Shown one piece after another: positions 1 through 64,000 of a stretch of DNA of 64,000 bases (positions within the stretch are counted from its first letter, which is position 1; every line of letters starts with the position of its first letter). Both the position numbers and the translations under genes were made by a program. The stretch spans positions 62,001 through 126,000 of the forward strand of contig NZ_JAEMVD010000001.1 of assembly GCF_029215975.1 (NCBI RefSeq). The letters run 5' to 3'. Below the pieces are notes generated by a model that saw nothing but the letters and a program-made list of their open reading frames with translations, was not told the origin of the DNA and did not search any database. The stretch is from Sulfurimonas sp. SAG-AH-194-C20 (GTDB lineage: Bacteria; Campylobacterota; Campylobacteria; Campylobacterales; Sulfurimonadaceae).

Positions 1-170
1 GATAAGGGTCTTTTAGGAGAAATATTCAAACTTGTTAGAGATATTGAAAAATTTGATTATGATGCCGTGGATAGATTTGAGAAAAAAAATGCTTTAAGAG
101 CAGGTACAATTGAGAAAATTGTATTTGCATCAATACATGAGGTAAATAACTTTGAAAAACCACAAGTAGA

Positions 171-941
171 ATGCTTATAAAAATAGATAATATAAATATA
201 CCCGACTTAGAAATATACTCCTCTTTGCGTGAGTCAGCATTTAGGGAAGATGGTAGTTTTATAGCTGACTCTCCAAAGGTTGTGAACCTTGTATTAGAAT
301 CTGATGTAGAGATAAAAAGTATGCTTGCTACACAAGAGTACTATGATGAGTTTTCTGAATTTTTAGAGAGTAAAAACATCCCTAAAAAGTACCTTACAAC
401 TAAAGAAGAGATGAAAAAAATAGTAGGACATAAGATACATCATAACTGTATGATGCACGGTATTCGTCCTTGTGATGTTAGTCTTGAAGACTTAGACGAT
501 GAGGTTTTACTCCTTGATGGCATAACCTCGGCTGAAAATGTTGGCTCGATTGTGAGAAGTTGTGCCGCACTAGGTGTTGGCTCAGTAGTTTTCGCAAATG
601 AAACGCCACACCCCTTTAACCGCCGTGCCCTTCGTGTCTCTATGGGTTACTCAACTTTTATAAAATCACATATGCATACAGATATAAAAAAGACTATAGT
701 GGAACTTCAAAGTAAGGGTTATAGAGTCTTTGCAGCAGAAGTAGCACCTGACTCAACTCCACTCTCTCAAGTACAAACACCAGATAAGTGGGTGCTTGTT
801 ATGGGACATGAAGGTCGAGGAATAGCACAAGATATTTTAGCTCTTTGCGATGAGATAGTTACCATAGAGATGCAAGCGGGTGTGAAAAGTTTTAATGTTG
901 GCGTTGCTGCATCTTTGATGATGTATAAATTCATGAACTAG
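171..941 (+). CDS. TrmH/SpoU-family RNA methyltransferase
   Basis: SPOUT motifs LLLDGITSAENVGSIVRSCAALGVGSVVF, VLVMGHEGRGI, SFNVGVAASLMMY. Confidence 0.9.
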   Translation: MLIKIDNINIPDLEIYSSLRESAFREDGSFIADSPKVVNLVLESDVEIKSMLATQEYYDEFSEFLESKNIPKKYLTTKEEMKKIVGHKIHHNCMMHGIRPCDVSLEDLDDEVLLLDGITSAENVGSIVRSCAALGVGSVVFANETPHPFNRRALRVSMGYSTFIKSHMHTDIKKTIVELQSKGYRVFAAEVAPDSTPLSQVQTPDKWVLVMGHEGRGIAQDILALCDEIVTIEMQAGVKSFNVGVAASLMMYKFMN

Positions 942-950
942 CCACAATAT

Positions 951-999
951 ACCTTATAATGAGCAAAGCCCATTATAAGGGCAGGGACAAAATGTCCCT
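951..999. repeat. Double palindromic intergenic repeat (CCTTATAATG..CATTATAAGG, then AGGGACA-AAA-TGTCCCT)
   Basis: Perfect inverted repeats 952-961/971-980 and 983-989/993-999. Confidence 0.7.
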
Positions 1000-1080
1000 A
1001 CAACCCCCTAAAGCTACAAAAAACTATGTTTTTGAGAAAAAATCTGTAAAGTCAGATATAATTACAATAAAGATACTAAT

Positions 1081-2436
1081 ATGAACTTCTCTTCACTCCC
1101 TCTCTCACAAGAAATGCTTACAACACTCGACTCACTTGGATATAAAGATGCTACAGCCATCCAAGAACAAACTCTTCCTCTTATCCTTGATGGTAAAGAT
1201 GTTATCGCTGAGGCAAAAACGGGAAGTGGAAAGACTGCTGCGTTTGGAATAGGGCTACTAGAAAAGCTTGATGTAAAAAGATTTCGTGTGCAGTCACTTG
1301 TCCTTTGTCCTACTCGAGAGCTCGCTGACCAAGTGGCAAAAGAGATTCGTCGTATTGCACGCTTTAAACACAACATTAAGATTTTGATGCTTACTGGTGG
1401 AGAGAGTTTTGGGCGACAGCTCGGCTCTCTTGAACATCAAGCACATATCATCGTGGGTACTCCTGGACGAGTTTTAAAGCACCTAAACAAAGAGAGTTTA
1501 GAACTCTCAAACCTTACAACTCTAGTCCTCGATGAAGCGGACAGAATGTTAGATATGGGTTTTTTAGAAGAGGTTGAGTCTGTGATGGCATTTGCCCCTA
1601 AAGAGCGCCAAACACTACTCTTTTCAGCGACTTATGATGCAGAGATTATAAATATCTCTAAACGCATTCAAAACGATGCTGTAAGTGTTAAAACTACACA
1701 GGTTGAAGTAGCAAATAAAATTACGCAACTGTTTTATGCAACGACTTCAAAAGAAGAGAGTTTTGTAAAAATCCTCTCAGAATTTAAACCTGATAATGTC
1801 ATCGTTTTTACCAACACAAAAGCAGAAGCTAGAGACTTAGCAGAGAACTTACAAAAGAGAAAGATAGACGCACTTGCCATTCACGGAGACTTAGAACAGT
1901 ACGAGAGAAATGATGTTTTAGTACAGTTTGCTAACAAATCATGCCCTATCTTAGTGGCAACTGATGTTGCAGCTCGTGGGCTTGACATAAAAGAACTCTC
2001 GATGGTTGTAAACTTCGACATTCCTTTTGGTCGTGAGACTTACACTCACCGTATAGGGCGAACAGGTCGCGCTGGTGCTGAGGGTGTTGCCATAACACTC
2101 TATACTTCTTTTGAAGCTGAAAAAGCTGATGAGTACAGAGATGCTAATCGTGAGTTTTTAGATGATACAGACTTAAAAGGCTCGACAAACTTTCAACTTA
2201 AACCTCTTTTTGTTACACTAGTCATCGAGGGTGGAAAAAAAGACAAACTTCGTGCTGGAGATTTACTCGGTGCTCTTACTGGTGATGCAGGTTTAAAAGG
2301 AAGTAGTATTGGTAAAATCGACATCTACGATAGACAGGCTTATGTTGCCATAGAGACTCGTTTTATAGATGAAGCAGAAAAAGCTCTTAAAAACGGAAAA
2401 ATCAAAGGAAAAAAGTTTAGTGTTTGGATTTTATAA
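1081..2436 (+). CDS. dbpA: DEAD-box RNA helicase with DbpA-type C-terminal RNA-binding domain
   Basis: AKTGSGKT, PTRELADQV, DEADRML, SAT, HRIGRTGRAG; C-terminal KDKLRAGDLLGALTGDAGLKGSSIGKIDI. Confidence 0.9.
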   Translation: MNFSSLPLSQEMLTTLDSLGYKDATAIQEQTLPLILDGKDVIAEAKTGSGKTAAFGIGLLEKLDVKRFRVQSLVLCPTRELADQVAKEIRRIARFKHNIKILMLTGGESFGRQLGSLEHQAHIIVGTPGRVLKHLNKESLELSNLTTLVLDEADRMLDMGFLEEVESVMAFAPKERQTLLFSATYDAEIINISKRIQNDAVSVKTTQVEVANKITQLFYATTSKEESFVKILSEFKPDNVIVFTNTKAEARDLAENLQKRKIDALAIHGDLEQYERNDVLVQFANKSCPILVATDVAARGLDIKELSMVVNFDIPFGRETYTHRIGRTGRAGAEGVAITLYTSFEAEKADEYRDANREFLDDTDLKGSTNFQLKPLFVTLVIEGGKKDKLRAGDLLGALTGDAGLKGSSIGKIDIYDRQAYVAIETRFIDEAEKALKNGKIKGKKFSVWIL

Positions 2437-2455
2437 GTATTTAATAGTTTTAATA

Positions 2456-2971
2456 ATGGTTCTTTCTTTAAACGCAGGAGAAAATGAGATGAATATATAT
2501 GATTTTAATGTAACAAATATAGAGGGGAAAACTATCTCTATGAGTCAGTACAAAGATAAAGTACTACTCATAGTAAATGTTGCAAGTAAGTGTGGGTTTA
2601 CTCCTCAGTATGAGGGTTTAGAAAAACTTTATGATGAACATAAAGATGATGGTTTTATGGTTTTAGGTTTTCCCTCAAACCAGTTTATGTCACAAGAACC
2701 CGGCTCAAATGAAGAGATAAAATTTTTCTGTCAAAAGACTTATGATGTAGAGTTTGATATGTTTGCAAAAGTAGATGTAAATGGAGACGATACAGCACCA
2801 CTTTATAAGTTCTTAAAAAAAGAGCAGGGTGGTTTTATGTGGATGGATGCCATTAAATGGAACTTCACAAAGTTTTTAGTTGATAGAGATGGAAATGTCA
2901 TCAAACGCTATGGCTCTTCTATTAAACCAGAAGATATAAACGCAGACATCCAAAAACTTTTAGCTAAATGA
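2456..2971 (+). CDS. Glutathione peroxidase
   Basis: NVASKCGFTPQYEGLEKLY, GFPSNQF, WNFTKFLVDRDG; the ORF-track start at 2369 overlaps dbpA so an internal start is likely. Confidence 0.88.
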   Translation: MVLSLNAGENEMNIYDFNVTNIEGKTISMSQYKDKVLLIVNVASKCGFTPQYEGLEKLYDEHKDDGFMVLGFPSNQFMSQEPGSNEEIKFFCQKTYDVEFDMFAKVDVNGDDTAPLYKFLKKEQGGFMWMDAIKWNFTKFLVDRDGNVIKRYGSSIKPEDINADIQKLLAK

Positions 2972-3477
2972 AACTAAAGTATTTAAACCACTATCCAGAG
3001 CAGACTCAAACGCAGGTTATAAAACTCATAGAGTCTGGTAACTTACACAAGCACCTTTTAAAAAAGTATCCCTCTTCGCACAACATGAAAAATGATAAAG
3101 CCCTTTTTAAATACACTATGGATATTAAAAACGAGTACATAAAAAAATCCCCACCACTGAGTAAGACACTCTATGATGGAAAGATAAATGTCATACATAA
3201 TGCACTGGGAACTCACCACTTTATCTCTCGTGTTCAGGGTAACAAACTCAAAGCAAAAAACGAGATACGAGTCGCTTCTATGTTTAAGAGTGTTCCCAAA
3301 GAGTTTTTAGAGATGATAGTAGTACATGAACTCGCTCACTTTAAAGAAAAAGAGCACAATAAAGCTTTTTACAAACTCTGTGAATACATGCAGCCAAACT
3401 ATCATCAAGTGGAGTTCGACCTGCGTTTGTACTTAACTCATGTAGATATGGAAGGTAAACTTAAAGAGTGGACATAG
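2968..3477 (+). CDS. YgjP-like (DUF45) metallopeptidase domain protein
   Basis: HELAHFKEKEHNKAFY zinc motif. Confidence 0.8.
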   Translation: MKLKYLNHYPEQTQTQVIKLIESGNLHKHLLKKYPSSHNMKNDKALFKYTMDIKNEYIKKSPPLSKTLYDGKINVIHNALGTHHFISRVQGNKLKAKNEIRVASMFKSVPKEFLEMIVVHELAHFKEKEHNKAFYKLCEYMQPNYHQVEFDLRLYLTHVDMEGKLKEWT

Positions 3478-3796
3478 TCTCAATGTCGACAAGTTCGACT
3501 CTCTCACACTCTTTTTTTAAGAGTTTTTTGTTTTGAGCATCTTCTTCTGCAAGGTCAAGTAAGTCAGCAAAGTCATCTTTTTGTACTTCAAAAGTATGTA
3601 ACTCTTTTTGTGTCTGTATCTTAATGACAGACTCATTTGGCTCTGCGTTTAGTATGAGGTTCCTAAAACCTTTAGCATATTCACTTTTAATGATTTTAGC
3701 TATTTTTTCATTTGATAGTAGGTCATTGAGTGTTAATTCTTTGTTTAAGTCTGCTTTACATAAAATTTTATAAGTTACCAAAATAGTCCCTTTCAT
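3461..3796 (-). CDS. Hypothetical protein
   Basis: Complete ORF without a recognised domain. Confidence 0.6.
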   Translation of the reverse strand: MKGTILVTYKILCKADLNKELTLNDLLSNEKIAKIIKSEYAKGFRNLILNAEPNESVIKIQTQKELHTFEVQKDDFADLLDLAEEDAQNKKLLKKECERVELVDIETMSTL

Positions 3797-3889
3797 ATAT
3801 AGTCCTTGATTAGTTAATATAGAATTTTACTCAAATTTATAAAAAAACTTAAGATATATGACATTTTGCAATACAATGAAAATATTTAT

Positions 3890-4348
3890 TTAATCCATCC
3901 ACTTTCTAGGATCGTAACCATCACTTGGGCGGGTAACCTCTTTTCTCTCTAATGTTTTTACCATTAAAGTGTCTTTTAGATGAGTAAAACCAAATTTTTC
4001 ATAAAAACTTATAAGTGAAGCTTCTCCATAAGTCTCAGCTTCAAGTCTTTCATAAACAACTCCAGCTTCAAGTAAGAACTGCTCTATCATGGCACGAGCT
4101 ACTCCTTTTCTTCTGTACTCAGGTTTTACAGCTAAGCTGAGTTGTGGAGTTTTACTTTCAAGCTCTCTTGTCCAGATAGCCCCTACGATCACATTGTCAA
4201 CAAGTGCATAGAGCCCCATATCTTTAGGTGTTAAACCGTAAAAGTCGTAGTATATGTTAAGGTTATCGGCTGGTTTGTGGGCGTAGCTTACCATGTCTTT
4301 TGCTATTTTACTTTCACTTGAACGGAGGAAATAAAGTGTAGGGGTCAT
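3890..4348 (-). CDS. GNAT-family N-acetyltransferase
   Basis: LSLAVKPEYRRKGVARAMIEQFL acetyl-CoA motif; FYEKFGF. Confidence 0.85.
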   Translation of the reverse strand: MTPTLYFLRSSESKIAKDMVSYAHKPADNLNIYYDFYGLTPKDMGLYALVDNVIVGAIWTRELESKTPQLSLAVKPEYRRKGVARAMIEQFLLEAGVVYERLEAETYGEASLISFYEKFGFTHLKDTLMVKTLERKEVTRPSDGYDPRKWMD

Positions 4349-4417
4349 AAAGTCTCTTTTTGAAATTGTACTATATTTGTGCTATAATTATTGTATAAAC
4401 ATTTGAAGGAGTATGTT

Positions 4418-4624
4418 ATGCAAGTAGCTCAGTATACATTCCAGTCGCCTTCAACGAGTCAGGTACAAGTTGGAAGATTGGATCCAAGTTCTGTAAAAGA
4501 AGAAAAATCAGCATCAGCACCCGCAAGTGACCAAACACAGGCAAAAGCCCAAAGCTTTGTAGCAACACAAGTCCAAGAGGTCAAACCAACTGTTAACTCA
4601 AATAGTATTGATGTTTATGCTTGA
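4418..4624 (+). CDS. Small hypothetical protein
   Basis: RBS-like aggag upstream of ATG 4418. Confidence 0.5.
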   Translation: MQVAQYTFQSPSTSQVQVGRLDPSSVKEEKSASAPASDQTQAKAQSFVATQVQEVKPTVNSNSIDVYA

Positions 4625-5172
4625 GTTGAAGTAAACAGTTTACTTTTTAACTCACTAAGCATCCACGGCCACTCCCCAAATCCACTATCAGCATTTATAT
4701 GTCCAGCATTTTGTAAGACTTTGAGTTCTACACCTAACTCTTTTTGAAGTTTTTGCAGTTCTTGCATACTCATATAGGGGTCATTGCTTGAGCCTATAAG
4801 TAAGACCTCTTTAGCAAACAAGTTTTTTGGTGTTTTGCAAGGGAAAAACTCTTCTATCTCTTGGACTTTGCAGTTCATACTTGGTGGTGCAACTAGATAG
4901 AGCTGAGTGATAGTTTTAAGAGTCGTGGTGTTAGCTAGATGAAACCAGAGAGTGTTTGCGAGAGAGTGACAGATAACGATGTCGGGTTTGAAATCTTCTA
5001 GTGCCTCTTGTAGCTCTTTTTTCCAAACATCAAGTTTGGGTGCATCAAAGTTAGAAAAACGCAGGAAGTTTACACAGCCATACTCTTGTGCAAGGGCACT
5101 CGCAAGGTTTGCTTGCCAATGAGGGGAGTCACTACCACCCCAACCATGGAGTAAGAGAACCTTTTTACTCAT
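4615..5172 (-). CDS. RBBP9/YdeN-family serine hydrolase
   Basis: LLLHGWGGSDSPHWQ, VICHSLA, GHINADSGFGEWP. Confidence 0.85.
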   Translation of the reverse strand: MSKKVLLLHGWGGSDSPHWQANLASALAQEYGCVNFLRFSNFDAPKLDVWKKELQEALEDFKPDIVICHSLANTLWFHLANTTTLKTITQLYLVAPPSMNCKVQEIEEFFPCKTPKNLFAKEVLLIGSSNDPYMSMQELQKLQKELGVELKVLQNAGHINADSGFGEWPWMLSELKSKLFTSTQA

Positions 5173-5175
5173 TTT

Positions 5176-5943
5176 TTACTCGACAAGCTTTTTAAAGTTT
5201 TTAAGTGTGATGAGTCTGAGTTTGTCAGATTTTAGCTCTTTTAACTCTTTTGAAAAGCCATTTTTTGCGACTATAACTAAGATATCCGCTTTGATGCCAG
5301 CCGTTTTACAAGTCTCTTGGAGTTTTGTGAGCTCACTTTTTTTGATTTTAGCATTTGAGTACCTACATACTCCTGCAATAATCTGCTTAGAAGTAGTTTT
5401 CGCATAAATATCTAACTCCACGCTCTCTTCAAAGTATGGACGAATCTCTTTAATCCTATCTTCTTTAAAGTTGAGTTTTATAAGTTCATACGAGAGTTGA
5501 GTAAATGTGAGGTGCATAAAGTCACTACCGCGTTTTTCATAGCGTTCTATGAGCTCTGCATAATCGCCATCTCTGATACCTTTAAAAATAGGAGAAATAA
5601 AAGCAAACCAAAATCTTAAAAATGGCGAGTTAAAAATAGCTGTTTGTTTAAAAACACGAATGATTTTAGCTTCACTAAGTTCAAAGATAGCATTTTCACC
5701 TAGCTCTTTAGAAACACCAGCACGCTTAAACGCAGTCTGTAAACGCGAGTCTCCCATCGCTAAACCCGTTAGAATGGAGTGGTGAAGAGGAAGACCATCT
5801 GTAAGTTCAGTGATGTCATTACGAATGTACCTAAAAGCAGGAAGGATAAACTCTTGGATAAGTTCTACAGACTCTTTTGACATGTCCATTTTATCCCAAT
5901 CTACACCACCAAAAATAGAAAACTTCTCTATTGCTGTCTCCAT
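5176..5943 (-). CDS. DUF234-type protein (C-terminal domain of archaeal-type ATPases)
   Basis: NSPFLRFWFAFISP and ELDIYAKTTSKQIIAGVCRYSNAKI; no ATPase domain present. Confidence 0.6.
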   Translation of the reverse strand: METAIEKFSIFGGVDWDKMDMSKESVELIQEFILPAFRYIRNDITELTDGLPLHHSILTGLAMGDSRLQTAFKRAGVSKELGENAIFELSEAKIIRVFKQTAIFNSPFLRFWFAFISPIFKGIRDGDYAELIERYEKRGSDFMHLTFTQLSYELIKLNFKEDRIKEIRPYFEESVELDIYAKTTSKQIIAGVCRYSNAKIKKSELTKLQETCKTAGIKADILVIVAKNGFSKELKELKSDKLRLITLKNFKKLVE

Positions 5944-6133
5944 ATCTTGAGGGTTGTGTTCTTTATAAAATGTTTTAAACTGCTCTAGTAGAGTATCTTT
6001 ACTTAGTATGATGGGTTAGCCTTTTAATCTTTGTGACATTATACAATAACTTTATTTTACATATTTTTATGACTACACAAAGACTACACACTTTTTATGT
6101 AGAATACCTCTAAACAAACAAAAGGAAGTCAAA

Positions 6134-6394
6134 ATGTCAAAATTAAATCTTACAGCTCTACTTTTAGGAGCAGCGTTATTTACAGGTCTTGGTGCAGTTA
6201 GTTTAAGTGCTGAAGATATGAAGTGTGGTGCAGGTAAATGCGGTGGTGAAACAAAAGAAAGTCCAGCGAAGAAATGTGGTGCTGGAAAATGTGGTGGTTC
6301 AGATAAGAAGTGTGGTGATGATAAAAAGAAGAGTAAAAAAGCAGCTACTAAATGTGGTGCAGGTAAGACTACAGGTAAATGTGGTTCTAAATAG
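6134..6394 (+). CDS. Secreted KCGAGKCG-repeat Cys-rich protein (HvfA/bufferin-like copper-binding RiPP precursor candidate)
   Basis: Signal peptide then repeated KCGAGKCGG motifs. Confidence 0.75.
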   Translation: MSKLNLTALLLGAALFTGLGAVSLSAEDMKCGAGKCGGETKESPAKKCGAGKCGGSDKKCGDDKKKSKKAATKCGAGKTTGKCGSK

Positions 6395-6404
6395 TCGTAC
6401 TTAA

Positions 6405-6429
6405 TTGAAGCTATATTTTATAGCTTCAA
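6405..6429. terminator. Bidirectional hairpin between convergent genes
   Basis: TTGAAGCTATA-TTT-TATAGCTTCAA, perfect 11-bp stem, overlapping the stop of the minus-strand CDS. Confidence 0.65.
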
Positions 6430-7296
6430 CTTCATTCTATCCTCAGCAAAAATAACTTCACCTTTATAAACCTTTTTAATCAATGCTTTAGTCTGCTTCT
6501 CCAAGCCTATAGTCCTCTTCATCCTATGTGTCAATAAAACTTTTTTTACTCGTGTAGACTTTGCAATATATGCAATACTTGATGGTTTCATATGAAGTTG
6601 TATCGCATAACCAGAAGCATTTTGAGGAACTGCATGGTGGGCTACAAAAAGGTCTGCATTTCTTGCAAGATGGCTGAGAGTATTATCTGCATCATTTGTG
6701 TCTCCACTTATGATGATACTTTTGTCTCCTATGTCTATTCTCAATGCTAGTGCTGGAATGATACCGTGATGAACAGGCAAGAGAGTAAGTTTGAAGTCTT
6801 TGTACTCTCTGACACTAAGTGCTTTTATATCTATGGGCAAGATTTCAAAAGAGTCACTAGAAGGTGTTAAAATGTCATTCATATACCTATAAGCACCATT
6901 TTTACCAAAAAGATTTTCTAGAAACTCACTTGTTGAAGGAAAATACTCATTGCCATTAGGTGCGATTATATCAAGCTTTTCACTTCGACTAGAGAAAAAA
7001 CCAGCTTTCATAAATGCAGGTAGATCAACACTGTGGTCGATATGAAGGTGTGTGAGAACAACAGCTTCAAGGTCTTGTAGTTTTGCCCCACTTTGCTCAT
7101 ACTGGAGCATTGAGCCACTTCCCATATCTACAAGAAGGCGTGCTTTTCCATCTATCCATAAAAGATAAGAGGTACTTGCTCTGCCATCTAGTTCAGGACC
7201 ACCTGATCCCAATACTTCAAACTTTACTTCACTCGCATATATAAAGCAACTCAAAAGTAGTAGTAAAAAAAACTGTTTCATATTTGTTATCTCCAT
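6418..7296 (-). CDS. Exported MBL-fold metallohydrolase
   Basis: Signal peptide; LTHLHIDHSVDLP, ISGDTND, VKKVLLTHRM. Confidence 0.88.
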   Translation of the reverse strand: MEITNMKQFFLLLLLSCFIYASEVKFEVLGSGGPELDGRASTSYLLWIDGKARLLVDMGSGSMLQYEQSGAKLQDLEAVVLTHLHIDHSVDLPAFMKAGFFSSRSEKLDIIAPNGNEYFPSTSEFLENLFGKNGAYRYMNDILTPSSDSFEILPIDIKALSVREYKDFKLTLLPVHHGIIPALALRIDIGDKSIIISGDTNDADNTLSHLARNADLFVAHHAVPQNASGYAIQLHMKPSSIAYIAKSTRVKKVLLTHRMKRTIGLEKQTKALIKKVYKGEVIFAEDRMKLKL

Positions 7297-7411
7297 TTTA
7301 AGTATTGTTTAGTATAACACAGATACTTCTCAAGCTTTATCCAAATCGCTACACATATCTTACACACTTAGGGAGTACAATACCTCCAAGATTAAACATT
7401 AGGAGTTTATT

Positions 7412-7921
7412 ATGTGTATTAAAGATATATATAAAGAGTTTACAAGACTGAGCGAGTATACAAAATCGGCAGGTTTACTGTCACTGAGACTAATTTTAGC
7501 ATATACTTTTTTTGCACCAGCAATGATGAAGTGGAATGATATAGGCTCAGTAGCACAGTGGTTTGAGTACATGGGCATACCATTTCCAACACTCAATGCT
7601 TACATGGCTGCATCGACTGAGATGTTAGGTGTAGTTCTTCTAACTTTAGGTCTACTAACTCGTTTTATCTCTATTCCTCTTATCATTATCATGTTTGTGG
7701 CTATTGCAACTGTTCATGGTGAAAATGGTTTCGCTTTTGTCAATGAAGCAATCTCTTTTAGTGATGCTTATGTTAATGGAGAAAAGGTAAGCGGAACACT
7801 TATTGGACTTCAAAATGGTTACGAGTTAGTTCTGTACTACACGCTAATGTTATTTGTACTAGTTGGAAGTGGTGCAGGTAAATTTTCTCTTGATAGATTA
7901 CTGTTTGGGGAGAAAAACTAA
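7412..7921 (+). CDS. DoxX-family membrane protein, HvfX-like
   Basis: SLRLILAYTFFAPAMMKWNDIGSVAQWFEYMGIPFP and ATVHGENGFAFVNE; several TM segments. Confidence 0.75.
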   Translation: MCIKDIYKEFTRLSEYTKSAGLLSLRLILAYTFFAPAMMKWNDIGSVAQWFEYMGIPFPTLNAYMAASTEMLGVVLLTLGLLTRFISIPLIIIMFVAIATVHGENGFAFVNEAISFSDAYVNGEKVSGTLIGLQNGYELVLYYTLMLFVLVGSGAGKFSLDRLLFGEKN

Positions 7922-7924
7922 AAG

Positions 7925-9679
7925 ATGGAATCCTTAGCAGATTTTACATCTCGTTTGCATATTTACGATTTTCCAATTTTGGTATTTTTATTTAAAGCAT
8001 TTGTAGTACTTTTTATAGCAGTATCAATTATACTTTTTATATATGACAAATTTATTCAACGCGAGAATCAACTTCTCATTAACTACCCTCTTATTGGTAG
8101 GCTTCGTTACTTCTTTTATGCACTACGTGACCCAATGCGGCAGTACTTTGGCGATGAGAAATTCTATGAGTCTTTTGACAAAGTAAAATGGGTACTAAAC
8201 TCTGCTGAGAGGAAATCACCCTATGCCTCTTTCTCACCAGAACAACCTCAAAAAACTGCAAGACTCAGCATCAAAAATGCAAACTGTGTTTTAAATACAG
8301 AGGATGTAAGTAGTTCGTTTAGTGTCACTTTTGGTAGTGATGTTAAAAAACCTTTTACTACAAAGTCAGTTTTTGGTAGAAGTGCTATGAGTGATGGTGC
8401 CATCTCCCCTGAGGGAACTCGTGCATTTTCTAAGGGAGCATACCTTGGAAGCTTTCCGATAAATACAGGAGAGGGTAGCTTAACTTCTAACTTTCTCTAC
8501 ACCCATAAGTACAAGCAAGAAAATGACAAATATCTCGATACTTATGAGGGGACTTTTTTCGCAAAAGGTATTTACAAGATGATGAAGTTCTTTTTTCATC
8601 AAGCAGGGGCAGAAGCACTTTATAGGCATATGATAATAGATGCTAATGATGCTGAGAGTTATCTTTTTGATTGTGAGAGTTTAGTCTGTTACCGCATAAA
8701 CTGGAAAGCTCCACTAGAAGATTTTCCACAAGAAGTTCCGTCTGACTTGCCTGATATAGTTTTTCAGATGGGAAGTGGTCTGTATGGTGTTCGCCATAGT
8801 GATGGAAGCTTTGATGAAGACAGATATAAAAAGACGATGTGTTTTGCTAAAATGACCGAAATAAAGATGGCTCAAGGAGCAAAACAGACAGGTGGAAAAC
8901 TCCTTGGAAGTAAGGTAAGCGAGGCTATTGCTTACTACCGTGGTGTTGAAGCTCATAAAGATCTTTTTTCTCCAAACCAGTTTCCTTTTGCACACAACTT
9001 AGAAGAACTATTTGACTTTATGGGAAGGCTTAAAAAACTCTCTGATAAACCAGTAGGGGTAAAGATAGTTATCTCTTCAAGAGAGGGATTTCGTGAGTAC
9101 TCTAGCCTTATAAAAGAGCGCATAAAAGAAGGAAGTCATGCTTATCCAGACTTTATCACCATAGATGGTGGAGATGGAGGAAGTGGAGCCGCTCCATTAG
9201 AGATGATGATGACAGTTGGTATGACTATATCAAAAGCACTTTATATCGCAGATACAACACTTAAAGCTGATGGTGTTCGTGATAGAGTCAAAATCATTGC
9301 GAGTGAGAAAGTACTTACTCCTGATGATGCAATTATGCTTTTTGGAATTGGGGCTGATTATGTAGCGATAGCTAGGGCATTTATGATGAGTGCTGGATGT
9401 ATCCGTGCTAGAGAGTGTTCTGGAGCAAATGGAAGAAGCTGTCCTGTTGGACTAGCCACTCAAGACAAATCAAAACGGGCTTCTTTTTTAACAGAGAAAA
9501 AAGCAAAAAATATTGCTTCATATCATGGACAACTCATCTTTGGAATCCGTAATCTTCTTGCCATTATGGGACTCAAAAACATAAATGAACTCAGTAAAGA
9601 AAACCTGATTTTTAAAGACCATACGGGTAAAACATATATGAATGTGAATCATTATTTCGAAGAATCGGTAGTTGAGTAA
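7925..9679 (+). CDS. FMN-binding glutamate synthase-family protein (GltB-like domain)
   Basis: ITIDGGDGGSGAAPLEMMMTVG, IGADYVAIARAFMMSAGCIRARECSGANGRSCPVGLATQD. Confidence 0.9.
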   Translation: MESLADFTSRLHIYDFPILVFLFKAFVVLFIAVSIILFIYDKFIQRENQLLINYPLIGRLRYFFYALRDPMRQYFGDEKFYESFDKVKWVLNSAERKSPYASFSPEQPQKTARLSIKNANCVLNTEDVSSSFSVTFGSDVKKPFTTKSVFGRSAMSDGAISPEGTRAFSKGAYLGSFPINTGEGSLTSNFLYTHKYKQENDKYLDTYEGTFFAKGIYKMMKFFFHQAGAEALYRHMIIDANDAESYLFDCESLVCYRINWKAPLEDFPQEVPSDLPDIVFQMGSGLYGVRHSDGSFDEDRYKKTMCFAKMTEIKMAQGAKQTGGKLLGSKVSEAIAYYRGVEAHKDLFSPNQFPFAHNLEELFDFMGRLKKLSDKPVGVKIVISSREGFREYSSLIKERIKEGSHAYPDFITIDGGDGGSGAAPLEMMMTVGMTISKALYIADTTLKADGVRDRVKIIASEKVLTPDDAIMLFGIGADYVAIARAFMMSAGCIRARECSGANGRSCPVGLATQDKSKRASFLTEKKAKNIASYHGQLIFGIRNLLAIMGLKNINELSKENLIFKDHTGKTYMNVNHYFEESVVE

Positions 9680-9748
9680 CTGTGCAGTACACAAAATATA
9701 CACAATCATAGGCTATAATTATTAAAAGATTAGAAAAAGGAGCCTATT

Positions 9749-9937
9749 ATGTGTATTCCTCATGGAGCCGGTGGCTCAAAAAGTAATGGTTTTATCAAAG
9801 AAGATAAACCTAAAAAACATATTCAAAAAGTCTCAAAAGAACAATTCGAAAAGGGTGACCCTGATTTTGTAGATGAGCGAACTACTGCTTATGAACCAAA
9901 GAGTAAAAAGTCATTTTTTAGTGCACTTTTAGACTAA
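9749..9937 (+). CDS. Small hypothetical protein
   Basis: RBS-like aaaaggag upstream; adjacent to next CDS. Confidence 0.55.
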   Translation: MCIPHGAGGSKSNGFIKEDKPKKHIQKVSKEQFEKGDPDFVDERTTAYEPKSKKSFFSALLD

Positions 9938-10428
9938 TGGATTACTTAAAAAGAAGAGCCTTTTTAAAGGCTGGTTTTCTCTCTTCAGCTGTTGTTGTGA
10001 TGAACGGTTGCAGTGTTTTTGGTGTGACAACCCCACGCGATACTATCAAAGTTTTACAAAATGACCTTTTCCCTAAAGCAAAAGAACTCGGTATAAATAC
10101 AGCGGATTACATCGGAATAGTTCTCAAACATTCACGCATTACTAAAGAGGATAAGCACTACTTAAAAAATGGTGTGAAGTGGCTCAATGAAAGTGCTGTC
10201 GATATGTACAAAAAACACTACACAAAACTTTTAGCACATCAAAGACAAGAAGTTTTAAAAAGTTTTGCACAAGAGAGTTGGGGGAGTTCGTGGTTAGATA
10301 CCATTCTTCGTTATACCTTTGAGGCTGCGTTTGGCGACCCGATATATGGTGGAAATAATTCCCAAGCAGGCTGGAAATGGCTTGAATTTACTGGCGGAAA
10401 TCCTAGACCAAAGAAGGTGTTTGTATGA
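9937..10428 (+). CDS. Gluconate 2-dehydrogenase subunit 3-like Tat-exported protein
   Basis: KRRAFLKAGFLSSAVVVMNGCS Tat-like leader; coupled to GMC oxidoreductase. Confidence 0.7.
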   Translation: MDYLKRRAFLKAGFLSSAVVVMNGCSVFGVTTPRDTIKVLQNDLFPKAKELGINTADYIGIVLKHSRITKEDKHYLKNGVKWLNESAVDMYKKHYTKLLAHQRQEVLKSFAQESWGSSWLDTILRYTFEAAFGDPIYGGNNSQAGWKWLEFTGGNPRPKKVFV

Positions 10429-12086
10429 TGTACGATGTCTGTATCATAGGAAGTGGAGCGGGTGGTTCACCCATAGCTTATGAGCTCTCAAACGCAGGGT
10501 TTAAGGTAGTTGTACTTGAAAAAGGTGAAAACTACACAGAAAAGGATTTTTCTAAAGATGAGTTGGCAGTATCAAGACGCGATATGTTCACACCACCTTT
10601 AAATGAGCAGAAACACATCATAAATGAGTACTCACAGTCTGGTAAGTTTACTCGTTACGATGGAGAAAAATCAGGCTGGAACTTCTGGAATGGCTCTATG
10701 GTAGGGGGAAGCTCTAACCTTATGAGTGGTTACTTTCACAGAATGAAACCTAAAGACTTTAGACTACGTAGTGCTTATGGAAAAGTTAGAGGTGCTAATG
10801 TTGTGGACTGGTGTATCTCTTATGATGATTTAGAACCTTACTATACTAAGGTGGAAAAAGTCATAGGTGTGAGTGGAAACATAGTAAAACACAAGCACCA
10901 AGAGCCTCGTTCAACTCCAAACCTACCATATCCAATGCTAGAGACAAATGAAGTGACTTCTTGGTTTGATGATGCATGTAAAAAGTTAAACTTTACATCT
11001 ATCCCAACACCGCGTGCAGTACTGAGTCAAAATGCACTTGGGCGTGATGGCTGTTACTACTCCAACTTTTGTGGAAGTTATGGCTGTTCAAGTGGGGCAA
11101 AAGGGAGTGCGAGAGCAGCACTCCTGCAAAAGTGTGATGCTGAGATTATTACAGATGCTTTTGTTTATAAACTAGACTCAAAAAAAGGCAAAGTTACTAG
11201 AGCGTATTATTACACAAAACATGGTGTTAAACATGTCATAAATGCTAAGATTTTTGTACTCTCAGCCCAAGCCATAGAATCCTCGCGTTTACTAATTAAC
11301 TCTAAAAATGAAGAGTTTCCTCATGGTATGGCAAACTCAAGTGGAGAGTTAGGAAAGAACCTTATCTTCTCTGCTGGAGGTGCTGGAAGTGGACGATTTA
11401 TTTTCGAGAACCTTACTAAAGAGCAACAGCATGCACTGATGCAACCGGGACTCTTTTTTAACCGTAGTCTGCAAGATTGGTATGATTATGATGATGGTTG
11501 TCGTAAGTATAAGGGTGGGACAATTGACTTTCTTTTTGAACACCAAAACCTCATTAGTCGTGTGAACCGTGAGATGTATGATGAAGAGGGAAATCTTCTC
11601 TGGGGTGAAAAACTAGCAGATAAAATCCATAAAAGACTAAGCACTTCACGAGTACTTACTTTTGAAGTGTTTAACGACTGGTTACCTACTGATAACTGTA
11701 ATGTAAGTGTTGATGATGAGGTCAAAGATAAATATGGTGTTCCTGTAGGAGTCATAAACCTAAACTCTCATCCTCAAGACTTAGAAGTTGGCGAACACCT
11801 AGCAAAAAAAGCAGTAAAAGTTCTAGAGAAGATGGGTGCAGTTGAGATAGACTACTCCATCTCTTCAAGCCCACCACCAAACTTAGTAGCAGGAGGCTGT
11901 CGTTTTGGTAATGATGCAAAAACTTCAGTACTAGATAAAAATTGTAAAGCTCATGACTTAGAAAATCTCTATGTAACAGATGCCTCTTTTATGCCAACAG
12001 GGGGCAGTGTCCCTTATACTTGGACTATCTATGCCAACTCTTTTCGTGTGGCTGATGTTATAAAAAATAAGTTAAGTGGAGTGTAA
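10425..12086 (+). CDS. GMC-family oxidoreductase
   Basis: IIGSGAGGSPIAYELSNAGFKVVVLEKG; NLYVTDASFMPTGGSVPYTWTIYANSFRVAD. Confidence 0.9.
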   Translation: MMYDVCIIGSGAGGSPIAYELSNAGFKVVVLEKGENYTEKDFSKDELAVSRRDMFTPPLNEQKHIINEYSQSGKFTRYDGEKSGWNFWNGSMVGGSSNLMSGYFHRMKPKDFRLRSAYGKVRGANVVDWCISYDDLEPYYTKVEKVIGVSGNIVKHKHQEPRSTPNLPYPMLETNEVTSWFDDACKKLNFTSIPTPRAVLSQNALGRDGCYYSNFCGSYGCSSGAKGSARAALLQKCDAEIITDAFVYKLDSKKGKVTRAYYYTKHGVKHVINAKIFVLSAQAIESSRLLINSKNEEFPHGMANSSGELGKNLIFSAGGAGSGRFIFENLTKEQQHALMQPGLFFNRSLQDWYDYDDGCRKYKGGTIDFLFEHQNLISRVNREMYDEEGNLLWGEKLADKIHKRLSTSRVLTFEVFNDWLPTDNCNVSVDDEVKDKYGVPVGVINLNSHPQDLEVGEHLAKKAVKVLEKMGAVEIDYSISSSPPPNLVAGGCRFGNDAKTSVLDKNCKAHDLENLYVTDASFMPTGGSVPYTWTIYANSFRVADVIKNKLSGV

Positions 12087-13259
12087 ATGATAGTAGAAAT
12101 TATATTTGCAGCAGGGTGCTTTTGGGGTGTTGAGAAACACTTCGATCACTTTGAGGGTGTTATCAAGGCTGAGTCGGGATATGTGGGTGGGAACTATGCT
12201 AATCCTACTTATGATGATGTGCTAAAATACAGACGGCTTAAAGACGGCTCAAAAATAGTTAATTACACTGAAGGTGTTAAAGTTACATTTGATAACTCTA
12301 AGGTCAAAGCAAAAACTCTTATAAAATCATTTTGGGAACTTCATGACCCTACTCAAGCAAATGGACAGGGTAATGACATAGGTAACAACTATAGAAGTGC
12401 TATCTTTTACACAAATGACACTCAAGAAAAGGCTGCTAAATCTACCAAAGATAGCTACCAAAACTTACTCATAAAAAATGGATACGGAACAATTGTTACA
12501 GAAATAAAACCATTAAAAAAGTTTTACAATGCAGAAGGCTATCATCAAGATTATCTTGCTAAAAATCCTTATGGCTATTGTCCAAACCATGCAACAGGTG
12601 TGAAGTTTAAAAAAGAGAGACAAAAGGTGGCGTTTACAAAACCTTTGGGTGGCAAAGAGATTATAGTTATAACTTCGCCTAATTTTTGTCCGTATTGTGA
12701 AAAATTTGAAGCTGATGTGAGTGATAGTTATAAAGGCTCACTTCCTATGAGAACAGTACTAGCAAGTACTCTTAAAGGCTTTACTCTCGATACACAGCTT
12801 TATGCAACACCAACTATACTTTTTATAGAAGATGGTAAAGAAGTGATAGGGCATGTGGGTTATATGGATAGTAAAAAGTTTTATAAAACACTTGGTGCTT
12901 TTAAACTAGGAGAAGATTCTAAAGCTTATCAAGTAGCGTTTCATGAGGGAACTGATGCACCTGGATGTAAGCAGTACAAGATCTTTGAAAATACTCCCGA
13001 TGGTGTTTTTATAGATAAACTTAGCGGAGAAGTGCTTTTTGACACAAGAGATAGGTTTCACTCAGGCACAGGTTGGCTTAGTTTTTATAAGGCAAAAGAT
13101 GGAGCAGTGATAGAGAGAGATGATAGTAGTTTTGGTATGAAGAGAATAGCTTTGGTGTCTAAAACAAGTGGTATTCATCTAGGGCATGTGTTTGAGAGAG
13201 CTGATGGAAGACGTCGTTTTTGTATAGACGCAACTGTATTAGAGTTCGTCCCCCGCTAA
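12087..13259 (+). CDS. msrAB: MsrA-thioredoxin-like-MsrB fusion methionine sulfoxide reductase
   Basis: GCFWGVE (MsrA), SPNFCPYCEKF (Trx-like CxxC), GTGWLSF and RRRFCIDA (MsrB). Confidence 0.9.
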   Translation: MIVEIIFAAGCFWGVEKHFDHFEGVIKAESGYVGGNYANPTYDDVLKYRRLKDGSKIVNYTEGVKVTFDNSKVKAKTLIKSFWELHDPTQANGQGNDIGNNYRSAIFYTNDTQEKAAKSTKDSYQNLLIKNGYGTIVTEIKPLKKFYNAEGYHQDYLAKNPYGYCPNHATGVKFKKERQKVAFTKPLGGKEIIVITSPNFCPYCEKFEADVSDSYKGSLPMRTVLASTLKGFTLDTQLYATPTILFIEDGKEVIGHVGYMDSKKFYKTLGAFKLGEDSKAYQVAFHEGTDAPGCKQYKIFENTPDGVFIDKLSGEVLFDTRDRFHSGTGWLSFYKAKDGAVIERDDSSFGMKRIALVSKTSGIHLGHVFERADGRRRFCIDATVLEFVPR

Positions 13260-14006
13260 TATCTTGTTGTACATCCTAGTATGGTGTGAGACTTTACTCA
13301 TGCCTAAGGCTTGTGCTAGTGCTTCTAACATAGTGTTTTGTTGAGAGGACTGCAAATAGATGGCAGTGTTGCTCTCATAGTTTTGACATAGTGCAAAAAG
13401 AAGAGTGACAGCATGGTTTATATCTTGTGAATTTATGGTGATTTTATGCCCGTCTTTATAAGGAAATATAAAAGCAAAAGAATCACTTACTCCTTTAATA
13501 GCCTTGTAGTAAATATCTTTGTCTTGGAGTAGGTATTTGAGGTAGTCACTTTTCCCCTCTAAAGAGTGTTTTTCATCAAAGGCTACAACTTCAAGGGTAT
13601 CACTCTCTTTAAGACTTACTTTTCCCGTTTTATAGAGGTAAAGATTGACATCAAAGTAAGAGGAAAATCCAAACTTTTCATAAAATGTCTCTTGTCCTAA
13701 GACACTATCAAGAGCGATTTGGCGATTTTGTAGATGCTTGAGTGCCAAAGAGAATATCTCTGCACCGTAGCCTAAACCTCGAAACTCTTTGAGGACTAAA
13801 AGACTGCTGATGAAGCCAAATGCAGCACTCTCATTGAGTGCTACAACATAACCGACAAGAACATTATCTTTATAAAAAATGAAAAAATTGTCTGGGTGGG
13901 TTTTTAAAAGTGAGCGAATATGAATATCTTCTATATCCCACTTCTCTATCTTTGCATACTTGTAAAAAAGTTCTAAGTCACTCTCTATGAGTTTTTTTGC
14001 TTGCAT
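13239..14006 (-). CDS. GNAT-family N-acetyltransferase
   Basis: LLVLKEFRGLGYGAEIFSLAL; FYEKFGF. Confidence 0.75.
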   Translation of the reverse strand: MQAKKLIESDLELFYKYAKIEKWDIEDIHIRSLLKTHPDNFFIFYKDNVLVGYVVALNESAAFGFISSLLVLKEFRGLGYGAEIFSLALKHLQNRQIALDSVLGQETFYEKFGFSSYFDVNLYLYKTGKVSLKESDTLEVVAFDEKHSLEGKSDYLKYLLQDKDIYYKAIKGVSDSFAFIFPYKDGHKITINSQDINHAVTLLFALCQNYESNTAIYLQSSQQNTMLEALAQALGMSKVSHHTRMYNKILAGDEL

Positions 14007-14015
14007 AAAAGAGGC

Positions 14016-14309
14016 TTATTTCCCCTCTTTAAAGTTATCTACTTTTCCTATGGCACATGAAACAAAACTCTTCGCTTTCATGCTAGTATCTTCGATAAAA
14101 CCAAAACTTTCACCATCTACAGGGTAACCAAGACCTTTGAGTGCTTCATGTAAGGCATCTATCTTTTCATCTGCTATATCAAGAGTGATTTCTCTTGGCA
14201 TTACTTCTAAGTTTACTTCTATCTCTCCAAACTCATCTTTAAGTTTACTTGTAAGTGTTGAGGCACATCCTCCACACTTGACATTTTGTACTTTTATAGT
14301 TTTTTTCAT
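14016..14309 (-). CDS. Heavy-metal-associated (HMA) domain protein, CopZ-like
   Basis: KTIKVQNVKCGGCASTL; start overlaps preceding stop (TAATG). Confidence 0.85.
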   Translation of the reverse strand: MKKTIKVQNVKCGGCASTLTSKLKDEFGEIEVNLEVMPREITLDIADEKIDALHEALKGLGYPVDGESFGFIEDTSMKAKSFVSCAIGKVDNFKEGK

Positions 14310-14731
14310 TACATATCTCCTCCACATTTTCCTGCACCACACTTCATTGCAGGTTTGTCTTTTTCTGGGGTCTCGTTCATCATCTTCTCATGAGTTAGAG
14401 CATCTCCACATTTACCTACACCACATTTTGCAGTACCACACTTAGTAGACATCTTATTCGTCTCTTTGTGTTTGACACACTCGTATGCTTCTTTTGTTGT
14501 TTTAGCAGCTATGACACACTCTTTTCTAGGGTCATTATCTCGCATCTGACGTAAGATATTCTTTTTCTTTTTTGCTAAAGCACCTTTGCCATCAAACATA
14601 TTGGCACCACATTTTCCAGCACCACATTTCATACCTGGAGTCTTTGACTCTTTAGCATCTTTAGTATCGCTACAAGCACTAAAAGTAAGGGCGAGCCCAA
14701 GTAGTAGTATAAGTAAGTTATGAAACTTCAT
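14309..14731 (-). CDS. KCGAGKCG-repeat Cys-rich lipoprotein
   Basis: Lipobox LTFSAC; repeats MKCGAGKCG, KCGTAKCGVGKCG, MKCGAGKCGG. Confidence 0.7.
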   Translation of the reverse strand: MKFHNLLILLLGLALTFSACSDTKDAKESKTPGMKCGAGKCGANMFDGKGALAKKKKNILRQMRDNDPRKECVIAAKTTKEAYECVKHKETNKMSTKCGTAKCGVGKCGDALTHEKMMNETPEKDKPAMKCGAGKCGGDM

Positions 14732-14813
14732 CGTTTCTCCTGATTAAATTATTAGTAGGAGATTATAACGATTTAGTGTGGTGACTTTGTGGTTAATCTA
14801 ACTTCTGCTTTGA

Positions 14814-15311
14814 TTATTTGTTTAGTTTTAGGATCTGGATAGATTCTTCTGTCCACTTTGAAACCTTCTCTTTCTCTGTGTCTGTTAGACGAGCATCCCA
14901 GTGTCCAAGTATGTACTTTAGAGGAGGCATAGCATCCTCTTGTATCGCTTCTTCAATGCTTTTTAAGTCTTTAATAGGTGTCTCATGAGAGACAAAGGGG
15001 AAGTCTTGTGTCATGTCAAGATGTTTTTTAGCTTCTCTTATGTCGTACTCTATAATCTGTTTGACACCGGGTATCTTGTAGTACCAAGGGTAGATAGTTT
15101 GAGTTGAGTGACAGTCAAAACATTTCGCTTTGAAGATAGGCTTGATATCTTTTTTGTAGGCAGCTGTTATGAGAGTGTAGTCTATGTTTTTAGGCTTTTG
15201 CATACTCGTTTTACTCTCCATGCTCTCATGTACTTTGCCACCATGTGCAAGAAGCACAAGTGGACTTGTTAAAGCGATGAGGCAGAGTGTTGTTTGTATA
15301 GTTTTTTTCAT
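14814..15311 (-). CDS. Haem-binding domain protein (single CxxCH)
   Basis: FKAKCFDCHSTQTIYPWYYKIP; signal peptide from MKKTIQ. Confidence 0.8.
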   Translation of the reverse strand: MKKTIQTTLCLIALTSPLVLLAHGGKVHESMESKTSMQKPKNIDYTLITAAYKKDIKPIFKAKCFDCHSTQTIYPWYYKIPGVKQIIEYDIREAKKHLDMTQDFPFVSHETPIKDLKSIEEAIQEDAMPPLKYILGHWDARLTDTEKEKVSKWTEESIQILKLNK

Positions 15312-15319
15312 GTTTTTCC

Positions 15320-16003
15320 TTAAAACCAAAATCGTATACCACTCACAAAGTAACTACTATCTTGAGGTGAAATTTTATTTGTATTGCCAAAGTTCTTATT
15401 CCATTCGACTCCGATGTAGGGAGCGAATTCTCTTCTTATCTCATAACGAAGCCTTGCTCCGAGTGTGATGTTTGAGAGTCCAGAGCCTATGCCAAAGGCA
15501 AGTTCATCTTTTGTGTAAGCATCGAGTGCAAAAGAGGGAGTAAGTATGAGTTTTTGGGTGATGAGTGCTTCATACTCTAGGTCGACTCTTAATCCGACAT
15601 TTGATTTGTCATCGACAAGAACTACCACACGACTTTCAAAAAAGTAAGGAGCAAGTCCAGAGAGTGCTATAACACCCCAAGTTTTACTTGAAACCTCACT
15701 CTTATCATAGTCAATTCCCGCTTGAATATCCCAAAAAGGCGCGATTGCACGAGAGTAGAGGAGTTGATTTTCACTGCTAGCATTAAGAGCATCTGGTTTT
15801 TCTCCCTCAGAGTAGATGTAGAGCTTATCTCTGTCATAGCCTACATAACCAGACATATCCCAATTAACAATTTTTTCGTTATTAAACTGATACTCAAGAT
15901 TGTCAAAAAGAACATTTGTACGGAGTATATCTCCACCGCCACCTGCAAAAACAGATGTACAAAAAAGTGATGTTGTTAAGAGCTTTTTTAATAAAGATTT
16001 CAT
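15320..16003 (-). CDS. copB: Copper resistance protein B, outer membrane
   Basis: WDIQAGIDYD, LRYEIRREFAPYIGVEWNKNFG, terminal RFWF. Confidence 0.85.
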   Translation of the reverse strand: MKSLLKKLLTTSLFCTSVFAGGGGDILRTNVLFDNLEYQFNNEKIVNWDMSGYVGYDRDKLYIYSEGEKPDALNASSENQLLYSRAIAPFWDIQAGIDYDKSEVSSKTWGVIALSGLAPYFFESRVVVLVDDKSNVGLRVDLEYEALITQKLILTPSFALDAYTKDELAFGIGSGLSNITLGARLRYEIRREFAPYIGVEWNKNFGNTNKISPQDSSYFVSGIRFWF

Positions 16004-16004
16004 A

Positions 16005-17747
16005 TTAAACCACCACTACTTTTCTAAACATATCTGTCATGTGATAAAGTAGATGACAGTGATAAGCCCATGAACCTTTAGCATCTACATTGACTCGAAA
16101 ACTAATTTTTGCCCCAGGTTGCACAACAACAGTATGTTTTTTCACGAGGTAGTTATCATCTCCAGTCTCTAAATCACTCCACATTCCGTGTAAATGCATA
16201 GGATGGTTCATCATAGTGTCGTTTATGTAAGTGATTCGTAATCGCTCTCCATACTTAAACTCTAAGTCTTTGGCATCAGAATACTTTATACCGTTTATAG
16301 ACCACATATATCTGTCCATATTTCCCGTTAAACGCAGGATTATCTCTCTATCAGGGTAGCGTTCATCTTTTGTAGAAACGAGTGAACGCAGGTCTGCATA
16401 AGTTAAGACTTTTCGACCGTTATTTCTAAGTCCTACACCGGGATCATCAAGTCTATACTGCGGACTCTTTGCTCGCATAGTATTATCAAATCCATTTGCT
16501 TCTTCTAAAGGGGTGATAGGGATTTCTTTTTTCATGGACATTTTAGGATTTTTGTCCATCTTCTTCATACCTGGCATCTCTTTTTTACTTTCCATCTTGG
16601 ACATATTTTTCATGCTCTTCATATCCATACTCATACCCATATCAGTCATAGTAAGTTGCTGGCGTTCATCTAGTTGAGGTACATCTGCTAAAACATTTAC
16701 ATCACTTGTAAGGTTTCCAAGAGCATATCCACTTCTATCTATACTTTGAGCAAAAATTGCATAAGCTATATCATCTTGTGGCTCAACTATGACATCATAA
16801 GTTTCAGCGACACCGATGCGAAACTCATCTACCTCTATGGGCTGAATGTTATTTCCATCAGTTGCAACTACTGTCATTTTAAGGTTTGGTATACGGATAT
16901 CAAAAAATGTCATAGCAGAAGAGTTGATAAAACGCAGTCGTATTTTCTCACCCTTTTTAAAAAGAGCTTGAAACCTTGTGGCAGGATTCTCTCCATTCAT
17001 CAAAAAAGTGTAAGTATAAGCTGTAACATCTGATATATCTCTATCTGACATTCGCATACTATTCCAAGTACTTCTTTTTTTAAAAGCCTCTAAAAAACCA
17101 TAATCAGAAACCTCAGAGAAAAAGTCTCCAACAGTTCTTTGCTTAAAGTTGTAGTAATCCGCTGAGATTTTGAGTTTTCTATATATAGTCGTTGGTTTTT
17201 CATCTGAGTAATCTGAGAGTGCTACAACATACTCTCTGTCATACTCAAAGGGGTCTTTTTCTTTAGCATCGATGATGATAGAGCCATAAACGCCAGTCTG
17301 CTCTTGAAAACCAGAGTGTGAGTGGTACCAGTAGGTTCCACTCTGGACTACATCAAAAGAGTAAGTAAAGGTTTCGCCTGCGGGTATGCCATCAAAGCTG
17401 ATGCCGGGAACACCATCCATGTCTGTTGGTAAGATAAGACCATGCCAGTGAATCGAAGAGCTTACATCAAGGTTGTTTTTGACATGAAGAGTGACTCTCT
17501 CTCCCTCTTTGAACCTAAGTGTTGGACCGGCTAACATAGAGTTTACACAGGTAGCAATTCTTGGCTTACCTGTAATGTTTACAGCTGTTTTATTGATAGT
17601 TAGAAAAAATTCTTTTCCACTTAATTCTTGTGTTTTTTGTCTTTGGCTTATTGGACTTGATGCATTTAGAGAGCTTGGAAGAGTTGCAACTATAGCTGTT
17701 GATACAATTCCTTTTACAAAGCTTCTGCGTGAGATGTTTTGAGTCAT
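16005..17747 (-). CDS. copA: CopA-type multicopper oxidase
   Basis: Tat leader; IHWHGL, GTYWYHSHSGFQ, NHPMHLHG, WAYHCHLLYHM; Met-rich insertion. Confidence 0.93.
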   Translation of the reverse strand: MTQNISRRSFVKGIVSTAIVATLPSSLNASSPISQRQKTQELSGKEFFLTINKTAVNITGKPRIATCVNSMLAGPTLRFKEGERVTLHVKNNLDVSSSIHWHGLILPTDMDGVPGISFDGIPAGETFTYSFDVVQSGTYWYHSHSGFQEQTGVYGSIIIDAKEKDPFEYDREYVVALSDYSDEKPTTIYRKLKISADYYNFKQRTVGDFFSEVSDYGFLEAFKKRSTWNSMRMSDRDISDVTAYTYTFLMNGENPATRFQALFKKGEKIRLRFINSSAMTFFDIRIPNLKMTVVATDGNNIQPIEVDEFRIGVAETYDVIVEPQDDIAYAIFAQSIDRSGYALGNLTSDVNVLADVPQLDERQQLTMTDMGMSMDMKSMKNMSKMESKKEMPGMKKMDKNPKMSMKKEIPITPLEEANGFDNTMRAKSPQYRLDDPGVGLRNNGRKVLTYADLRSLVSTKDERYPDREIILRLTGNMDRYMWSINGIKYSDAKDLEFKYGERLRITYINDTMMNHPMHLHGMWSDLETGDDNYLVKKHTVVVQPGAKISFRVNVDAKGSWAYHCHLLYHMTDMFRKVVVV

Positions 17748-17824
17748 TTGATTCCTTTATCCGATATTATAACTCTTTAGTGTGGGGGGATTGTGGTTAA
17801 GTAAGAGGGCTTAACTAGCTTCTC

Positions 17825-20059
17825 TTACAATTTTATATTTTTAAGTCTGAGTGCATTTACTATAACTGAAACAGAACTAAAACTCATCGCTGCTGCTGCA
17901 ATGACAGGTGAGAGAAGAATTCCAAAAAATGGATAAAGAATACCCGCTGCTATGGGAACTCCTGCAGAGTTATAGATAAAAGCGAAGAAGAGGTTTTGTC
18001 GAATGTTTTTCATAGTAGCGACACTCAGCTTTCTCACTTTAATGATTCCTAAGAGGTCTCCTTTTATAAGTGTAACACCTGCACTCTCTATGGCAACATC
18101 TGTTCCTGTTCCCATAGCAATTCCTACATCTGCTTGAGCAAGTGCAGGGGCATCATTTATCCCATCTCCTGCCATTGCAACAACCATACCACGGCTTTGA
18201 AGCTCTTTTATAACATTGGCTTTATCTGCTGGCATTACATGGGCATGAACTTCAGTAATTCCAAGTTTTTTTGCTACTGCGTTTGCTGTTTTTTCATTAT
18301 CTCCACTGAGCATAACAACATTGACACCATCTTGGAGTAACTCTTTCACAGCTTGTTTAGATGTCTTTTTTATAGGGTCAGCAATGGCAATAATAGCGGC
18401 AAACTGAGAGTCAATAGCGACAAATATCACACCCTCTCCAGCTTCTCTCATTTCATTGGCACTCTCAATCATTGTAGTAGAGAGTTCAATATTAGCATCA
18501 TTTAAAAAACTTTGACTTCCTATGAAAAGTGCTTGAGTGTTAACTCTACCCTCTACACCCTTACCCGTGATAGAATTAAAACTTTCCACCTCTAAAAGGT
18601 CTATATGTTTCTCTTTAGCATAAGAGACAAGAGCATCTGCCAAAGGATGCTCACTCGCTTTCTCTATACTTGCACTGAGGGCCAAAACATCCGCTTCTTT
18701 AAAATCATTTGTAGTTATTATTTTTGTAACTTTTGGTTTGCCCTCTGTGAGTGTTCCCGTTTTATCTACTACTAAAGTATTCACTTTTTCCATTGTTTCT
18801 AAGGTTTGTGCATCTTTTATAAGTATGCCCATAAGAGCAGCTCTACCTGTTGCTACCATTATAGAGATAGGAGTTGCAAGGCCTAAGGCACAAGGACAAG
18901 CGATGATTAAAACTGCTACTGCAGCTACAAGAGCAAAAGCTAGTTTAGGCTCAGGACCTATAAACCACCAAGTAAGAAACGCGAGTAGCGCGGAAATAAC
19001 TACAGCAGGAACAAAATAACTCGAAACTGTATCTGCAAGCTTTTGGATAGGTGCTCGAGAGCGTTGTGCTTGAGCTACCATGTTGACAATCTGTGCAAGC
19101 ATAGTGTCATTTCCTATTTTTTTGGCTTCAACTATGAGTGTTCCATTTTTGTTGATAGTAGCACCGATAACTCTGTCTTTGATAGTTTTTTTCACCATTA
19201 TAGGTTCACCTGTAATCATAGACTCATCTACGTTACTCTCACCCGAAACAACTTCACCATCAACTGGAATTTTTTCACCCGGTTTGACTCGAAGTTTATC
19301 ACCTAAATGAACTTGAGAGAGTTCAATCTCTTCATCGTTTCCATCTTCTTTTATTCGATGGGCTTTTTTTGGTGCTAAATTCATGAGAGTTTTAATAGCG
19401 GAGTTTGTTTTACTTCTCGCATTGAGTTCTAAAACTTGCCCTAAAAGAACAAGTGTTGTGATAACGGCTGCAGCTTCAAAGTATACATGAACAAACCCAC
19501 CTTCAGTTTGCATAAGTGGAGGAAAAAGTTGAGGCATAAAAAGAGCAACAAGGCTATAAATATAAGCAGTCGATACACCAATAGCGATAAGTGTGAACAT
19601 GTTTAGATTCCAAGTTCTAATCGAGTTATAACCACGAACAAAAAATGGCCAACCAGCCCAAAGGACAACAGGAGTAGAAAGTAAAAACTCAAACCATTGA
19701 ATCTTATCAATAGATATATTTTCTGGCACTTGATTTGGCAGAAGGTCCGCAAACATAGCGATTAAAAAGACGGGAGTAGAGAGAAAAACACTCACCCAAA
19801 ACCTTTTACTCATATAGTCAAGCTCGGAGTTTTCAATCTCCTCTTCTTGATTTAAAGTAGGCTCTAAAGCCATACCACATTTAGGACAAATTCCATCTAC
19901 ATCACTGATAACTTCAGGATGCATAGGGCAGGTAAATTGTGTTTTTCTTTGAGTGCTTAGACCCTCCATTACTAGTTCTAAAGCCATTCCGCATTTGGGA
20001 CAGCTCCCCTCTTCATCTTTTATAACTTCAGGGTGCATAGGACAGGTGTACTTACTCAT
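17825..20059 (-). CDS. Copper-translocating P-type ATPase with two N-terminal YTCPMHPEV metal-binding modules
   Basis: [37 protein letters not shown]. Confidence 0.93.
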
Positions 20060-20072
20060 AAAAAACTCCTCT

Positions 20073-23000
20073 TTAGTTTACTGCTTTATCTAACTCTCTT
20101 TTGGACATAATCTCAAATAAAATTGGAATAATTACAAGACTTAAAATTGCTGAACTCACAATCCCTCCAAGCATAGGAGCTGCAATTCTCTGCATCACTT
20201 CACTTCCTATACCATGTGTGTACATGATAGGAGCAAGACCTGCTAGAATAGCAAAAACTGTCATTAGTTTAGGACGTACACGTTGTACAGCTCCCTCGTA
20301 AATAGCTTCATTTAACTCTTTGACACTAAATGTATCTTTATGCTTCTCTTTTGCTTCATCTACTGCTTCTTGCAAGTAAACTATCATCACGATGGCGGTC
20401 TCTGCAGCGACTCCTAAGAGTGCTAAAAATCCAACAATAACAGCGATACTCATAGCAAAGTTAAGCATATCTACATAAATAAGACCACCTAAAAGTGCAA
20501 ATGGCAGAGTGAAAAATACTATAAGTGTTGGTGTCATTTTCCCTAAAGCAAAGTAGATAAGTACTAAGATAGAGAGTAAAACCCCAGGGATAATCCAGAC
20601 GATTTTTTTCATCGCTGAATCTAGATACTGAGTCTGTCCTGCCCACTCTATGTAGTACCCCGGTTCAAAATTTATCTCATCAATGAATTTTTGTGCATTA
20701 GTCACATACTCTTTAGCTGTGATGTCATCTTGTGGAGTGATATAGATAAAGGTAACAGGTGTAGCCATCTCTGACTTGATAACTGAAGCACTCTGTTTAT
20801 AGTAAATGTTCGCAAAAGTACTAATAGGCACAAATCCAAGTTTTGTTTTTATCTGGATGTCTTTTATAGAGTCTAAACTTCTTCTCTCATCACCCTCTAA
20901 ACGCAGAGCAATTGGGTAGCGTTCAAGTCCTTTATACATAGTAGATACTTTCAACCCACCGATAGCTAAAGATGTGTACTCTAGTAGGGTGTTTTTATCC
21001 ATACCATAACGCTGCATTTTTTCCTCATCCAAATCAAGATAGATAAAGTACCCAGTACTTGCTTGGTCGGCAAAGACAGAGAGTGTCTTGTCATAAGCTC
21101 TTAGTTTTTCTTCTATAAGTTTTCCGTACTTTTGAAGACCATCAGCATTTTGACCATATAGTTTAATCCCAATAGGGGTACGAATACCACTAAGGAGCAT
21201 ATCTATACGTCCACGAATTGGGTAAGTCCATGAGTTTGTGAGACCTGGAACTTGCAGAGCATCTTCCATCTCTTGGCGGAGTGAGTCATAAGTTACACCT
21301 TCTCTCCACTCAGCTTCTGGTTTGAGAGAGATAATAGTCTCAAGCATACCAAGAGGAGCGGGGTCAGTTGCAGTTCCAGCTCGTCCAGCTTTTCCAAAAA
21401 CCATAGAAACCTCAGGGAAACTCTTGATAATTTTGTCTGTTTTTTGTGTGAGTGCTTTTGCTTGATCTACTGAAATACCATAAGGTGTTACAGGCATATA
21501 CATAAAAGTTTGCTCATTAAGCATCGGCATAAACTCCCACTTTAAAGAATTAAAAAGTGGATACATATATCCTAATGATGCTACAACTAGAACTATTACG
21601 AGGTACTTAAGTTTTAAACCATACACGATGATTGGGTGATACAACCAGATAAAAAATCTATTTAAAGGATTTTTGTTTTCAGGAATAATTTTTCCCTTTA
21701 CAAAAAAGACCATAAGAACAGGAACAAGAGTGATACTTAAAATCGCTCCAGCAGCCATAGCAAATGTTTTTGTGTATGCTAGTGGAGTAAAGAGTAAACC
21801 CTCTTGACCATTTAAAGCAAAAATAGGTAAAAAAGAGACTACGATAAGCGAGAGTGCAAAGAAAATAGGGCGCCCAACAAGTTGTGATGATTTTAAAATA
21901 ACAGCTATGCGCTCTTCATTTGTAGGCATACGACCCTCTCGTACTTCAAACTTATGCAACATCTTATGGGCATTTTCTATCATAACTATGGAAGCATCGA
22001 CCATGGCACCGATGGCAATGGCAATTCCTCCAAGACTCATGATGTTTGAGCCAACTCCAAAGAGTTTCATAAGTGCAAATGTAGCTCCAACAGTTAAGGG
22101 AAGCACTATAAGAACGATAAGAGAAGAGCGAAAGTGCAGTAAAAACAACCCAATCACGATAATAACAATAATACTCTCTTCTATAAGTGTACCTTTAAGT
22201 GTCTCAACTGCTCCATCTATAAGACCAGAACGGTCATAAACAGTAGTAACATCAACACCCTCAACTTTTAAGTCTTGCATCTTCGCTTTTATGCGCTCTA
22301 TGGCAGAGTAAACATCTTCGCCGTAACGAACAAGTACAATTCCACCGACTACTTCACCCTCACCATTTAGGTCAGCCATACCACGTCGAGGTGCAGGAGT
22401 GAGTTCGACTCGTCCTATGTCGGCTATTGTAAGAGGTATCCCACCCTTAGTTGTGACTACAAGTTTGCGAATATCATCAAGGTTTTTGACATATCCTTTG
22501 GCTTGAACTATCCACTCAAAACCATTTTCAATGACTATACGACCACCCATATCGTTGTTGTTGTTTTTTAAAACTTTCGCAACATCTTGGATGCTTAAGT
22601 TGTAACGAATAAGGTTGTCATTGTTTATAGTCACTTGATAGGTAGGTACAAACCCACCGACACTAGCCACTTCACTAACGCCATCAACACCCATAAGAGC
22701 ATACTTATAATAGTAGTCTTGAATAGTGCGAAGTTCTGCTAAGTTCTTCGTTTTTGAACTAAGAGCATACTCATAAACCCAGCCAACACCAGAGGCATCA
22801 GGCCCAAGTGTTATAGACATACTTGCTGGTAAAGAAGACTGTACTGAAGCGAGTTGCTCAAGCACACGGCTTCTTGCCCAGTAAAGGTCTGTATCATCTT
22901 TGAAGATAATGTAGATAAGACCAGTCTCGTAGGTAGAGTATCCACGAACAGTCTCGATGTTAGCAATGGCTAAAAACTGTGCAACTAAAGGATATGTTCC

Positions 23001-23195
23001 TTGTTCTTCAACTGTCTCTGGAGACTGTCCATTCCACTTAATCTCTACGATTACCTGTGGAGGAGAGAGGTCAGGTAGTGCATCAAGAGGAGTGTGTTTC
23101 ATACTCCAAATACTACCTGCGGTTAAAAAGAGCATAGTCATAAGGACTAAAAATTTGTTTTTTATACTAGCTTCAATAAGTTTTTCAATCATCAT
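20073..23195 (-). CDS. cusA: CusA/CzcA-family heavy-metal RND efflux transporter
   Basis: 1040 aa [50 protein letters not shown]. Confidence 0.93.
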
Positions 23196-23201
23196 TTATT
23201 C

Positions 23202-24206
23202 CTAGTATAAACCATTGATTTGTGCATCACTATCGAGCATAAAGAGTGCATTACTTACGACTTCATCGCCTGCGTTTAAGCCCTCTGTGATGATATATGT
23301 ATGGGGATTGAGAATTTTTACACTTATTTCTAGTGGGTCATACTCCCCTTCGTACTCACCAACTACAAAAGCATAAAATTTACCATCTTTACGGATTACT
23401 GCATCTGCTGAGAGTGTTAAGTACTCTTGCGTTTTATCTTTTGAGATAACACTTGCATACATTCCTGGGAATAGCTCTTTGTTCGTGTTTTTTAGACGTA
23501 AACGCAGCGTAAGTGTCGCTTCTTTTGGGTCTAAGTTTGGATATAGAAGCGTAGAGCTTGCAGTATACTTTTTGTCTGAACTTTTAAAAGAGACATCAAA
23601 AGAGTCGGCATTTTTAAGCCAAGCTAAATCATCTTCATACACTTTTGTCTCAACCCATACTTCATCAAGGTTTACTATCTCATAGAGTTGTGCTTTTGCA
23701 TTAAATGCAGAACCGTGAGAGATAGTTTTTTTGAAAATATAACCATTCGTATGTGCATAAATAGTCGTGTTAAATGATACTTTTTTACTTTTAACAAGTT
23801 CATCTATCTCTTTTTGGTTGACACCTAATAGCTCTAGTTTTAGCTTTGCACTCTGAAGCATACCTTTTTGTTTTTTGTTTTTAGTATAGTTGTATGAGTT
23901 GAGATAATCTTCTTTTGCTTTGTAAACTTCAGGAGAGTAAACTGTGACAAGTGGCTCACCTTTTCTTACATACTTGTAAATTTTATCTGCATATATTTTT
24001 TCTACAAATCCACCAAAACGTGGTGCTATGTGATGGACTCTTGCATCATCTGCTTTGACAAAACCAAAGTTCTTTTTTTCATGGTTTGTTGTCTCTTGTT
24101 TAACTTTTACAGTTTGTACTGAAAAAAGTTGTTCAACCGTTGCCTCTCTTGCCATAAGCGAGAGAGGAAGTAGTGATACTAGTATTAGTTTGTTTATTAA
24201 TCTCAT
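23202..24206 (-). CDS. cusB: CusB-type efflux periplasmic adaptor
   Basis: VHHIAPRFGGFVEKIYADKIYKYVRKGEPLVTVYSPEV. Confidence 0.9.
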   Translation of the reverse strand: MRLINKLILVSLLPLSLMAREATVEQLFSVQTVKVKQETTNHEKKNFGFVKADDARVHHIAPRFGGFVEKIYADKIYKYVRKGEPLVTVYSPEVYKAKEDYLNSYNYTKNKKQKGMLQSAKLKLELLGVNQKEIDELVKSKKVSFNTTIYAHTNGYIFKKTISHGSAFNAKAQLYEIVNLDEVWVETKVYEDDLAWLKNADSFDVSFKSSDKKYTASSTLLYPNLDPKEATLTLRLRLKNTNKELFPGMYASVISKDKTQEYLTLSADAVIRKDGKFYAFVVGEYEGEYDPLEISVKILNPHTYIITEGLNAGDEVVSNALFMLDSDAQINGLY

Positions 24207-25381
24207 TTGATTTCTCCTGCGAGTTGTGATATCTGTGCGTTTGCTTTGTTGTAGTTACTTACTGCGTTTATACTTTTTTGCTCTAATGCTAGCTTGTCAA
24301 AGAGAACATCTATGTACTTGAACAAATCGCCACCTGTTGAGATAGATGAGTTTGAGAGTTCAAACATGTGCGCTATTTGAGGAAGGGCATCATCTTGAAT
24401 GATATGATAAATTTCGTATGATGAAAGCATCTGTGCATAGTAAATTTTCAGCTCACTCGATATAGCGATTTTTGTATCTTCTTTTTGACTTACAACGACT
24501 AATGCCGCTGCTCTTACTTCTTCTTCTGACGCATCTTCAGTTCCATACATTGGTAGGGAGAGTGCTAGTCCAAAGTTAAAGTAGTTATCAAAGTTTTCTC
24601 TATATGCATAGCCTGCTATGAGGTTAAGGTCCGGATAATTGTTTATGTCTGCTACTTCTATCTTAGCTTGTTCTTTTTTAAGCTCTTTGTCTTTTATAAG
24701 AAGTTCTGGATTATTTACTAGAGTAGGTTTAAAAGAGTCTAAGTTTGGCTTAGTAGCTATTTTTAGATTTATATCTAAATCTTTGACATCAAACGCAGCA
24801 AGATAAGAGATTTTTGCATACGAAGCATAGAGTTTTGCATTGAGTACACTCTTTTGAATCTCTAAGTTAGCTAAAGAGAGTTCCGCTTTCATGATACCCA
24901 TATGTTGATTGTCATCTACACTTGTATAAGACTCATAGAGTTCTATATTTTGTTTTGTAAGTACTATATATTCATTTATGATTTTATAGAGTTCTCGTAG
25001 TTCCCAAACACTATAAGCCTCTGTTTTTATCTTGGCAACTAATGTCGCTTGGGCAGAGTGAAATTTTTCTTTTAAAACTTCATCTTCTGCTAGAGTAATA
25101 TTTTGTCTGGAATCACGCTTGCCATAGTAGGGAAGCTTTTGCTTGATTGTTAAAACTGTTTGACTCATTGCTTGAGATGAGTCAATAGAGTTTTTTGTTA
25201 AAGATAACTCTGGATTTGAGAACTGGTTTGCCACATCACTTGCATGCTCATTTGCTTTTATTTTTGCATTTATGGACTCAAGTGAGGGGCTGTTTGTAAG
25301 GGACTTGTCTATGACTTCACTAAGTGTTATTGCACTAAGTGAAGAGGTGATAAGCAAGAGACTTAAAGTTAAGTTTTTCAC
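24203..25381 (-). CDS. TolC-family outer membrane efflux protein
   Basis: Start overlaps the CusB-like CDS region; NPELSLTKNSID, KQKLPYYGKRDSR. Confidence 0.88.
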   Translation of the reverse strand: MKNLTLSLLLITSSLSAITLSEVIDKSLTNSPSLESINAKIKANEHASDVANQFSNPELSLTKNSIDSSQAMSQTVLTIKQKLPYYGKRDSRQNITLAEDEVLKEKFHSAQATLVAKIKTEAYSVWELRELYKIINEYIVLTKQNIELYESYTSVDDNQHMGIMKAELSLANLEIQKSVLNAKLYASYAKISYLAAFDVKDLDINLKIATKPNLDSFKPTLVNNPELLIKDKELKKEQAKIEVADINNYPDLNLIAGYAYRENFDNYFNFGLALSLPMYGTEDASEEEVRAAALVVVSQKEDTKIAISSELKIYYAQMLSSYEIYHIIQDDALPQIAHMFELSNSSISTGGDLFKYIDVLFDKLALEQKSINAVSNYNKANAQISQLAGEIK

Positions 25382-25391
25382 GCTTTTTTCC

Positions 25392-25775
25392 TTAAAAATT
25401 TATAGTTGTTTTAACACGAGACTTTTTACCCACTTTAGGAGTAATAAAGATGTGTAGTTGCCAAGTTCCACTCATTGCTAAGTTAAGTTTTGCTTCGTAA
25501 GTACCATTACCTAAGTTCGTAGCTTCTACTTTTGAGACCATCGCAGGCATACCTGGCATTGCTGGCATAAAAGCTTTGAGTGACACTTTAGCATCAATAG
25601 CTTTAGTATCTTTAGTAATAGCGAACTTAAAAGTGTTAGAACCAGCAGTAACAGGTTTCTCAGCTGTGATTTGTACTTTTGTAGTGCGGTATTTTGCATC
25701 TTTTGAAAAAGCTGCTCCATGAGCAAGAGATGCACCTAAGATGAGTGTTAGTAAGATTGTAGTTAAAGTTTTCAT
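25392..25775 (-). CDS. FixH/YtkA-like periplasmic protein
   Basis: Signal peptide; KAFMPAMPGMPAMVSKVEATNLGNGTYEAKLNLAMSGTWQLHI. Confidence 0.8.
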   Translation of the reverse strand: MKTLTTILLTLILGASLAHGAAFSKDAKYRTTKVQITAEKPVTAGSNTFKFAITKDTKAIDAKVSLKAFMPAMPGMPAMVSKVEATNLGNGTYEAKLNLAMSGTWQLHIFITPKVGKKSRVKTTINF

Positions 25776-25835
25776 TATGAACTCCTATTTTTGTTCGTTA
25801 ATAGGAGTATACTAGAAGAGTGTGGTAAGTTTGTG

Positions 25836-27296
25836 TTAAAACTCAACTTTTGGGTTAGCTTGAGTGACCATTTCTTTGAAGAGCTCAAAGAGTTTAAAAC
25901 TCTCCACTTCAACAGTTGACATATTTTGTACAAGGTCAGTTCTGTGTGTTACTATGTAGTCAGGTTCTGCTACATAAGAGAGCGCAGAGAGTGAATTTGT
26001 ATGAACATTTGTATGTGGAGTGTCAATCGCTGCATAAGCAGAAGTTTTACCAAAAAGTGCCTTACCCTCATCTCCATACCATTTTCCAAGTCTACAGTTT
26101 TTATGGTCTTTGGTAGTTGAAACAGCTTCTATATTTTCTGATAGTATATCAGTATAGACATCATGTTTAAAGATAATATGATCTACTTTTATAAGTGTTG
26201 TATATAGATAGTCAGACATGTATTTTGCTTCATGTGCAGAGCTTGTTGCATTGAGTGCAAAGTTATTAAGTGTATCATAAAACTCCGATACAACACTTTG
26301 AGAACTCATAGCGATATCAGTAATGGTTTCGGAATTAGATTGAATATCACTCGCTTCTTGTTTGAGTGTGTTTGTTGTGATAGCGATTTCTTGAGTTGCT
26401 TTTTGTGTTCTCTCTGCAAGTTTACGTACTTCATCAGCAACAACAGCAAAACCACGACCATGCTCACCTGCACGGGCAGCTTCGATAGCTGCGTTTAGTG
26501 CAAGAAGGTTTGTCTGTTCTGCGATATCTTTAATGAGGTCAACGACAACCGTGATCTCGTTTGTTTTCTCGTTTAAGGAGATAATAGATTCGTTTGAGTT
26601 AGTGATAAGCTCGATTAGCTGTTCTATTTTATCTACTATATCTTGAACTACAGTTTGGGAAGTTGATGCTTCTTGTGCTGTCTTTTCTGTACTAGTAGAT
26701 ATTTTTTTTAAAATATTAAGATTTTGTAAAATATCATTTTGAATGATACTTAGTCCTTTAGATATTCCACCCTCAGCATTATCGTTAAACTCTTTAGATA
26801 TAGCAGTCTTTTGAGCATTAATATAAGAGCTAGAAACTGAATAAATTGCTGTGTTTAGAGATGGTACAGCCTGTTTAAAGTCGCCTTTGTAACCGTTTTG
26901 AAGTATATCCCTTGTGCTTTTACCTATGTTTGCAGACTCAACTGATGCTTTGATATCGCGCATAAACTGTTCTGTTTGGTCGAGTAAGTTGTTGATACCC
27001 CATGCTACTGCTTGCATAGTATGTTGTTCATCAATATTTGTGATTCTATGAGAAAGTTTACCTTCACCAGCTTGTAAAAGAACATCTCGTACTTGCTGAA
27101 TTAGAGGGTCTTTAAAAATCTTACTACAAGAGTCGCCATCTAATAAAGAGAGAAAGCTAACACCAACGATTCCTATAAATACAAGTAAAGCAGTAATGTA
27201 CTCAGCTTGTACAATAAAATAACCAAGAAGTGCTATAAGTAAAACATAGAGTCCTAAGGTTTGTTTAGTGCTGTAAATTGAAGATAAAATCATCAT
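25836..27296 (-). CDS. Methyl-accepting chemotaxis protein with C-terminal CZB-like domain (CetA-like)
   Basis: MCP hairpin [58 protein letters not shown]. Confidence 0.85.
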
Positions 27297-27774
27297 AAGT
27301 TTCTCCTTTTTCTTTTAGTATGGTGTTTAAAAATTTTTCAGAGGCATGAATGCCACCATTTTTTTCTTGAGTTAAAAGTTGTGCATACAGAGAAGGAATT
27401 ACTTGCATTGCTTTAGAGGAGGGTTTTCTTCTAACTGAGTGAAGGTCTACTACTTTGTCATTGCTATCAAGTGTAACTGTAACATTTGCTAAAACCCAAT
27501 AGAAAGAACCATCCTTGCAGATGTTTTTCACATAAGCAAAAATTTCTTCCTTTTCTTTGAGTCTATCCCAAAGTAGTTGAAAGACAATCTTTGGCATATC
27601 TGGATGTCTGAGTATAGAGTGTGGTTTACCTAGAAGTTCGCTCTCTTGATAACCAGAGATGTTGATAAAAGTTTTATTTCCGTAAAGGATTTTCCCTCTT
27701 TCATCTGTTTTAGAAACTATAAACTCATCAGCTAAGAGCTCTTTTTCATTGTCTGTTGGGGTGATTGTTGACAT
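27265..27774 (-). CDS. PAS-domain aerotaxis-type sensor (CetB/Aer-like)
   Basis: [41 protein letters not shown]; overlaps the MCP CDS. Confidence 0.85.
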
Positions 27775-27935
27775 CTCTTTTCCTAAAATATATTATTGTC
27801 TAAAAGTATATCACATTATATTTTATTATGTGTTGAATAGCAGTGCCTAACCTAAAATAATCTTAAATAACTTTAAACACAAACACCACACACTAATACA
27901 ATACAATTTCTTATACATAATATAAGGAGACTTAA

Positions 27936-29084
27936 ATGAATAAGATTATTTTAAGTATTGGACTCAGTTCACTTTTAACAACTATGCTTGTTGCAAGTGA
28001 AAAAGATGATGCGATAATTGCACAACTACTTCAAGATGTAGCAGTGCTCAATTCAATGAAAGCAGATCTAGAAGGGAATGCTATGTCAGGGTTTCAACTA
28101 GCGGGGTATGCTTCATTTGATTTTGTGGCACCTGATGGTGGTGATGCAGAGTTTAGTGGTGTGAAATTTGCACCTATTTTTCACTATCAGTATGGAGATA
28201 TATTTCAGTTTGAGGGTGAGTTAGAGTTTGAGATAGATGCAAATGGAGAGACTGTTACAGCTCTTGAGTATGCTGCAGGTACAATTTTTCTAAATGACTA
28301 TATGGGCTTACAAATAGGTCAGTTTATGTCACCTATCGGGCAGTTTGTTCAAAACATCCATCCTTCGTGGATAAACAAACTACCAAGTACTCCAGTTGGT
28401 TTTGGTCATGATGGTGCAGCACCCACTTCAAATGTGGGTATGGCACTACGTGGTGGACTACCAAAGATGGGTAACTTGAGAAGTAACTATGTAGTATTTG
28501 TTGCAAATGCTCCGAGGTATGGAAAAGCTGCAGATGGTGATATTATCATTGATGCGACGGGAAAAACAAGTTCAGGTGGAGCATCACAACTTCTTGGTGC
28601 TCGTTATGCACTGAACCCAATAGGTGGTATGGAAATTGGAATATCTGGTGGGGTTGGAGAGGCTTTTGATGACACAAATACTTCGGGAACTTCAGCAAAT
28701 GTATTTAGAGACTACTCTGCAATGGGTGTCGATTTTATGTACAATAATAACGGCTTAGATATAAAAGCAGAATATATTCAACAAAAAATCGGTGAAAATT
28801 CACTTGCAACTACATCACTTAAAGGTGGTACTTGGACAGCTTTTTATGCACAGGTGGCATACCAGATAAATAGTTTAAATCTTGAACCAGTTTTACGTTA
28901 TAGTGACTATGAAAACCCTTATGTTAATAATGAAAATATTGGAAATAGAAAACAACAGATAGCTGTTGGTCTTAATTATCTTTTTGCAAACAACTTAATA
29001 GCAAAATTTGCATATGAAAATGATACAAATAATAATATTGACAATGCTAATCGTGTTCGTGCACAACTAGCATTTGGTTTTTAG
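27936..29084 (+). CDS. Porin-like outer membrane protein
   Basis: Signal peptide; beta-barrel pattern; terminal RVRAQLAFGF. Confidence 0.75.
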   Translation: MNKIILSIGLSSLLTTMLVASEKDDAIIAQLLQDVAVLNSMKADLEGNAMSGFQLAGYASFDFVAPDGGDAEFSGVKFAPIFHYQYGDIFQFEGELEFEIDANGETVTALEYAAGTIFLNDYMGLQIGQFMSPIGQFVQNIHPSWINKLPSTPVGFGHDGAAPTSNVGMALRGGLPKMGNLRSNYVVFVANAPRYGKAADGDIIIDATGKTSSGGASQLLGARYALNPIGGMEIGISGGVGEAFDDTNTSGTSANVFRDYSAMGVDFMYNNNGLDIKAEYIQQKIGENSLATTSLKGGTWTAFYAQVAYQINSLNLEPVLRYSDYENPYVNNENIGNRKQQIAVGLNYLFANNLIAKFAYENDTNNNIDNANRVRAQLAFGF

Positions 29085-29093
29085 GAGAAGACA

Positions 29094-29363
29094 ATGAAAA
29101 AATTACTGATAATAGTAGCTCTACTAAGTGGTATGAGTCTAATGGCAGATGAAGTAGAACCAGCAGATACAATTAATGGTGTTCAAGTATGGGCAGATGC
29201 ATGTATGCGTTGTCATAACCTAAGAGAACCAGCAGTTCTTAGCAAACGTGCTTGGAAGTACTCTATGCAGCATATGCGTATTCGTGCAGGTTTAACAGGC
29301 AAAGAAACACGAGATGTTTTAGCATTTATACTAGAGTCTAAAACAGATGGAGATGCAAAGTAG
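29094..29363 (+). CDS. Periplasmic mono-haem cytochrome c
   Basis: ADACMRCHNL after signal peptide. Confidence 0.8.
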   Translation: MKKLLIIVALLSGMSLMADEVEPADTINGVQVWADACMRCHNLREPAVLSKRAWKYSMQHMRIRAGLTGKETRDVLAFILESKTDGDAK

Positions 29364-29395
29364 TGTTGAGCTTAAAACTTTAGTATAATTAGAGT

Positions 29396-30043
29396 ATGAA
29401 AATATTATTACTTGAAGATGACACTGCATTGGCTAGTGTCTTAGTTGATTACTTAGAAGATGAGAACGAAGTTGTTCAGACATACAGTATGAAAAAAGCT
29501 TCTTCTCTCTGTGAGGTGCAAAAGTTTGATCTCTACATCTTTGACATAAATGTCCCCGATGGGGATGGTATATCTTTGTTAAAAGAACTTCGTGAGTTTC
29601 ATGATAATACCCCTACTATATTTATAACAGCCTTTCATGATACAAAGTATCTAAAGGCTGCATTTGAGTCGGGTGCAAATGACTTTATAAAAAAACCTTT
29701 TGACCTTGAAGAGTTAGGGCAGAGGATAAGTAATGTTAAGCGTCAGTTTGGGCTTCAAAGCAAGATAAATATAGAAGAAAATATCATTTTTGATATAGAT
29801 ACACACATAGTACAAACTCCAGATAAAAACTATACGATGACACATAAGGAGAGTGACTTTTTGCACTATCTTTATAAAAATAGAGCGAGAGTTGTAAGTA
29901 GTGATGAACTTCTGCAAAACATTTGGGAGTTTGATGAGATGCCGAGTGATGATGCGGTGCGAACTGTCATAAAAAACTTACGAAAGTACATAGGAAAAGA
30001 GCATATACTAAATGTAAGAGGAGAGGGGTATAAGTATGAATGA
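29396..30043 (+). CDS. OmpR-type response regulator
   Basis: LLLEDDTALA, YIFDINVPDGDGI, FIKKPFDLEEL; winged-helix C-terminus. Confidence 0.92.
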   Translation: MKILLLEDDTALASVLVDYLEDENEVVQTYSMKKASSLCEVQKFDLYIFDINVPDGDGISLLKELREFHDNTPTIFITAFHDTKYLKAAFESGANDFIKKPFDLEELGQRISNVKRQFGLQSKINIEENIIFDIDTHIVQTPDKNYTMTHKESDFLHYLYKNRARVVSSDELLQNIWEFDEMPSDDAVRTVIKNLRKYIGKEHILNVRGEGYKYE

Positions 30044-31148
30044 TTTAGAAAAACATTCATTTTACTCATTTTTGGGGATTTACTTAGTCTCCTCTCTATT
30101 TTTTGTTTTACTCTCCTCTTTTTGGTACTACTCTTCACTTAAGAGTTCACTTGAGAGTGAAACTTACTATAAACTCACACACTTAGCAGATACTATCTCA
30201 GGTCGTATTATAAATGCTCAAATGAAGGGAATCAGTCTTGAGTTACCGAGTGAAGAAGGTTATGGTTATATGCTAGTTCCTATTCATGAAAAAAAGGCTT
30301 ATAAGCTTGGTTACTATGAGAAAAATGGCTATAAAGTTCTTGTTTCAGCTTCACCCCAAGAACATCTAAACATAGCTTATGTAGTTGTCAAAACGCAGCA
30401 CTATTTTAAAGAACTCAAAAAACTAAAGTCTGATGTTGCTACTCGTGCAGGTTTAGTTTTTGTAGCCATCTTTTTAATCTCTTTCATCTTAGCCAAACTT
30501 TTTATGAAACCTGTGCATAAACGCATAGAGCAAATAGAAGAGTTTATACAAGATGTTTCTCATGAGTTAAACACTCCCATAACAGCTTTAAAGATGAGTG
30601 CTTCAAGAGCTATAAAAAAAGAAGTATATGATAAAAAAATTCTTACAAATATCTCTATAAGTACCAAACAACTTGAGACTATTTACAACTCACTTACTTA
30701 CTTAAATTTTAGCGATAAACAAGAAAAAAGTACAGATGTCGGACTAGATGAGATAGTAAAAAGAGTGGTGAAGTACTACTGGGAACTAAGTGATGCAAAG
30801 GGCATAAAAGTAGAAGTAGAGATACAGAGAGCCTCATTAAATATCATAGAATCAAGGGCAGAACTCCTCATCTCAAACCTACTCTCAAACGCCATAAAAT
30901 ACTCTATGCCCGAGAGTACCATACACATAAGTCTCAAAGAGGGACTTTTTATCATAAAAGATGAGGGAGTAGGCATAGCAAAAGATAAACTAGATGCAAT
31001 TTTTGAGCTTTACTCTCGCGACTCTCAAATCGCAGGTGGTTTTGGTGTTGGTCTGAGCATTGTTAAGCAGATTTGTGATACTTACAAGATAAAAGTTGAG
31101 GTTTCATCTGTACTTGGTGAGGGGAGTGAGTTTAGACTTCTGTTTTAA
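30036..31148 (+). CDS. Sensor histidine kinase
   Basis: FIQDVSHELNTPITALK, LLSNAIKYS, IKDEGVGI, FGVGLSIVKQI. Confidence 0.92.
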   Translation: MNDLEKHSFYSFLGIYLVSSLFFVLLSSFWYYSSLKSSLESETYYKLTHLADTISGRIINAQMKGISLELPSEEGYGYMLVPIHEKKAYKLGYYEKNGYKVLVSASPQEHLNIAYVVVKTQHYFKELKKLKSDVATRAGLVFVAIFLISFILAKLFMKPVHKRIEQIEEFIQDVSHELNTPITALKMSASRAIKKEVYDKKILTNISISTKQLETIYNSLTYLNFSDKQEKSTDVGLDEIVKRVVKYYWELSDAKGIKVEVEIQRASLNIIESRAELLISNLLSNAIKYSMPESTIHISLKEGLFIIKDEGVGIAKDKLDAIFELYSRDSQIAGGFGVGLSIVKQICDTYKIKVEVSSVLGEGSEFRLLF

Positions 31149-31162
31149 TATAAAATATAATG

Positions 31163-31180
31163 CAGACATAAAGCTGTCAA
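31163..31180 (+). promoter_or_regulatory. 18-bp element CAGACATAAAGCTGTCAA (copy 1)
   Basis: Identical to 33864-33881; contains GACA-N6-TGTC; about 60 nt upstream of the CDS start. Confidence 0.6.
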
Positions 31181-31222
31181 GAGTTAATCTTATACTTCTC
31201 CTATAAAATATAGGAGTTTATA

Positions 31223-33328
31223 ATGAGACGAAGAAAAGCAAGAACAACATTAGAAGAGTTTGATAAAACACAACTTGTTGATAGTGAGTTAATAGATAAG
31301 ATGTCTTTGTGGATACTGCGTATCATTGTAAAACTAGGTGGGGCAAGAGAGTTCATCGATACAAACAACTGTTTTCGTAACGATAACCTTGCCTACTTTC
31401 TTGAAGTAGGAGTTTTCGTTGATATGGATAGTGAGGAGTTTAAACGCAGACAAGTCCTTGCTATACTCAAAAAAAATTATACTAAATTAGAAAAAAGAAA
31501 AAGATTTACATCTGCGACTCTCCTTACTCAAAATATTCAACAGATTATAAAACTGATGGACTTAAATAGTGTAGAAAAGCAGATCTTAGAATTTTCTGTA
31601 CTTTTAAACCAGTACGAAGTACTCGATGAAGCGGCAGAACTTTTGGGAAATAGTTTAAATACCACACAAGCAAAAAAAGCTCTCTCAGGCATCCTAGATA
31701 TTCCTCTCCAAGATATAAATGCTGCGTTTAAAGCGAACTCAAAATTTAACAAGTCTTCTATCGTCTCCATAGATAAAAATGATACCCATAGTTTAGATAG
31801 AAAGATTCGCATTATTAGTGATAGTTTTGCAGATGATATGCTTAACCTTGATGAAGATGTCTCTGTCATGATAAAAGATGCAGTTCGACCTTGTGATAAA
31901 AGTACTTTAGCACTGAAGGATTATGAGCATATTAAAAATGACATAGATATCGTGATACCCTATCTTGCTAGTGCTATTGCCTCAAAAGAAGAGGGTGTAA
32001 ACATACTCTTTTACGGTTTGCCTGGAACAGGAAAAACAGAACTTGCAAAAACTATTTCACAGGTTTTAGAGACAAAACTATTTGAGATTAGTTATGCCAA
32101 CGAAGATGAAGAGGCGATAGATGGTTATGAGAGATTAAAAGCATTCAAAATAGCACAGTCACTTTTAGGTAATCAAAACATCCTGCTTATGTATGATGAG
32201 GCGGAGGATATATTTAACAGTAGTGATAGTCCTTTTGCACCTAAACGCCAAGATAACAAGGCATGGTTAAACAGAATCCTTGAGACAAATAGCATTCCCA
32301 CTATCTGGATAACTAACAATATCCACAGTATTGATAACGCTATGGTTAGACGCTTTGACTTTAGTGTAGAGATACCCATACCGAACAAAAAAAAGCGTGC
32401 TCAAATCATCAAAAACTACTCCAACAACTTACTAGATGAGAAGAGCATAAATGTCTTAGCACAAAACGAAAACATAGCACCAGCACTTATAACTCGAGCG
32501 ACAAAGGTAGTCAGTAGCTTAGAAACAAAGGACAAAGCAAAAGCCTTTACACAAGTGTTAAACAACACTCTCAAAGCACAAGGGCACAAAGAGATAAAGG
32601 AAAAAATAGCCACACTTTTACCAAATGTCTATGACCCTAAGTTCATCAACACTACAACGAACTTAGAACTTTTAACAAAGGGCATACAAAAACACCAAAA
32701 CGCGAGACTCTGTCTTTATGGTGCTGCGGGAACTGGTAAAAGTGCTTATGGGAGATACATAGCTGAGAGTCTAAACAAACCACTACTGCTTAAAAAAGGA
32801 AGTGATTTGATAAGCATGTATGTCGGTGGCACTGAGAAAAATATAGCTGCTGCGTTTACTGAGGCTAAAGAAGAAAAAGCAGTCTTAGTTTTTGATGAGG
32901 TAGATAGTTTCTTAGCAGATAGAACGCAGGCAAAGCAGAGTTGGGAAGTGACACAGGTAAACGAGATGCTCGTACAGATGGAGAATTTTGAGGGTATATT
33001 TATAGCGACGACTAATCTCATGGATAACCTTGACAAAGCAAGTCTAAGAAGATTTGATCTAAAACTTGAGTTTGACTACTTGAAATCCGAGCAGTCATGG
33101 AATATGTTTCTCTCTTACTGTAAAGACTTGAACTTAAAAAAACCATCTGTCGCATTTAAAAAAAGAGTAAAGAACTTAAAATACCTAACCCCAGGAGACT
33201 TTGCAGCAGTAACAAGACAGAACAGATTTCGCCCTATAAGTGATGTGAAAGATTTTATAAGTAGACTTGAGGATGAGGTAGCTGTTAAGCATGAGGAGAG
33301 TGGGAAGGTTATGGGGTTTTTATCATAA
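31223..33328 (+). CDS. Tandem AAA+ ATPase (two AAA modules)
   Basis: FYGLPGTGKTELAKT / ILLMYDEAEDIF and LYGAAGTGKSAYGRY / VLVFDEVDSFL. Confidence 0.88.
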   Translation: MRRRKARTTLEEFDKTQLVDSELIDKMSLWILRIIVKLGGAREFIDTNNCFRNDNLAYFLEVGVFVDMDSEEFKRRQVLAILKKNYTKLEKRKRFTSATLLTQNIQQIIKLMDLNSVEKQILEFSVLLNQYEVLDEAAELLGNSLNTTQAKKALSGILDIPLQDINAAFKANSKFNKSSIVSIDKNDTHSLDRKIRIISDSFADDMLNLDEDVSVMIKDAVRPCDKSTLALKDYEHIKNDIDIVIPYLASAIASKEEGVNILFYGLPGTGKTELAKTISQVLETKLFEISYANEDEEAIDGYERLKAFKIAQSLLGNQNILLMYDEAEDIFNSSDSPFAPKRQDNKAWLNRILETNSIPTIWITNNIHSIDNAMVRRFDFSVEIPIPNKKKRAQIIKNYSNNLLDEKSINVLAQNENIAPALITRATKVVSSLETKDKAKAFTQVLNNTLKAQGHKEIKEKIATLLPNVYDPKFINTTTNLELLTKGIQKHQNARLCLYGAAGTGKSAYGRYIAESLNKPLLLKKGSDLISMYVGGTEKNIAAAFTEAKEEKAVLVFDEVDSFLADRTQAKQSWEVTQVNEMLVQMENFEGIFIATTNLMDNLDKASLRRFDLKLEFDYLKSEQSWNMFLSYCKDLNLKKPSVAFKKRVKNLKYLTPGDFAAVTRQNRFRPISDVKDFISRLEDEVAVKHEESGKVMGFLS

Positions 33329-33837
33329 TGATCGGTTCTAGCCATAATGAAGATACGAAAGAATTTCATAAATATATAGATACTACAAAGTTTAGTAAGG
33401 AGATAGAAGAAGCTATCAAGGGTATGCTTAGAGTAGTTTTAACAAATGAGGAAAATGATATAAATCTTGATTTTGAAGATTTTAAAATTATTTTAAGTCA
33501 TGGTGGAATGGTATTTAGTGGTATTGGTGAGTATGAAGGGAAAAGTGCAGCGATAGAAGCTGTACAGTTAGCCATAAAAAATTCATCTTTGGATTACAGT
33601 TTAATGGATAAAATTACAGGGGTCTTGGTGCATTTTGTAATACATCCAGACTTAGAAATTATAAATCTTGCTGAAGCAATGGAGCTTATAAACGAAAATG
33701 CTAATGAGGAAGCTGAGATTATCTTTGGAACTACAACTAAGAACTCAGTTAGTAAGAGCTGTGTAAAAGCGACTGTTTTGTTTACAGGTTATGAAAAAAA
33801 TGAGTATAAAAATACCATACTAAATAATATCGAATAA
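33328..33837 (+). CDS. Stand-alone FtsZ C-terminal-domain-like protein without GTPase domain
   Basis: INLDFEDFKIILSHGGMVFSGIGEYEGKSAAIEAVQLAI..ITGVLVHFVIHPDLEIINLAEAMELI..EEAEIIFGTTTKN..VKATVLFTGYE matches the FtsZ C-domain pattern; no GGGTGTG tubulin signature; TAATG overlap with the AAA+ gene. Confidence 0.65.
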   Translation: MIGSSHNEDTKEFHKYIDTTKFSKEIEEAIKGMLRVVLTNEENDINLDFEDFKIILSHGGMVFSGIGEYEGKSAAIEAVQLAIKNSSLDYSLMDKITGVLVHFVIHPDLEIINLAEAMELINENANEEAEIIFGTTTKNSVSKSCVKATVLFTGYEKNEYKNTILNNIE

Positions 33838-33863
33838 GTAGTAATTATAACTTTTTAAATAAA

Positions 33864-33881
33864 CAGACATAAAGCTGTCAA
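33864..33881 (+). promoter_or_regulatory. 18-bp element CAGACATAAAGCTGTCAA (copy 2)
   Basis: Identical to 31163-31180 and at almost the same distance (61 nt) from ATG 33925. Confidence 0.6.
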
Positions 33882-33924
33882 ACATAAAGACTAAACTTCC
33901 ATATACAAACTATAGGAGTTGTTT

Positions 33925-34335
33925 ATGCGTTTTAAATACCAAGTTGTTAAAGAGTTATGTTCGCTAATGTTGGATGCTCAAAAAAAGATACAAGCTACTA
34001 AAGATATGACAAAAAATATAGAGAATTTAAAATGGAGTAATGAACAACATAATTTAAGACTAAAGGACTATCAATATCAATTTACAGATTTTTGTAATGT
34101 CCCAAATACAATACTTCTAGATGAAGTGATAAAAATACTGAATGAATTAGTAAATTCTAAATCAAAACTAGCTGATTTTGATGAACTTAAGTCTGATACG
34201 GAGTGGCTTAAAGAGTACTATACTGACGAGTCCTGGAATGATGTTACAAGATGGCTTTCAAATATTGACGGAACACTTCGTGAGACTTTTTCTGAGTATA
34301 TGGAAGCTCTTCAAGAGGTACATCGTAATGTGTAA
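33925..34335 (+). CDS. Hypothetical protein
   Basis: Good RBS (taggagtt) before ATG 33925; helical, no recognised domain. Confidence 0.65.
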   Translation: MRFKYQVVKELCSLMLDAQKKIQATKDMTKNIENLKWSNEQHNLRLKDYQYQFTDFCNVPNTILLDEVIKILNELVNSKSKLADFDELKSDTEWLKEYYTDESWNDVTRWLSNIDGTLRETFSEYMEALQEVHRNV

Positions 34336-34606
34336 TGTATAAGAATAATTAATCCAATACTATAGAATTTTTAGTTAGATACTATAATTATTAGGATAAA
34401 ATTAATAAATATTCAAAAGCTTGTGGATGCGATGAAGAATACTCAGCAGAATTTTTTGGACTGTTGTTATGTTAAGTTTAGATAGACAGAGAGGAAACTT
34501 GCTTCTTTATAAAGTGATATATAGCAAGAGACATGGTATATTTTAGAGAAAAAGAAGTTACTGAAACGAAAGCCACTGTTTCTCTAGCGGATTTAAAAAA
34601 ATAAGT

Positions 34607-35923
34607 TTGGAGGTTAGTATGAAGTATTATCACATGCAAATGCACCCTGATAATTTAAATGGTTATAAAAAAGAAGAAATATTGAATCTTGTAATGATGG
34701 GTTATATAGGGATAGATATAGATAGTGAGTATGCGAGCAAATTAGGAATTAATGATAAGCCTTTTACGGACTGGGGAGAAACATTACAAGTTTATGATAA
34801 AACACACAATTCATGGGATAAACAAATAACTAGTTTTTTAAGTCTGAAAAAGAATGATATTGTCGTTGTGAGACATGGCGAAAAATTTATTGCATTGGTG
34901 AAGATAGTAGGTGATTATCAATTTAATGAAATAGAAAACATTTGGTTTAGACATATGTATCAAATAAAAATATTATCAACATATAATGATTTTAAGGAAG
35001 AATATAAAATTCCAAAAGCTCAAGGAACATTTGAAGTTTCTAAAACAGGTGAAACATTTAAAGTTATTAATAAGATATATAAAAAGACTATAAAGGGTAA
35101 AGATATGCAAGAAAAAATAAACTTACTAAAAGACAGAAATCAAATTATATTGCAAGGACCTCCAGGGACTGGTAAAACAATGGTAGCTAAACAGATGGCT
35201 ATTTCAATAATTGATAGCACTTTACCTTTAGAAACAAATAATGAGATAAAGAACAGTTTAAAAACAATAAAAAAGCGAGTAAAACTTATTCAATTTCATC
35301 CATCATATAGTTATGAGGATTTTGTAAGAGGTATTGTAGCTGATTCTAGTAGTAAAACAATTACTTATAAAACGGAAAATAAAGTTTTAGCAGAGATGGC
35401 AAAAAAAGCTCTTAAAGATAAAAATAATGACTATATTTTAATTATAGATGAAATTAATAGAGCTAATCTTTCTTCGGTTTTAGGTGAGCTTATTTATGCT
35501 TTAGAATATAGAGATGAAGCTGTTGAAAGTATGTATGCTTTAGAAGATGGTAGTAGAGAAATCACTTTACCATCTAATCTATATATAATTGGGACTATGA
35601 ATACGGCAGATAGAAGTATTGGACATATTGATTATGCAATTCGAAGACGATTTGCTTTTGAGACCATTTTACCGAATAAAGATGCAATTAATTTAAAAGA
35701 GGGTGTGAAATTATTTGAAGCAGTAGAAGAAATCTTTATAGATACATCTCCTGAATTTGACAAATACGATATTTTATTAGGGCATTCTTATTTTATTGCT
35801 AAAGATACAGAAGAATTGAAAAATAAAGTTGAATACCAAATTAAACCACTTTTAAAAGAGTATGTAAAAGATGGTGTTTTGATTGACACTGCTGAATTAA
35901 GAGCAAAAATAAATACTCTATAA
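34607..35923 (+). CDS. mcrB: McrB-like AAA+ restriction NTPase
   Basis: LQGPPGTGKTMVAKQ, HPSYSYEDFVRG, LIIDEINRANLSSVLGELIYALEYR, GTMNTADRSIGHIDYAIRRRF. Confidence 0.9.
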   Translation: MEVSMKYYHMQMHPDNLNGYKKEEILNLVMMGYIGIDIDSEYASKLGINDKPFTDWGETLQVYDKTHNSWDKQITSFLSLKKNDIVVVRHGEKFIALVKIVGDYQFNEIENIWFRHMYQIKILSTYNDFKEEYKIPKAQGTFEVSKTGETFKVINKIYKKTIKGKDMQEKINLLKDRNQIILQGPPGTGKTMVAKQMAISIIDSTLPLETNNEIKNSLKTIKKRVKLIQFHPSYSYEDFVRGIVADSSSKTITYKTENKVLAEMAKKALKDKNNDYILIIDEINRANLSSVLGELIYALEYRDEAVESMYALEDGSREITLPSNLYIIGTMNTADRSIGHIDYAIRRRFAFETILPNKDAINLKEGVKLFEAVEEIFIDTSPEFDKYDILLGHSYFIAKDTEELKNKVEYQIKPLLKEYVKDGVLIDTAELRAKINTL

Positions 35924-37215
35924 TGAAATATATAGCTAAGTCTTTAGAGTATTCAAAAGATAATTTTGTTGTTCATAAAAGAGATAAGACAGCTTGGAAT
36001 GAAGAAGAATTGTCTAAATTATCTAAAGAACCAAATAAGAAATATTTAGGCTTATCAAAAAAGTATGACTATGGTAATGATAAAATATGTGTAAAACCCT
36101 ATTACTATATTGGTTACAGATGGTTTGATGAAAAGAAAGAGGAATGTATCCGTATCTCTCCTAAAAAATCAAAAGATGGAAAACAAGCTGATTATTTGAA
36201 AATGTTTTTAACCTGCCTAAAAGATCCCATTGTTTCAAAAAAAATGAATGATTGCTATGGGATTAAATTTAATGAAAAATGGATCGAAATAGAAGAAAAT
36301 GAAGATGAGATAACACCATTAATAATATTACAATTTTTAAAAGTTGTACATAATATTTCAAAAAAAGGTTTAAAAAAAGGTTATACAAAAATTACTGAAA
36401 ACCTTACCTCTAAAATAAAAGGTAAAATATTAGTCAATCAAACTATAAAGCAGAACCATTTTAAAAATAGGTTAGATAAAACTATTTGTAATCATCAGAT
36501 TTTTACAATTGACTGTATAGAGAATCAGATATTAAAAACTGCTCTTTTTCAATGTAGTAGAAATTTACAAAATATAAATAATGATGATATAACAAAACTA
36601 TTAAAGTTTAACTTGAATAGTTTTGAGTTAGTTAATACAAAAGAAATTTTCAAGAGTGATTTTTCAAAAATAAAATATTCACCCTTTTACAAGGATTACA
36701 AAGAGGCTTTAATATTGGCTCAAATGATATTTAAACGATTTGGATTTACTCTTAATAGCTCAAAAAAAGATGAGAAAATAAAAATACCACCTTTTTATAT
36801 TGATATGCCTAAGCTTTTTGAGAGATATGTTGAAGTAAAATTAAGAGAAGTTTACCCTGAAATTCTTGATGGGAATACACTAGATATAGACTTAAAATTT
36901 AAAATGAGACCTGATTTTTTATTGGCATCACAGAACATGATAATTGATGCAAAGTATAAATATTGGTTTTATAAAAACAATATCAATGATGACTTTAAGG
37001 ATGACTTTCAACAACTAAGTCTTTATGGTAGAGAAAGTAACATACGACAATATATAAATTTAGGAGATAGTAATAGAGAAGCAAATATTTTATTTATATA
37101 TCCTGAAAAATCAGCTGAAGAATATGTAAATAATATTTACAAAAATAAAGTGGATGGCTTTAATAATATATATAAATTAGGAATAAAAATTCCTTCAAAG
37201 GAAAGTGAAAGATGA
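35923..37215 (+). CDS. mcrC: McrC-like restriction endonuclease subunit
   Basis: Coupled to McrB; MRPDFLLASQNMIIDAKYKYW PD-(D/E)xK-type motif. Confidence 0.88.
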   Translation: MKYIAKSLEYSKDNFVVHKRDKTAWNEEELSKLSKEPNKKYLGLSKKYDYGNDKICVKPYYYIGYRWFDEKKEECIRISPKKSKDGKQADYLKMFLTCLKDPIVSKKMNDCYGIKFNEKWIEIEENEDEITPLIILQFLKVVHNISKKGLKKGYTKITENLTSKIKGKILVNQTIKQNHFKNRLDKTICNHQIFTIDCIENQILKTALFQCSRNLQNINNDDITKLLKFNLNSFELVNTKEIFKSDFSKIKYSPFYKDYKEALILAQMIFKRFGFTLNSSKKDEKIKIPPFYIDMPKLFERYVEVKLREVYPEILDGNTLDIDLKFKMRPDFLLASQNMIIDAKYKYWFYKNNINDDFKDDFQQLSLYGRESNIRQYINLGDSNREANILFIYPEKSAEEYVNNIYKNKVDGFNNIYKLGIKIPSKESER

Positions 37216-38681
37216 GCCTATCTAAATCTCAATACATAAGAGGCTTGCAATGTCACAAATCTTTATGGTTATATAAAAATAGATACGGTTTAAGAGATAC
37301 TCCTGACTCTCAAGCCAAGTCAAACTTTAACATAGGTTATCAAGTGGGTGATTTGGCAAAAGAGTTGTTTCCTGATGGGGTAGAGATAGTCTTTGATGGT
37401 TCTGACTTTAAGGGGATGATAGCGAAGACTAAAGAACTTATAGCTAATGGTGCAGAGGTCATCTATGAGGCTGCGTTTAGTGATAATGGTATCTTTGCTA
37501 TGGCAGACATCTTAGTCAAAAATGCTAAGGCTTGGGATATTTACGAGGTTAAGGCCTCTACTCACACTAAAGAGTACCACAAAAATGATACAGCCGTTCA
37601 GTGGTATGCACTCTCAAACACCATCACACTTAACCGCGCTTATGTGGTGCATATAAACAACAAGTATGTACGAAATGGTGAGTTGGATGTTAAGGCACTA
37701 TTGAGTATTGATGATATTACAGATATTGTATTACAAAAGCAAGAGAGTATACCACTTGAACTTCTTGAGATGGAGGAGATGCTTGAGGGTGCTGTGCCAA
37801 ACATTGACATCGGGAAGCACTGTAGCGACCCTTATGGGTGTGATTTTTCTTCGCACTGCTGGAGTCATCTGCCTAAAGAAGACTCAGTATTTGACATCTC
37901 TTATGCTATGGGAAAACAATGGAAACTTTACTATCAGGGGATACTCAGCATAAATGATGTTCCTAATAATTTTCACCTTGGTAAAAATGCTCGTACTCAG
38001 ATACGGCATCATAAATCACAAGAGATAAAGATAGACAAAAAAAAGATACAAGAGTTTTTAGAAACTATAGAGTACCCTATAAACTTCTTTGATTTTGAAA
38101 CTTTTCAAAATGCTATTCCAAGGTTTGATAATCAAAGACCTTATTCTCAGATGCCATTTCAGTATTCACTACATATCTTACATGAAGATGGAACTTTAGA
38201 GCATAAAGAGTTTTTAGGAGATGAAAATAGTGACCCTAGAAGACCGTTATCAGAGCAGATGTTAAAAGAGATTACACCAACTGGTTCAATCATAGCTTTT
38301 AATCAATCGTTTGAGATAACACAGATTAAGAACTTAGCTTTAGTGTGTTCTGACATTAGTGATGAACTTTTGGCTTTAAATGAGAGATTTATAGACCTTG
38401 CACACCCATTCCAATATAAACACTACTATCATCCAAAATTTAACGGTAAATACTCTATAAAAATTGTTTTACCAACACTCTTTCCAGATGATGATGAACT
38501 CGACTATAAAAAACTTGGCTCTATTCAAAATGGTGGGGATGCTATGGATACTTTTGCCAACTTACACCTACTCAAGGACAAGAGTCTCTTAGTCGGGATA
38601 AAAAAAGACCTACTTGCTTACTGTCGGCTTGATACTTTGGCTATGGTTCGGATTTGGGAAAAGTTAAGAAATATATATTAG
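37212..38681 (+). CDS. DUF2779-type nuclease (Cas4/RecB-like N-terminus plus DnaQ-like exonuclease)
   Basis: SKSQYIRGLQCHKSLWLYK; AMADILVKNAKAWDIYEVKAST; DPYGCDFSSHCW; NFFDFETFQNAIP; CRLDTLAMV. Confidence 0.85.
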   Translation: MSLSKSQYIRGLQCHKSLWLYKNRYGLRDTPDSQAKSNFNIGYQVGDLAKELFPDGVEIVFDGSDFKGMIAKTKELIANGAEVIYEAAFSDNGIFAMADILVKNAKAWDIYEVKASTHTKEYHKNDTAVQWYALSNTITLNRAYVVHINNKYVRNGELDVKALLSIDDITDIVLQKQESIPLELLEMEEMLEGAVPNIDIGKHCSDPYGCDFSSHCWSHLPKEDSVFDISYAMGKQWKLYYQGILSINDVPNNFHLGKNARTQIRHHKSQEIKIDKKKIQEFLETIEYPINFFDFETFQNAIPRFDNQRPYSQMPFQYSLHILHEDGTLEHKEFLGDENSDPRRPLSEQMLKEITPTGSIIAFNQSFEITQIKNLALVCSDISDELLALNERFIDLAHPFQYKHYYHPKFNGKYSIKIVLPTLFPDDDELDYKKLGSIQNGGDAMDTFANLHLLKDKSLLVGIKKDLLAYCRLDTLAMVRIWEKLRNIY

Positions 38682-38690
38682 GAAAAGAAA

Positions 38691-39152
38691 ATGGAACTTG
38701 TTACAAACAATGGAACTAAAAAGCATAAACACCATATTATAGAATTAATTAAATCATCAGATCGAATAATCATTAGTTCAGGATGGATGAAGATGGATGG
38801 ATTAAAAAAGCTTAAAATATGTTTAGATATCGCTGTAAAAAACAATGCCAAAATTACAATATACTCAGACCATCAAAACACTAAGGATGGGGTAAGAGAA
38901 TTTCTAAATACATATAAAACAATAGAGCATATAATAACAAAAAAGAATGAAACTTTACATTCAAAGATATATTATTTTGAACAAGAAAAGAGTTTTACTA
39001 CATTAATTGGATCTGCTAATATCACTCATGGTGGGTTATATTCTAGTGATGAGCTATCTGTAAAAATTACAGGACTAATTGGTGATAAGAATTACTTGAG
39101 TATTTGGAAATATTTAAGTGATTTGTCTGTAAAATATCAAAAGCATGATTAA
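38691..39152 (+). CDS. Phospholipase D-like (single HxK) nuclease
   Basis: LHSKIYYFEQEKSFTTLIGSANITHGGL. Confidence 0.75.
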   Translation: MELVTNNGTKKHKHHIIELIKSSDRIIISSGWMKMDGLKKLKICLDIAVKNNAKITIYSDHQNTKDGVREFLNTYKTIEHIITKKNETLHSKIYYFEQEKSFTTLIGSANITHGGLYSSDELSVKITGLIGDKNYLSIWKYLSDLSVKYQKHD

Positions 39153-39191
39153 AAAATCAAAGAATTTACTTCATTCAACAGCGAGAAATAA

Positions 39192-40109
39192 ATGGCATAT
39201 AAACACGACTACGATAAAATATTAACACGATTAACAACGATACTATCACGTTTAAATGATGGTGAAGCACTCTCTGTTAAAGAGTTGGCAACAGAGTTCA
39301 ATACTAGTCCTCGAACGATTCAAAGAGATTTTAATGAACGACTTCTCTCTTTTCCTATCTATCAAGAAAACAAAAAATGGAAGATGCAAGATGGCTTTAG
39401 AGTGGAGAAGACTAAATCTCTTGAAGATGAGATAGTTCTAGACATCATTGAAAAAATCACCGAAGGCATTGGTGGTACTTTTTCGACCAAAGCCCACACC
39501 TTAATTTCAAAAATCAAAAATGAAGATTTTAACCCTATCTACACGAAGTTAAATATAGAAGATATTAGTGAAAAGTTTGGAGATATACAAGTTTTAGAAA
39601 CTGCAATTAGAGAAAAAAGGAAGGTAGAGTACTCTTACAACAATGAAAAGCATCCTCCTTACACAACGACTATTAAACCTCTGAAAATTGTGAATTTTGA
39701 AGGGTTTTGGTATTTAATCGCACTAAGAAATGACACACTTAAAAAATACTACCTCAAAAATATCTCTCATACTAAGATAAGAGATGAGTATTTTATAACG
39801 GGTGATGACCTAGACAAACTTCTTGATGATTCCATATCTGTGTGGTTTCAAAAAGATGTAAAACCTTTTGAAGTAAAACTATTTGCAAATAAAGTGGCAG
39901 CCAAGTTTTTTAAACGCCGTCCTCTTCCAACACAAAGTATAGAGTCTATACATCAAGATGGCACTATGGAGTTTAGTGTGAAGATAACCCATGAGATGGA
40001 AATACTTCCTATAATAAAGTACTGGATTCCTCATCTTTTTGTACTTGAGCCCCAATGGATAAAAGAGATGATTCAAAAAGACTTGAAACAGTATGCACAA
40101 GAGATGTAA
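39192..40109 (+). CDS. WYL-domain HTH transcriptional regulator
   Basis: VKELATEFNTSPRTIQRDFNERL; KVEYSYNNEKHPPYTTTIKPLKIVNFEGFWYLIAL. Confidence 0.88.
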   Translation: MAYKHDYDKILTRLTTILSRLNDGEALSVKELATEFNTSPRTIQRDFNERLLSFPIYQENKKWKMQDGFRVEKTKSLEDEIVLDIIEKITEGIGGTFSTKAHTLISKIKNEDFNPIYTKLNIEDISEKFGDIQVLETAIREKRKVEYSYNNEKHPPYTTTIKPLKIVNFEGFWYLIALRNDTLKKYYLKNISHTKIRDEYFITGDDLDKLLDDSISVWFQKDVKPFEVKLFANKVAAKFFKRRPLPTQSIESIHQDGTMEFSVKITHEMEILPIIKYWIPHLFVLEPQWIKEMIQKDLKQYAQEM

Positions 40110-40114
40110 GAAGT

Positions 40115-41047
40115 TTAAAAGTTAAAAAATTGGCTTGCTTTTTTTGTAAGTGAAGAGATGGGTGCAGAACTAAATGCATCTATATTAACCCATCTAACAT
40201 TTTGTGAAACTTTTTGTATAGTGTAGAGTTTTACTAAAATCTTATACTTTGTATAAGAGTGTTTAAACTCAGCGATAAAATTCTCTTCGATAGGCTCAAC
40301 ATTAGGCAAAACTAACATGTCTTTATACATCTTTTGTGTTGAGGTTTCTAATGCAATTTTATTGTCCTTGATACAAACCCCTAAAAAAAGTTCCATATTT
40401 TCATAGACTATTTTTTTAGTTTTTGTATAAATCTCAGGTTCTTTTTTACCTAAACAAGAACTCGCTAACGGACACTCTTCACATTTCGGGTTTTTTGGTA
40501 GACAGATGAGTGAACCTAAATCCATTAAAGCTAGGTTATGACTTCTTGGCTCCTTGGCGTTTACAAACTCCTCTGCTTTTTGCCATAGAGTTTTGACTTT
40601 GGGTGAGAGTAGGGCAAAGTGGCGTTTGATGACCCTTGCGATGTTTGTATCTACGACGGGTACATTTTGGGAGAGACCAAAACAACATACTGCACTTGCG
40701 GTATACTCGCCTATGCCTGGGAGTGCCATCAGCTCTTTAGTTGTTTTTGGTAGTCCATTTTGTGTTAGCTTGGCAGTTTTATGCAAGTTTCTAGCTCTTG
40801 AGTAGTACCCCAGCCCACTCCAAGCAGCGAGAACATCATCTTGATGTGCATTTGCTAGTGCTTTAAGTGAAGGAAATTTCTCTAAAAACTGCGGGTAATA
40901 CTCATCTCTCACACGATTTACCTGCGTTTGCTGAAGCATTATTTCACTGAGGTAAACATGGTAGAGCTTATCGCTTAAACGCCATGGAAGTTCATGGCGT
41001 CCATGTGTTTCATACCATTTTAATAGTGCTGTTTGTGCTTGTTTCAT
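40115..41047 (-). CDS. mutY: A/G-specific adenine glycosylase
   Basis: LPWR, EIMLQQTQVNRV, LPGIGEYTASAV, VDTNIARV, CxxC cluster CPKNPKCEECPLASSC. Confidence 0.93.
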   Translation of the reverse strand: MKQAQTALLKWYETHGRHELPWRLSDKLYHVYLSEIMLQQTQVNRVRDEYYPQFLEKFPSLKALANAHQDDVLAAWSGLGYYSRARNLHKTAKLTQNGLPKTTKELMALPGIGEYTASAVCCFGLSQNVPVVDTNIARVIKRHFALLSPKVKTLWQKAEEFVNAKEPRSHNLALMDLGSLICLPKNPKCEECPLASSCLGKKEPEIYTKTKKIVYENMELFLGVCIKDNKIALETSTQKMYKDMLVLPNVEPIEENFIAEFKHSYTKYKILVKLYTIQKVSQNVRWVNIDAFSSAPISSLTKKASQFFNF

Positions 41048-41655
41048 AGAGTCTTTTTATATAAGATTCTAAATCTAGTTTTAGAGATGTGAGAAGGTTC
41101 TGTTACTAACTCGGAACTTATCTCTTTGAGGTTATTATCCAAAAACTGATCTATCTCGACTTGTGTTAAAGGCCAAGGCGGTCCACCATCTGAAAGCTCT
41201 TTTTTATGTGCAACTACAAGAAGCTCACCCTCTTTGGCTACACTCCGAGCTACTGCTTGTATCATCTTTGTACGAAACTCTCTTGGAAGAGATTGCACGG
41301 TAAATGCCTCAAAAATAAAATCAAAATGCTCAAAGTATTTGTCAGGCATATCAAAAATATCTTGTTTTTCGTAAGTAATATCAGTACCACTAAATCGTTT
41401 TTGAGCGATATCTAGTGCAGTTTGAGAGATATCTATGGCGAGAGTCTCATACCCTGCGTTTGACAAAGCAAAAGCATCATCACCTAAACCACAACCGATA
41501 ACTAGGGCTTTTCCTTTATGCTCTTTATTTTCATCTAAGTAAGTTTGCAGAAGTGGATTTACATCACGCCTTGCCCAAGGGATGTTTTCATGTGAATCTT
41601 CATTTTGTTTATAAAGGTCTTCAAACCAAGCACTCGCTTTCATTTCTTCTTGCAT
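41044..41655 (-). CDS. TPMT-like SAM-dependent methyltransferase
   Basis: PWARRDVNPLLQTYL; KALVIGCGLGDDAFALSNAG. Confidence 0.85.
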   Translation of the reverse strand: MQEEMKASAWFEDLYKQNEDSHENIPWARRDVNPLLQTYLDENKEHKGKALVIGCGLGDDAFALSNAGYETLAIDISQTALDIAQKRFSGTDITYEKQDIFDMPDKYFEHFDFIFEAFTVQSLPREFRTKMIQAVARSVAKEGELLVVAHKKELSDGGPPWPLTQVEIDQFLDNNLKEISSELVTEPSHISKTRFRILYKKTL

Positions 41656-42234
41656 CTATATTTCCTTGTGTGTCATGTATGGTCGCATTGCGTTATGGGT
41701 ATGCTCTACGGCTTGAACTGCACCTTGTGAGTCGAGAGTTTTACCAAGTGTATGAAGATATGAAGCATAAAACTGCCAAGCCATAAGTATGGAGTCAACA
41801 ACAAACTCAAAACTTTTTTTATCAGTAAAGACTAATTCTCCCTCTTCTTCAAAGATTTTCATACTATGGCTTATTCGTTCTCTGTGGGCAATGTTGTCTT
41901 TTATGTACATCTCTTCTAACTCTTTATCACGAGAAAATAAAAAGAGCATCTCTTTAAAGAAAAACCTATACTTCCACTGAATCTGTATAAGAAGTTTTTC
42001 ATGTTCTTGAAGTTCTTGTATGTTTTTCGGTAACTCAGCAACACTCAAAAAAGCTTCCTCACGGAGTTGCAGATAGAGTAAACGGACAATCTCTTCACGA
42101 TTTTTATAATGGTAGTGCAAATTACCAGGGCTAATACCCATCGCTTTTGCTATATGATTTGTGGTAGCTGACTGTGTGTTTGTTTGGTTAAACAGCTTGA
42201 GTGCAGCTTCTAAAATGGCTTCTTTTCTCGACAT
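41656..42234 (-). CDS. TetR-family regulator
   Basis: TNHIAKAMGISPGNLHYHYKNREEIV. Confidence 0.88.
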   Translation of the reverse strand: MSRKEAILEAALKLFNQTNTQSATTNHIAKAMGISPGNLHYHYKNREEIVRLLYLQLREEAFLSVAELPKNIQELQEHEKLLIQIQWKYRFFFKEMLFLFSRDKELEEMYIKDNIAHRERISHSMKIFEEEGELVFTDKKSFEFVVDSILMAWQFYASYLHTLGKTLDSQGAVQAVEHTHNAMRPYMTHKEI

Positions 42235-42257
42235 TTTAACTCCTAATAGTAAAATTA

Positions 42258-42273
42258 TAGTGTAATTACTCTA
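42258..42273. promoter_or_regulatory. TetR operator candidate O1 TAGTGTAATTACTCTA
   Basis: 16-bp near-palindrome, exact reverse complement of 42403-42418, just upstream of the tetR start. Confidence 0.7.
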
Positions 42274-42357
42274 ATGTGTCAACAAATTTGTAAATTCGCT
42301 ATACATACCTTGAATAAGTACTTGTCAAGGGTTAAAGAAGAAGTGAAAATGGACTGT

Positions 42358-42373
42358 TAGAGTAATTGCTCTT
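42358..42373. promoter_or_regulatory. Degenerate TetR operator candidate O2 TAGAGTAATTGCTCTT
   Basis: Related to O1/O3; abuts the -35 element. Confidence 0.5.
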
Positions 42374-42400
42374 GACAATAAAGTGAAGAAGTTCTATAAT
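42372..42400 (+). promoter_or_regulatory. Sigma70-type promoter TTGACA-N17-TATAAT
   Basis: Consensus hexamers 42372-42377 and 42395-42400. Confidence 0.75.
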
Positions 42401-42402
42401 TT

Positions 42403-42418
42403 TAGAGTAATTACACTA
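42403..42418. promoter_or_regulatory. TetR operator candidate O3 TAGAGTAATTACACTA
   Basis: Immediately downstream of the -10 box. Confidence 0.7.
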
Positions 42419-42456
42419 ATGCTAAATAGTGTAGATTTAATCACAAGGAAAAGAAA

Positions 42457-42837
42457 ATGAAAGATAAAATTATCTTAGGTATACAAATAGTAGTTGGTTT
42501 AATGTTGGTAGTTTTTGGAGCAAATGGATTTTTACAGTTTATGCCAATGCCCGAGCACTCAAAAGAAATGGGAGATTGGTTACAAGCAGTGTATATGACA
42601 GTTTATATTTTTCCTCTTATCGCATTTATAGAGATAGTTGCAGGTTTAGCATTTTTAAGTAATAAACTTGTTGCACTAATGGCTATTATCGTTATGCCGG
42701 TAGTCTTAAATGCAACACTTGCACATATATTTTTAAATGATATTGGAGGAGTTGGGATGGCACTCTTTTTAACTATCTCCATTGCACTTATAATGATAGG
42801 GAAAAAAGAGGCATATAGGGCTATATTTAAAGCATAA
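42457..42837 (+). CDS. DoxX-like membrane protein
   Basis: Four hydrophobic segments; VVFGANGFLQFMPMP. Confidence 0.75.
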   Translation: MKDKIILGIQIVVGLMLVVFGANGFLQFMPMPEHSKEMGDWLQAVYMTVYIFPLIAFIEIVAGLAFLSNKLVALMAIIVMPVVLNATLAHIFLNDIGGVGMALFLTISIALIMIGKKEAYRAIFKA

Positions 42838-42846
42838 GGAATTATT

Positions 42847-43593
42847 ATGAGCAGGGTCAAATATTTAAAAAAAGAAGAACAACAAATTGAGCCTCTTTTT
42901 AACGGGGCATTTACAGAAAATAAACCTATAGGCTTTCCAAATAGAAGTGGTACTGATGCTTACTCAAACATTTTTTACTGGGCACATTTAGTAGCACATG
43001 AAACAGCTGAATTTCCTCTGCATCCACATGAGGGTTTTGAGATTATGACTTTTGTATTTAAGGGTGCAGTTGAACACTATGACACAGTTTCAAAGATTTA
43101 CACTCCTTTAAAAGCAGGGGACGTGCAAGCTATTCAAGCAGGTTCTGGTGTTTCACACTCTGAGAGAATTACAAAAGGAACTGAAATGTTTCAAATATGG
43201 TTTGACCCTGATTTCTCAAAAACTATGTCACAGGATGCGACATATAAAGATTACTCGGCAGATAGTTTTCATACTCAGAGTGATGAAAATAAAGAGACTC
43301 TTATATATATCGGTAATAATGGGAGCATGAAGAGTATAACTGAGGGTTTGGAGATACAAAAAACAAGATATAAAAGTGGTAAGTTTAATGAAGTTCTTAA
43401 CCCCGAGTTTACTTACTCTCTTTACCTTTTAGAGGGTAAACTAGAGTTAGATGGAGAGACTCTTGTAAAAGATGATTATTATGTTTTACAAGATGCATCA
43501 AGTGTTGTTTATGATGTCAAAGATGGTGCAGAACTTTTTGTCATAAAAACACCAACAGAGATAAAATATAGACGATTTATAGAACGGTATTAA
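42847..43593 (+). CDS. Pirin-family protein
   Basis: PLHPHEGFEIMTFVFKGAVEHYDT; VQAIQAGSGVSHSER; FQIWFDP. Confidence 0.88.
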   Translation: MSRVKYLKKEEQQIEPLFNGAFTENKPIGFPNRSGTDAYSNIFYWAHLVAHETAEFPLHPHEGFEIMTFVFKGAVEHYDTVSKIYTPLKAGDVQAIQAGSGVSHSERITKGTEMFQIWFDPDFSKTMSQDATYKDYSADSFHTQSDENKETLIYIGNNGSMKSITEGLEIQKTRYKSGKFNEVLNPEFTYSLYLLEGKLELDGETLVKDDYYVLQDASSVVYDVKDGAELFVIKTPTEIKYRRFIERY

Positions 43594-43606
43594 AAAAGAA
43601 TATGCT

Positions 43607-44350
43607 GTGAAGAAGTTGTTTTTAGCTATTTTATTTGTGCCCTGTATCTTATTGACACAAGAGTCCTATTCTTTTGTAAATCTAGGAATTAATTATACTA
43701 ATTGGACTAAACAAACTCAAGATAATATATTAACGAAGAACTTTATATTTGCAAGTACTGAATATGGTTTTGGCTCTAAATTAACTGAGTTCTATGGCAA
43801 TACAAATATTGAAAATCCTTTTAATTCCTATGATGATGAACAAGCAAAAAATTTACGGTTTTTAATGGTTAATGATTTTGACATTAAATTAACTGAATCT
43901 TTTAGGATTCATTTACAAGATTTTCACTTACAAACAGATAATTATTTTGTCAATGATTCTGTTTTAGGTTTTTCTTATAAATATATTTACCAAGGGTTTT
44001 GGTTTAAGCCATTTATTGGTGTTCATTATACATATGATAGTTATTTTAACGGAGTTAATGGCTTAATGACAGGATGGCTTTTGGACTATAAGTTTAAGAT
44101 ATTAGAACAGACTTTTTCTATCTTTGAGTGGAATGAGATAGAGTTTTTAAGAGATAAGAATTTCTATGAACTTGTAGACGGAACCCCAATAGGTGATTCT
44201 AAAAGTAATGGGCTAAATGGTGCTATAAAGTTTTATTGGCACCCGAATGAAAAGATAACAGCAGGAATAGAGTACAGGTACTCAAAGTATAAACGAGGTA
44301 GTAAAGAGTTTTTAGGAGCTTTGATCTATAGTGTGAAGTGTAATTTTTAA
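43607..44350 (+). CDS. Tsx/OmpK-like outer membrane protein
   Basis: Signal peptide; FVNLGINYTNW, GIEYRYSKY, beta-barrel pattern. Confidence 0.6.
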   Translation: MKKLFLAILFVPCILLTQESYSFVNLGINYTNWTKQTQDNILTKNFIFASTEYGFGSKLTEFYGNTNIENPFNSYDDEQAKNLRFLMVNDFDIKLTESFRIHLQDFHLQTDNYFVNDSVLGFSYKYIYQGFWFKPFIGVHYTYDSYFNGVNGLMTGWLLDYKFKILEQTFSIFEWNEIEFLRDKNFYELVDGTPIGDSKSNGLNGAIKFYWHPNEKITAGIEYRYSKYKRGSKEFLGALIYSVKCNF

Positions 44351-44367
44351 ATTAAAAAGGAAAAAAG

Positions 44368-44880
44368 ATGAAAACAGTAGACTACCTTATTATTGTGGCA
44401 AGCAGTGAGCAAAATATGAAGCTAGGAAATAGCATAAGAGAACACTTAGAAATACTAGAAAAAACTAGTAAAATCATAGATATAGTAAGCCTGGACTTAC
44501 CAATGTATACTTCACAAAAAGAAGATAAAGATGGTATACCTAAAGTAATAAGTAGTTTGGTTGAGGAGATGAAGTCTGCTAAAGCATATATATTTGTTGC
44601 TCCTGAGTACAACTACACTATACCTCCATCACTCACAAACTTTGTGGCTTGGGTTTCTCGTGTTGGTGATGACTTTAGAGTTCTTTTTAGTGAAAAAGCC
44701 ATCTTAAACGCGACCTTTAGTGGTGGTGGCGGTGCTGATGTTTTAAATGCAATGCGAGTACAGTTCACAAAACTAGGTGCCATGGTTATGCCAAGAGAAG
44801 TTCTAGCAAACTATGCTAAACCTTTAAATACAGAGAGTCTAGAAAAAACACTCTTGCAGTTAATTAAATTTTCTTCTTAA
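44368..44880 (+). CDS. NADPH-dependent FMN reductase
   Basis: AKAYIFVAPEYNYTIPPSLTNFVAWV. Confidence 0.85.
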   Translation: MKTVDYLIIVASSEQNMKLGNSIREHLEILEKTSKIIDIVSLDLPMYTSQKEDKDGIPKVISSLVEEMKSAKAYIFVAPEYNYTIPPSLTNFVAWVSRVGDDFRVLFSEKAILNATFSGGGGADVLNAMRVQFTKLGAMVMPREVLANYAKPLNTESLEKTLLQLIKFSS

Positions 44881-44890
44881 GGAGTTTACT

Positions 44891-46135
44891 ATGGATACTT
44901 TACGATTAAAAAATGCACTTTGGGGAGCTTTTATCTCCGATGCAATGTCGATGCCAGTTCACTGGTACTATAAACGCAAGTATATTAAAGAGGATTTTGA
45001 TGGTGCGATAAAGGGCTACAACGATGCTCCCCATCCTCACCCAGAATCATTTATGGTTGGTAATATGTATCATCCAAACATCAAAAAAGCACAAGAGTTA
45101 GGGCGACCTTTTGACATAGCACACGAACACATCCGTTTTTACAATACTAACTATAATGATTTTAATATCAAACTAGCTGTTCATAGTGGTGAGCATAAAA
45201 ATGCAATGCCTGCCAAAGATGAAAGGTATCATTATCATCATGGACTAAAAGCGGGTGACAACACTCTTGGTGCGAACTTAATGCGTGTTCTTATGTGTTC
45301 AGTTACAAAAACAAAAGAGTACAAGCAAGAAGATTTTATTGATGGATTTATTAGTCATTTGACTACACCGGGAGTGAACAAAGACCCCTATACAGAAGTA
45401 TATGTAAGAGCTTGGTTTAACAAGTATACAGATGGTGTTCCTCCGCATGCTTGTGCAGAAGAACAAAGAAATGTCTGGTCAATTGCTTCAAGTGGTGGGG
45501 CTATTCGTCCGCTCTTACTTTCTCTAACTTCGCCGTCTGTCTATCAAGGATTAGGTGTAGCACTACAACATCAGCAAATAACACACAGATCTGACAATGT
45601 AAGTTCGGCACTAACATATCTAGTGCCACTGCTTCATGAACTTTTAGAGAAAAAAGATCCTATGAGTACCATCAAAGAGCATGCTTCAAAAGTACAGCTT
45701 ATCAAGATAAAAGGCTCAGTGCTCTCAAAAACTTATGCAGACTATATGGGACCGGGAAATATTCCTAAAGATGAGATGTGGAAGATTCACACCGAATTTT
45801 CAGATGAAACACTTGACCTAGATGCACTCTTAGAAAAATATACTGAAGATGAGATACTAGGAACTGTTTTTACAACTGGCTGTTACACAGAACACTCAGT
45901 AGCTGTTCTCTCTTACCTTTTGTATAAAAACAAGTTTGATTTTAGAGCCTGTATCTTGGCAAATGCAAACGCAGGTGGAGATAATGTACATAGAGGGATA
46001 CTTCTAGGTATGTTGGCCGGTGCAGCCTGTGATGAAATAGCTCAGGATTTAAAAGAAGGTCTTGTCGAGTATGAGAGTATTAAAAAAGAGATAGATGACT
46101 TTGTTAAAACTATTATGAAAAAAGGAAATGAGTAG
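44891..46135 (+). CDS. ADP-ribosylglycohydrolase-family protein
   Basis: NALWGAFISDAMSMPVHWYY; ANANAGGDNVHRGILLGMLAGA. Confidence 0.88.
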   Translation: MDTLRLKNALWGAFISDAMSMPVHWYYKRKYIKEDFDGAIKGYNDAPHPHPESFMVGNMYHPNIKKAQELGRPFDIAHEHIRFYNTNYNDFNIKLAVHSGEHKNAMPAKDERYHYHHGLKAGDNTLGANLMRVLMCSVTKTKEYKQEDFIDGFISHLTTPGVNKDPYTEVYVRAWFNKYTDGVPPHACAEEQRNVWSIASSGGAIRPLLLSLTSPSVYQGLGVALQHQQITHRSDNVSSALTYLVPLLHELLEKKDPMSTIKEHASKVQLIKIKGSVLSKTYADYMGPGNIPKDEMWKIHTEFSDETLDLDALLEKYTEDEILGTVFTTGCYTEHSVAVLSYLLYKNKFDFRACILANANAGGDNVHRGILLGMLAGAACDEIAQDLKEGLVEYESIKKEIDDFVKTIMKKGNE

Positions 46136-46244
46136 TTCGATATTGACAATGTAAGGAATGATAAATAAACAAAACACAGTAAGACATCTCAAGTATAATC
46201 ATTACAAAAGATTTAAACTTTTGTAATAATGAAGAAAGACTACT

Positions 46245-46481
46245 TTAGTCTTCAGGTGCCGCTGCAAATAGAGCTTTTTTATTCTCTACCCACTTTTGCA
46301 TCCCTCCTGGGTCAGTCATAAGTTTAATCATCTCTTCTATTACAGTTACATGTGCTTTATCGCCTTCACTGAACATTTTCATCCCATGAGCTCTACTTAA
46401 CTCCGCCATCTCATCAAAAGTCTCAGCTTTAAACTCTTCATCGCAGGCACCGCCTAGTTGTTTACATGTCATTGTTTTCAT
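46245..46481 (-). CDS. DUF1059-like small protein
   Basis: MTCKQLGGACDEEFKAETFDEMAELSRAHGMKMF. Confidence 0.75.
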   Translation of the reverse strand: MKTMTCKQLGGACDEEFKAETFDEMAELSRAHGMKMFSEGDKAHVTVIEEMIKLMTDPGGMQKWVENKKALFAAAPED

Positions 46482-46492
46482 ATTTTTCCTTT

Positions 46493-46759
46493 TTATACAC
46501 TTAGTTTAATTTTATCAGTAGTAAACTGATGAATAAGCATCTGAATTAAATTTTGATATGGAATAGAGCTTTCAAGTGATTTTCGCTTGAGTTCATATAA
46601 ATCATTTTCAGAAATTCTAATCGAGATGGCTTTTTTCTTTTGATGCTTGATTATAGACTGTAATTCTATTGTTCTTTGCTTAATATTTCCCTTGCTTTGC
46701 CACTCTTCATTCTCAACACTTGCAAGTATATCAAGTTCAAATTCATCTAAATTAGCCAT
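46493..46759 (-). CDS. CopG/RHH-type antitoxin-like protein (no adjacent toxin)
   Basis: KAISIRISENDLYELKRKSLESSIPYQNLIQMLIHQF. Confidence 0.75.
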   Translation of the reverse strand: MANLDEFELDILASVENEEWQSKGNIKQRTIELQSIIKHQKKKAISIRISENDLYELKRKSLESSIPYQNLIQMLIHQFTTDKIKLSV

Positions 46760-46896
46760 TGTTGACTCCTTTTGTACCCCAAGTTACCACGTTAAAAACA
46801 GCTTAAATACCAATGCTTTTTTCATAAATTCCCTTATTAAATTTCCGACTTAATAGTAAATATAGGTGCTTAAAACACTTCTCAAACTATGGTATA

Positions 46897-48025
46897 TTGG
46901 GAGTAAACAAAGATTTATTTACAAATGATTGTAAAAAAAGCTCAAAAATATGTATAAATTTTCAATCTAAAAATGTTATTTCTAAGGGTCTAAGAAGAGG
47001 AATAAAACGATATTTTTGTAAAGATTGCAAAGTGTCTTTCAGCTCAAAAAGAAGACCAGAGCAACAACAAAAAATTATTTTCGAAGAGTACTTTTTACAT
47101 CGTCAAACTCTAAAACAATTATTCGTTAAATATGCTAGATCAATTAGCTGGATTGTGAAGCAAAGAGATGAATATATTGTTGATTTTAAAGTTCATACCC
47201 TCAAGGGGCACCCCGTAATCCACGACCTGTAAATCTAATTTGTGATGCTACTTTTTATGGAAAGAGGAAAGACGGGGTGCCCCTTGAGGGTATAAGTTAG
47301 GCACCTTAGTATTTAAAGATAATGAGACTAAAGAAATACTCATTTGGAAGCATATTCAAAGTGAAATAGTTCAAGACTACAAATATTTAAAGGAAGAGCT
47401 ACTGGCTCGCAGATATACAATCACAAGCGCAACTTTAGATGGTAAAAAAGGCTTGTATAAGGCCTTTAAAGATATTCCAATACAAATGTGTACCGCAAGG
47501 GCATCAACACCATTTCCATCAAAAGAAGATTGTACAGCGATATTTAACTATGAGACCAAAATTACAAGCTAGTAAAGATCTTTAGAAAATAGTTTCGAGG
47601 CTAACTCTTTCAACAGAGAAAAACTTCACAAATAAACTAGATGTACCCCAAGAGTATTTCATCCCTTCGGTCAGGGCAATGGTACGAAAATTATAAAGAT
47701 TTTTTAGAGGAAAAAAGTGTATCAAACACTACTGGAAAACTTCACTATACCCATCCAAGAATTAGAGCAGCTTATGGGATGCCCCTTGAGGGTACAGAAG
47801 TTTACGAACAAATTTACTTTACCTTTTTACCTATAAAAACTACAAGCATTTATCCATCTCAAATACAACAAATGCACTCGTACCGCAAGGGCATAAAAAA
47901 AGGTAGAGTATTTTCACATATGAAAAATATGATTAGTTTGCATCGCGGACTAAGTAAAAGTTTGAAGCTAAATTTAGTTGATTATTATTTGGTGAATTAT
48001 AAGAAAAAGCAGAAAACTAAGCACC
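46897..48025 (+). pseudogene. Disrupted transposase (copy 1)
   Basis: Reading frame restored only by removing 20+20+19+34+20+19 nt; also an in-frame TAG after DL (gatctttag). Confidence 0.85.
47195..47293. repeat. 22-bp perfect inverted repeat formed by two opposite 20-nt insertions
   Basis: ATACCCTCAAGGGGCACCCCGT (47195-47216) / ACGGGGTGCCCCTTGAGGGTAT (47272-47293). Confidence 0.9.
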
Positions 48026-48214
48026 CGTTTTTACTATTAAGTCTCTTTATCAATCATACTCTCTCCAAATATTTATTTGAAGTTATAGTATCTTTTTTAC
48101 TTAATAAAGTGGTGCACTTTTAGTTTGCACTACTGGTGTATTTTACCTTTGCACTTGACAATAAGTCGCTGCTAGGCTACTTATTGGCTACTATGTTTTG
48201 TTGTATCTGAACTT

Positions 48215-48496
48215 TTAAGACGGTTTGTTTTGATTGAAAATATTTAGTATTTCAATACTGTTGTCTTCTAAATTGATCTCGTAGTTTATAGTGTGTTTCT
48301 TATAGATTAAATCTCGTATATTTTTATCACTAAAATAAATTGATTGTCTATATTTAAATGGAAAATTTGGAATATTTTTTATGAGTTTATCTAATTCTTG
48401 TTGAAATTTTTTACTAGCACTAACTTTATCTTTGGCGATATTCTGTAAAGTTACCAAAAGATTTATTTGAAATTTTCTTGAACGAATTATTTTCAT
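48215..48496 (-). CDS. ParE/RelE-type toxin
   Basis: FQQELDKLIKNIPNFPFKYRQSIYFSDKNIRDLIYKKHTINYEI. Confidence 0.75.
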   Translation of the reverse strand: MKIIRSRKFQINLLVTLQNIAKDKVSASKKFQQELDKLIKNIPNFPFKYRQSIYFSDKNIRDLIYKKHTINYEINLEDNSIEILNIFNQNKPS

Positions 48497-48498
48497 AC

Positions 48499-48744
48499 TT
48501 ATTTTTCAAATTCTAAAAAAAACTGCTCTATCTCTTTTTCATATTGTTCTTCAGATAACATTTCCATTTTACCACTTTTAATGTCATCTCTAATTTGATG
48601 TAACTTTTTTTGTCTCTCATAAAAATAAGGGTCAAGTTCTAAATTCTTATCTTGTTTTATTACTATATTGTCACTATGATTATTAACATAGTTCATAAAG
48701 TCACCAACATAATCATCTTGAACTTGAATTGCTATATTTTGCAT
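48499..48744 (-). CDS. Cognate antitoxin
   Basis: Two nt upstream of the toxin; small charged protein MQNIAIQVQDDYVGDFMNYVNN. Confidence 0.7.
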   Translation of the reverse strand: MQNIAIQVQDDYVGDFMNYVNNHSDNIVIKQDKNLELDPYFYERQKKLHQIRDDIKSGKMEMLSEEQYEKEIEQFFLEFEK

Positions 48745-48793
48745 AATGTACTCCACTTTTGAATTAAGCACATTATAGCAAAAATTCAGTAAA

Positions 48794-49189
48794 TTAAGCT
48801 CCTGTTATAATCATAACTATTTCTACAAAATTCTCTTCTACGGTATCATCAAATGAAGTTGCAAATGCCATGGCACATTCGTCATGAATAACTTCATATG
48901 CAATATCTATATGCTTCTGTATATCTACAACACTATAGTGAGCAGATATATGAAAATAAAAAAAGACACAACTAGCATTGGCTAAGATATCGCTATTTGT
49001 TTCACATAATGTAGATATTGACTTTTGTATTGCAGACTCACCATGAGTTATACATCTGTCAATATATGCCGACCCTCCAACTTCCATAAAGTCTATATAG
49101 TCTGTATGACTAAGATTAAAATCTACGGCTTTTGGGCTTGTGAGTTGTTTAAATTCATTTACTAGTTCTTCTCTTGATAGTTTAGTCAA
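48794..49189 (-). CDS. Second stand-alone FtsZ C-terminal-domain-like protein
   Basis: VDFNLSHTDYIDFMEVGGSAYIDRCITHGESAIQKSIS..ILANASCVFFYFHISAHYSVVDIQKHIDIAYEVIHDECAMAFATSFDDTVEENFVEIVMIITGA. Confidence 0.55.
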   Translation of the reverse strand: MTKLSREELVNEFKQLTSPKAVDFNLSHTDYIDFMEVGGSAYIDRCITHGESAIQKSISTLCETNSDILANASCVFFYFHISAHYSVVDIQKHIDIAYEVIHDECAMAFATSFDDTVEENFVEIVMIITGA

Positions 49190-49234
49190 TTTTATCCTTT
49201 AATTTACATTGTCAGATAGGCTAATATAATGATA

Positions 49235-49450
49235 TTAGCCTACATTCCAAAATGATGCAATTCCCCAAATAACAAGAAAAATACCAATAAAGGGAGCAAA
49301 TACAACAAGATTAACTAATGCAATTCTTGCAAGTACTCCGCCCACTCCAGCACCTAAGATAGCTCCACCAATTCCATATGATGAATATCCAAAGTATATG
49401 CCAATTATTAAGCCAATTAATATAAAAAACTGCATATTAATTCTTTTCAC
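49235..49450 (-). CDS. Small glycine-rich membrane protein
   Basis: IGIYFGYSSYGIGGAILGAGVGGVLARIALVN. Confidence 0.6.
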   Translation of the reverse strand: MKRINMQFFILIGLIIGIYFGYSSYGIGGAILGAGVGGVLARIALVNLVVFAPFIGIFLVIWGIASFWNVG

Positions 49451-49655
49451 ATTTTGGAGAACATTTTTGACAAAGAGTATAACTTGTTAAGTTATTATTT
49501 TCAAGAAATAAAAAAACATTTTTACAAGTTTTTAAATTTTCACTATACTTTTGATTAATACTTTGTTTATTACCAATAACTTGATGTAGTGAAGTACAGT
49601 TTTTCTCGTGAACTATATATTTGTTGTTCGGCACATTATAAGAAACTTTATACAT
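49437..49655 (-). CDS. Small Cys-containing hypothetical protein
   Basis: TLCQKCSPKCEKN; overlaps the next CDS. Confidence 0.5.
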   Translation of the reverse strand: MYKVSYNVPNNKYIVHEKNCTSLHQVIGNKQSINQKYSENLKTCKNVFLFLENNNLTSYTLCQKCSPKCEKN

Positions 49656-49762
49656 TTAAACCTTAGAATTTGAATTTACCTTATCTTTCAATATAGGCAT
49701 ATTCAAATTTCCGACTTAATAGTAAATATAGGTGCTTAAAACACTTCTCAAACTATGGTATA

Positions 49763-50843
49763 TTGGGAGTAAACAAAGATTTATTTACAAATGATTGTAA
49801 AAAAAGCTCAAAAATATGTATAAATTTTCAATCTAAAAATGTTATTTCTAAGGGTCTAAGAAGAGGAATAAAACGATATTTTTGTAAAGATTGCAAAGTG
49901 TCTTTCAGCTCAAAAAGAAGACCAGAGCAACAACAAAAAATTATTTTCGAAGAGTACTTTTTACATCGTCAAACTCTAAAACAATTATTCGTTAAATATG
50001 CTAGATCAATTAGCTGGATTGTGAAGCAAAGAGATGAATATATTGTTGATTTTAAAGTTCATACCCTCAAGGGGCACCCCGTAATCCACGACCTGTAAAT
50101 CTAATTTGTGATGCTACTTTTTATGGAAAGAGGAAAGACGGGGTGCCCCTTGAGGGTATAAGTTAGGCACCTTAGTATTTAAAGATAATGAGACTAAAGA
50201 AATACTCATTTGGAAGCATATTCAAAGTGAAATAGTTCAAGACTACAAATATTTAAAGGAAGAGCTACTGGCTCGAGGATATACAATCACAAGCGCAACT
50301 TTAGATGGTAAAAAAGGCTTGTATAAGGCCTTTAAAGATATTCCAATACAAATGTGTACCGCAAGGGCATCAACACCATTTCCATCAAAAGAAGATTGTA
50401 CAGCGATATTTAACTATGAGACCAAAACTACAAGCTAGTAAAGATCTTAAGAAAATAGTTTCACGACTTACTCAGACTACAGAGAAAAACTTCACCCAAA
50501 AACTAGATGAGTGGCATGGTATTTACAAAGACTTTTTAGATGAAAAAAGCACCTCTTCAACAACAAGTAAACTTCATTATACTCATCCAAGAATTAGAGC
50601 TGCTTATAGAAGCTTACAAACAAATTTACCTTACCTTTTTACATACAAAAACTATAAACATTTATCAATTTTATATATGCCCTTGCGGTACAAACACAAC
50701 AAATGCACTTGTACCGCAAGGGCATAAAAAAAGGTGGAGTGTTCTCACACATGAAAAATATGATTAGTCTGCATCGTGGATTGAGTAAAAGTTTGAAGCT
50801 GAATTTAGTTGATTATTATTTGGTGAATTATAAGAAAAAGTAG
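49763..50843 (+). pseudogene. Disrupted transposase (copy 2)
   Basis: Frame restored by removing 20+20+19+19+19 nt; reconstructed LICDATFYG, SATLDGKKGLYKAF and NTTNALEGGVFSHMKN. Confidence 0.85.
50672..50730. repeat. Opposed 19-nt insertions forming an inverted repeat
   Basis: ATGCCCTTGCGGTAC ... GTACCGCAAGGGCAT. Confidence 0.9.
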
Positions 50844-50914
50844 AAAAGTAAGCACCCGTTTTTACTATTAAGTCCATTTTCATTATAAGTAGTTTGTTTT
50901 ATTGTGATGTATAT

Positions 50915-51223
50915 TTATCGCCTATCCGCATGTATATTTTTTAATTTTTCTGAAAATTTTGCATGATTATCTGCATCAACTGGATAATGATAAATCTTTG
51001 TTCCAGAAGGATATTTACCTAAAAAATTATTATTCTTTAAATTATTTTGTGGTCTTATTGGTCGTGGAGTAAATCCACCACCACAATTTTGGCACACATT
51101 TTCTAAGATATTTTCAACACAATCTCTACAAAAAGTACATTCGAAAGTACATATCATAGCTTCAATAGATTCTGGTGGTAGCTTTTTATTACAATTTTCA
51201 CAAGTTGGTCTTAATTCTAGCAT
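50915..51223 (-). CDS. DUF1272-like zinc-ribbon protein
   Basis: LELRPTCENCNKKLPPESIEAMICTFECTFCRDCV. Confidence 0.85.
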   Translation of the reverse strand: MLELRPTCENCNKKLPPESIEAMICTFECTFCRDCVENILENVCQNCGGGFTPRPIRPQNNLKNNNFLGKYPSGTKIYHYPVDADNHAKFSEKLKNIHADRR

Positions 51224-51245
51224 TATTGTTCCTCTCTAAGAAATT

Positions 51246-51761
51246 CTATATCAGTTTTAAGTTTTGTTCTAAGTCTAACAGTTTTTTCTTAACATCAAGA
51301 CCACCAGCATAACCAGTTAGTTTTCCGTTTGTACCTATGACTCTATGACAAGGGATGAGTATACTGATGGCATTTGCTCCATTGGCATTGGCTACCGCGC
51401 GAACAGCTTTCTCATTTCCTATTGCTTTTGAGAGTTCTAAGTAAGTTCTTGTTTGCCCATAAGGTATCTCTCGCAAAGCAGACCAGACACTTTTTTGAAA
51501 CTCACTACCGAGAGCTAAAAGAGGTAGAGAAAAAGTACTGCGTTTACCTGCAAAGTACTCAAAGAGTTGCTCTTTTGTTTGCTCTAGCAATGCATCATCT
51601 TTTACAATATACTTTGCATTTAAAGCTTTTTGTATGCGTTTATCAATAGTCTCGCGTTTAGTGCGGTATCTATAATCAGCCAAACAGAGTTTACCTTCGA
51701 AAGAGCCAAGTATAAAATCTGTAAAATCGGTTTTAAAATAAGATATATGTATTGTATTCAT
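51246..51761 (-). CDS. ogt: Methylated-DNA--protein-cysteine methyltransferase
   Basis: IPYGQTRTYLELSKAIGNEKAVRAVANANGANAISILIPCHRVIG. Confidence 0.92.
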   Translation of the reverse strand: MNTIHISYFKTDFTDFILGSFEGKLCLADYRYRTKRETIDKRIQKALNAKYIVKDDALLEQTKEQLFEYFAGKRSTFSLPLLALGSEFQKSVWSALREIPYGQTRTYLELSKAIGNEKAVRAVANANGANAISILIPCHRVIGTNGKLTGYAGGLDVKKKLLDLEQNLKLI

Positions 51762-51887
51762 ATGAGTAGTGTAACGCAGGTCAGCTTTAAGCATTAACAG
51801 AGCATTAAATTCATCTGCTAGTTTCATAAAACAAATGAAGTATCTAAATTCTAAGCTATAATCATAAAAAAAATTAGGACTTCCCTT

Positions 51888-52277
51888 ATGCAAAAACACA
51901 TCCTTGACCCTAAAAGACTAAATGTACTCGGTGGTCCACTAGAACCATGCTCACTTGACCCTCTAACAGGTTTTTTTAGAGATGGTTCATGTACAGTTAC
52001 TCCTCAAAACAAGGGTATGCATGCCATCTGCATTTATGCAAGTCAGGAATTTTTAGACTACTCTAAACGCACAGGAAACGACCTTTCAACTCCTATGCCT
52101 CAGCATGGTTTTACTGGTGTTAAAGCGGGTGAGTCATGGTGTCTTTCAGGTGTGCGTTTCGCGCAGTCTGTTAAAGATGGAAATGCTCCACAAATTTTTA
52201 TACACTCTACACATGAAGCGATTTTGCAGCTTGTTGATTTAGAGACTTTGAAGTCTTTAGCTATAGATTTAGATTAA
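51888..52277 (+). CDS. DUF2237-like protein
   Basis: NVLGGPLEPCSLDPLTGFFRDGSC; SGVRFAQS. Confidence 0.85.
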   Translation: MQKHILDPKRLNVLGGPLEPCSLDPLTGFFRDGSCTVTPQNKGMHAICIYASQEFLDYSKRTGNDLSTPMPQHGFTGVKAGESWCLSGVRFAQSVKDGNAPQIFIHSTHEAILQLVDLETLKSLAIDLD

Positions 52278-52358
52278 AACTGTCATGAAAGTTCGGCTGA
52301 TAACTTTAAAAGTTGATGAATTTCATGACTGTGTTGAAGAGAAACCCTGAACCGCTAG

Positions 52359-52850
52359 CTAGAAGAGGTACTTTAGAGTGAGTGAAAGCTTGTTGTAGTC
52401 ATATGCAAACTCTTGTAAAAACTCAGGAGCGATAGAGTACGTTGCATACTCAATACTAGTCGCAAATGAATCAGAGATGATGTACTCAGCCCCAGCACCA
52501 TACCCAAAGCCTCCACCAGTACTACTTCCGATACTTTGGTACATAACAGCACCGAGTCCGTAAAGTGCAAGATGTTCTACAACCTCATATCCTAGTTTCA
52601 TATTTGCCCCATAAGAGTAAGAAGACATCTCTTCCATAGTAACAATATCAAAGTCAAAAGATCCACCGAAGTAAACACCATTTTGAAATGTTTTTGCATA
52701 ACCATATCCAACTGTATAGCCAATATTCGACTGACCATCAATAGAAGCTTGTATAACTCCTGCATGGAAGTCACTGTATTTCATATCTGCATTTAATGCA
52801 CTTGTTAAAGCTAAACTCGCTACTACTAAACTTAAGATTTGTTTTTTCAT
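52359..52850 (-). CDS. Outer-membrane beta-barrel protein
   Basis: Signal peptide MKKQILSLVVASLALTSALNA; terminal LTLKYLF. Confidence 0.75.
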   Translation of the reverse strand: MKKQILSLVVASLALTSALNADMKYSDFHAGVIQASIDGQSNIGYTVGYGYAKTFQNGVYFGGSFDFDIVTMEEMSSYSYGANMKLGYEVVEHLALYGLGAVMYQSIGSSTGGGFGYGAGAEYIISDSFATSIEYATYSIAPEFLQEFAYDYNKLSLTLKYLF

Positions 52851-52948
52851 TTTTAATTCCTTTTTTTGTTGTAGAAGAATTATATGATCAACAAGCGAAG
52901 CCCTCAGTTCGTTTTTCAAAGTTTAGATTATTTTGTATTTTTATGCTT

Positions 52949-55900
52949 TTAATTACCAAACAGCACTAATGCAGCCCACTTTTCATAGGATTCACCTCTC
53001 TTAATCATAGTTAGTTTTGCTGCTCTAATTGACTCATCTTTTGGTAATTTGTTTATTAATAAATTTTTATAAAATAGTTTCATTAGGTATGCTGTCTCAA
53101 TATCTGGAATCTCCCAGAGATTCATAATAACATTAGATGCTCCAACCATAAGAAATGAGTTTCCTAAACTTTGTACTCCATCAATAGTAGATATTTCTCC
53201 TGCTCCTGTATCGCAAGCTGATAATACAACCAGTTGTATTTTCGAAAAATTATAATAATCTAAAATCTTTTTCGCACTGATTATTCCTCTGTCTACACCA
53301 TTTTTTATACTACGATTTACACCGCTAAGGACAATTCCTGTATTGTTGTACCCAGTTGCAGTATCTACAAAGTAACCATGTGTAGCTATATGTAAAATAT
53401 CACTTTCGCTTTGGAGTTCAAAATTTTCTTCATTTGCATCTTTGCCTATAAAAAGTTTAAGATTTACATTTACTTTGTTAGCAATTCTTTGTACTTTTTT
53501 TGCTTCAAGCATTGTTCCAGGAAGAGAAGAAAATGAAACACCTCTTAGTGTTCTGTCTTTATTCATAGTATCCTCACTACCAACTTCTTCTTCAAAGTCT
53601 GGATTTGCGAACAGTGTGATTGTTTTTATGTCTTTTTGCTCTACTTCGCCACTTAACATTAAAATAGATGGAAGATAACTTATCGTTTTCTTTTCTATTA
53701 AATAACCATCTTTAGATAGAAGTGCTTCAAATGGAAGGTAGGAAAGTTTCGAAGTTGGAATAATGATAAGTCTCTGCTCTTTTATTTGAATATCATCAAA
53801 CATCATATTGTAAAGTTTTTCATTTTTTGCAAATTCTCTATTATCTATTAAGAAGTCTATATCTTTTTTAGAACCTAAGTCCTTGAGTCTAATTTGTCCC
53901 TTTTGAATGATAAACATATAGTAGTTGTCTTGGGTAGCAAAGAAGTCTAGGACAGCACTATTTTCAGGTAAATTAGCATAAAGATTTTTCTCTTTAAGTG
54001 AATTCTTTCTATCGATAACATTATTTATTTTTTCGATAAGTGACAACTCTTTTTGTTTAGTAGAAATTTCCTCATCAAGAGCAAGAATTTTTTCATTATC
54101 ATCTATGGTATTTAATGAAAGTAGTTTTTTTCTATCTTCTTTTATAGAGTCTAGTATTGGATTTAGAGAACGATTTAGTTGAGTGTTTACCATTGAATGC
54201 ATAGCATTCTGACTATAAAGTCTTTGTGCTTTTTTATCTGCTATTTTTGCATAAAGTTGAGCATATGCTTTGGCGTCATTTTTTTTAAGATAAATACTTA
54301 TTTGGATATTCTCAACTCTCTGGTAATACTTGCGTATATCTTTTAACCCATTATCATTGTTTGGCTTTATCATATTTTGTAAATTTTGAATTTTACCAGA
54401 AGCTAAATCTGCAAACTTCAAAGCTTCTTTATAATTTGCATTTTTTTCATACAGTAATGCCATATAAAGGTAAAGTTCTATAAATGTATCCTGTCTACCA
54501 AATGCTCCTCTGTCTTCTTTCATATTAGAGTCTAAAACAAGGTTTGCTTTTAGTAAGGCAATTTCATATTCTCTTATTTCATAATATGCCTTACTTATGT
54601 TGATAATATTTATATACTCATCAAGCTGTTCAAATGGATAATTTTCAAGGAGTTTTAAATATCTTTTTGTTTGAGTAAGATCAGCTTCTTTTGAGTAGAA
54701 AGTTGCTAGCTTTTGATAAGCTTTTATTTTATATATTTTTTTATAATTCAAATTTGCAGAGGAATCGTTTGAACTAATAATATTGGATTGTTTAGCCATC
54801 ATAGCTATAGCTCTCGGTGTGTAAAATAATACATTCTCATAGTTTTTCTCTTTTGGAGCTTTATAGTTATCAAGACTAGTTATGATCTCCAAATAGACAT
54901 TTTTTGCTTTTTCCCACTCTTCATACTCTCTATACATAAAGGCTATTAGATATTCGTAATGTATATAGTCTTTCATACTGCTATTCTTGTAATAATCTTT
55001 TATTGCCACTTCTCCAAGTGCTAAAGTTTGCATCATTTTATCTTTATCAATACATTTAGCTTTGTACTCTATGTGATTGAATGCACTATCTAAGCTACCT
55101 GTATTTGGATTGGTGAGTGTTTGAGTAAAGGTGTTAAAACTTCTCTCTGCTGCATAACACGGTTGGCCTGAACCATCTTGTATCTCCTGGTAGTCATATA
55201 CATCATCCTTACATTCAGAGGGAATCCTAGACTCTTCAGCTTGTTTGCAAAGATCTTCTATATAAGTCTTTGGAGGCACATTAAAGGCCGATATTTTACT
55301 AGTTGATTGTAATATATTTGCTAACTGTGCATAGTTTTTACCAAATCCATTATCACTTTTTATAGCTTCTTTGAAGTAAAAAGCACCGCTATAAAGATGC
55401 TTTTTATCTAAGGTCTTATTCATTTTAGAAGTTGCTACATTGATGTTATTGTTCATTGATTGCATCATTGTTCCAATGGAAGCTATATTAAAAGTGCCAT
55501 TAGCTTTCATTTCTTGCATCTTTTTTAGAATAGCTTCTTTCCCCCCATTATTTACATAGTCAACACTTTTTTTAGCACTTAATGTTTCATCCATATAACT
55601 ATAGAGTTCGACTAAACCTCTTGAATGATACTGAAGAGCTATAAGAGAATTGGGGTTGTTAACATAAAACTTTTCTAACATTTCACTATCTAGCTCTTCT
55701 ATATCTTTTAAAAACTTGTAAAACTCATAAGAGATTGTTGCAAGTATATCTGAGAGAGGTGTAGTTATCTGTGTTTTATACTCTATTTCATCTTTATAAT
55801 AAACAAATTTTATTACTAACTCCCCTTCGTTTAAAGAGTATTCTCCTACTACAAAGGCATCAATATCTCTACTTAAAGCAAACTTTTTTGCAGTATCAAA

Positions 55901-56161
55901 GTTAAAATTTTGAAGTTTTTCAAATTTTATAGCTGAATCTTTATCATTTTGAATCTTTGTTATTGTTTGAAGTTCGTATTTATCTAAAGCAACAACGTCG
56001 TCTTCTAAGAGTTGTGCAATAGCTACTCCCATCCAATTATCTTGGCTTTTTTTATCTTGGTTTGATAGTGGAAATACAATTACACTATCGTTAGAAAAAA
56101 ATCCAAACAAATTAACACTGAAGAGCATCGAGAGTAAAACTATCGTAAAACTTTTTTTCAT
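52949..56161 (-). CDS. Exported TPR/CHAT-domain (caspase-like) protein with TolB/FlgO-like N-terminus
   Basis: Signal peptide; CHAT motifs DILHIATHGYFVD and LVVLSACDTGAGEISTIDGVQSLGNSFLMVGASNVIMNLWEI. Confidence 0.88.
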   Translation of the reverse strand: MKKSFTIVLLSMLFSVNLFGFFSNDSVIVFPLSNQDKKSQDNWMGVAIAQLLEDDVVALDKYELQTITKIQNDKDSAIKFEKLQNFNFDTAKKFALSRDIDAFVVGEYSLNEGELVIKFVYYKDEIEYKTQITTPLSDILATISYEFYKFLKDIEELDSEMLEKFYVNNPNSLIALQYHSRGLVELYSYMDETLSAKKSVDYVNNGGKEAILKKMQEMKANGTFNIASIGTMMQSMNNNINVATSKMNKTLDKKHLYSGAFYFKEAIKSDNGFGKNYAQLANILQSTSKISAFNVPPKTYIEDLCKQAEESRIPSECKDDVYDYQEIQDGSGQPCYAAERSFNTFTQTLTNPNTGSLDSAFNHIEYKAKCIDKDKMMQTLALGEVAIKDYYKNSSMKDYIHYEYLIAFMYREYEEWEKAKNVYLEIITSLDNYKAPKEKNYENVLFYTPRAIAMMAKQSNIISSNDSSANLNYKKIYKIKAYQKLATFYSKEADLTQTKRYLKLLENYPFEQLDEYINIINISKAYYEIREYEIALLKANLVLDSNMKEDRGAFGRQDTFIELYLYMALLYEKNANYKEALKFADLASGKIQNLQNMIKPNNDNGLKDIRKYYQRVENIQISIYLKKNDAKAYAQLYAKIADKKAQRLYSQNAMHSMVNTQLNRSLNPILDSIKEDRKKLLSLNTIDDNEKILALDEEISTKQKELSLIEKINNVIDRKNSLKEKNLYANLPENSAVLDFFATQDNYYMFIIQKGQIRLKDLGSKKDIDFLIDNREFAKNEKLYNMMFDDIQIKEQRLIIIPTSKLSYLPFEALLSKDGYLIEKKTISYLPSILMLSGEVEQKDIKTITLFANPDFEEEVGSEDTMNKDRTLRGVSFSSLPGTMLEAKKVQRIANKVNVNLKLFIGKDANEENFELQSESDILHIATHGYFVDTATGYNNTGIVLSGVNRSIKNGVDRGIISAKKILDYYNFSKIQLVVLSACDTGAGEISTIDGVQSLGNSFLMVGASNVIMNLWEIPDIETAYLMKLFYKNLLINKLPKDESIRAAKLTMIKRGESYEKWAALVLFGN

Positions 56162-56172
56162 TGATAAAATCC

Positions 56173-56898
56173 TTATTGGAGTAGGTAGCTAATATCGCCA
56201 TTAGTATAGAGAGTAGAGTTAGAATCTTTTTCATAACTAAGCGCTCTTTCTAGAGTTGAAAGTTCAGAAGATGAATATTTCTGTTGAAGAGACTTTTTAT
56301 CTATATATTCAACTGAAAAATTAAAAACTTTTACATCGTCTTCATATATTTTGATTATATTTTTACTATTATCTTGGAGTAAACTAGTTGGAATGGAAAT
56401 TAGTTCACTGCTTATAAAGCTCTTTACTTCATAATCTTTATCGTTGATATTTAAAATATACTCTGCATCTTCATCATAGATAGGAAGATCTATACTCTTT
56501 ACATTATTCTTACCTACAACGAAGTAGTTATCTCCACGAGAGACTTGAGATACAGAACGTGAAGAGGCTGAAATGACTATTTTTTCATCTTTAGCAAACC
56601 ATTTATCAAAAAATATGACGACTAATGATTTTGCTATGCTGTTATTTTTACACTGATGTTCCACATTAAATTCTGTTGTCTCTTTTACTTTGAGAATACT
56701 AGGAGCACCACAAGGATAGAAAAATATAATTTTCCCCAAACCATTTAGTTTTACTTTCGTATGATTTTGTATCTCTCCACTCTTCGCTAATCTTTTCTCA
56801 TCTTTTTGAATATAACTTTTGTCGTAACACTTATATGAGACATCTTCAATAGCAACTAATTTCAGTGATAATACTAAACTAAGAAGTATATATTTCAT
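56173..56898 (-). CDS. Exported hypothetical protein
   Basis: Signal peptide; four-nt overlap with CHASE2 gene. Confidence 0.7.
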   Translation of the reverse strand: MKYILLSLVLSLKLVAIEDVSYKCYDKSYIQKDEKRLAKSGEIQNHTKVKLNGLGKIIFFYPCGAPSILKVKETTEFNVEHQCKNNSIAKSLVVIFFDKWFAKDEKIVISASSRSVSQVSRGDNYFVVGKNNVKSIDLPIYDEDAEYILNINDKDYEVKSFISSELISIPTSLLQDNSKNIIKIYEDDVKVFNFSVEYIDKKSLQQKYSSSELSTLERALSYEKDSNSTLYTNGDISYLLQ

Positions 56899-58049
56899 GT
56901 TTTCCCCTTTTTTAATAATTTACTCTCTTTTAAAATTTTTACAGCTTCATACACTGTAAATACAAAAACAACTTTTTGATAATCTATCCATATTGAGTAG
57001 TACTCAAGTAAAAAATATGAAGACACAATACAAAGTAGTGAAAAGATGACAATACCTAAGCCTGCAATAAAATCCTCTTTATTTTCTGCTACATATTTTT
57101 TGTATTTAAGATATTCATATGCGATTGAAAAGCCTTGACCTAGAAGAAATGCCATAAGTGCATTTAACAGATAGTAGCTTTTTATCTCTCCATAATAGTA
57201 CATACTCATAACTGCATTTGCATTTATATATATTCCCGGAATAACACCTATCGGGGTATTAAAATAGTCATGGGAATTCTTGTCTACTCTTCCTAGCATC
57301 AGTACAGCATCTGTATAACTAACATTATCATCTAAAAATTGACTTAAAGAAATCTTTGAAAGTCCACTATAGTAAGAGTTGGCTTTGTCAAACTCTTTGT
57401 AGATGATTAAATTTGAAAGTTTTTCATCTGTCCAGTTTTTACTCTCACTTAAGTTTGTATCGTTTTGAGTAAGCCCCTGATATATACTAAATGCTACACT
57501 CTCTTTGGCATCTGTACCTAGAGAGTATCGGTTGACACTTAAATCATCTAAAGCTAAATACTCAACACTTAAGATAGAGATTAAAGAGTTGTTAATATCT
57601 TTATAGAGAGGAGAGACATCTAAAGAGGGAAGAATTATTCTCTTTTTAGATTTATTTAAAATATCTAAAAGTTCAAACTCTCCTTTAGAAAACAATTGAG
57701 ATTCAATACAGCTTGGTTTTGATATGTCTAAATCTAAAAAAAGTAGAGAAGCATCACTCTTTTCGTATTTATAAAGTATTTTATTTATGATACTTTTTGG
57801 TAATGCATAACCAGTTAAATCATATTTTTGTATGTCACTGTCTGTAATCTCTACAACATAAAGTGGTGTCGTAATAAGTCTTGTTTTATCAAATTTGTTT
57901 ATCTGTTTTATTGTATCTAAATAAAAATCTGTATCTGTGATTTTTAAATTTATAATATGAAAATAATCATTAAAAATTAGAAATATAACATAAAAAAAGG
58001 ATACAAAAAGACCTTGTAAAACTGCCTTGTTTACAAAAGGTAATCTCAC
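56895..58049 (-). CDS. CHASE2-domain membrane protein without output domain
   Basis: N-terminal TM, VVEITDSDIQKYDL..ASLLFLDLDISKPS..GVIPGIYINANAVMSMYYYGEI, C-terminal TMs, then end. Confidence 0.75.
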   Translation of the reverse strand: MRLPFVNKAVLQGLFVSFFYVIFLIFNDYFHIINLKITDTDFYLDTIKQINKFDKTRLITTPLYVVEITDSDIQKYDLTGYALPKSIINKILYKYEKSDASLLFLDLDISKPSCIESQLFSKGEFELLDILNKSKKRIILPSLDVSPLYKDINNSLISILSVEYLALDDLSVNRYSLGTDAKESVAFSIYQGLTQNDTNLSESKNWTDEKLSNLIIYKEFDKANSYYSGLSKISLSQFLDDNVSYTDAVLMLGRVDKNSHDYFNTPIGVIPGIYINANAVMSMYYYGEIKSYYLLNALMAFLLGQGFSIAYEYLKYKKYVAENKEDFIAGLGIVIFSLLCIVSSYFLLEYYSIWIDYQKVVFVFTVYEAVKILKESKLLKKGKT

Positions 58050-58200
58050 AGCATTTCATCCTTCTCTATATAACTTGTCATTTAAATGTATTCTAACATA
58101 AAATAGCATAAAATGAGTTGACTCGGCTTTTCATAGATTTTAACATTATTCTATATTATTTTTAGATAAAATTAATGATTAACTTCATAAGGGCAATATA

Positions 58201-59532
58201 TTGGCTAGTAAAAACGATTACTCAAAACTTTACGAAGAGTATAAGGATGTATATAAGCAAGATAGAGCTAAGGCAAAAGAGCTTAATAGTAATTTTGATA
58301 TGCCTATGCCTGAAACTTGGGATAGGGATAGTGTGCGACTCAGAGCTTTTTTAGATAGAGATAGTAAGTTTTATGTAACTACACTCTCTCCTTTTGAGTT
58401 TTATCTTAAAAAACAGTTCACAAATGATACACAAGCTGCATATGAAGCACTTGTATTTATATATAGAGATGAATACTTTTCTTATAATGATGCTAGTGTT
58501 TCGTACGGCTTTGTTTTAAATGATGAAAACGAGCTTATATCTTTAGCCCAAGAGTATACACTTGAACAAGACAAAGAGCTTATGAAGCAGTATCTTTACC
58601 CATGGCAAAAAAAGTTAGATGTATTGAAGTCTGAAAATATTAAAATAGAAAATATTACGCTTTTAAGGATGCAAGAAAAATTGCTACTTCAAGAGTATGA
58701 AAATTCATTTTCTGTGCTTGTATCACTCACCAATAAATATGCTAAAGCTTTAAAAACACTACTCTTAGAATATAGTTCTGTCGAAATAAACTCAGATGAG
58801 TATACTCTGCAAACTTATTTTAATCATATGTTTGACTTAAGCGATGAAGTAGATCTTATAGAGTACATTAAAACTCAAGAGCTATTGAAGTCTGTAAATG
58901 TAGTGAGTGACATTACTCAGATACGAGTACTCATACAAAAACAGATATCAGACAACAACAAAGAAGCAGAACTAGCACAATGTGGGGCGACTCATGAGAC
59001 TATGGGTGAACTCTTACTTGAGTATGCATCATTTGAACAAGAGATAGTGACCCAGTATCGTACACTCGTGTCAAAATACCTTTCATATTTGAGTGTCCAA
59101 GGAAATTTTCTGCTTATAAATGAGCCTTTTGAAGTTTACTTTGACAACTACTTTGCAGATTTTGAAAACACTTTAAACTACTACAAACTTTTTTACAAAG
59201 AGATACAGAAGTCTCTCACCGAGACACCTTACTATATGAAAATGTATAATGCAACCCAGGCAAAGATTTCTATACTGAATCTAAACATACAAGAAGCAAT
59301 GCACGAGACTAAAAAAGCATACATATCTAAACGCAGCCACTTAACAGACTTAAAAATCATACAGCGTGAGTACTCACAAGAGTTTGACATACTTCTTGGA
59401 GAGTTTACTCGTTATGGTGAGATGTATATAAAAGAGATAAAAAGTAATGAGGCTGACCTAAAAGAACACAAGGTAAATATTGCAGAGTTGCAAGAAAGAT
59501 TTGATTTAAGGGAAGAATATGGATTTTTTTAA
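58201..59532 (+). CDS. Coiled-coil hypothetical protein
   Basis: Helical 443 aa; probable TTG start. Confidence 0.65.
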   Translation: MASKNDYSKLYEEYKDVYKQDRAKAKELNSNFDMPMPETWDRDSVRLRAFLDRDSKFYVTTLSPFEFYLKKQFTNDTQAAYEALVFIYRDEYFSYNDASVSYGFVLNDENELISLAQEYTLEQDKELMKQYLYPWQKKLDVLKSENIKIENITLLRMQEKLLLQEYENSFSVLVSLTNKYAKALKTLLLEYSSVEINSDEYTLQTYFNHMFDLSDEVDLIEYIKTQELLKSVNVVSDITQIRVLIQKQISDNNKEAELAQCGATHETMGELLLEYASFEQEIVTQYRTLVSKYLSYLSVQGNFLLINEPFEVYFDNYFADFENTLNYYKLFYKEIQKSLTETPYYMKMYNATQAKISILNLNIQEAMHETKKAYISKRSHLTDLKIIQREYSQEFDILLGEFTRYGEMYIKEIKSNEADLKEHKVNIAELQERFDLREEYGFF

Positions 59533-61027
59533 GAGACTATCGTTTTTGACATTTTTTAAAAAAGATGTGATAGAAGAAGATTTTTTAGATCTACAGACAG
59601 ACAAAATACTTAATGATTTTGATCAAGAGTATAGGTTTAAAGATGTCAATGAACTAATATATCCAGATAGAGAAATAAAAACAAACCTTGTTCATAGTGC
59701 TACGGTACTATGGACAAGAGTTGTGAACTCTTCACATAGCATTTACAAAAAAATTCAGATTTTAGAAGCTGACTACATAGAAGTAAAGTCTGAACTTGAT
59801 AACAAACTAGACTACGAACTCTTAAACCATGAGAAAAAACATACTGCTGTTATGCAAGAGGTAGTAGTAGTAGATCAAGAGTTGTTAGAGTATAACAACC
59901 AAAGAAAAGAGATAGAAAAAGCCTACCATAAGATAGGTGAGAAGAAGATTCAAAAAGGGAGTCTAAATAGACTAAGTGCTTTTTGGTTCTTGTTTGTCAT
60001 GGGTATAGCGGCAATTGCAGAACTTTTTATGTATAAAAATGTTTTTCTTTCACAAGAAATAGGTCTTATGGCAGATAAGGCAGCACAAGACAAGTACACG
60101 GTTGAGTTGATGGCACTTGGTATGGCTTCTGGTTTTACTGTTATGATTATCTGGTTGTCTCATAAACTTGGTGAGCTTTTAAGACACTTCGATAGTGCTA
60201 CAAAGGGTGAGGTGAAGTCTTATATCATTAAGTTTTTGTTCATCACTCTTGTGCTTGTCTCGGCGATAGCTGTAACTGTAGTTATTCGTGGGGATATGCA
60301 TGAAATCCTTGCTAAAGATCAAAAAGTAGAACAACTTCAAGGTGAGGTTGAAGATGCAGGAAACCCATTTACTGATAATGGTGGTGGTTTTGACTCTGAT
60401 GAGGAAGAGTCTGGCTTTGGTGATGAAGAGGATGATTCAGGATTTGGTTCTGAGGATGAAGAAGATAGCATTTCTCCTTCCAAAAATTCAAAACAATTAC
60501 AAATCCAGCAGCTAAGAGATGAGGTAAACGCAGACAAAGGTAAAACATCACTGCTCTTTGTTATCATAAATATATTTATCGTTGTGGGTGGCTTATTTTT
60601 GTCTTATGAGACACACACCTCTAGTAAGATTTATGAAACCATAGAAAAGCATCTCAAAAAACTTGAAAAACTCAAAAAGTCTTTGGAGAAAGAGCTTCGT
60701 AACTTAGATAAAGAACTTGTCAAGTTTAAGAGTAAGCAGATAGACAGACACTTTAAGTCACTCCTCTTAAAAGCAGCCCTCTACGATAAAGAGGTAAGAA
60801 CCTATAACACTTATATGCAGATATTTGAGCTAAAGATGCAACTTATTGAGGATTATATCAAAAAAGTATATGAAGAAAAAGGTGTAGAGTATAGTCCCAT
60901 AAGTTACACAGACATCATAGATGGTAGAATCAATCTAGACCATAGAAAAGAGCTACACCATGTGAGTAATATAAAAGAGTACATGATATATAAAAACAGT
61001 AATATTGGGAGTGAAAATAATGTTTAA
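59519..61027 (+). CDS. Four-TM coiled-coil membrane protein with acidic loop
   Basis: TMs FWFLFVMGIAAIAELF, MASGFTVMIIWL, FLFITLVLVSAIAVTVV, LLFVIINIFIVVGGLFL; loop DSDEEESGFGDEEDDSGFGSEDEEDS. Confidence 0.7.
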   Translation: MDFFKRLSFLTFFKKDVIEEDFLDLQTDKILNDFDQEYRFKDVNELIYPDREIKTNLVHSATVLWTRVVNSSHSIYKKIQILEADYIEVKSELDNKLDYELLNHEKKHTAVMQEVVVVDQELLEYNNQRKEIEKAYHKIGEKKIQKGSLNRLSAFWFLFVMGIAAIAELFMYKNVFLSQEIGLMADKAAQDKYTVELMALGMASGFTVMIIWLSHKLGELLRHFDSATKGEVKSYIIKFLFITLVLVSAIAVTVVIRGDMHEILAKDQKVEQLQGEVEDAGNPFTDNGGGFDSDEEESGFGDEEDDSGFGSEDEEDSISPSKNSKQLQIQQLRDEVNADKGKTSLLFVIINIFIVVGGLFLSYETHTSSKIYETIEKHLKKLEKLKKSLEKELRNLDKELVKFKSKQIDRHFKSLLLKAALYDKEVRTYNTYMQIFELKMQLIEDYIKKVYEEKGVEYSPISYTDIIDGRINLDHRKELHHVSNIKEYMIYKNSNIGSENNV

Positions 61028-62231
61028 AATTTTAACTGCGCTTATCTTGAGTATAGGAGTTTTGAGTGCGAGTACTTATGTGGTAGTAGACATAGCACAG
61101 GGTATCTCAAAGAAAGAGTACAAAGAACTAGGTAAACTTACTTACCCTGATAAAAAAGACAAAAGAAATATCTATAAACATAAAGAAGAGATTTTTTTAT
61201 ACTCCTTTAATGCTACAAATACGCTCTCTTCTGACTTCACATATCTACAAAGAGATAAGGATGAAGATGCTTGGAAAGAGTCCAAAAAGAGTTTTATGTC
61301 TTTTTTTTCTAAGGTAAATGCATATGGTGTAAAAAAGAAAAATAAAGCAAGTCCAAATATTATATTTTTAGTAGATACTTCTGGAAGTATGAAAAAAAAT
61401 GGTGTTATGGATGATGTGAAAAGCACTATAAAGTATCTTATAAATGCTAAAAGTGAAAAGGCGAAAGTTGCCATAGTCAGTTTTGATGGCAAAAAAAATA
61501 TGAAAGAGTCTACTCGTGCGAAAATTCTTTGTAACTTTAGTAAATCAAATACTAAGTTAAACAGTGTTGTTAGCTCCATGAAACCATCAAGATACGATAC
61601 TTTTTTAGGGTCTGGTCTCTTACGAGTAGAGAGACTACTCTCTCAAGTAGACATAAAAAAAACTTTAGTACTACTCTTTACTGATGGCAAGGCTGTAGAT
61701 GACAAAGAAAAAGCATTAAAAATCATAAAAAGGTTTAAGTCAAGTGGTATAAAACTAAAAGTAGTAGCAGTTGGTGGTGCAGATGTTGATATGCTGAAGA
61801 GTTTTTCAACTACAGGCTATGTTTTTAATGCAACTTCAAATGATTTAAAAAGTATGACATACGGGATGAGTGTTGGAAGCGATGAACTCTTTTTAAGACT
61901 AAACAGCTTCCTTGAAAACTCACCCAAGATTACTAAAAATGATAGACTCATCATCTACTCCTCTATGATGAATGTAGATACACAAAGTGACTTTTTTATA
62001 GTGCCTAACATTGCATCTAAAAACTTCTATAAAGAGATGCAAAAAATCAATGAAGACAGAAGTATAAATGTAAAGCTTCATGGTGCAAAAGTGTATGTAC
62101 GTTTGATTGGAAAGATGGATGCAACAAGAGAAAATAATCTTAAAATATTTTATAAAAGATTTTTCAAAGAAGCAGGAGGAGAGTTGAAGTTTTTTGCTAA
62201 CTCTTCACTCTCTAAGTCAAAGATAAAATAG
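61020..62231 (+). CDS. Exported von Willebrand factor A domain protein
   Basis: Signal peptide; MIDAS NIIFLVDTSGSMKKNG..SRYDTFLGSGLL..VLLFTDGKAVDDK. Confidence 0.85.
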   Translation: MFKILTALILSIGVLSASTYVVVDIAQGISKKEYKELGKLTYPDKKDKRNIYKHKEEIFLYSFNATNTLSSDFTYLQRDKDEDAWKESKKSFMSFFSKVNAYGVKKKNKASPNIIFLVDTSGSMKKNGVMDDVKSTIKYLINAKSEKAKVAIVSFDGKKNMKESTRAKILCNFSKSNTKLNSVVSSMKPSRYDTFLGSGLLRVERLLSQVDIKKTLVLLFTDGKAVDDKEKALKIIKRFKSSGIKLKVVAVGGADVDMLKSFSTTGYVFNATSNDLKSMTYGMSVGSDELFLRLNSFLENSPKITKNDRLIIYSSMMNVDTQSDFFIVPNIASKNFYKEMQKINEDRSINVKLHGAKVYVRLIGKMDATRENNLKIFYKRFFKEAGGELKFFANSSLSKSKIK

Positions 62232-62831
62232 ATGTCTCAGTTCTCACAAAAGTACTATAAGCATTACTTTGTCGGCAAAAAAAAAGAAGTAGAGAGTATA
62301 GAGTTTGACTTTTGGGTATGGAGTAACAGGTATAAGTTTTTTGAAATAATAGTTATACTTTTACTACTGCTCATACTCTTTTGTGTATGTACAAGATGTG
62401 TAGAGCCAAGTCACAGAAGTATATCTTTTGGCATGGATACACCTGATGTAAGTCTAGCATCACAACAGCACGATATGAAGAGAAACGAACCTCCCGTACC
62501 TAAAAAAAAAGCCCCACTACTAACTCTTGAAGAAAAGATACCAAAACTTGTACTTCCAGAACTCTCAAAACTCATCCCCAAAAAAGAGGTCACACTCCAA
62601 GAATACATGTACTATGTAAACGACACAAACAAAGGTTTTCCAAGTTATATAGATGCTCAAACAAACAGAATGATAAAAGAAAAAAGACCAAGTTGTAAGG
62701 GTGTAGAGTGTCCAGTACGTGGCATAAGTCAAGAGGATAAACAAGCATATGCAGAGTGGTTAAGTGAGCAGGGCAGTGCAAAATACAAGGTAGTTGAAAC
62801 CTCTAAAGGCTTTTTTATCTCACAAATGTAA
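62232..62831 (+). CDS. Single-TM protein with truncated FGE-sulfatase-like C-terminus
   Basis: TM FEIIVILLLLLILFCVC; CPVRGISQEDKQAYAEWLSEQGSAKYKV. Confidence 0.6.
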   Translation: MSQFSQKYYKHYFVGKKKEVESIEFDFWVWSNRYKFFEIIVILLLLLILFCVCTRCVEPSHRSISFGMDTPDVSLASQQHDMKRNEPPVPKKKAPLLTLEEKIPKLVLPELSKLIPKKEVTLQEYMYYVNDTNKGFPSYIDAQTNRMIKEKRPSCKGVECPVRGISQEDKQAYAEWLSEQGSAKYKVVETSKGFFISQM

Positions 62832-63071
62832 GCTCAAGGAAGAGAAGAGACTGCTTTCCCCCCTTTACTGTACAGACAGGGCTTAAGTGTATGTTACTTC
62901 CTGATATTCTCACTGTTTTAGGGTTTATATTATCACGATGTATACTCCATAGCCTATCATCAAAAAAGTGTTTATCAAATTAGCAAGAAGAAGGGGCATA
63001 TGTTGTAAACATAGTGTCTATTTTATTACGGATTTTAGGTTTATATATAAGCAGAGTCGAAATCACCCAGT

Positions 63072-63974
63072 TTAAAAATAGTAGTGTATTGATTGTAAGT
63101 TAATAACCGTTTTATAGTCGCCTTGATCAAACTGTGTAATGTTAATATTCCAGTAATTCTCCAATGCCATGCCCACGATTATAGCAACTGCTTCTGGCAT
63201 AGAGTGTGCAATGGTTATATCTGAATACTCCAAATGCAGATTATTAATAGTGTTATAAATCTCCTGAGCATATAAGACCCAGTCCTCATTCATACCGATA
63301 GTACCATTGCCTAAACTCTTCAAGATGACCTTGTTCTCAAAGTCTTTAAAGGTGTCATGATCATAAGAGACATTATGACTAGAGAGTTGTATCACTAAAA
63401 GAAGGCTTTTGCTTTGTGGGTTAGATATGTTTTTAACAAGAGAGAACTTCTTATACTCTGTAATCTGTTCTTTATATTGTCTTGAAGATATCGTTGCAAC
63501 CCTGTCAAAGCGATCTTGAAAGTCATTATTCTGATACACAACAATCCCATCACTACGAAACATACTACCAATAGCAAAGCCGATGGCAGGTCTTTTAAGA
63601 TAAGCGATATGGAACTGTACCTTGTTGTCAAAACACCGTTCAATAGCATTGAGAGAGTAGCGAATAATTTGCAAAAAGCTAATCAGCCTTTTATTATCAT
63701 ACATACTACCGTTATACTGAAAGAGCAGATCATTTCGTGAGATATTAAAGTAGCGATTTAACTTTTTTTCGATATCCTTAAAACGCTTGTCTTTTTCGAT
63801 CTCTTTGGTAATGGAGAGATAGATAGCATTGAGTGGTTTTGGATCATCTACACTAATAACAATGGGAATAGGCAACACTTCATTGGTGTAAAACTTTCTC
63901 ATACGATACTCGTCAATAACAGACCAAGACAATAGCGCAAGTGCAATAAATAGTGTTATCCAAAAACCATACAT
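63072..63974 (-). CDS. Probable TM-SAVED (CBASS-type) effector, N-terminus extends past the window edge
   Basis: TM MYGFWITLFIALALLSWSV; VQFHIAYLKRPAIGFAIGSMFRSDGIVVYQ and ITIAHSMPEAVAIIVGMALENYWNINITQFDQGDYKTVINL; frame stays open to position 64000. Confidence 0.6.
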   Translation of the reverse strand: MYGFWITLFIALALLSWSVIDEYRMRKFYTNEVLPIPIVISVDDPKPLNAIYLSITKEIEKDKRFKDIEKKLNRYFNISRNDLLFQYNGSMYDNKRLISFLQIIRYSLNAIERCFDNKVQFHIAYLKRPAIGFAIGSMFRSDGIVVYQNNDFQDRFDRVATISSRQYKEQITEYKKFSLVKNISNPQSKSLLLVIQLSSHNVSYDHDTFKDFENKVILKSLGNGTIGMNEDWVLYAQEIYNTINNLHLEYSDITIAHSMPEAVAIIVGMALENYWNINITQFDQGDYKTVINLQSIHYYF

Positions 63975-64000
63975 ACCAAGATAGGCATCGGAGAGAAGTC

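What the first reader, a model, noticed from the sequence alone, without database searches (positions are those of the whole stretch)
31223..33837. Tandem AAA+ ATPase translationally coupled to a GTPase-less FtsZ C-terminal-like protein
The 169-aa product of 33328-33837 aligns by eye with the FtsZ C-terminal domain from the INLDFADV region through the GVLV..E..I..A..IIFGT...VTVIATG core, but has no tubulin GTPase domain. It starts inside the stop codon (TAATG) of a ~700-aa double-AAA+ ATPase, implying stoichiometric co-translation. I know of no characterised AAA+/isolated FtsZ-C module; it could sense or remodel the divisome or be an abortive cytoskeleton-targeting system next to a defence island.
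Basis: partly seen in the sequence, partly recalled or inferred. Interest (0 to 1): 0.8.

Follow-up and report, generated by a model that had tools for sequence, protein, structure and literature searches.

The report
AAA+ ATPase with detached FtsZ half
A bacterial defence island carries a gene for just the back half of the cell-division protein FtsZ, joined to a protein-unfolding ATPase; this half keeps exactly the face that phage and SOS division inhibitors are known to grab, so it may be a bait that reveals infection, but this has not been tested in the laboratory.

Summary
ORF 33328-33837 (169 aa) is an isolated FtsZ C-terminal domain (Pfam FtsZ_C E=1e-14; AlphaFold/Foldseek match FtsZ, 2 Å over about 110 residues). 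It starts inside the stop codon (TAATG) of a 701-aa ATPase with two intact AAA modules. The pair is not an obligate two-gene module. In Sulfurimonas the ATPase occurs in 22/135 genomes with swappable neighbours, and FtsZ_C-only or GTPase-degenerate FtsZ proteins occur in at least 23/135. Those are joined to AAA+, SIR2, Fic, PcfJ-like, LRR, GIY-YIG-like or ParE genes, usually near a WYL regulator. Some AAA loci carry the missing FtsZ GTPase half as a separate membrane-anchored protein (split FtsZ). The synergy (T7) loop is the best-conserved stretch of the family, and its catalytic aspartate is 28/28. That loop face is the one bound by T7 Gp0.4, SulA and MciZ, and the Gp0.4-FtsZ complex is a known trigger of CapRel immunity. 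Best explanation (0.4): a decoy/bait half-FtsZ coupled to exchangeable effectors. Rivals: an FtsZ-capping effector, or an adaptor bringing the ATPase to FtsZ. Other detached host-protein domains (FtsK-gamma, IF2_N, DnaB_C, sigma70 r4) occur in the same islands.

The parts
31223..33328 (+). Tandem AAA+ ATPase, 701 aa; D1 (GLPGTGKT, LLMYDE, RRFD) and D2 (GAAGTGKS, VLVFDE, pore-loop-like SMYVGG, RRFD)
   Evidence: 22/135 Sulfurimonas genomes, 40/397 in the phylum
33328..33837 (+). FtsZ_C-only protein, 169 aa, no GTPase domain and no conserved C-terminal peptide
33326..33330 (+). TAATG stop/start overlap between the two genes
33454..33480 (+). Codons for the synergy (T7) loop NDINLDFED (residues 43-51); D51 corresponds to E. 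coli FtsZ D212
   Evidence: D51 in 28/28 FtsZ-like island proteins
33925..34335 (+). W138: all-helical protein of unknown function; the same gene follows the FtsZ module behind the AAA gene in G106 and G516
   Evidence: no PDB fold match
34607..35923 (+). McrB-like AAA_5 GTPase/ATPase (neighbouring defence gene)
35923..37215 (+). McrC-like protein
   Evidence: Pfam McrBC E=1.9e-33
37212..38681 (+). DUF2779 protein with Cas4-like/RNase H-like similarity, recurrent in these islands
38691..39152 (+). PLD-like protein (NgoFVII/DrmC-like)
39192..40109 (+). WYL-domain regulator, recurrent marker of these islands
48794..49189 (-). Second FtsZ_C-like protein, 131 aa
   Evidence: family HMM E=9.9e-18 among window ORFs; Pfam FtsZ_C only 0.039
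48215..48771 (-). Two genes directly downstream of the second FtsZ_C: small putative antitoxin, then ParE toxin
   Evidence: ParE_toxin E=7.6e-8

Best explanation
The 169-aa protein is a detached decoy (bait) copy of the inhibitor-binding half of FtsZ. It keeps the synergy-loop face and has lost the GTPase domain and the tail that tethers FtsZ to the divisome. It is made in step with the AAA+ ATPase, with which it would form or regulate a complex. A phage- or stress-encoded division inhibitor that grips the synergy-loop face would bind this copy; the altered copy would switch on the AAA+ unfoldase and the island's response. In other islands the same bait is wired to other effectors (SIR2, Fic, PcfJ-like, GIY-YIG-like, ParE). 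Shown: fold, missing parts, loop conservation, coupling, exchangeable partners. Inferred: binding of inhibitors, activation of the ATPase, an anti-phage outcome.
For: (1) Fold and missing domains; the host FtsZ tail (..YLDIPAYMRQQQD) is absent. (2) Residues 43-51 are the best-conserved contiguous stretch in 28 FtsZ-type island proteins relative to host FtsZ (0.68 against 0.48, p=0.004); in 19 C-only proteins 0.67 against 0.43, p=0.0016; D51 is 28/28. (3) Zhang et al. [quoted passage not shown] the Gp0.4-FtsZ complex activates CapRel-Ebc. So this face is a real immune trigger. (4) One bait, many partners: joined to AAA+ (window, G516), SIR2 (G000 contig 34, G044), Fic (G116), PcfJ-like (G142), LRR (G002, G127), GIY-YIG-like (G154, G146), ParE (window, second copy). 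(5) The same islands carry other detached host domains: FtsK-gamma, IF2_N, DnaB_C, sigma70 r4, some of them plausible phage targets.
Against: No binding, toxicity or phage data for any of these proteins. D51 is the GTP-hydrolysis residue supplied to the neighbouring subunit; its invariance fits docking on FtsZ at least as well as inhibitor binding. Sulfurimonas phages with FtsZ inhibitors are not known to me. The conservation test uses related sequences found by a family profile, which favours conserved positions. CapRel-Ebc uses the cell's own FtsZ, so a dedicated decoy is not required. Overlapping genes are common in bacteria, so overlap alone is weak evidence for a complex.
Confidence: 0.4

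Rival explanations
1. FtsZ-capping effector: the C-domain docks through its synergy loop on the GTP face of host FtsZ filaments, caps them or strips GTP, and stops division; the coupled genes control when it is free to act.
For: Synergy loop and catalytic aspartate are the most conserved features; the GTPase half, which would let the filament continue, is missing; purifying selection.
Against: Typical effectors (SIR2, Fic, ParE) are its partners elsewhere, so a constant sensor or regulator is a better fit than a constant toxin. Several copies per genome would be a burden.
Confidence: 0.22
2. Adaptor: the C-domain binds FtsZ and delivers the AAA+ unfoldase to it, which pulls FtsZ filaments apart, as ClpXP does with FtsZ.
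For: The ATPase has intact ATPase motifs in both modules and an aromatic pore-loop-like YVGG/WVGG in D2 in 15 relatives; the genes overlap in the window and in G516.
Against: The ATPase often lives without any FtsZ neighbour (Campylobacter-like genomes, PcfJ and SIR2 loci) and the FtsZ_C protein often without the ATPase.
Confidence: 0.14
3. Split FtsZ: C-half and a separate membrane-anchored GTPase half re-form a filament or GTP switch driven or dismantled by the AAA+ ATPase; the window keeps only the C-half.
For: G106: ATPase, TM-anchored FtsZ GTPase half (Pfam Tubulin E=4.7e-25), HTH, C-half, W138 in a row; G068 has both halves in one cluster; G163 and G140 have ATPase plus N-half.
Against: Only one AAA locus has both halves, and its C-half is frameshifted; most C-only loci have no N-half nearby; own genome has only normal FtsZ (66% complete).
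Confidence: 0.09
4. Promiscuous antitoxin-like partner: the C-domain neutralises whatever toxin or enzyme it is encoded with, like the Panacea domain, and its FtsZ ancestry is incidental.
For: One small domain with many unrelated coupled partners.
Against: Does not explain the conserved synergy loop; not all partners are toxins.
Confidence: 0.1
5. Debris: leftover pieces of FtsZ carried along in a hypervariable island without function.
For: Some copies are frameshifted or decayed (G106, G058).
Against: dN/dS 0.19-0.44 across diverged copies, intact fold, recurrent joined contexts.
Confidence: 0.05

Closest known systems
CapRel-Ebc sensing of the T7 Gp0.4-FtsZ complex (Zhang et al. 2026, PMC13423816)
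   Same: FtsZ, gripped at its synergy-loop face by a phage inhibitor, is the signal for immunity
   Different: There the cell's own full FtsZ is used and the sensor is a fused toxin-antitoxin; here a dedicated half-FtsZ is encoded with a AAA+ ATPase or other genes
FtsZ/tubulin superfamily, FtsZl-1 and FtsZl-2 (Makarova and Koonin 2010, PMC2875224)
   Same: Divergent FtsZ relatives kept beside normal FtsZ; some with membrane helices
   Different: FtsZl-1 keeps the N-terminal GTPase domain, lacks a recognisable FtsZ C-domain and sits with vWA genes; here it is the reverse
Iet system (IetA AAA+ ATPase with IetS protease)
   Same: AAA module similarity (PADLOC IetA E=1.2e-44)
   Different: Far below the NCBIfam cut-off (125 against 510 bits), two AAA modules, no protease partner
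Panacea (PanA) hyperpromiscuous antitoxin (PMC8832971)
   Same: One small domain coupled to many unrelated partner genes
   Different: No sequence relation tested or expected; antitoxin function is not shown here
Inactive or decoy host-enzyme copies in NTP-dependent conflict systems (eLife 2020, PMC7159879)
   Same: Authors propose inactive copies of host enzymes act as decoys; tubulin/FtsZ homologues appear among effectors
   Different: Those systems are MoxR-vWA or GTPase centred; no isolated FtsZ C-domain behind a p97-like double AAA+ is described in the passages read

Membership tests
FtsZ (cell division GTPase) | FtsZ C-terminal domain | tested here: met
   Pfam E=1e-14, fold match E=2.8e-11
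FtsZ (cell division GTPase) | N-terminal GTPase domain with GGGTG[ST]G | tested here: not met
   Only profile positions 193-331 of 353 match; 73 bits against cut-off 295
FtsZ (cell division GTPase) | Conserved C-terminal peptide that binds FtsA/ZipA/SepF | tested here: not met
   Ends ..NTILNNIE; host FtsZ ends ..DIPAYMRQQQD
FtsZl-1 family | N-terminal FtsZ-like domain, coiled coil, vWA operon partner | tested here: not met
   No N-terminal domain; no vWA neighbour in the island
Iet defence system | IetA above family cut-off | tested here: not met
   125 bits against 510
Iet defence system | IetS subtilisin-like protease partner | tested here: not met
   No such neighbour in the window island or the related loci viewed
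Host-target decoy / effector-triggered immune sensor | Keeps the targeted surface of the host protein | tested here: met
   Synergy-loop stretch is the most conserved; face bound by Gp0.4, SulA, MciZ per PMC13423816
Host-target decoy / effector-triggered immune sensor | Binds a pathogen inhibitor and activates an effector | not testable with these tools
   Needs binding and phage assays
Toxin-antitoxin (PanA-like promiscuous antitoxin) | Neutralises a toxic partner | not testable with these tools
   Needs expression tests

The most novel reading that the evidence does not exclude
Sulfurimonas islands hold a swappable kit of detached domains of essential host proteins (FtsZ C- and N-halves, sigma70 region 4, FtsK-gamma, IF2_N, DnaB_C), each a bait for a phage takeover protein and each wired to an exchangeable effector or to a p97-like AAA+ ATPase: integrated-decoy immunity in bacteria.
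Probability: 0.25. Interest if true: 0.92.

Novelty: new variant of a known kind. Interest (0 to 1): 0.72.

Why it matters
If right, bacteria keep dedicated copies of the weak spots of their own essential proteins as infection alarms, as plants do with integrated decoys. That would explain a whole class of short orphan genes in defence islands and gives a direct test: swap the bait and see whether the trigger changes. Even if the decoy reading is wrong, a natural, selected, GTPase-less FtsZ half (and a split FtsZ with a membrane-anchored GTPase half) is an unusual tool for asking what the two faces of FtsZ do on their own.

Tried and rejected
Phage origin: tblastn against phage records gave only weak FtsZ hits in unannotated records; IMG/VR gave one false match inside a phage structural-type ORF for the FtsZ_C protein and none for the ATPase. 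Plasmid origin: hits were mostly annotated normal ftsZ; the best (C. jejuni pCJ41K-01) is a normal ftsA-ftsZ stretch. Known defence family: PADLOC gives no hit for the FtsZ_C protein and only AAA-level IetA similarity for the ATPase. The small HTH as a copy of the cell's own RpoD: the only hit in the own genome is 41% over 33 aa; the genome is 66% complete, so a host-RpoD mimic is not established. Single origin of all FtsZ-like island proteins: a core clade of 13 separates from host FtsZ (96/90), but the other long branches cannot be placed. W138 structure: all-helical, no informative fold match. An alignment-based IMG/VR scan was not possible.

Full report
OBSERVATION. The 701-aa ORF 31223-33328 ends in TAA at 33326-33328 and the 169-aa ORF 33328-33837 starts with the ATG that overlaps it, TAATG. 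The small protein is an FtsZ C-terminal domain by Pfam (E=1e-14, twice the curated cut-off), by sequence comparison with solved FtsZ (E=7e-15) and by NCBIfam, where it matches only the C-terminal part of the ftsZ profile (193-331 of 353). AlphaFold with 12 family members gave a model of moderate confidence (pLDDT 74.5, pTM 0.71) whose PDB matches are FtsZ (E=2.8e-11; for example 1ofu and 6ym9 at 2.0-2.1 A over 110-111 columns). The ATPase carries two complete AAA modules; Walker A, Walker B, sensor 1 and RRFD are kept in 15 relatives (one has RRFN in D1), and D2 keeps an aromatic YVGG/WVGG pore-loop-like motif as in substrate-threading AAA proteins (the threading role is inferred from family knowledge).

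SETTING. One close relative of the FtsZ_C protein lies in a Sulfurimonas MAG, on a contig of the same length as that of a genome placed in the window's own genus (G058), so the window is from Sulfurimonas or a near relative. Its normal ftsZ is on another contig (G000:C22). Downstream of the pair come W138, McrB, McrC, a DUF2779 protein, a PLD-like protein and a WYL regulator, then mutY-like housekeeping genes on the other strand (mutY is my reading of the sequence). WYL regulators of the same family recur in most related islands.

CONSERVATION OF THE PAIR. The ATPase occurs in 22 of 135 Sulfurimonas genomes (mostly 50-80% identity over full length) and in 40 of 397 genomes across the phylum. 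An FtsZ module lies next to it in the window, in G106 (ATPase, membrane-anchored FtsZ GTPase half, sigma70-r4-like HTH, frameshifted C-half, W138), in G052 and G011 (ATPase, HTH, C-half), in G163 and G140 (ATPase, GTPase half), in G058 (decayed ATPase and HTH) and, in another family of the order, in G516 (ATPase 73% identical, a 239-aa FtsZ-like protein overlapping it by 26 bp, then W138). It is in the same island but not adjacent in G000 contig 34, G005, G021, G167 and G483. In other genomes the ATPase is followed by PcfJ-like proteins, SIR2 or FtsK-gamma, or has no FtsZ neighbour, as in the Campylobacter-like genomes. The window locus looks like the G106 arrangement without the GTPase half and HTH, since the junction and the spacer before W138 are shared.

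THE FtsZ_C FAMILY. FtsZ_C-only or GTPase-degenerate FtsZ proteins were seen in at least 23 of 135 Sulfurimonas genomes (my count from the truncated list) and rarely outside the genus. They are joined (overlap or short gap) to unrelated genes: AAA+ (window, G516), SIR2 (G000 contig 34, G044), Fic (G116), PcfJ-like (G142), LRR (G002, G127), GIY-YIG-like by eye, with no Pfam hit (G154, G146), and, for the second copy in this window, a ParE pair. Overlap is common between neighbouring bacterial genes, so the weight lies on the variety of partners rather than on the overlap. dN/dS between seven close orthologues is 0.19-0.44.

WHAT IS KEPT. Compared with host FtsZ, columns that are at least 90% conserved in host FtsZ are kept on average in 48% of the 28 FtsZ-type island proteins; the synergy-loop stretch 43-51 reaches 68% and is the top contiguous stretch (random-subset p=0.004). 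For 19 C-only proteins the figures are 43% and 67% (p=0.0016). D51, matching the catalytic D212 of E. coli FtsZ (equivalence from the NxDxxD motif, own knowledge), is present in all 28. The sequences are related and were found with a family profile, so these p-values are indicative only. The host C-terminal peptide is missing.

MECHANISM. Zhang et al. 2026 (PMC13423816) report that T7 Gp0.4 binds FtsZ, is modelled on the synergy-loop surface of the C-terminal region like SulA and MciZ, and that the Gp0.4-FtsZ complex activates CapRel-Ebc. The window protein is a stand-alone version of that surface. The explanation I commit to (0.4) is a decoy: the C-domain is bait for division inhibitors and the partner gene, here the AAA+ ATPase, is the responder. 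Shown: fold, missing domains, loop conservation, exchangeable partners. Inferred: inhibitor binding, ATPase activation, defence outcome. The same invariant aspartate is what a capping protein would need, so an FtsZ-capping effector (0.22) and an adaptor bringing the unfoldase to FtsZ (0.14) remain live, as do a split-FtsZ switch (0.09), a promiscuous antitoxin (0.1) and debris (0.05).

WIDER PATTERN. The same islands hold detached pieces of other essential proteins: FtsK-gamma (three stand-alone, one fused to an FtsZ N-part), IF2_N (two), DnaB_C (two), truncated HU and a sigma70-region-4-like HTH. I did not test enrichment, and the HTH may be an ordinary regulator; the bait-kit idea is a lead (0.25).

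NOVELTY. FtsZl-1 keeps the opposite half (PMC2875224); Iet is excluded by score and missing protease; no paper found describes an isolated FtsZ C-domain coupled to a AAA+ ATPase (the library lacks most subscription journals and all preprints). I rate it a new variant of a known kind, host-target sensing, with the caution that function is untested.

Noticed in passing
window 48794-49189 (-), with 48215-48771 (-): A second, more diverged FtsZ_C-like gene directly upstream of a putative antitoxin and a ParE toxin.
   Followed up: partly
window 46897-48123 and 49763-50843: Two copies of the same transposase-like gene flank the second FtsZ_C/ParE stretch, as in a composite transposon.
   Followed up: no
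L123:5101-5613 (G126): A 171-aa protein that fuses an FtsK-gamma domain (E=1.6e-13) to an FtsZ GTPase N-part (E=1.8e-23).
   Followed up: partly
L122:8493-8705, L081:6971-7159, L082:7933-8121: Stand-alone FtsK-gamma mini-proteins in the islands, one directly behind the AAA gene (L082).
   Followed up: partly
L048:5636-6322, L123:2585-3280: IF2_N domains in 230-aa proteins near FtsZ-like genes; one has a weak DnaB_C match behind it.
   Followed up: partly
L045:4259-4651, L039:3262-3639: Truncated DnaB_C fragments (E=4e-10 and 1e-6) near FtsZ_C genes.
   Followed up: partly
L043 (G068) 816-2547: Cluster with HTH, degenerate FtsZ GTPase half, a 104-aa protein and FtsZ C-half, all intact and on one strand.
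   Followed up: partly
L178 (G175) 6460-7110: Campylobacter-like genome with a truncated FtsZ duplicate directly behind normal ftsZ, apparently an independent event.
   Followed up: no
L166 (G483) 2028-11831: One island in another genus with AAA+, divergent FtsZ-like gene, two HTHs, W138, SIR2, GIY-YIG-like gene and WYL together.
   Followed up: no
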